DNA from: Candidatus Methanoperedentaceae archaeon
GTDB taxonomy: Archaea > Halobacteriota > Methanosarcinia > Methanosarcinales > Methanoperedenaceae
DNA length: 23,957 nucleotides
Assembly: GCA_027371625.1 (NCBI GenBank)
Contig: DAHXMQ010000119.1
Location: 1 to 23,957 of the forward strand
Direction: 5' to 3'
A model generated the notes under the pieces. It made no database searches. It worked only from the letters and a program-made list of their open reading frames with translations, and was not told the origin of the DNA. The position numbers and the translations under genes were made by a program. Each line of letters begins with the position of its first letter. Within the stretch, counting starts at the first letter, position 1. Shown here one piece after another: positions 1-23,957 of this stretch.

Positions 1-18
1 GTTTTTGAATCAGGGGGG

Positions 19-3000
19 GTGAAACGATTCAGAAGCTACGGGTTTTTTAATATTGGTAACCTGCTGGGTAAAATGAACAGGGGTGCGGGAAACATAATAA
101 AAGGTTCTCCGATAGATATACTTGTGGTCAAGAAAATGACCACAGACGTAGCAAAGAACGTTAAAGATTTGGATAATATGAACCGGGACATGAGACTTTC
201 TTCTGTGCTAAAGGGTCTCGCTGAGTCAAGAATATGGTGCAGCATGAGCGTGCTCTGGGAGCCCGTGGGATTTCGTGATTTTGCAGAAAGACTGCACCGT
301 GATGATAAGTACAGCCAGATGAAATCAAGAGACCGGCAGGTGACTGAAACGGATAACATGAGGATCGGGATGAAGTACAGTGGAGCATCGAGAACCATCG
401 TCTCGCCTCTGCAAGATCAGGATTTTATGGGGCAGACGTACCGTACGCAGGGATTGTGGAGAGGACTGCAGCGCGGGCTTTTCAATGCGAATATAATACT
501 CGCCGCTGCGGCTGAAGCCGATACGCTCGAAGAATCTTTTAGACAGCTTGAAGTCCGTCTGCATATGGCAGCGGGTATCGTAAGGGCAAGTTTCGATTCC
601 GTTGCTCTTGAGATAGTCCCGCCCATGGATGCAATGAAAGCACTCTATTTGCTCGCGCCTGTAAACTTTGAAAAGGAAGACGACGGTCTCGTGCACGATA
701 TGGTAGTAACTCACGAAATCCTGAGCGTGTTCGGGCATTTACCGGATTTTCCCCTGCCTGCCAACGTAGACCTCGTGAAGTTCCCCGACGTCCGGGGACG
801 GCTGACAAGAAGAAATCTCGGGCTGGATAAGAGTAATCTGCTATATTTTGGAAGTGCGATCCAGGACTTCAAGCACGTCGGCACGGTAGGTCTGGATGCT
901 ATTAACGATCCCAGGCTGATCGGTGTGGTGAGCGGAAAGATCGGTTCCGGCAAGACGAACACAATGAAGCAAATTCTTAAGGGAACTCTCGACGGAGATG
1001 ATTCGGGGTTGGGTGCATTCAGTGACGTTTTCATACTCGACAGGCATGGGGAATATCATACGTTGTGCTCGTTAACCGATACTGAAATATTCGTGGTTCC
1101 TCTCTGGTCTTCCGAAGCCATATTCAAGATAAACATCCTTGAACCAGTCGAGGGGCGGACCATAGGACAGGCAATAGAAGACAGCGCATCGCTATTCAAA
1201 CACACGATGGCTCAGGTCGGGCCTGTCATGGAAAGCGTAGTGAGAGGGGCTTTATACGACATTTACGACAAACATGGCTGGAATCCGAACGATGTGTATT
1301 TCAGAAAAGATGAAAGGAGCGTGCCGACGTGCCGTGATTTGCTTGACCATATCAAAAGCGGAAGGTACTGGGAACTTCGAAAAAAAGAAGGCATGAGGGC
1401 AGAGACTTCACAGAGATATAAGGAAGCGCTGTACAGCTCGATATCAAGACTTGAAAAAATCCTTGCAGCCCATGGAGAAAAAATATTCTGTCCTGAAAAC
1501 GGCAGGAGTACGGTATCTCCTTCTATAATGTTCAGAAGAAACGTTATAATACAGTTTATGTTCGGGAATAATAATCCCATAGACGATGACGCTAAGAATT
1601 TTGTTTCTTTAATGTTCATCCAGCACCTGTGGAATTACAGACAGGTAAATCCCATAAAAGTGCCCGACGATAGGTACGACAGAAAAAAGTATTATGGATA
1701 TAACGAAGCGATGAGACGTGAAATATTCCGGAAAGCAATGGAAGATCACATGGTTGAAGCGTGTAACAGGAACGGCATTTCAGTGCAACACGAGAATTTC
1801 ATAGTTGATATCGATGGTGATAATGTTACCGGGAAGGGGACAATAGAATGCGAACAAAAAAATGGCGTCAGCACCGATTCAGAAGTAAATGCCGATATCA
1901 ATGGAGGCGATGCTAAAAGCATCGCGCTCGAAGATGATGCTAATGTCAATGCCGAAATATCATCACCTTCGACACCTGCTCTGACCCATGACAAAAACCG
2001 AGATATTTTCGAGTTTGGCGAGGGTTTTACCATCACATGTTTAGATTTGGATTTAAAAACCAACACGACGGCAGAAGAAAGTTGTGATATAAACAACAAT
2101 CTTGCGCCAGTAAAACCATCTGTTGGCGATCAAAAGATAAAGAAATTATATGAAATCGTTTGCACACTGCCTGTTGAAACGCTCATCGGTGCGCCAAGGA
2201 AGATTCATACGCTTGTTGTCGAGGAAGCGCATAATATAGCTCAGGAAAGACGCGATGATCCAAATGCAATATCCTTGATGTCTCAGGTATTATCTGAGAT
2301 CAGGAAATTTGGTGAGGGTATCTGGATAGTAGACCAGGATCCTGAAATGCTTGAAGAGCGCGTTATGAAGCTGGTGAACAATCTTATAGTTCATAAGACT
2401 GATGAAGATTATGCGGTAGCAAAAATCTCTGCGAACCTGGGAATCTTAGAAGAACCGCAGATGTACGAGTTTCTTAAAATCCTTTCACCCGGCATGGCAT
2501 TGATCAAGCTGAACGGAAGCCAGGCAACGTATCCGATCGAAGTGTACTATCCAAAGTTGAAAAGACCAGAACTTACACAGGATGAAATAATAGGTATTGG
2601 AAAGAGATTCAGGGATGTCTGTGTGAATGATGAAAAGAACTTCATACCCATGCGAGTACCTGATATAAACATCGTAAAACAGGTATACGATTCCAGCGAT
2701 GCAAAAAAGGAAAGTTTTACGTCAATTCTTTTTTACGACAAAAAGACCGAACTGAAAATATCAAACCAGAAATTCGCGGTGCTGAGTATAGCCGCGTATT
2801 CTGAATACTGCGAAAAAACCTCTAAAACCAGGGAAGAGTTCATGAACGAATATCGCAAATTGTGGGGAAGAGACCTGGATGAAACCCAGATAAGCGAAAT
2901 TATCGAGATGGGGCTTCTTGAAGAGAAAAAACAGGATGAAAAAGTGTTATTATCTCTAACGGAAAAAGGAAAAGGCGCAATAGCAAGTTCACCGCATCTG

Positions 3001-3402
3001 TTCCAGGCGCCGCTTTACCATTACTATGATAGCAGAAAATCAGCGAGCTTCAAAAAAGACCAAAACGAAATCGGTGCATTTGAAGATATTTTCTCCGACG
3101 TGATGAAATCCACAGACGTGGATAAGATAAATGACAACTACCAGATACGCCTATCCCACAGACCACCATTTGCATTTATAATCACCGGCGCCGTAAATGC
3201 ATGCATTCTTTCGGCAATAGGCGCGCTGGATACGGCGATTGATATGCTGAAAAACAAAAGCATGCAGGAAGTAATATTCATTTATGAGGACAGCGCCGAT
3301 GAATCAAATCTTAAAAACATATTATTCCCCGGTCTGCGCGTGTTGACTAAAAAAGAGATAGTCAATATGCTCGAATCAGGAAAAAGCGAGGGAATTTTAT
3401 GA
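19..3402 (+). CDS. HerA/VirB4-class AAA+ motor ATPase, very large
   Basis: The protein has 1127 aa. A Walker A P-loop G-K-I-G-S-G-K-T lies at residues 306-313, and a Walker B strand L-V-V-E-E-A-H-N at about 732-739 with the Glu-Glu-Ala-His-Asn signature typical of HerA/VirB4/CedB DNA-pumping ATPases. Between them, roughly residues 590-710, sits a long acidic, Asn/Asp/Thr-rich low-complexity insertion that is absent from the compact HerA core. The ~300 residues before the P-loop and ~300 after Walker B are unassigned. No membrane segment or signal peptide is seen. The chosen GTG start has a G-rich tract directly before it, but no in-frame stop lies between it and the window edge, so the true start could be upstream; ATG 73 is an alternative. 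The gene overlaps the next by ATGA. As first gene of the pilin cluster it is the likely motor for pilus assembly or DNA transfer (inference). Confidence 0.8.
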   Translation: MKRFRSYGFFNIGNLLGKMNRGAGNIIKGSPIDILVVKKMTTDVAKNVKDLDNMNRDMRLSSVLKGLAESRIWCSMSVLWEPVGFRDFAERLHRDDKYSQMKSRDRQVTETDNMRIGMKYSGASRTIVSPLQDQDFMGQTYRTQGLWRGLQRGLFNANIILAAAAEADTLEESFRQLEVRLHMAAGIVRASFDSVALEIVPPMDAMKALYLLAPVNFEKEDDGLVHDMVVTHEILSVFGHLPDFPLPANVDLVKFPDVRGRLTRRNLGLDKSNLLYFGSAIQDFKHVGTVGLDAINDPRLIGVVSGKIGSGKTNTMKQILKGTLDGDDSGLGAFSDVFILDRHGEYHTLCSLTDTEIFVVPLWSSEAIFKINILEPVEGRTIGQAIEDSASLFKHTMAQVGPVMESVVRGALYDIYDKHGWNPNDVYFRKDERSVPTCRDLLDHIKSGRYWELRKKEGMRAETSQRYKEALYSSISRLEKILAAHGEKIFCPENGRSTVSPSIMFRRNVIIQFMFGNNNPIDDDAKNFVSLMFIQHLWNYRQVNPIKVPDDRYDRKKYYGYNEAMRREIFRKAMEDHMVEACNRNGISVQHENFIVDIDGDNVTGKGTIECEQKNGVSTDSEVNADINGGDAKSIALEDDANVNAEISSPSTPALTHDKNRDIFEFGEGFTITCLDLDLKTNTTAEESCDINNNLAPVKPSVGDQKIKKLYEIVCTLPVETLIGAPRKIHTLVVEEAHNIAQERRDDPNAISLMSQVLSEIRKFGEGIWIVDQDPEMLEERVMKLVNNLIVHKTDEDYAVAKISANLGILEEPQMYEFLKILSPGMALIKLNGSQATYPIEVYYPKLKRPELTQDEIIGIGKRFRDVCVNDEKNFIPMRVPDINIVKQVYDSSDAKKESFTSILFYDKKTELKISNQKFAVLSIAAYSEYCEKTSKTREEFMNEYRKLWGRDLDETQISEIIEMGLLEEKKQDEKVLLSLTEKGKGAIASSPHLFQAPLYHYYDSRKSASFKKDQNEIGAFEDIFSDVMKSTDVDKINDNYQIRLSHRPPFAFIITGAVNACILSAIGALDTAIDMLKNKSMQEVIFIYEDSADESNLKNILFPGLRVLTKKEIVNMLESGKSEGIL

Positions 3403-3617
3403 GTTTTGATCTCAATGACGCAGATTATTTCTTTATATCGGCTTTTCTTGTGAACATTATCCTGTACAGTTGGATGCATTTTAAGTGCGGGTCGGGAAAA
3501 GCTATGAATGAAATCAAGTACGGCGACAGGGCTTCAGCGATAACTCAATTTGTATTTATAGTCATTTTGTTTATCATTATTGTTGGCATATTTGTGTTTA
3601 TTTTGGGGGCTGAGTAG
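3399..3617 (+). CDS. Small two-helix membrane protein
   Basis: This 72-aa protein is not recognised. It has one hydrophobic segment near residues 10-26 and a very hydrophobic one near 48-70, joined by a polar, basic-acidic loop. Both ends are probably on the same side of the membrane. Its ATG overlaps the stop of the ATPase gene as ATGA, so translation is probably coupled, and the adhesin-like gene starts 3 nt after it. Position and topology would fit a small inner-membrane partner of a VirB4-type ATPase (VirB3-like in layout only); no sequence similarity was recognised. Confidence 0.65.
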   Translation: MSFDLNDADYFFISAFLVNIILYSWMHFKCGSGKAMNEIKYGDRASAITQFVFIVILFIIIVGIFVFILGAE

Positions 3618-3620
3618 TCC

Positions 3621-5336
3621 ATGAATTCAAATGTTCTCGTACTGATATCTCTGCTATCTCTGCTGGCGCTTGCGGCAGTATTGGCGGTGCCTGCAGCGGC
3701 AGAGGATGATTGCGGTGGGAATTGCCAGTGGCAGGAACTGGGTACGCTGAATATGAATAAGAATTATCAGTCAATCATCGGAAATTACGTATTCGCTGCA
3801 TACGATTATGATGGAAGGGGAAGCGTTGTTATATCTTACTATAATACCAGTTCCCCGAATGCAATAAATGAAACGATAGTGACTGAGGGCGAGTACGCTG
3901 AATCCGAAGATGGGAATTTGAGATTTTACGGCGTGCAAATAACAAACATGAGCAATATTGAGAACGGGACTGACGTTTACGGCGTTTGGCCGTGCTGTCC
4001 CAAGGCAGAAATAACGGCATGGCAGAAAACATGGATAACTCCAACCGAAACGCCTCCCAGCACCAATCCCGCTTCGTTAACATTCAGTGTTTCGGCAAGT
4101 GCAGGCGCTAGTAACGACACTTTCCTCGTCGGGGAGAATATTCCGTATACCATCGGCATACATGCCGGGGACAGCTATATGAAAAATCTGACAATATCGC
4201 TGGATACAGCAGGACTTCCTCTCTTACAGGGCGAACGGAAGATATTTTATGCGGAAATATACGCTGGCAATTCGGAAGAGCAGGACGGCACGTTTATGGC
4301 TTACGCTGCAGGTCAGCTAAACCCCGGGATAGAATGGTCATATATAGATGAAAACAACAACATTATTCGAGGAACTGCAAACGCCGCAGTTACGATTCAG
4401 CCGCCAGTAACTGTCAGAAAGTATTATGATGATAATGTTTGTACGGGCAAGAATACCACGTTTTCCATTGGGGTCGCAAATCTGCAAACCACAGCGTCCG
4501 TGGACGTGACCATAAACGACTCGCTCCCCGACGGATTTATCAGCAGTGGATTCCTTGCATTACAGAAAGAATACCATGTAGAGATTCCTCCAGGTGAAGT
4601 GAATACCATTCAGTACATAGCAGAGCCAAAAACAACGGGAGTCGTTCAGGTACCCGATGCAGAAGCCGTGTGGAAACTGGGCAGCTCGGAAGGAACTATG
4701 GATATCAGCGGCGGAACAATGAAAGTGTATGGACCTATGATTGTAGTAAGCAAAAACGCCGTTATCAAGGACCGCGGCAATATCAGCGGGAATGAAACGA
4801 TAAGCGTGACTGTAAATATCTTTAACCGGGGGGACACTGCAGCTTATGTGAAAGTGACGGACGTTCTCCCGAATGCATCAGGAATGAATGTCATTGGCTC
4901 TGACGCATATAATGGATACATAGCAGCAGGCGGCGCTGGAAATGCAAGTTACGAGTTTCACTGGAACCCACAGGACGGGACTGGATTGAACTTATCCAGG
5001 ATAATGGATACTGCACCGCAAATAGAAGTTTATGTTTCAAAACTCGATTCGATGTATCCAGAGAAGGGCCATGCTTATTCCAGTGCGTATGTTTTTGAGA
5101 AAAAAATAAGCACCGTCCCATATTCTGTAACCGGGCTGCTTAATCAGGGGCAGACAAATCAAAATCGCAATCCTCCCATTGTGTTCAATAATATCTATGC
5201 CAGCAGCGTAAATGTTCCAAACCAGCATCAATCGATGCAGTCGTCGCAGCAGCGTCAATCTCAGCCTCAGTCTTCTCCATCATCGTTATTAGAAAAAATA
5301 TCCCTTTTTCTCAAGGGACTCTTTAACAGGATTTGA
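3621..5336 (+). CDS. Secreted adhesin-like protein with DUF11/CARDB-like beta repeats
   Basis: The protein has 571 aa. A Sec-type signal sequence spans about residues 1-28, with a long Leu/Ala-rich core and Ala-x-Ala-like end before Glu-Asp-Asp. The rest is polar and beta-rich with many N-x-S/T sequons, as in glycosylated archaeal surface proteins. Two or three modules of the type 'N-x-T-F-S-I-G-V...D-x-L-P-x-G' (about residues 275-310) and 'I-S-V-T-V-N-I-F-N-R-G' (about 390-425) resemble DUF11/CARDB extracellular repeats. A Gln/Ser/Pro-rich linker precedes a short amphipathic C-terminal helix; there is no clear C-terminal anchor. Lying between the motor ATPase and the pilin array, it may be a pilus-tip or cell-contact protein (inference). 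Exact repeat boundaries are not resolved. Confidence 0.7.
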   Translation: MNSNVLVLISLLSLLALAAVLAVPAAAEDDCGGNCQWQELGTLNMNKNYQSIIGNYVFAAYDYDGRGSVVISYYNTSSPNAINETIVTEGEYAESEDGNLRFYGVQITNMSNIENGTDVYGVWPCCPKAEITAWQKTWITPTETPPSTNPASLTFSVSASAGASNDTFLVGENIPYTIGIHAGDSYMKNLTISLDTAGLPLLQGERKIFYAEIYAGNSEEQDGTFMAYAAGQLNPGIEWSYIDENNNIIRGTANAAVTIQPPVTVRKYYDDNVCTGKNTTFSIGVANLQTTASVDVTINDSLPDGFISSGFLALQKEYHVEIPPGEVNTIQYIAEPKTTGVVQVPDAEAVWKLGSSEGTMDISGGTMKVYGPMIVVSKNAVIKDRGNISGNETISVTVNIFNRGDTAAYVKVTDVLPNASGMNVIGSDAYNGYIAAGGAGNASYEFHWNPQDGTGLNLSRIMDTAPQIEVYVSKLDSMYPEKGHAYSSAYVFEKKISTVPYSVTGLLNQGQTNQNRNPPIVFNNIYASSVNVPNQHQSMQSSQQRQSQPQSSPSSLLEKISLFLKGLFNRI

Positions 5337-5339
5337 ACA

Positions 5340-5537
5340 ATGAACAATTTCAACGATTATGGGTATATAAGTATAGAAGAAGCGATAGGAAGCATAGCGG
5401 CTATTGCAATAATCGCTATGGTGCTCTATCCGATATTCATGTTCTTCAGCTTATTGGTAGGTGCATTACGCGGGGTCTTTAATCTAATCGAAAATGCAGT
5501 GAAAGGCGGTATCCATGCTCTCATCCAAAGACTGTGA
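5340..5537 (+). CDS. Prepilin-like protein 1 of the array
   Basis: This 65-aa protein starts the run of ten related genes. Its leader N-D-Y-G-Y-I-S-I-E-E fits the family pattern D-x-G-[S/Y]-[V/I]-S-[I/L/M]-E, here with Tyr at the +1 position. Two hydrophobic helices follow (about residues 16-40 and 43-60). It lacks the D-T-V-T-R segment seen in later members, so it belongs to the more divergent end of the family. The start lies 3 nt after the adhesin stop with an AGGA-type site nearby. Inferred role: pilus subunit or a membrane component processed by the A24 peptidase at 14313. Confidence 0.7.
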   Translation: MNNFNDYGYISIEEAIGSIAAIAIIAMVLYPIFMFFSLLVGALRGVFNLIENAVKGGIHALIQRL

Positions 5538-5745
5538 ATGTAAACTCTTGTGCCGTGATCCCGGCAGTATAAGTCTGGAAAGCGCCGCTGAAATGATAAG
5601 TGCCGTTTTTTTCCTTGCGATTCTGGTCGATATATTCAAAAACATATTTGCGATGATGATAATGGCAGCTCTTGCCGCAGCGAAAGCATGGATTTGCATG
5701 CATCCTGTGATAGGATTTTTGTTAGGAGGATTTTGTCGTCCATGA
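5515..5745 (+). CDS. Prepilin-like protein 2, cysteine-rich N-terminus
   Basis: The protein has 76 aa. The leader is longer than in its neighbours and contains three cysteines (C-E-C-K-L-L-C) before R-D-P-G-S-I-S-L-E-S. Two hydrophobic stretches follow (about residues 29-46 and 46-72). The ATG lies 23 nt inside the previous gene, preceded by a GGCGGT-like site, and the stop overlaps the next start as ATGA, so expression is tightly coupled. The cysteines could bind metal or form disulfides, but the cytoplasmic side of the leader makes metal or thioester chemistry more likely than disulfides (inference). Confidence 0.65.
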   Translation: MLSSKDCECKLLCRDPGSISLESAAEMISAVFFLAILVDIFKNIFAMMIMAALAAAKAWICMHPVIGFLLGGFCRP

Positions 5746-5960
5746 GTTCAAACTTAGACGACTACGGCTCGGTATCCATCGAGACTGCGGCAAACGATGT
5801 TGGAAAGATATTTATATGGGCACTGATTATAAAGATGTTTGTAAGCATATTCTCTTGGCTGTGGTATGCAATAAGTGCACTGGCAAAAACAATATATAAC
5901 CTGTTTATAGGATCAGACGGGTTAGGGACGAGCGGAATGACTACCTTACCAGGAACGTAA
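5742..5960 (+). CDS. Prepilin-like protein 3
   Basis: The protein has 72 aa with leader D-D-Y-G-S-V-S-I-E-T, then two hydrophobic helices rich in Trp/Ile/Phe (about residues 22-48) and a short Gly/Thr-rich tail. ATG 5742 is chosen because it forms an ATGA overlap with the previous stop and has a GGAGG site about 10 nt upstream; an upstream in-frame extension overlaps the previous gene and lacks a ribosome site. It is a member of the same family as its neighbours. Confidence 0.72.
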   Translation: MSSNLDDYGSVSIETAANDVGKIFIWALIIKMFVSIFSWLWYAISALAKTIYNLFIGSDGLGTSGMTTLPGT

Positions 5961-5981
5961 TCGGAGGAGGCTAATAAATTG

Positions 5982-6266
5982 ATGGACGACGCAGGCTCGG
6001 TTTCAATCGAATCGGTTTTCGATACGCTTTTACGGATGGGGCTTGTTATGCAAATGACCGTGCTTGTAGTAACCATTATGCTAACGCTTGTGATCGTGTT
6101 TTTACTCAACGTTCTCCTCGGTAAGGTTCTCATATTTGCAAAAGTAGATGCAGCTCCTGCGGTGCTTATTGGATACCTTTTGGGGCAGACAGGATTGATA
6201 CCTGACCAGAAAATTGTAAATGCAACGCAGAACGTAATAATGGGTTTCTTGAAATGGAATCCATAA
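5982..6266 (+). CDS. Prepilin-like protein 4, highly hydrophobic
   Basis: The 94-aa protein has almost no leader: the family motif D-D-A-G-S-V-S-I-E-S begins at residue 2. A long hydrophobic stretch (about residues 18-48) and a second (about 56-72) follow, then a polar tail with an N-x-T sequon (N-A-T). A strong GGAGGAGG site lies about 12 nt before the ATG. With such a short leader only four residues would be removed if cleavage occurs after Gly, which is at the short end for prepilins. Confidence 0.72.
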   Translation: MDDAGSVSIESVFDTLLRMGLVMQMTVLVVTIMLTLVIVFLLNVLLGKVLIFAKVDAAPAVLIGYLLGQTGLIPDQKIVNATQNVIMGFLKWNP

Positions 6267-6294
6267 CTTCTCCTATTAAGCTGGAGCAACTAAA

Positions 6295-6501
6295 ATGATC
6301 GAAAAAGAAGACGCAATGCCAGACGACGGATCTGTTTCAATTGAATCTGTAGTAGATACAGCATCTCGCATGTTTCTATCCGTAGCTCTTCTGGCAGTGG
6401 CGTTTAATCTCCAGAGGCATATTATGATAGCGGGCGCAAACATTTTTGCACCCGTAGTGATCTTTATAGGAAGAATAATAGGTGCGGCTATACCAATATG
6501 A
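6295..6501 (+). CDS. Prepilin-like protein 5, two-helix
   Basis: The 68-aa protein carries P-D-D-G-S-V-S-I-E-S, then V-V-D-T-A-S-R and two hydrophobic helices separated by a short Gln-Arg-His turn. Apart from the leader this two-helix hairpin layout resembles VirB2/CedA1-type conjugative pilins in size and topology (comparison of layout only). A GGAG site stands about 10 nt before ATG 6295; ATG 6313 is an alternative that would keep the motif. The stop overlaps the next start (ATGA). Confidence 0.72.
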   Translation: MIEKEDAMPDDGSVSIESVVDTASRMFLSVALLAVAFNLQRHIMIAGANIFAPVVIFIGRIIGAAIPI

Positions 6502-6773
6502 ACATAGATGATTTCGGTTCGGTTTCCCTTGAATCCATCATGGATACTGTAACGAGAGTGTACCTATCTATTGCGGCTCTGGGTATAGCTGTTCAAATAA
6601 TTTTTCCATTTTATAACACGGTGAACACCAGAAAAACAGGTGTGACAACTGCCCTTCAAAATTACAGCAAAACTTATCTTCATGGGTTGTGCTTTAATCA
6701 GACTGGTAATCCTCAATACGGTGGCTGCCCAACACCTGTACAAACTATAATAGTAACCCCGACTCCAACGTAG
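6498..6773 (+). CDS. Prepilin-like protein 6 with external Thr/Pro tail
   Basis: The protein has 91 aa. Leader D-D-F-G-S-V-S-L-E-S is followed by I-M-D-T-V-T-R-V and a single hydrophobic helix (about residues 22-40). The remaining ~50 residues are polar, with an N-Q-T sequon, two cysteines and a Thr/Pro-rich end (T-P-V-Q-T...T-P-T-P-T), as expected of a surface-exposed, glycosylated pilin domain. ATGA overlap couples it to the gene before it. Confidence 0.72.
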   Translation: MNIDDFGSVSLESIMDTVTRVYLSIAALGIAVQIIFPFYNTVNTRKTGVTTALQNYSKTYLHGLCFNQTGNPQYGGCPTPVQTIIVTPTPT

Positions 6774-6779
6774 GCAATT

Positions 6780-7061
6780 ATGTTCCAAAAAATCCCCGTT
6801 CCGTCCAGCATTCAACCTAAAACAGTTGACATGTGTCAAGTCTTCAGCGGCGCGAGTGAAAAGGATTTCGGCAGCGTTTCTCTTGAAGCCGTTATGGATA
6901 CGGTATCCAGGGTATATCTCGGGATTACGCTGCTGGGAATTAGTTTCGCTATTTTGGAGGGCATTGCAAACAGTGTCCGCCAGATAATAGATGGGCTGTT
7001 TACATTTATAAAAGGTGCATTGGGGTTTATACCGGGCATGGGACAGACGTATTTTACGTGA
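6780..7061 (+). CDS. Prepilin-like protein 7
   Basis: The 93-aa reading has a long N-terminal extension before K-D-F-G-S-V-S-L-E-A and V-M-D-T-V-S-R-V. A hydrophobic helix (about residues 46-62) and a second amphipathic to hydrophobic segment (about 70-87) follow. The start is uncertain: ATG 6780 and ATG 6831 (76 aa) both lack a clear ribosome site. It ends the first half of the array; 196 nt of non-coding DNA follow. Confidence 0.68.
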   Translation: MFQKIPVPSSIQPKTVDMCQVFSGASEKDFGSVSLEAVMDTVSRVYLGITLLGISFAILEGIANSVRQIIDGLFTFIKGALGFIPGMGQTYFT

Positions 7062-7072
7062 CTAAACGTGGT

Positions 7073-7120
7073 GGATTCGAAGGGTGAGTGCCATCTCCCG
7101 GCTTTATCGTGGAGAGGTTC
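7073..7120 (-). repeat. IS200/IS605-like terminal hairpin, copy 1 (reverse orientation)
   Basis: This 48-nt block is an inverted copy of 13278-13327; about 39 positions agree when one is reverse-complemented. It carries a hairpin of the type CTCC-A-CG...CG-GGAG with flanking TTCGAA and GAACC elements. Structure and sequence recall the right ends (omega-RNA region) of IS200/IS605/IS1341 elements, but no tnpA or tnpB is nearby. It sits in the 196-nt gap between prepilin genes 7 and 8, where it splits the array. The assignment to that IS family is from memory of its general form and is not certain. Confidence 0.45.
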
Positions 7121-7257
7121 ATGTAGTTCATTTTACTATGAATAACTATTTATTCAAGCAGATTGTAATAACAGTTGCCAGACGCTAATATTTGACGGAT
7201 TTAACAACTATTCCATGAAAATATTGGTACTGGTTGTGAAAAGGAGGAAAAGAAAAA

Positions 7258-7539
7258 ATGTTTTCAATTGGAAGAATGAAAGCTCTCTTGGCATCTATCC
7301 CAGAATCACCCGATTCGGAAATTGAAGACTCTGGCAGCGTCTCGATGGAAACCATCATGGATACCGTAACCAGAGTGTTGGCGAGCGTAGCAGTCCTGGG
7401 TGCTATTTTCGGATTGCTGATAACAGCATATAGCGGCATTGGAAAGAATATAAAAACAGTACAGAATAGCGGACAAAATGCCATTACCACAGTATCAAAC
7501 CAGGTTGGAAATACATCATGGATCAATGCAACACCATGA
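7258..7539 (+). CDS. Prepilin-like protein 8
   Basis: The 93-aa protein has a long leader ending E-D-S-G-S-V-S-M-E-T, then I-M-D-T-V-T-R-V, one hydrophobic helix (about residues 42-62) and a polar tail with N-x-S/T sequons. A very strong site (AAAGGAGGAAAAG) precedes the ATG, in contrast to the coupled genes before it, which suggests a fresh translation start after the non-coding gap. Its motif-coding stretch 7333-7355 is identical over 23 nt to 7685-7707 in protein 10. Confidence 0.73.
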   Translation: MFSIGRMKALLASIPESPDSEIEDSGSVSMETIMDTVTRVLASVAVLGAIFGLLITAYSGIGKNIKTVQNSGQNAITTVSNQVGNTSWINATP

Positions 7540-7649
7540 ATAATACCAACAGCGTATCGCTGACAGGAATCGTGGATATTGTAACCAGGGTGCTTGTGAG
7601 TGTGGCTGCTATAGCCATCACTTTGTCTCCGCTATTTCCGGGGAAATAA
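7518..7649 (+). CDS. Prepilin-like protein 9, mini-form lacking the motif Glu
   Basis: This 43-aa ORF is too short for most gene callers but is clearly a family member: N-S-V-S-L-T-G-I-V-D-I-V-T-R-V-L aligns with G-S-V-S-L-E-S-I-M-D-T-V-T-R-V-Y of its neighbours. Thr replaces the otherwise universal Glu at +5, and Asn replaces the Gly before the expected cut. Only one hydrophobic helix is present and the protein stops just after it. ATG 7536 (37 aa) gives an ATGA overlap with the previous stop and is the likelier start; ATG 7518 is the longer option. It may be a degenerate copy or a non-processed membrane regulator or capping subunit (inference). Confidence 0.65.
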   Translation: MDQCNTMNNTNSVSLTGIVDIVTRVLVSVAAIAITLSPLFPGK

Positions 7650-7660
7650 TAAAAGCAGAA

Positions 7661-7876
7661 ATGTGCTCGAAAGGAGACGATTCAGGCAGCGTCTCGATGG
7701 AAACCATTATGGATACGGTTACTCGTGTATTTTCATCTGTGGTATTCCTCAGTTTCACTTTCTCGGTACTCCATTCAGCATGGACAGGAGTAAACTCTAA
7801 CCTTATAACCCTCAGCAGCTCTGGCAGCCAAATCAATAATGCAGCAATTGATTATATCAATAGCGGCCACCCATAA
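7661..7876 (+). CDS. Prepilin-like protein 10
   Basis: The 71-aa protein has leader D-D-S-G-S-V-S-M-E-T, then I-M-D-T-V-T-R-V-F, one hydrophobic helix (about residues 23-41) and a polar Ser/Asn-rich tail. The motif region is nearly identical to protein 8 even at nucleotide level, while the tails are unrelated, so a recent duplication or gene conversion of the leader is likely. No strong ribosome site is seen before ATG 7661, 11 nt after the previous stop. Confidence 0.72.
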   Translation: MCSKGDDSGSVSMETIMDTVTRVFSSVVFLSFTFSVLHSAWTGVNSNLITLSSSGSQINNAAIDYINSGHP

Positions 7877-7894
7877 ATTTACTGGAGACAACAC

Positions 7895-8194
7895 ATGAAA
7901 AAAAACAATGATCTTGAAGAAACGGAAAGCAGAAAAAACAAAATCATGCTTCTTGTATGTGCAATCGGATTGATTTTTGTGCTGTCGCCGATTATATATA
8001 TCGATAGCAGCGCAAGTGCGCACAATACACCCTTGGCAGCAGGCAATGCCTCCAGACCGGCTACACTGTCCAGCCACGCTCCACAGAACGCTGCTACAAA
8101 CCATACGTCACTGCGTCCTTTCACATCTGCGCCCGAAAAAAACAATGACATTTGGTTTTTGAGTGCGGATTCAACCAGCTGGATGCTGGTATAA
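7895..8194 (+). CDS. Small signal-anchored or secreted protein
   Basis: The 99-aa protein has a charged N-terminus (K/N/D/E-rich), one hydrophobic helix at about residues 20-37 and a polar, Ala/Ser/Thr/Asn-rich remainder. It lacks the G-S-V-S-x-E leader, so it is not part of the prepilin family. An ATTTACTGGAGAC site gives a good GGAG about 8 nt upstream of the ATG. A short inverted repeat (ACCAGC...GCTGGT) lies at its 3' end. It closes the pilin operon; function unknown. Confidence 0.6.
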   Translation: MKKNNDLEETESRKNKIMLLVCAIGLIFVLSPIIYIDSSASAHNTPLAAGNASRPATLSSHAPQNAATNHTSLRPFTSAPEKNNDIWFLSADSTSWMLV

Positions 8195-8211
8195 AATCAT
8201 GATTCAATCTA

Positions 8212-10470
8212 ATGCAAAACTCGAATTCAAACATAGACGATTTCATTGCTCACCTCAAACGCGAGAATGGGATGAACATAACGGATGTTCTGAGAGTTCC
8301 CGGTAAGTTTCCCGAGTACAGTGATGTTTATCTTCTGCCGCAGGTTTCATTATGTCTAGAAAAGATGGGCATTACGAGGCTTTACAGCCACCAGGTAAAA
8401 GCCATTGAAGCGACGAGGGCAAAGAAAGATATCGTTCTGGCTGTAGGCACAGCAGGTGGAAAGTCTCTTTCATATGCTATTCCAATTGCTGAGATTGTTA
8501 AAAAAGGCGGTTCCGCCATATATATTGCGCCTACAAATGCTTTAATAAACGATCAGTGTGCGAATTTAAAAAAATTCATATTGAGCGTCGTTCCGGATGC
8601 TATAATTGAGAAATACAACGGTGCGGTAGATGACCACGACCGGGCGGCATTGAGAAAAAAACGGATATCTGTTTTACTAACTAACCCCGAGATGATTCAT
8701 TTATCTCTTCTCATGTACCACAGGAAATGGAGTGATTTCCTGAGAAGACTTGAACTAATTGTAGTCGATGAGTCACATTACTGGCGCGGGGTTCCAGGAA
8801 GTCACGTCGCGAACATATTCCGAAGACTTATTAGAATATGCGATCATTATGGTGCGCATCCAAAATTCTTCTGCTGCTCGGCGACTATCGGAAATCCTGT
8901 TGAGCATGCTTCTGCGCTGACTGGAAGAACGGTTGAGCTGGTGACGGGTGACAGCGCAGGAAGAAGCGAGAAGACGTATGTGCTGTACAATCCATATCGC
9001 GGACATATCGATCTTTCTGACGGCAATGACAGGAACCCGCACGGCAGCGGTGCTGATGCAGAATCGCTGAATATTTTTAAAAATCTTCTGCTGCAGGGAT
9101 TCACTCCAATCCTCTTCTCAAGGACAAGAAGTTCTGTAGAGCGTATAGCTCTTCAGGTCGTAGATATCGTGGGCGGGAAATATCCCATTGCAGCATACCG
9201 CGGCGGATTGCTGCCAGAAGAGAGGATAAAAATCGAGGCTGCCCTTAAATCCGGTGCTCTTCGTGGAGTTATCACCACGAACGCACTTGAGCTCGGGATC
9301 GATATCGGGAGTTTGAATGCATGCGTGATAGATGGTTTTCCGGGAAGCATAATGAGTTTTTACCAGCAGGCGGGAAGAGTTGGTAGGGCTGGAGGACACA
9401 GCATTGTTATTCTCGTCGCCGGAGCTAATCCGATTGATCAGTATTATGCCGAGCACCCGGATCATTTCTTCTCTTCAGGATCGGAGAACGCAACAATATC
9501 ATACAGAACTCCTGGCATACTGGCAGGTCACCTCATATGCGCAGAGCATGAGCTTCCAGCCAGAGCAGCTAACCTTGAAGTGTTCGGTAGATTGTCGGAT
9601 AATGATATGAGAAATATGGTTGAGTTGTCTGCGAGGATAAAGAAAAATCCATATTTCCATTACAAATCCATTAATATAAGGGGTGGGGGCGAGAATTATA
9701 CTATGATTACTAACGGCGGGAAAGAGATTGTGGAAGCCAACATCAGTCCTGAATATGCACGAAGAGAAGCGTTCCAGGGAGCTGTGATAGTACACGGAGG
9801 GAATCATTATATCGTGCACTCTGTTGATGATGAAAAACATATTATCCTGTGCGAAAGGACTGGCGCAGAATATCATACAAAGACAATTATGCGGCGCGGC
9901 ATATCAATGAAGAGCATACTGGCAGAGAAGAAATTCGAGGATTTTGAGATTTTCGTAGGGCGTGGAATAGTCTATGACCAGGTGCTTGGCTACAAGAAAA
10001 TCTATTACGATTTCAGAGATGATTCAAAGACTCATCCTTTAAAATCAAGCATCAGCCGCAGCGTCAGTACTACTATCTTTGGATTAAAATTATTGAGCGG
10101 AATAAAGAGTCGGATAGTCAATAACCATTTAGATTATCAGGGCGGACTGCACGGTTTGGAACATATTATCGCAAACGTATCTACACGCAGGATGCTTGTG
10201 GAGGCGACTGATCTGGGGTCATGCTGCGAAGCGGATACGGTTTATTTATACGATTGCCAGGCTGGTATGGGCGCTGCAGAAAAGGTTTATGTGACCATAA
10301 AAGAGGTTATTCGTGAAGGAAATGAAATAATCGAAACCTGCGCATGCAGGAGCACCACTGGATGCCCTCTCTGTGTCCAGAAGCTAAATTGCGAACGCGG
10401 GAACAGTCCTTTGAATAAAATGTTTACTCAGGCTATAATGGCAAAAGTGATGAAAGGGATTGAAATTTGA
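8212..10470 (+). CDS. MrfA/YprA-like superfamily 2 DNA helicase with DUF1998 cysteine cluster
   Basis: The protein has 752 aa. Motif I is G-T-A-G-G-K-S (residues 79-85; usually G-T-G-S-G-K), the DEAH-box variant D-E-S-H is at 186-189, and motif VI Q-Q-A-G-R-V-G-R-A-G begins at 385. The C-terminal DUF1998 part shows Y-D-C-Q-A-G-M-G-A-A-E followed by a four- to five-cysteine metal site C710-x-C712...C718-x2-C721...C727. This order is that of MrfA, Hrq1 and YprA: 3'-5' helicases tied to crosslink or adduct repair in bacteria and yeast (established for those families). It follows the pilin cluster by only 17 nt, suggesting cotranscription and a role in processing transferred DNA (inference). No good ribosome site is visible before ATG 8212. 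Confidence 0.88.
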   Translation: MQNSNSNIDDFIAHLKRENGMNITDVLRVPGKFPEYSDVYLLPQVSLCLEKMGITRLYSHQVKAIEATRAKKDIVLAVGTAGGKSLSYAIPIAEIVKKGGSAIYIAPTNALINDQCANLKKFILSVVPDAIIEKYNGAVDDHDRAALRKKRISVLLTNPEMIHLSLLMYHRKWSDFLRRLELIVVDESHYWRGVPGSHVANIFRRLIRICDHYGAHPKFFCCSATIGNPVEHASALTGRTVELVTGDSAGRSEKTYVLYNPYRGHIDLSDGNDRNPHGSGADAESLNIFKNLLLQGFTPILFSRTRSSVERIALQVVDIVGGKYPIAAYRGGLLPEERIKIEAALKSGALRGVITTNALELGIDIGSLNACVIDGFPGSIMSFYQQAGRVGRAGGHSIVILVAGANPIDQYYAEHPDHFFSSGSENATISYRTPGILAGHLICAEHELPARAANLEVFGRLSDNDMRNMVELSARIKKNPYFHYKSINIRGGGENYTMITNGGKEIVEANISPEYARREAFQGAVIVHGGNHYIVHSVDDEKHIILCERTGAEYHTKTIMRRGISMKSILAEKKFEDFEIFVGRGIVYDQVLGYKKIYYDFRDDSKTHPLKSSISRSVSTTIFGLKLLSGIKSRIVNNHLDYQGGLHGLEHIIANVSTRRMLVEATDLGSCCEADTVYLYDCQAGMGAAEKVYVTIKEVIREGNEIIETCACRSTTGCPLCVQKLNCERGNSPLNKMFTQAIMAKVMKGIEI

Positions 10471-10504
10471 GTTTGCGCCCCATCCTCATTTTTTTTAATC
10501 ATAG

Positions 10505-10513
10505 TTTTAAATA
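10505..10513 (+). promoter_or_regulatory. Archaeal TATA box before stem-loop RNA A
   Basis: TTTTAAATA lies about 27 nt before the first G of the 60-nt stem-loop, the normal archaeal TATA-to-start distance. The placement suggests that a transcript begins at about 10536-10538, either as a separate small RNA or as a long 5' leader of the J-domain gene. Confidence 0.5.
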
Positions 10514-10537
10514 CCATGTCGTCCATCTAACTGAATG

Positions 10538-10597
10538 GTGAGGCTCACAGCGATTTACTCCCTTCCACACAAACCATGTTTTTTCTGCGAGCCTCAC
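10538..10597 (+). ncRNA. Structured RNA candidate A (60-nt stem-loop)
   Basis: The ends pair perfectly over 9 bp (GTGAGGCTC with GAGCCTCAC), and after one A/C mismatch three further pairs form. It aligns without gaps to 13164-13223 at 39 of 60 positions, and the pair at positions 9/52 changes from C-G here to G-C in the other copy, which is compensatory. Conserved core: GAGGCT, CAGC, TAC and GCCTCA. It is not a recognised tRNA, snoRNA or riboswitch. Confidence 0.55.
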
Positions 10598-10640
10598 AGA
10601 ATCAAATTTTACAGAAAATATTCAAACTGCTTTACTTAAT

Positions 10641-10751
10641 GGCGGCTGATAAAAAAGCTACTATTGTTCAGAGAGTAGCGAACAGTGGAGAAGAAAACAG
10701 CCGCCGACAACTATATTATCCCCCCGAATAATAAAGATATTGTTCAGAGAG
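10641..10751 (+). promoter_or_regulatory. Possible leader RNA switch upstream of the J-domain gene
   Basis: An outer stem GGCGGCTG (10641-10648) with CAGCCGCC (10698-10705) encloses GCTACT (10657-10662) paired with AGTAGC (10674-10679). The 13-mer ATTGTTCAGAGAG occurs twice, at 10663-10675 inside the stem and at 10739-10751 just before the AGGATGAT-like ribosome site of the gene at 10765. GAACAGT (10680-10686) can pair with ATTGTTC in either copy (one G-U), so two exclusive folds are possible. The regulatory meaning is inferred. The 294-nt gap 10471-10764 thus holds a TATA box, stem-loop A and this leader. Confidence 0.4.
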
Positions 10752-10764
10752 GCAGGATGATAAA

Positions 10765-12171
10765 ATGAAAAACGAAAACAATCGTGATTATTATGAGGTT
10801 CTCGGAGTGGACAGAACCGCAACTAATAGCGAAATTAAAGAGGTGTACCGCAAACTTGCACAGATGTATCATCCAGATATTAACAAATCTCACGCAGCTG
10901 AAGATAAGATGAAACTGATAAACGAAGCCTATGAGGTTCTTTCGGACGAAATAAGGCGCCAGCAATATGATACCAAATGGGATGAAAAAAATCAGCAGGA
11001 CGACACGACAGCAAAATCCGCACCCACCCCGAATGGAGTGGAGTCACAGAGTGGATATGAAGACGAGGAACCCGAATACTGGCGCGCATATAAAAGAACT
11101 CATAAAGACACGAGCTATTCCACGCAAGAGTATGAAAGCCACAGTCGAAACGGACTGGCGCGCAGTCACATACTTCAGGCATTCGGTATTTTGATAATAC
11201 TTTATTCATTAATAGATTATAGGACGTTTGTTGTAGACGAACTTATGATGATGAGTTCAAAAATATGGGTTTGGCTGCTTGTTGCTATAATAATATCCAG
11301 CACATTTTATGATAATTATAAACACAGAAAAGAGCCAAAGTTACAATTTGAAAAAATACTCCGGGCATCAGTATACGTGGCGATATTCACGATGATGTCA
11401 TTGATTCTGAGCGCGGCAAGCGTGAATAATCTTGCCGTTGCGATATACGGATACGCGTTGGTTATCATATTCGTCTTGTTTGCATCTTTGGCGGCATATT
11501 GTATTATAAACACTCCTCATATTAAAAACACGATAAAAAACTGCATGGAGAAAATCAAAGCGTGGAAAATATCTGATGCCTCATCTCATTCCATTAATCC
11601 AGGCAAGTTCGCCATTTCGTCACTCTTGGGAATCTCGGTGAGCATGTTTTTGCTGTACTTGCTTTATATCTACATTGATAGATTAGACGCTTCAGCAAAC
11701 CGTATTCTCAACGGAAGCAGATTCACGCAAACAGGGTTTCAAAACTTTATTGTGCCCATACTGATCATAGAGGCGATGTTATTGTTATTGATAATGGCAT
11801 TGAGTATGCCAGGGATTTTCGTGAAGCACATCAATCACATCAGCCACAGAAAAAGTTTGTTTTACACCATTATCATCTTTGCCGGTTTAATTATCTATTT
11901 TGCCGTTAAAAACCCTGCGGACGTTTTTGGCGATAACTGGCTTTCCTTTCATATACCAGCAGCTGTTTTATCTATAGCGTGTGGACTCATGGTATACATC
12001 ACTCCAAAGGACATATCTCACCAGGAACTGGCTCGATGCACCAGGTACATCAAAAAGGGCGCGATTATTTCTGCATTGCCTTTCCTGATTATCATAGGGA
12101 TGATTGCTCTGGTAGTCGTGATTTTGTTATTCTTGTTAGGTATCTCGTCTCCATTATTAACGAGGAGATGA
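10765..12171 (+). CDS. J-domain (DnaJ-like) polytopic membrane protein
   Basis: The protein has 468 aa. An N-terminal J domain spans about residues 6-72 with the H-P-D tripeptide at 36-38 and the usual R-D-Y-Y-E-V-L-G-V start and A-Y-E-V-L-S-D end. A polar linker (about 73-135) is followed by some eight hydrophobic helices to the C-terminus. It has no G/F or zinc domain, so it is not a general DnaJ; a J domain on the cytosolic side would recruit an Hsp70 to a membrane site (established for J domains). ATG 10765 has an AGGATGAT site. Its stop overlaps the next gene's earliest start, pairing it with the phospholipase-like gene. What the membrane part does is unknown. Confidence 0.8.
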
Positions 12172-12176
12172 AAAAA

Positions 12177-13073
12177 ATGATTCCACCAACACACGAATGG
12201 ATAGTGAGGCGTGTAGTATGGGCACTGCCAAATGACATTAAAACAGAAATTGTGCCGAGAATGGAACTGATATTGAAATACGCAATAGAACCTGATAGGC
12301 TGGCTAAATTATATGACCCCGAATTTTCTTTCAAGCATCACCGACCCGATCCCGAAGGACTGGCAAAACTGAAAAAACACCTGATTACGGCGCGCCGCTC
12401 CATGCTCGAAGGAAACGTGGATGAAGCGTGCAAACAGTTCGGATTTGCAAGCCATTACCTGATAGATTCCTGCACATGGACGCATTATGCAGACGTTTTT
12501 CATAAGGGAGACAATCAGAGAGACGATGATGCTCATTCAAAATATGAAACGTATCTGGATCGCCTGAACAAGGAGAAAGGCGAAAAGATAATTAATATGT
12601 TGAAAGCATCGAGGGAAAAAGAGTGGTTCAATTCCGAGGGCGGAGTGGATTGTGTACTTGATATCCTTACAGACCAGCGCAATTCTGCGTTAAATCATGT
12701 CACTCGACCAAATGAGGAAAACGACCTGAAACAGGCATATAGATGGACTTACGCATCCGCATATAGCATTTTTGTTGATAACAACCTCCCGGAAAGGTAT
12801 TGGGAAGATGCAATCCGGCTGTATAAAGAGAAGTATATGTTAAAAGGATTTATCGATACCATATGGAGTTTTTTTTCATTGAAATGGTGGAAATCAAACG
12901 GCATTAAACGGGCACTGCAGAACGAGACGCCTGTTTTTGTTGTTATGAATCATAATGTGCCGGCAGACATTGTTTTATATATGCTATATTCGGAAAAATG
13001 TGGCTGGTATACGATACCCGTTGAATTGAAAAAAAGATTAGCAGCGGTTGTGCATTATAGCTACCGATGGTGA
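12177..13073 (+). CDS. Zinc-dependent phospholipase C / S1-P1 nuclease-fold protein
   Basis: The protein has 298 aa. All the usual metal ligands are present at the family spacing: H6, D40 with H54 (14 apart), H93-x3-D97-x5-H103, and H120-x3-E124. This matches the D-x13-H, H-x3-D-x5-H and H-x3-E spacings of Bacillus cereus phospholipase C (D55/H69, H118/D122/H128, H142/E146). No signal peptide is seen, unlike the secreted bacterial enzymes, so it may act in the cytoplasm or at the inner membrane face. The C-terminal ~120 residues are unassigned and hold a Trp/Phe-rich amphipathic patch (W-S-F-F-S-L-K-W-W-K). ATG 12177 is chosen for its GAGGAG site 8-9 nt upstream; ATG 12168 overlaps the J-domain stop. 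Substrate (lipid or nucleic acid) cannot be told. Confidence 0.75.
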   Translation: MIPPTHEWIVRRVVWALPNDIKTEIVPRMELILKYAIEPDRLAKLYDPEFSFKHHRPDPEGLAKLKKHLITARRSMLEGNVDEACKQFGFASHYLIDSCTWTHYADVFHKGDNQRDDDAHSKYETYLDRLNKEKGEKIINMLKASREKEWFNSEGGVDCVLDILTDQRNSALNHVTRPNEENDLKQAYRWTYASAYSIFVDNNLPERYWEDAIRLYKEKYMLKGFIDTIWSFFSLKWWKSNGIKRALQNETPVFVVMNHNVPADIVLYMLYSEKCGWYTIPVELKKRLAAVVHYSYRW

Positions 13074-13102
13074 AAACTAAAATAAATCATATAACGCGGA
13101 AT

Positions 13103-13123
13103 CATTATCAATAAGTGATAATG
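13103..13123. repeat. Short inverted repeat after the phospholipase-like gene
   Basis: CATTATC, a 7-nt loop and GATAATG form a perfect 7-bp stem 30 nt past the stop codon. There is no following T-run on either strand. It may be a weak terminator, processing site or protein-binding site. Confidence 0.35.
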
Positions 13124-13163
13124 GTCGATTAGTTTATTTCCTAAGATGTTATGCTAGATAATT

Positions 13164-13223
13164 GCGAGGCTGGCAGCAATATACACCACCCATCCAAAAA
13201 AAAGTTTCTCGTGCCAGCCTCAT
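13164..13223 (+). ncRNA. Structured RNA candidate B (60-nt stem-loop)
   Basis: This is the second copy of the 60-nt element at 10538-10597, same strand, same length, about 65 percent identical. GAGGCTGGCA pairs with TGCCAGCCTC over 10 bp. A TATA-like GTTTATTT (about 13132-13139) stands roughly 28 nt upstream, as for copy A. The two copies bracket the J-domain and phospholipase-like genes. CAAACTGC follows both stems at different distances. Confidence 0.55.
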
Positions 13224-13277
13224 ACCAGCAAACTGCGGCTGGCAGATGCAAAAAGGAAGAAACGATACGCTTGAGTT

Positions 13278-13327
13278 GAACCCTCTCCACGGCTGAAGTC
13301 GGGAGATTGCACTAACCCTTTGAACCC
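13278..13327 (+). repeat. IS200/IS605-like terminal hairpin, copy 2
   Basis: This block is the partner of 7073-7120 in opposite orientation. The hairpin CTCC-(A)-CGGC-TGAA-GTCG-GGAG (13284-13304) has eight pairs, one bulged A and a UGAA loop, flanked by GAACCC and TTTGAACCC. It may be a relic right end of an IS200/IS605-type element or a small non-autonomous derivative. No transposase gene lies nearby. Confidence 0.45.
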
Positions 13328-13751
13328 AATGTTTCTGTCCCGTCCGTCTCTGTGCGCCCCACTCCTCCCCGACCGCAATCCTTATATTGGCCCAGTGCAA
13401 TATAAATAATTTGCAGGCGTAAAAAACCTGTTGTAAAAGCGTATGCATTACATACCATCCCGCAGGGTGAAATTCCCTGTGGGCTACAATTTATTCGCTA
13501 TCCAGAGTTTTTTCGACCTTCCTCCGATGTTACTCATGGAAATACAAATGTAATTGTGATCGGATAAATGCTATAGCAAGGATTATTCTCAATGATGTCA
13601 GTGCATCCATCCAGTAGCTGCATGTAGCTACTCTGTAGCTGTATGCAGATAAGGACATATATATATAAAAAAATATCTATATGCATAACCATCCTTTTTT
13701 TTCACGCACGAGTGCTCCAATATCAATATAAACAACCATGAACGAACAGCA
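13328..13751. other. Gene-free region with TATA box, hairpin and repeats
   Basis: No credible gene is seen here. Contents: a C-rich stretch (13336-13377); a TATA box TATAAATA (13401-13408) with a 9-bp hairpin CCCGCAGGG/CCCTGTGGG (13459-13483, one G-U type pair) about 55 nt downstream, which could be a small transcript; an inverted repeat AGTAGCT/AGCTACT (13613-13632) followed by a direct repeat of GTAGCTGxATG (13615-13645); and an A/T tract (13655-13685). The clustered repeats and A/T tract could be operators or part of an origin, but nothing decides between these. Confidence 0.4.
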
Positions 13752-14255
13752 TTAAATATTGAAAATAGTGTTTTCTATTTCCATTTTCCGTTTTAAAATC
13801 ATTATTTCGTTATCTACTTCATGATACTGGGTGCGGCTTCCATAATAAACCTTTATTTTATTTAGTTTCTGTTCCAACACCCGTATCAGCTCATATGCAT
13901 CCACATGATTTTCATCGTTTATCAGTTTGTTCTTAACGTCATTTATTTGCTTGAACATATTTAATAAAACTATATTCATGGTTGCGTTCAGAGATGCACC
14001 TTCAGTCGATTCAACAATGTCTGCCAATGTTTTACACACAGGTTTGTTTTTTTTATTTTTGCTGCCACATAATACATATACAGGCATGCGGTTCAAACCC
14101 AATTCAGGACCGGGCAGATAGACGACGCTCCCGTTAAGGCACACCGGCATGACCCGAAGATCTTCAACCAAAGTGTTCACCAAGATTGTGTCTACCGAGT
14201 CAGATATGACCAGTCCTTCCATTCCAATCTGATTTAAAAAAGATTTTGTGTCCAT
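13752..14255 (-). CDS. Unknown 167-aa protein, divergent from the prepilin peptidase
   Basis: This is the only reverse-strand gene in the window, transcribed away from the prepilin peptidase gene. The N-terminal ~90 residues are mixed alpha/beta with three cysteines; the C-terminal half is charged and helical with coiled-coil character (about residues 105-160). No helix-turn-helix is evident. No ribosome site is seen, and a TATA-like A/T core lies about 32 nt before the ATG, consistent with a near-leaderless transcript. Its place behind a palindromic divergent promoter makes an autoregulator conceivable, but nothing in the protein shows it. Confidence 0.6.
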   Translation of the reverse strand: MDTKSFLNQIGMEGLVISDSVDTILVNTLVEDLRVMPVCLNGSVVYLPGPELGLNRMPVYVLCGSKNKKNKPVCKTLADIVESTEGASLNATMNIVLLNMFKQINDVKNKLINDENHVDAYELIRVLEQKLNKIKVYYGSRTQYHEVDNEIMILKRKMEIENTIFNI

Positions 14256-14323
14256 GCTAATGTTAACATTGACCGCAATCTTTTTAAATATTGTGGTCGT
14301 AACTTGACTGTAATGTTAATATT
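14256..14323. promoter_or_regulatory. Divergent promoter with two types of palindrome
   Basis: The A/T core TTTTTAAATA (14281-14290) can act as TATA box in both directions. It is flanked by GACCGCAAT (14271-14279) and ATTGTGGTC (14290-14298), an inverted repeat with one mismatch. A perfect 12-bp palindrome AATGTTAACATT (14259-14270) lies at the predicted start of the reverse transcript, and a near-copy AATGTTAATATT (14312-14323) at that of the forward transcript. This is the layout of a regulator-controlled divergent promoter. Confidence 0.5.
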
Positions 14324-15341
14324 TATATTGGGTTTGATGTCGTGGATGACAGCCATTGCTGTTATGATATATCAAAGCTTACTGGATTTCAGAACAGGAA
14401 TGCTGAACAGAGAGGTCACTTACCTTGGCATAGCTGCGGTCGGAATATCGTTTGCGGGGGTAGATAGTCTGATTAAAAATAGCTTTGCACCGTTGGTTCT
14501 TTCACTTGTTACAGGTATCACCGCGTATTATTTCTTTACATACACGGTGTACAGGATGGGATTGATTGGTGGGGGCGATGTGCGCGTGATGTACTCTCTT
14601 GGATTCATGTTTCCTGCACTTGCGGATGTGCCTTTTCTTATCAATAAGAATTACCTGTTTGGTGTGAAAGAAACGTGGCCGTATCTAAGCATGTATTTCA
14701 ACCTGATTATTATTGCGGGGTTCTTTGTAATATTCGAAACGCTGATTGACTGCTGGAAATTTAATAAAATCAAACCCAGCAACCCAGATATAAAGTATCT
14801 TTTTACGTCTTTGATTTTTTTCACAGTATCCACAATCATGGCATTCGTTCCGGTATCCATGGGAGCGGGTATTGAAAGTGATATCCATACGATCGCTGAT
14901 TACCAGCACAACTTTTATCATATTATTCATGCACTCGTTATAATATTTACGTTCGTTATAGGCATTTATTCCCTCAAAAAATTCTCAAAAGATATTTTGC
15001 GAAAAAAATTAAAAATCCATGATTTACTTGATGTAAAACATCCAATACTGTCGTCCCAGTACGTGATTGAAGTGAATAATGAACTAAAAACAGTAAACGA
15101 TACTGAAATGACGCAGCTAAAGCGGCAGACGAAAAAATGTAAAAATGGATTTGATATCATTGTCGAAAAAAATACCGTGATTCCCAGAGGAATTGTACGT
15201 AAACTGGCATCCATGGCTCCCGATATGGAGATGGAAATAAAGACGGCTAAACCCCGTACTATTTATTTGCTTTTTGTGGTTATTCTGCTTCCCCTGGGGG
15301 ACATATTTACGATACTGAATAGAATTATCATGGGATGGTGA
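14313..15341 (+). CDS. Type IV prepilin peptidase-like aspartic protease (A24 family)
   Basis: The protein has 342 aa from ATG 14313. The two catalytic aspartates are visible: D25 in L-L-D-F-R-T-G-M-L-N-R (the D-x-R...N-R region after the first helix) and D89 in the G-G-G-D-V-R motif (GxGD type). About six to eight membrane helices are present. A soluble domain (about residues 225-305) and a final helix make it longer than the usual ~200-250 aa enzyme. ATG 14313 lies about 27 nt after a TATA box, so a leaderless mRNA is likely; TTG 14304 is the longer option. Established role of the family: removal of the leader from prepilins and archaellins. Here the ten leader-bearing proteins at 5340-7876 are obvious candidate substrates (inference). 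A ParA/MinD-like gene follows at 9 nt. Confidence 0.82.
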   Translation: MLIFILGLMSWMTAIAVMIYQSLLDFRTGMLNREVTYLGIAAVGISFAGVDSLIKNSFAPLVLSLVTGITAYYFFTYTVYRMGLIGGGDVRVMYSLGFMFPALADVPFLINKNYLFGVKETWPYLSMYFNLIIIAGFFVIFETLIDCWKFNKIKPSNPDIKYLFTSLIFFTVSTIMAFVPVSMGAGIESDIHTIADYQHNFYHIIHALVIIFTFVIGIYSLKKFSKDILRKKLKIHDLLDVKHPILSSQYVIEVNNELKTVNDTEMTQLKRQTKKCKNGFDIIVEKNTVIPRGIVRKLASMAPDMEMEIKTAKPRTIYLLFVVILLPLGDIFTILNRIIMGW

Positions 15342-15350
15342 TACAGAACC

Positions 15351-16079
15351 ATGAAAATTATGATAACTTCGCTAACGGGCGGTACGGGAAAAACCGTTCT
15401 GGCGTATAATTTGGCCAAGAGGTTTGCAAAACCGCTCTTGGTCGACCTGACTGAAAACATGCATTTATCTATTATATTTAATGTGAAGATGTTTGCGTCA
15501 GGTTACCATACCTTCCAAGCGGAGTATAAAAATCTTGATGAATTGGTCGTTAGAAATGATGCAATTTCCTTTCTGCCGCGCGGTGCGCACGATTCTATTG
15601 AGCCAAAACATCTAAAACGTCTTATGGAAATCGAAGGGTACGATGCCGTTATTGCTGATGTTCAGCTTCTGTGCTCACAGATATTAGAAATATGCCCGCT
15701 GTTTGATATAATATTGATTCCAATGAGATGTGATATATCGGTCATGGCAGAAAATTATCTGATTGCTGCCGTATCAAAAGTACTAAACGAAAAATCGTCG
15801 TCATCGGTTATAGTGCCGGTGATTTTAAAAAACCGAGTGAATGACGCACATTCAAGTTTTGCAGTTAGAATGGATGAAAAGAAAATTAAAAAAAGTTATC
15901 CCGTATGTGATAACATCACCAATGCATATACTGTGGAACACGACCCGGACGTGCATAATAAAACATGGGAAAACCGCATGGAGAGCAGATTGGTTGAAGG
16001 AAAATATGGCACTACAATAGCTGCAATGATGAAACGGTTCGTGGAACTGACACAGGAAAAGGAAGTCAAAAAACAATGA
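15351..16079 (+). CDS. ParA/MinD-like P-loop ATPase
   Basis: The protein has 242 aa. The N-terminus M-K-I-M-I-T-S-L-T-G-G-T-G-K-T gives a P-loop at residues 9-15 of the ParA/MinD type, but Thr stands where the signature Lys of the deviant Walker A usually is. The strand L-L-V-D-L-T and the later Y-D-A-V-I-A-D-V fit switch strands of the family; the rest is divergent. Pilus and secretion loci often encode a TadZ/CpaE/FlhG-type positioning ATPase next to the peptidase, so a role in placing the machine is plausible; plasmid partition is the alternative. The C-terminus is basic and ends K-E-V-K-K-Q. Confidence 0.72.
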   Translation: MKIMITSLTGGTGKTVLAYNLAKRFAKPLLVDLTENMHLSIIFNVKMFASGYHTFQAEYKNLDELVVRNDAISFLPRGAHDSIEPKHLKRLMEIEGYDAVIADVQLLCSQILEICPLFDIILIPMRCDISVMAENYLIAAVSKVLNEKSSSSVIVPVILKNRVNDAHSSFAVRMDEKKIKKSYPVCDNITNAYTVEHDPDVHNKTWENRMESRLVEGKYGTTIAAMMKRFVELTQEKEVKKQ

Positions 16080-16106
16080 AAATTTATTATATTATATCAT
16101 TCTCAT

Positions 16107-16133
16107 CCCGCATTAATCACATTAAAATGCGGG
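16107..16133 (+). terminator. Hairpin between the ParA-like gene and the small membrane protein genes
   Basis: CCCGCATT (16107-16114) pairs perfectly with AATGCGGG (16126-16133) over an 11-nt loop, 28 nt after a stop codon. An A/T-rich TATA-like run (16083-16099) precedes it and the next ribosome site follows at 16155. It could be an intrinsic processing/termination signal or an attenuator separating two expression units. Confidence 0.4.
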
Positions 16134-16169
16134 CTGATACCTGAAAAAAATCAAGAGGTGACAAAAAAA

Positions 16170-16463
16170 ATGAATGCAATAGAAAGCTTAACTGACACTG
16201 CGAATGTAAAAGGACAAATAATGTACACGATCTTCTACATAGTAGCGGCAGTATTTTTGCTGGTCGAGAATGTGCCGGCATACGTATCCGGCTTGCTCCT
16301 GGTCGGGGCGGTACTATACAATGTGTGGAAAATCGGAAGAAGCAAGTTCGTTATAGAAGAGGACAGCACAGCCGAAAAAGCAATAGCGATAGGATACCTC
16401 GTTGTCGTCGGGGCAGGAGTGCTCCTGGCGCTGTTGTACATGTCAGGTATGTTGCAGGCGTAA
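16170..16463 (+). CDS. Small three-helix membrane protein
   Basis: The protein has 97 aa from ATG 16170, which stands 8 nt after an AGAGGTGA site; GTG 16158 is less likely. Three hydrophobic helices lie at about residues 16-34, 37-52 and 72-93, with a charged loop between the second and third. The N-terminus N-A-I-E-S-L-T-D-T-A resembles the start of the mature prepilin-like proteins (S-I-E-S-V-V-D-T-A) but without a leader. Size and topology recall CedA1/VirB2-type pilins or small channel subunits, without recognised sequence similarity. Confidence 0.6.
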   Translation: MNAIESLTDTANVKGQIMYTIFYIVAAVFLLVENVPAYVSGLLLVGAVLYNVWKIGRSKFVIEEDSTAEKAIAIGYLVVVGAGVLLALLYMSGMLQA

Positions 16464-16475
16464 AAAAGGAAGGAA

Positions 16476-16799
16476 ATGAGAAACATACATTATTTCAGGC
16501 TTTGTGCCAGCCTAAGAAAAAACACCGCTGTCCTGCTAAAATTCATGGACTTCAGGAATTATGCAGTCTATCGCAGGACAATACCTTATTTCACCGATCC
16601 TGAAAGCGCTTACTTGCATCATAAATGGGCTGCAGCCACTCCCATAATCGTGTTCGGGATATTATATATCATGGTTCGGGCGGTGAATTTAAATCTCAAT
16701 ATGATATACCTTTTTAGCATCTATGCTGCAGCGAGCTATTCGGCATGGACATGGGGAAAGAGTATTAAGAAACAGAAAGAAAAGTTGAAGACGGACTGA
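16476..16799 (+). CDS. Small two-helix membrane protein (VirB3-like layout)
   Basis: The protein has 107 aa, with a basic N-terminal 45 residues, two hydrophobic helices at about residues 52-68 and 73-92, and a Lys-rich tail. A GGAAGG site precedes ATG 16476. VirB3/TrbD proteins have the same order, short cytosolic N-terminus plus a helix hairpin, but this is a comparison of layout only. Confidence 0.6.
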   Translation: MRNIHYFRLCASLRKNTAVLLKFMDFRNYAVYRRTIPYFTDPESAYLHHKWAAATPIIVFGILYIMVRAVNLNLNMIYLFSIYAAASYSAWTWGKSIKKQKEKLKTD

Positions 16800-16805
16800 T
16801 TTGCT

Positions 16806-17123
16806 ATGGAAAATAAACCTAAAATATATAATGAGAAGAACATACCCATGCGATTCTTGCTTTTTACTGATAGAGAGCAGGAACATTTAGAAAAATATAA
16901 CGAAATTGAAAAGAAAAACTCTAAAAAGACAGCTTTTCAACCGTACAATACCGCAATTCGACTGAAAATGCTCTCAGCCATTGATGAAATAGAATGGGCG
17001 CTAGATAAATTCCCGCGCGAGCAGTTACAGCAAGTTTTCACAGACCAGACGATCGATAAACTGTCCCGCATAATAGAGGAAGCAAAAAATATAAACAGCA
17101 GCCAAAAAATTGGAGGAGAGTAA
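16806..17123 (+). CDS. Unknown 105-aa soluble protein
   Basis: This highly charged, mostly helical protein has no cysteine cluster, signal or membrane segment. The N-terminal third is Lys/Glu-rich with possible coiled coil (about residues 20-45). Its stop overlaps the next start by one base, with a GGAGGA site inside its last codons serving the next gene. Function unknown; it belongs to the small-protein part of the putative transfer operon. Confidence 0.6.
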   Translation: MENKPKIYNEKNIPMRFLLFTDREQEHLEKYNEIEKKNSKKTAFQPYNTAIRLKMLSAIDEIEWALDKFPREQLQQVFTDQTIDKLSRIIEEAKNINSSQKIGGE

Positions 17124-17713
17124 TGGGAACAAGAACAGTTCTGGATATGAAGACAGTAGACAGCCGCAAACGTATTGCGCAGGAAGAAATAAAAGAATTT
17201 AACAAAAACAAAAGTTTCATATTGATCTCTCTCGACGACTATGCTTTTATCAACAATCTTTATAAAAAAATCGCCGAAGAATTTACTGCGCAAGCCAAAT
17301 TAATTAAGGTGCCTCTGTTTAGGTGGGACGACGTTCCAGGAGAGGATAGCAACAAACTAATCGAATTCCTTACGCGGAAACTCGAGAAGGATTGGATTAA
17401 ATCTGCAACCATTGAGAAAAGCGGTGATGAAAAAGTTATAAAAGTTTCTGACGGCACGCGCCATATAAAGATGCAACTTGTAGAGCAAGAAGGTATCGTA
17501 TATATTAATCACAACAGAGGGAATAAAATCAAACTGTTTGCACACACCGAGAACGGAAAGCAGAATATATACGCTGGCGTGCGGGTAACGACCGGCAAAC
17601 GCAGTTTCGGACCGCAGGTTCGGCACTCGATAACATTCTTGAAAGAGCATTCTATGTATAACGATGACGATATCAAGGAGTTTGCCGAAAGGTTCGTTGG
17701 AAGGGAGATGTGA
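17123..17713 (+). CDS. Unknown 196-aa soluble protein
   Basis: The protein is not recognised. The N-terminal ~40 residues are helical and charged, then mixed alpha/beta to the end with a W-D-D-V-P-G turn near residue 70 and a basic beta-rich C-terminal half (V-R-V-T-T-G-K-R near 153-160). No signal, membrane helix or metal motif. Strong GGAGGAG site; translation coupled to the gene before it. Confidence 0.6.
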   Translation: MGTRTVLDMKTVDSRKRIAQEEIKEFNKNKSFILISLDDYAFINNLYKKIAEEFTAQAKLIKVPLFRWDDVPGEDSNKLIEFLTRKLEKDWIKSATIEKSGDEKVIKVSDGTRHIKMQLVEQEGIVYINHNRGNKIKLFAHTENGKQNIYAGVRVTTGKRSFGPQVRHSITFLKEHSMYNDDDIKEFAERFVGREM

Positions 17714-17716
17714 GAA

Positions 17717-17881
17717 ATGAAAAAAATACCGGATGAGATGCAAAATAAAATCCCGGACGTTCTTAAAAAGTTTTACGCTGAAAACAGCGCCACCATAGAT
17801 GCAACCGCCGAATCGGGCGATATGCTTTTTGCAGCGGTGAAATGGATGTGTTCGAGCAATGATGAGGCAAATCGCTCCTGA
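17717..17881 (+). CDS. Small 54-aa acidic protein
   Basis: This short ORF starts 3 nt after the previous stop, with GGGAGATGTGAG giving a ribosome site about 8 nt upstream. It begins M-K-K-I-P-D-E-M-Q-N and is predicted helical, soluble and mildly acidic, with one cysteine. Codon use and tight spacing match its neighbours, which supports it as a real gene. Function unknown. Confidence 0.5.
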   Translation: MKKIPDEMQNKIPDVLKKFYAENSATIDATAESGDMLFAAVKWMCSSNDEANRS

Positions 17882-17902
17882 TAAAAAATCGGGGCATGTT
17901 TT

Positions 17903-18868
17903 GTGAGGGATATGAACAACAGGCATCACGTAATCATATTGTTGTTGTTTCTGATAGCAACTCTATTCATATCAGGATGCGTGACGTCGCCCGGAGGAGG
18001 AACATCGGATCTCCTCGGCGGCGCATATAATAATAACCCGCCGTCGGCTCCTCAATATTATTTGAAAGCAGTCGATGTGGGAAGGATGATACAGAGCAGA
18101 TACATGACATCATCCAATCTTCTTATTTCGGGAATGTATGCTCCACACACTGAAATAGATACTGTGGATATTCGAGGATACAACGATACCGACGTCCCTC
18201 TTTGGATAGGACCTACGTTGCGGCAGGAAGATAATTTAAATAAATTTATAGTAGCCGATATGAGCGGGAAATATCATTTCGGCTCGGACGAAAAGGTGGA
18301 TTTTAGAGCGAAAACATGGGTTCTTGAATTCGGAAGCTCGGGGCAGGCGTCCAGTGCGTATAATACAATAGATTTCAGCGACATCGCACTTTTGTATCAC
18401 GTAGATATGCAACGAGATATAAAATTCAGTGACGGTGCGGCGAAGTTGATATCAAGCAGCATGCAGGGCGCGGCTGAAGGTACGGAAGCAGACATTCGCC
18501 AGAGGTTTGTAGAATCGAACACTCTCAGGGACACGGACATTCCATATCTCAGGAAACAACTCGTCGAAACTTATGCAGGGCTTAAGGACGCTTATCAGAT
18601 GGATACGAAAACTATCAGTACGACCGAGGTACCCGGATCGACTCTCAGGTACAACCTAATAAATAACCTGTATCTGGTAAGTTTTACACAGCAAAACCTG
18701 GTAATTATAGTTGCTGGATTCAGCGATTCAGAGCAAGCGGAAAAGCCCGTTGTCGGTACAGCCGGGAGAATCAGTGACCTGATATCCCAGCAGGTGAATA
18801 TATACAATGCAGTTGCAGCATCGGAGAAGACATCCGGAACAGGGTCGGATTCGGGGTCGGGGACTTAA
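17903..18868 (+). CDS. Archaeal lipoprotein
   Basis: The protein has 321 aa. A hydrophobic signal segment (about residues 10-23) ends in a lipobox F-I-S-G-C with Cys26 as the likely lipidated residue, followed by a Gly/Ser/Pro-rich linker. The rest is extracytoplasmic, mixed alpha/beta, with no known domain recognised; the tail is Gly/Ser-rich (about the last 15 residues). GTG 17903 (GGGG 8 nt upstream) and ATG 17912 are both possible starts. In an operon with membrane channel candidates it could be an outer, surface-anchored component of the machine, analogous to lipoproteins of secretion systems (inference). Confidence 0.75.
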   Translation: MRDMNNRHHVIILLLFLIATLFISGCVTSPGGGTSDLLGGAYNNNPPSAPQYYLKAVDVGRMIQSRYMTSSNLLISGMYAPHTEIDTVDIRGYNDTDVPLWIGPTLRQEDNLNKFIVADMSGKYHFGSDEKVDFRAKTWVLEFGSSGQASSAYNTIDFSDIALLYHVDMQRDIKFSDGAAKLISSSMQGAAEGTEADIRQRFVESNTLRDTDIPYLRKQLVETYAGLKDAYQMDTKTISTTEVPGSTLRYNLINNLYLVSFTQQNLVIIVAGFSDSEQAEKPVVGTAGRISDLISQQVNIYNAVAASEKTSGTGSDSGSGT

Positions 18869-18885
18869 ATGTGGGGTGAACTGCC

Positions 18886-19041
18886 ATGATGACCGATATG
18901 GAAAACGAAGTCGAAGCTGCGATTGCCATTGCATCGGCGGAAAAAAAGATAACCTCCTGCAGAAAACTAATAGAGAATCATCTAATTACACTCCACGGTT
19001 ATTATAATCGCACCACAATATTAAGAAAAGGGAGCGGATAG
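18886..19041 (+). CDS. Small 51-aa helical protein
   Basis: This ORF fills the gap between the lipoprotein and the polytopic membrane protein. GGGGTGA stands 6 nt before ATG 18886 and the stop is 2 nt before the next ATG. The product (M-M-T-D-M-E-N-E-V-E start) is an amphipathic Ala/Glu/Lys helix followed by a basic end. The ribosome site for the next gene lies inside its last codons. No function recognised. Confidence 0.5.
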   Translation: MMTDMENEVEAAIAIASAEKKITSCRKLIENHLITLHGYYNRTTILRKGSG

Positions 19042-19043
19042 CC

Positions 19044-19793
19044 ATGCGTGATGAAGTGTTTTCAAGTGTGGGATATGCGATAGGCGTGGTAACTGCATTG
19101 TATGCAGTGGGAAGCCCGTTCTTCGGTCCCGGGTTCGGGATAAGTTGGGTACTCGGTCTTACGTGGATAATCAGTTTGGCTCTTTTTTCGTGCTGGCAGA
19201 ATTACGGGCATTATGTACAGTTTTCGTTAAATTCAATCCCAAGCTTTCCCATGAGAATAGTGTGGCCAAGGGAAAAGGAAGATACAAGGTCACAGAGTAT
19301 TGTTATAGGGATAGGATGTGCGAGCGTACTTGCGTCTTTCTGGCTGCCAGTCGTGTATCTCCTGTATAGATTAGCCGAATACCTGAATCCACTGCCTTTG
19401 CTGGCAAACTACATTCCGTTCGTCTTTGGATTCATGGAAGCTTACACGAATAACCTGTCATCCAGGATAGTTCTGGATGTTTTTTCAACAGAATTTACCG
19501 GCGTATATGCTGTCATGGTTGTTTTTTATATAGGCATAATCGTGGGGACCTATCTACATATTTTTCTGGCTCAGTTCGCTTACTTTGATCGAAAACTGTT
19601 CTGGCCGTTATCCAACAAGTTTTTTTCAAGTGCCGAATGGAGCCCCATCGTGAGCGAAAAAGAAGCCCTCTATGCAGATATTATATTTATGATATTCAGT
19701 ATATTGCTGTTCGCAAGTGTTATTCTTATGATTTTCAATGGTCTGCTCGGAGGCATTGGCAATGTGATTACAGCATTTTCACGAGGATTCTGA
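19044..19793 (+). CDS. Polytopic membrane protein, candidate channel subunit
   Basis: The protein has 249 aa with about five or six hydrophobic helices (roughly residues 10-28, 33-50, 88-112, 122-135, 155-182 and 212-245) and a basic cytosolic loop near 70-85. No known family is recognised. In size, helix count and operon position it would fit the VirB6/CedA type of inner-membrane channel protein, but the sequence alone does not show this. The GGGAGCGG site lies in the end of the preceding small gene. Confidence 0.65.
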   Translation: MRDEVFSSVGYAIGVVTALYAVGSPFFGPGFGISWVLGLTWIISLALFSCWQNYGHYVQFSLNSIPSFPMRIVWPREKEDTRSQSIVIGIGCASVLASFWLPVVYLLYRLAEYLNPLPLLANYIPFVFGFMEAYTNNLSSRIVLDVFSTEFTGVYAVMVVFYIGIIVGTYLHIFLAQFAYFDRKLFWPLSNKFFSSAEWSPIVSEKEALYADIIFMIFSILLFASVILMIFNGLLGGIGNVITAFSRGF

Positions 19794-19808
19794 AAAAAAG
19801 GAGAAAAA

Positions 19809-20396
19809 ATGAGCGAAAATGAGATTGCTAAAAAAACCGATGCAAATATAAAAGAAGACCTCAAAAAGAGCGACAGAGCAACAAGTGCTCTCGTGGCGTC
19901 ATTCCAGTACGAAGTTGAAAAGATATCGAATCTGATTTCAAAACTGGATGATGGCCTAAAAAATCTATATTCCGTTCTGGATATCCGTCTTGACAGCGAC
20001 GACGTGAAAAAAGTCCTTGAATTGGAAGAGATACTCGATGAAAGTACACAATGGCTGGCGGATATTCGAAAGGACATTGACGGTACGTCTCAGAGCGTGA
20101 AGAATCTAAGTGAAGAGATTTCCGTTCTTAAAGAACAAAATAAAAAAAACAAGGAATCGATTGAATCCATGCGCGGATATATTATTAACGCAGCGCCCAG
20201 TGTATATGACGTTGTCGGATTGGTAGGCGCTGCGGCACTTGTAAGTACATCAATATTCATTTATTTAGATAAATGGAATATTATAAGGACATGGTATTAT
20301 CCGATGGCGTTTGGGATTTTGATTGCAATAGCTGCCACGGCTACTATAATCAATCAACGAAAACAGAGAAGGCGGCTATTCGGAGGCAAATCATAG
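19809..20396 (+). CDS. Coiled-coil protein with C-terminal membrane hairpin
   Basis: The 195-aa protein has a long acidic/basic helical region (about residues 1-125) with heptad-like Leu/Ile spacing, then two hydrophobic helices (about 136-152 and 163-181) and a basic Arg/Lys-rich end. A good AAAAAGGAGAAAA site precedes the ATG. It would project a rod into the cytoplasm from a membrane hairpin, such as a scaffold or sensor of the complex. Function unknown. Confidence 0.62.
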   Translation: MSENEIAKKTDANIKEDLKKSDRATSALVASFQYEVEKISNLISKLDDGLKNLYSVLDIRLDSDDVKKVLELEEILDESTQWLADIRKDIDGTSQSVKNLSEEISVLKEQNKKNKESIESMRGYIINAAPSVYDVVGLVGAAALVSTSIFIYLDKWNIIRTWYYPMAFGILIAIAATATIINQRKQRRRLFGGKS

Positions 20397-20402
20397 ATTT
20401 CT

Positions 20403-21419
20403 ATGTCATCATTCATATCATTTTTATCCTTTGAGAGTAAAAAAGGCAAAAATGCCTATACATATAATCGTGAAGAGGGAAAAGGAGATTACTTTGCAGC
20501 GCTTGTTTCTCCACTGATCCCTGATGAAAACGATGTCAGTATCAAAGCCAGAACGATAACCATAAAGAACGCACGCGATGCTCAGGTCATTATTACCGAC
20601 GTCAATAACACCGAAAGTGCGGATGATGCATTCGACCGAATTCTTTTGTTTCTTGGTTCCAGATTTGATCCAGCGTGGGCGGGAAAGGACATTATAGCTC
20701 TTGATCCGCTTATAGAAAGGATTTTCATTCGACGAAAAAACGCTGAGCCACTGCAATACCCTGTACACGACACTACCGGAAAACCTGTACAGACGGCCGT
20801 TATGAAAAAAAACCCAATGCTGGTCGTTCGAAAAGGGTTGAGAACAGCATCGAGTGTGGATGGAAACAACGATAGATTGTATATTCCAATCCGAGCAAGC
20901 ATGCCGAAGGATAAGAAAGACGCACTGGTAAATCGTTTGTATCGGCACAAAGCAGTGAAAATCTTCACGAAAAGAGGTGTGCTGAAAAAAATCGGTATAA
21001 ACCCTGACATTGTGCTTTTAATTGATGCTGTTATGCCGCACCTTGTGTATGGATATCCGCCGCTATCGTCTTCAGATTGGGAAACGGAATATTCAAAAAA
21101 TAAGGGGGCAGAAAGGATTTACGTGTGGCTTGAAGTCAATGATAGGAAATATTACAACAAGATCATTACACAGATATATGAAATCATAGACGATTTCTAT
21201 GCCAGCGAATTGAAAGAACATACCGCGGAAGATATGTATCAGCTTGAGATTCAGCCAGCAGTATTCGTTACAAAGTCTGGCATTGGCGGAGAAATATGCA
21301 GTCTCATACCTTTTATCGGCAGTGGGTATGTATTTCCATCGGACGATAATTATGTAACGACAAACATGAAAAAAATCAGTAGTATGGACATTGAATTGAA
21401 AAATAATGAGGATATGTGA
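20403..21419 (+). CDS. Unknown 338-aa protein
   Basis: No family is recognised. The protein is soluble, mixed alpha/beta, with a basic middle (about residues 100-220, with R-R-K-N and K-R-G-V-L-K-K patches) and no signal, membrane helix or cysteine motif. It is preceded by 6 nt after the coiled-coil gene and followed directly by the RPA-like gene, so it may act with the DNA-binding proteins. No strong ribosome site is seen for ATG 20403. Confidence 0.62.
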   Translation: MSSFISFLSFESKKGKNAYTYNREEGKGDYFAALVSPLIPDENDVSIKARTITIKNARDAQVIITDVNNTESADDAFDRILLFLGSRFDPAWAGKDIIALDPLIERIFIRRKNAEPLQYPVHDTTGKPVQTAVMKKNPMLVVRKGLRTASSVDGNNDRLYIPIRASMPKDKKDALVNRLYRHKAVKIFTKRGVLKKIGINPDIVLLIDAVMPHLVYGYPPLSSSDWETEYSKNKGAERIYVWLEVNDRKYYNKIITQIYEIIDDFYASELKEHTAEDMYQLEIQPAVFVTKSGIGGEICSLIPFIGSGYVFPSDDNYVTTNMKKISSMDIELKNNEDM

Positions 21420-21420
21420 G

Positions 21421-22290
21421 GTGAGCATGCTCAGCAGCACACAAGATTACTTAAAATGGATAGACGAAAAAAAGAAAATCGGGATGTCCTGGTTAGTCAA
21501 CAGTATAGAGACAAGCCGCAGAGTCGATAATAATATACCCGAGATGGCACTAGCCAGGGACATTGCCGCCAGGAATTCTCTTGGATGCGGGCTGGTTCGC
21601 AATCCATGTGAAAAAAACGATGTTCGGATGACGATATCCGAAGCGAAAAGACAGTTCATGAAACAGCTCGGTGAACGCCGCGATAACAATAAACGCATCA
21701 GTCTTGAGAATGTCGAAATAAAAGGGATCATGACGGATATCAGTGGTTTTATGATCATCGATAGATGCAGAAAGTGTGGAAAAGAGACAAAAGCAAAGAG
21801 AATATGCAGGTGCGGTGGTGAAACCACTGCAAGATTATCCGTTTCCGTGGGAATATCTGATAACACGGGAACGATGCCTGTAGTATGCGAAGACAGGATT
21901 GCAGAGATAATACTTGCTGCGCACCCGGCACAAATAGCCGCGAGAATAAGCAATATTCAGCGTGGATATCTATTCACATTCAAGCATCATCTAATAGGAG
22001 ATAATGGAGATAACGAAAACGGATATCAGGTTAGAGCATCGGCAGGGCATGTCTCTCATCTCAGAAACCTTGTGAATCCAATATATGCAAAAGCGATGAT
22101 GGGGCAGCCCGTAAGTGCCGCTGGGAATTTGTTCCAGAACAAGAATGGAAGAATTAATATGAAATTATTCTGGTTCGAAACATCCCCATATGAAGAAGAA
22201 ACGGCAAACCTCCTTAAGCGGGCTGAAATACGGACGGGGGCAAAAAATCCAGTGGTTAAAAAAAGACTGGAATGCCTTAAGAAACTGTGA
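21421..22290 (+). CDS. RPA-like ssDNA-binding protein with zinc finger
   Basis: The 289-aa protein shows a zinc site C116-x2-C119-x9-C129-x-C131 set in an OB-fold-like context (G-I-M-T-D-I-S-G-F-M before it; S-V-S-V-G-I-S-D-N-T-G-T after it), the arrangement of the zinc-bearing OB fold of archaeal and eukaryotic RPA large subunits. A second OB-like stretch (V-S-A-A-G-N-L-F-Q-N near 240) follows. GTG 21421 is chosen because a GAGGAT site lies 7 nt upstream and it avoids a long overlap; ATG 21427 is possible. It forms an operon with a second OB-fold protein, as RPA subunits often do. Role: binding single-stranded DNA in replication, repair or transfer. Confidence 0.75.
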   Translation: MSMLSSTQDYLKWIDEKKKIGMSWLVNSIETSRRVDNNIPEMALARDIAARNSLGCGLVRNPCEKNDVRMTISEAKRQFMKQLGERRDNNKRISLENVEIKGIMTDISGFMIIDRCRKCGKETKAKRICRCGGETTARLSVSVGISDNTGTMPVVCEDRIAEIILAAHPAQIAARISNIQRGYLFTFKHHLIGDNGDNENGYQVRASAGHVSHLRNLVNPIYAKAMMGQPVSAAGNLFQNKNGRINMKLFWFETSPYEEETANLLKRAEIRTGAKNPVVKKRLECLKKL

Positions 22291-22298
22291 GGGAAAAA

Positions 22299-22925
22299 AT
22301 GATAAAGAGTATCCGAAATTTGAAAAAAAATGTTAAGTACACAAGTAAGGACGAAAAGGATATTATTTTTTCTTCTTCAGAGAACGATATATGTGATGAT
22401 TATGCAGGGGAGATTGATTTTGTTCCTGCACTGCTGGGCGAGATAAAGAGCTTTGCAGTAACGCCGTTTGGAACGTACGGACTTTGTGAAAAGAGATTGC
22501 TTCGTGGCGTTGTCCTGTTCGGAACGGTTTCTGCGCATGATGGAAATGGAAAAAATAAAAGAAGGTTCGTGCTTGATGATATGACGGGAAACGCCGTCGT
22601 TGAAACCGATGAGTCAATGCCAGCAGTTTCTTCAACGGTCCTGGTCGTTGGGACGCTGGAGCGGCGAAATGGCATAAATAATATAAACGCTAAGCATATA
22701 ACCCCCGTTCCACTGAATAAAATAAAAACTGTCGGCGTATGGCACACTTTGAAGGCAATAGAATCAACCAATGCAGATATTAAATCCGCTTCAGATGCCA
22801 CCGAATTATTGAAAACCCATTCTTTTTTAGCACTCATCCGCAGGTCGCAGTTGAGTTCATACCAAATTTCGCCGCGCCATGTGCTTTTCGCAGTAGACGC
22901 ATTCACACGGGTATTGGAGGAATAA
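22299..22925 (+). CDS. Second RPA-like OB-fold protein
   Basis: The 208-aa protein has an N-terminal acidic region and an OB-like core (about residues 70-135): R-G-V-V-L-F-G-T-V-S, F-V-L-D-D-M-T-G-N-A-V-V and V-L-V-V-G-T-L-E-R-R-N-G, the strand order of RPA32/Stn1-type proteins. The C-terminal ~60 residues are helical and polar, as a winged helix or interaction tail would be. ATG 22299 follows a TGAGGG site; GTG 22287 overlaps the previous gene. It is probably the small partner of the RPA-like protein before it. Confidence 0.7.
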   Translation: MIKSIRNLKKNVKYTSKDEKDIIFSSSENDICDDYAGEIDFVPALLGEIKSFAVTPFGTYGLCEKRLLRGVVLFGTVSAHDGNGKNKRRFVLDDMTGNAVVETDESMPAVSSTVLVVGTLERRNGINNINAKHITPVPLNKIKTVGVWHTLKAIESTNADIKSASDATELLKTHSFLALIRRSQLSSYQISPRHVLFAVDAFTRVLEE

Positions 22926-22926
22926 C

Positions 22927-23598
22927 GTGCCGCAGCAAGAAGAAAATCATCAAACCGATTTTCATAAAATGAAACATATAATGGCGATAATGAAAGAAAA
23001 GTTCCCTGAGCGAGCAAGCTGGTTGAATACGAGCCTGAAGCGCCTGCCCGACGTTAAACCAATAAAGGATGATGAAACGTGGCTGGTAAAAGGCTTGCCT
23101 CCTGGAGATTCAAAGCAATGGTATCTGGTTAGAAATATCGGAGGCAGTTTGTTATGCCCGTGCTATTACCATGCTTTCGGCACGATGCGAAAGTTAAGGA
23201 TGTGTACTCATACCGGCGCTGTTTTGCTCTACTCGTGTCTGACAACAAACAATATCCAGGAGATATTAAAAAGAATCGAATTTAGTGAAAAGGCACTAAA
23301 TTTGGTTTACATACGGAGAAGAATTGCTAAAATCTTATCCGCGAAGTTCAGAGATTCGAGGTCGACGGCAAATCTCTTGCAATCCCTTAGCCTAGTGCCA
23401 GACGTGATAATGCAGGATGAAAGCACGTGGAAAGTCGCCGGTTTCAATGTGAGAATGATTGACGGAAAATATTTCTGCATAGGCACTGACGGGATTGATA
23501 AATTCCCGTGCCAGCATGTGTTTGCGGTAATGATATACAGGCGAGAAAAAAGGATGCTGGAAGAAGGCGGAGATGCGAGAAGGAGTACAATTGATTAA
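22927..23598 (+). CDS. Protein with two SWIM-type zinc knuckles
   Basis: The 223-aa protein has C77-x-C79-x13-C93-x-H95, which fits the CxCxnCxH SWIM pattern, in the expected W-Y-L-V-R...C-P-C-Y-Y-H context. A second, variant copy is C184-I-G-x8-C195-x-H197, with Gly in the place of the second Cys. SWIM domains bind DNA or proteins and occur in archaeal and bacterial helicase, transposase and Shu2-like recombination proteins. Start GTG 22927 has a TTGGAGGA site 8 nt upstream and follows the OB-fold gene by 1 nt, so a joint role in ssDNA handling or recombination is likely (inference). Confidence 0.72.
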   Translation: MPQQEENHQTDFHKMKHIMAIMKEKFPERASWLNTSLKRLPDVKPIKDDETWLVKGLPPGDSKQWYLVRNIGGSLLCPCYYHAFGTMRKLRMCTHTGAVLLYSCLTTNNIQEILKRIEFSEKALNLVYIRRRIAKILSAKFRDSRSTANLLQSLSLVPDVIMQDESTWKVAGFNVRMIDGKYFCIGTDGIDKFPCQHVFAVMIYRREKRMLEEGGDARRSTID

Positions 23599-23621
23599 AT
23601 GAAAGCAGGGTGATAAAAATC

Positions 23622-23834
23622 ATGAGAATATTGACATTCGAAATTCTGGCGGTTTTTATAGCGTATATATCTGTCATGTATGCACTGAATAGAAGAGGCA
23701 AACTGTACAGATATAATATAAGAATGGTAGGCCCGTTTGTGTTCATCCATTCCAGCCATGGTATGAATCTGATTGAAAAACTGGCTCGACCCAGAAAGAT
23801 TCTTAAATTTTTCTCGACGCATAGGAAACTATAA
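23622..23834 (+). CDS. Short protein resembling the N-terminus of archaeal site-2 proteases
   Basis: The 70-aa protein has one N-terminal helix (about residues 5-22), then R-Y-N-I-R-M-V-G-P-F-V-F-I-H-S-S-H-G and L-I-E-K-L-A-R-P-R-K-I-L-K-F, a pattern I associate with the N-terminal segment of archaeal M50-like membrane proteases ('GP...RT..GL..I..LA..KRFW'). It ends before any HExxH metalloprotease motif would appear, and none follows in the remaining window. It may be a truncated gene or a stand-alone regulatory fragment. ATG 23622 follows an AGGGTGAT site. Confidence 0.45.
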   Translation: MRILTFEILAVFIAYISVMYALNRRGKLYRYNIRMVGPFVFIHSSHGMNLIEKLARPRKILKFFSTHRKL

Positions 23835-23880
23835 ACGCATATCCCTATCTTGCGACTGAATTTTTAAGATAAAATTGATG

Positions 23881-23928
23881 TTCTTGGCTTTCATTCTTTT
23901 GTGTGTCTTTCCAAACAAAAGCCAAGAA
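23881..23928. repeat. Inverted repeat near the window end
   Basis: TTCTTGGCTTT (23881-23891) and AAAGCCAAGAA (23918-23928) pair perfectly over 11 bp with a T/C-rich 26-nt loop. It lies about 50 nt after the last gene and may be a terminator or small structured element. An A/T-rich TTTTTAAGAT stands just upstream. Confidence 0.4.
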
Positions 23929-23957
23929 ATCAGTGACCATTACAATAACCATAGCAA

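Follow-up and report, generated by a model that had tools for sequence, protein, structure and literature searches.

A tandem array of prepilin-like proteins with a diverged A24 peptidase gene in an apparent plasmid fragment of Candidatus Methanoperedens

Gene content of the window

Methanoperedens archaea consume methane. The window, by which we mean the whole stretch of DNA analyzed here (23,957 nucleotides), looks like a fragment of a large Ca. Methanoperedens plasmid. Its central feature is a run of ten small ORFs, for which we use the following feature list (prepilin-like proteins are numbered by position).

19..3402, + strand: HerA/FtsK-superfamily ATPase, 1127 aa, N-terminus lost at the contig edge; Pfam DUF87, 34.9 bits
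3621..5336, + strand: DUF11-repeat protein that looks secreted and may be a surface or tip protein; Pfam DUF11 27.2 bits, TIGR01451 26.7 bits; N-terminal hydrophobic segment by eye
5340..5537, + strand: prepilin-like 1 (DYG/YISIE, predicted cut at slash); without DTxxR; weak DUF4244 match (E 0.0064)
5515..5745, + strand: prepilin-like 2 (DPG/SISLE, predicted cut at slash); without DTxxR
5742..5960, + strand: prepilin-like 3 (DYG/SVSIE, predicted cut at slash); without DTxxR; profile match E 4.2e-4
5982..6266, + strand: prepilin-like 4, group f; clade with P0082-P0084, support 100/98
6295..6501, + strand: prepilin-like 5 (DDG/SVSIE, predicted cut at slash); no clear outside counterpart
6498..6773, + strand: prepilin-like 6, group a; clade with 11 relatives, support 99/100
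6780..7061, + strand: prepilin-like 7, group b; 55-84% mature-part identity to the seven relatives that have it as best match; tree placement without resolution
7258..7539, + strand: prepilin-like 8, group c; clade of 18 rows, support 95/99; modeled as a single long helix, 30-86
7536..7649, + strand: degenerate copy of 37 aa that lacks G-1 and E+5; its start overlaps the preceding stop (ATGA)
7661..7876, + strand: prepilin-like 10, kin to group c; best match of no outside protein compared
7895..8194, + strand: small protein; by eye, a single hydrophobic segment near the N-terminus; conjugal pilin-like family Mbov_0395 matched weakly (20.3 bits, cut-off 40)
14304..15341, + strand: prepilin peptidase of the A24 family, with catalytic residues D28 and D92 (in GGGD)
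15351..16079, + strand: MinD/ParA/CpaE-like ATPase, immediately after the peptidase; Pfam CbiA 24.2 bits (cut-off 25.4), TIGR03371 30.1 bits (cut-off 157.85)

The array ORFs are tightly packed: four of the nine intervals between them are overlaps of 4 or 23 bases, four measure 6-28 bases, and one measures 196 bases. The exact motif D-x-G-[SY]-[VI]-S-[ILM]-E is found in the ORFs starting at 5340, 5515, 5742, 5982, 6295, 6498, 6780, 7258, and 7661. These nine are its only occurrences in the six frames of the whole window, and all lie on the + strand within the array; in 200 first-order Markov sequences simulated for comparison, the full motif appeared 0 times and a looser core averaged 0.15. The initial annotation had counted ten consecutive ORFs with a shared motif. 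Nine carry it exactly, and the remaining one (7536-7649) is degenerate, reading N-S-V-S-L-T-G-I-V-D-I-V-T-R-V, with neither Gly at -1 nor Glu at +5 and with D-I-V-T-R in place of D-T-x-x-R. The latter element, described as usual after the motif, follows it in 6/10 ORFs and is absent from the first three and the degenerate one. Kyte-Doolittle profiles agree with the described one or two membrane helices, giving one hydrophobic segment in seven ORFs and two in three (5515, 5982, and 6316).

Relatives of the array proteins

A profile built from the ten array proteins matched 71 of 794 scored candidates, 65 of them outside the window and 6 from it. Mature-part identity among the array paralogues is 16-50%, so the annotated view of their tails as wholly different is fair within the array; it does not extend across plasmids, where certain tail types are kept. 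Three groups (a, c, and f) form supported clades with members on different contigs. Judged by mature-part identity and tree, four of the ten window ORFs have clear outside counterparts, and the other six do not. A separate group label (d) for the ORF at 7661 is weak, because that ORF was the best match of 0/26 outside proteins compared.

The suggestion of a prepilin-like family lacking a known family name holds up. None of the 71 matches has a precomputed Pfam domain, and family scans of the array proteins returned scattered weak matches only, the best being FAM25 (9.8e-5, in 5/42 members). Just two pilin-related families appeared among them, DUF4244 (0.0064) and a conjugal pilin-like one (0.049). 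DUF4244, an actinobacterial Flp-like family, was matched by one of the ten ORFs with 16.3 bits, below its gathering score of 27. Five pilins compared with PHROGs gave no match. A search for a similar array in other DNA (genome contigs and viral contigs, using protein queries and one DNA pattern) found none; the sole match in genome contigs was to an ATPase domain of a Eubacterium MAG (25% identity). A HerA-like protein of ~1090 aa from a different genome of the same order was considered and set aside, since the full motif is absent nearby and chance was taken to explain the six looser matches listed, most of which lie in frames with stops.

Across 237 genomes of the class, the pilin profile matched the genome of origin and gave one spurious match, and a full-length relative of the HerA-type ATPase (E 1e-20 or better) occurred in one genome, a distribution as expected for a mobile element. 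This ATPase has a Walker A motif at 306 and a Walker B motif near 733. We collected 12 relatives, nine of 1300-1366 aa and three shorter; the three with an organism name are all Ca. Methanoperedens, and two full-length relatives, checked for a VirB4-like N-terminal domain, have no Pfam match in that part. Against NCBIfam CedD, the window protein scored 58 bits (cut-off 600), with the best stretch in the ATPase part. Other searches with the ATPase gave only a weak HerA among PDB sequences (profile E 0.00054), two short ATPase-domain matches among PLSDB plasmids, and an unknown family plus a weak terminase match in PHROGs. Defense models for helicase- and HerA-type families and mad8 were matched by the two ATPases, and the other five proteins scanned had no match. 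The structural model of the HerA-type protein was discarded (mean pLDDT 37.4).

Leader and predicted cleavage site

The annotated spacing of G-1, S+3, and E+5 is invariant in 71/71 profile matches, although this invariance is partly selected because the motif formed part of the search profile. The same 71 proteins therefore all have the small -1 residue and Glu at +5 of type IV filament subunits, which the degenerate copy lacks. Ser at +1 occurs in 70 (Tyr in the other), and the charged residues described at +9 and +13 are likewise confirmed, with D+9 and R+13 each in 70/71. Gln at +1, expected of EppA substrates, occurs in 0/71. Leaders are more variable than the N-terminal helix; in group c (18 rows), identity is 0.26 in the leader versus 0.96 in mature residues 1-28.

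The initial annotation treated an acidic residue near the cut as exotic, which does not stand. Acidic residues ahead of the cut are ordinary in archaea: cut sites of Haloferax volcanii PilA include DAVS and DSAV (PMC4371748), and two proteins of the same genome as the window, called prepilin-like by eye and encoded next to ATPase and platform genes, read DDSAVSP and DDSG-LSEM. The true oddities of the array leaders are two others. The first is position -2, where a charge has been called critical in archaea (PMC4371748). Archaeal class III prepilins of the PibD/FlaK type carry this charge, whereas the array family nearly always lacks it: -2 is Lys in 1 of 71 matches, His in 11, and F, S, C, A, Y, L, or N in the remaining 59. 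The second is a polar stretch that displaces the hydrophobic segment. Averaged over the 71 matches, Kyte-Doolittle hydropathy is 0.04 in residues 1-13 but 1.97 in residues 14-32, compared to 2.27 and 1.92 for residues 1-13 of two prepilin-like proteins of the same genome, and the best or first 19-residue hydrophobic window begins at residue 14 in 6/10 window ORFs. The family thus departs from the type IV filament pattern of a hydrophobic segment right after the cut, and in many members the cut would fall well away from the membrane segment.

In an AlphaFold model, prepilin-like 8 forms a single helix from residue 30 to 86, with a mean pLDDT of 72.6 and block values of 78-95 across residues 31-80. 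A Foldseek search of the PDB with this helix gave no match.

A candidate peptidase linked to the array

Judged from its sequence, the ORF at 14304-15341 encodes an A24 prepilin peptidase that has diverged but keeps both catalytic aspartates. Its Pfam A24 score is 25.0 bits as an ORF (cut-off 26.5) and 34.1 bits in the genome search, and 14 of its 18 relatives have a precomputed PF01478 domain. D28 and D92 are invariant in the 11/11 proteins aligned (the window protein and 10 of the 18 relatives). A PDB sequence search gave a best E of 0.055, to phosphodiesterases.

An absence of A24 peptidases alongside the profile hits had been set beforehand as an outcome that could refute the prepilin reading; such peptidases do share contigs with the pilins, and the reading is not refuted on this count. 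Besides the window itself, three contigs (lengths 47982, 79228, and 81258, matched on length) hold an A24 gene, HerA, and pilins, and two small contigs (lengths 4032 and 5819, matched likewise) hold an A24 gene and pilins. On the other side, the pilin contigs have 44 distinct lengths, and only 5 of these recur among A24 contigs; short fragments are common among the 44, but 263892 and 62723 are long. An A24 gene lies near pilins in two named records, a plasmid record (pilins OI715_00140, _00145, and _00155; A24 OI715_00165) and a second record (A24 WCE94_08865; pilins WCE94_08880 and _08885). Locus tags usually step by 5. Because pilin and peptidase tags differ by just 10 and 15 in these records, we rejected the block at 8212-13073, named by a model as a helicase/secretion neighborhood, as the core of the machine. 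As a gene of the cluster with both catalytic aspartates, the A24 gene is a plausible cognate peptidase and our candidate enzyme for the array.

A type IV-filament-like machine and its alternatives

Taken together, these data make it probable (roughly 0.62) that the array proteins are prepilins or pseudopilins belonging to a type IV-filament-like machine that is carried by a Ca. Methanoperedens plasmid and has its own A24 peptidase and a HerA-type ATPase. The precursors would sit in the membrane with their short, variable, acidic leader in the cytoplasm, and co-inheritance and the motif suggest that the plasmid's own peptidase would cut after the invariant Gly. The mature subunits, one of which is predicted to be a single long helix, would have E5, D9, and R13 along the same side of the helix. 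They would be assembled by a secretion ATPase and a platform protein whose genes would lie beyond the window, either elsewhere on the plasmid or on the chromosome. Among the window ORFs scanned, we recognized no T2SSE or T2SSF protein, the window being a fragment; the genome has five T2SSE matches on four other contigs and five T2SSF matches in three open frames, also on other contigs, and contigs C43 and C151, which carry assembly genes, are chromosomal judging by eye from their neighbors. The product would be a filament, or a short pseudopilus, built from several kinds of subunit, in keeping with the many subunits originally proposed; the separate membrane-sorting signal offered alongside has no support of its own. 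More weakly, the genes nearby (for a HerA-type ATPase, a DUF11 surface protein, and a MinD-like ATPase) suggest that the machine might help cells make contact, perhaps for mating, and transfer the plasmid's DNA.

A bolder extension, possible if doubtful, would make these proteins a third archaeal prepilin class, in which the dedicated A24 enzyme reads an uncharged -2 and cuts ~13 residues from the membrane segment, and a heteromeric filament whose core bears a charged E5-D9-R13 stripe works directly with a HerA-type pump moving plasmid DNA between archaeal cells.

An ordinary adhesion pilus seems unlikely, and is the best of the other readings. The plasmid would supply pilins and peptidase, the host ATPase and platform would assemble them for attachment or biofilm, and HerA would be an unrelated plasmid maintenance or transfer gene. 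The assembly genes elsewhere in the genome and the secreted-looking DUF11 protein just ahead of the array would suit such a pilus, and archaeal ATPase/TadC modules are thought to serve different pilin sets (PMC4858521). However, a peptidase this diverged and a leader this unusual suggest a dedicated machine, and HerA, pilins, and peptidase stand together on the three contigs matched by length.

It is rather improbable that the proteins are not prepilins and that GSxSxE...DTxxR is an uncleaved cytoplasmic N-terminal docking motif of small membrane proteins, for example adaptors tethering the HerA ATPase to the membrane. Residues 1-13 are polar and strongly conserved, as such a motif would be, and the charge missing at -2 is reported to be critical for archaeal prepilin peptidases (PMC4371748); yet the G-1/S+3/E+5 spacing is pilin-like, the leader varies where the mature part is conserved, and an A24 gene lies near pilins in the two named records. 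VirB2/TedC-type conjugative pilins built as two-helix hairpins are very improbable: the HerA-type ATPase, the plasmid setting, the two hydrophobic segments in 3/10 ORFs, and the weak Mbov_0395 matches point that way, but the sole modeled member (not one of the three two-segment ORFs) is a single long helix, and E+5 with an A24 peptidase is typical of type IV filaments.

Comparison with known systems

The preferred reading, a plasmid-borne type IV-filament-like machine, resembles archaeal type IV pili and prepilins (PibD/FlaK and EppA substrates) in its short leader, small -1 residue, and A24 peptidase (PMC4371748), and E+5 has been reported in EppA substrates (PMC4371748). It differs from archaeal type IV prepilins in having almost no charge at -2, Ser for Gln at +1, D9 and R13 in the helix, and polar residues 1-13. 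Such prepilin-like proteins would be overlooked by a rule demanding a charged -2, and similar arrays in other genomes may therefore be hidden among hypothetical proteins. The displaced hydrophobic segment also offers a clean test of the recognition range of A24 peptidases.

Thaumarchaeal integrative-conjugative elements have conjugation regions with VirB4 and VirD4 ATPases, TadC, FlaI/PilT, prepilin peptidase, and pilins (PMC6563490). These belong to other archaea, and the window has no recognized VirD4, VirB6, relaxase, TadC, or FlaI, nor is its HerA a demonstrated VirB4. In Sulfolobales, Ups pili for cell aggregation occur together with the HerA/VirB4-type ATPases CedB and CedD for DNA import (PMC11868833), a pairing of pili and HerA-type ATPases like the one proposed here; however, Ups and Ced are two separate systems, and the window ATPase falls far short of the CedD cut-off. 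The conjugative plasmid TP114 encodes a type IV pilus that stabilizes mating pairs, with major PilS and minor adhesin PilV (PMC9045228); its plasmid-encoded pilus parallels the machine proposed here, but it is bacterial, with no sequence relation to the array shown.

A further comparison is with the HMp plasmids of Methanoperedens. HMp_v1 carries HerA (ORF112), ParA2 (ORF102), CCDC-167 (ORF96), Cdc24 (ORF94), and a VirB-type ATPase (ORF89) (PMC9674854), and its gene order could match the window, the identity of the locus being read from order alone. A term search of the main text gave 0 occurrences of "peptidase" and 3 of "pil", and an array of this kind is described in none of them. The authors proposed DNA extrusion for the HerA cluster of these plasmids and hoped for genetic vectors for Methanoperedens (PMC9674854); if a plasmid brings along genes for its own filament and a DNA-pump-like motor, that would hint at how such plasmids spread. 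The same paper lists a Pilin_N subfamily for HMp_v8.

The prepilin-like array and its family

The window combines a conserved array of prepilin-like ORFs, each named here by its start coordinate, with a linked A24 prepilin peptidase and a linked HerA-like ATPase:

19-3402, HerA-like ATPase
5340-7876, + strand, array of ten prepilin-like ORFs
8212-13073, block between the pilins and the peptidase
14304-15341, A24 prepilin peptidase
15351-16079, MinD/ParA-like ATPase
17903-18868, lipoprotein-like protein
19044-19793, polytopic membrane protein
20403-22925, three genes in succession

The initial annotation described ten small ORFs sharing one motif. All ten are present, but D-x-G-[SY]-[VI]-S-[ILM]-E is exact in only nine, and the downstream D-T-x-x-R occurs in six and not in the other four. 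ORF 7536 (7536-7649) is a degenerate 37-residue copy with neither Gly at -1 nor Glu at +5 that still retains its helix; it may be a pseudogene or an unprocessed minor subunit. All nine instances of the motif in six frames of the window fall inside the array, compared with none in 200 first-order Markov sequences. The nine inter-ORF intervals comprise four overlaps, four gaps of 6 to 28 bases, and one of 196 bases.

A profile of the ten ORFs (threshold E up to 1) matched 71 proteins among 794 scored candidates. Six matches are the window's own, and of the 65 outside relatives six carry an organism name, in each case Ca. Methanoperedens. Gly at -1, immediately before the predicted cut, Ser at +3, and Glu at +5 occur in all 71 proteins and Ser at +1 in 70 (Tyr in one), an invariance that was partly selected because the motif belonged to the search profile. 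Position -3 is Glu in 44, Asp in 24, and Asn in 3; position -2 is Phe in 38, Ser in 12, His in 11, Cys in 4, Ala in 2, and Tyr, Leu, Asn, or Lys in one each. In a hand-chosen alignment of 42 of the 71, which left out P0017, P0063, and P0081 among other relatives, G, S, S, E, D, T, R, and one Leu are invariant. Within group c (ORF 7258 and relatives, 18 rows), identity is 26% in leaders, 96% in mature residues 1-28, and 55% in tails; the corresponding values for group e, which lies near group b (ORF 6780), are 57%, 94%, and 87%.

In a tree of all 71 rows, built on 67 columns (few for that number) and with the bootstrap not settled, window groups a (ORF 6498), c, and f (ORF 5982) cluster with relatives on other contigs (supports 99/100, 95/99, and 100/98), group b has no resolved place, and ORF 7661 is placed weakly. 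By identity, clear counterparts outside the window exist for groups a, b, c, and f; therefore, at least four subunit types seem, from these sequence comparisons, to predate the split of the plasmids. No clear counterparts of ORFs 5340, 5515, 5742, 6295, 7536, and 7661 were found among the 26 proteins compared.

None of the 71 proteins has a precomputed Pfam domain. FAM25 (9.8e-5, 5 of 42 members) and TMEM_230_134 (0.0012, 7 of 42) give scattered weak matches, with no cut-offs shown for these members; the E492 microcin and conjugal pilin-like families also match weakly, at 0.024 and 0.049. We take these weak matches as chance or composition, and that of ORF 5340 to DUF4244 (0.0064) as a lead.

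Structure and predicted cut geometry

The model of ORF 7258 is a single helix at residues 30-86 (block pLDDT 78-95 over 31-80, mean 72.6, pTM 0.33), and Foldseek found no match to it in the PDB. A single long helix is a trait of type IV or Flp pilins, whereas conjugative pilins have two helices. As the initial annotation noted, charged residues interrupt the usual hydrophobic stretch: +9 is Asp and +13 is Arg in 70 of 71 proteins each, and mean hydropathy across the 71 is 0.04 over mature residues 1-13 and 1.97 over 14-32. On an ideal helix, E5, D9, and R13 lie no more than 80 degrees apart. In six array ORFs the best or first 19-residue hydrophobic window begins at residue 14 (7, 7, 10, and 22 in the rest); the predicted cut would therefore often be separated from the membrane segment by about 13 residues. 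This displacement is the strongest argument against plain prepilins, and also the most interesting feature of these proteins. Two proteins of the same genome that look prepilin-like by eye and are encoded beside secretion ATPase and platform genes (L037, 7026-8426) have the leader sequences DDSAVSP and DDSG-LSEM and hydropathies of 2.27 and 1.92 over residues 1-13.

According to the sections of PMC4371748 available to us, a charged residue at -2 is critical for archaeal prepilins and EppA requires Gln at +1. The PilA sites of H. volcanii given there, DAVS and DSAV, mean that acidity before the cut was already known. Ser at +1 combined with an uncharged -2 is absent from the portion of that paper's prepilin table available to us.

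The A24 peptidase and its linkage

Against Peptidase_A24, 14304-15341 scores 25.0 bits as an ORF, under the 26.5 cut-off, and 34.1 bits in a genome search, as the sole A24 match in an incomplete genome; two relatives score 31.6 and 24.5. The peptidase search returned 19 proteins including the window's own; a precomputed PF01478 domain is present in 14 of the remaining 18. An alignment of 11 proteins (the window's and 10 of the 18) shows no variation at D28 or at D92, the Asp of the GGGD motif.

Contigs were matched by equal size as a fingerprint, each cluster being represented by its longest contig only. On this basis, HerA, pilin, and A24 occur together on contigs sized 47982, 79228, and 81258, pilin and A24 additionally on 4032 and 5819, HerA and A24 on 22626, and HerA and pilin on 263892. 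Locus tags in two records back the pilin-A24 co-occurrence (pilins OI715_00140, _00145, and _00155 with A24 OI715_00165; A24 WCE94_08865 with pilins WCE94_08880 and _08885). A lack of A24 co-occurrence, one of the two results that the initial annotation said would reject the prepilin reading, was not observed. Against linkage, of the 44 distinct sizes of pilin contigs (many of them short) just 5 recur in the A24 list, and the long pilin contigs 263892 and 62723 lack A24, the latter also HerA.

We put the probability that the array proteins are prepilin-like and A24-processed at about 0.8. Cleavage would follow the Gly, and an ATPase/platform pair encoded outside the window would carry out assembly. 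Several subunits probably join one heteromeric filament or pseudopilus. Its role might be mating contact or DNA transfer, the latter with odds slightly below even.

The general idea is already known, from precedents in the parts of three papers available to us: thaumarchaeal integrative-conjugative elements bring together pilins, a prepilin peptidase, TadC, FlaI/PilT, and VirB4 and VirD4 ATPases (PMC6563490); a type IV pilus encoded by the bacterial plasmid TP114 itself stabilizes mating pairs (PMC9045228); and in Sulfolobales, Ups pili are accompanied by HerA-type CedB/CedD (PMC11868833). The family and its leader vary this idea in a new way.

Genomic setting

The window is a complete contig of a fragmented genome (68.75% complete). 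The protein collection contains 12 relatives of its HerA-like ATPase; the three with an organism name are all Ca. Methanoperedens, and one is labelled plasmid. A full-length relative (E 1e-30 or 1e-20 or better) turned up in a single genome among 31 from the genus and in a single one among 237 from the class, in both cases the window's own. General HerA-type ATPase-domain matches are frequent: at E 0.001, 56 of 60 genomes have one. Across the 237 genomes, the pilin profile found its own genome and one short spurious site with three stops. This narrow distribution fits a mobile element. The plasmid label is missing on some named relatives (the WCE94 records and MPEBLZ_01625).

HMp plasmids of Methanoperedens, in the portion of PMC9674854 available to us, carry HerA (ORF112), ParA2 (ORF102), CCDC-167 (ORF96), Cdc24 (ORF94), and a VirB-type ATPase (ORF89). 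By order, the sole feature compared, the window's HerA, MinD/ParA, coiled-coil, and OB-like genes could match; a VirB-type ATPase may therefore sit just past its right end. In the main text of that paper, 'pil' appears three times (PilQ, pilus remarks, and a Pilin_N table row) and 'peptidase' not at all.

Another genome of the order encodes a long HerA-like protein (G057:C2:230879-234286, about 1090 aa) that adjoins a 1245-aa protein, with no prepilin motif ORFs near it. The 8212-13073 block encodes a helicase that reaches 487 of the 874 bits required by TIGR03817, a protein combining a DnaJ domain with membrane segments, and a protein resembling Zn-dependent phospholipase C; locus tags suggest that it is missing between pilins and peptidase in two related records. 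The genes at 20403-22925 have no Pfam match above cut-off; inspection by eye, together with where they lie in relation to HMp Cdc24, makes them look OB-fold/RPA-type. The lipoprotein-like (17903-18868) and polytopic membrane (19044-19793) proteins, without a match in family searches, share the orientation of the peptidase and are candidate channel parts.
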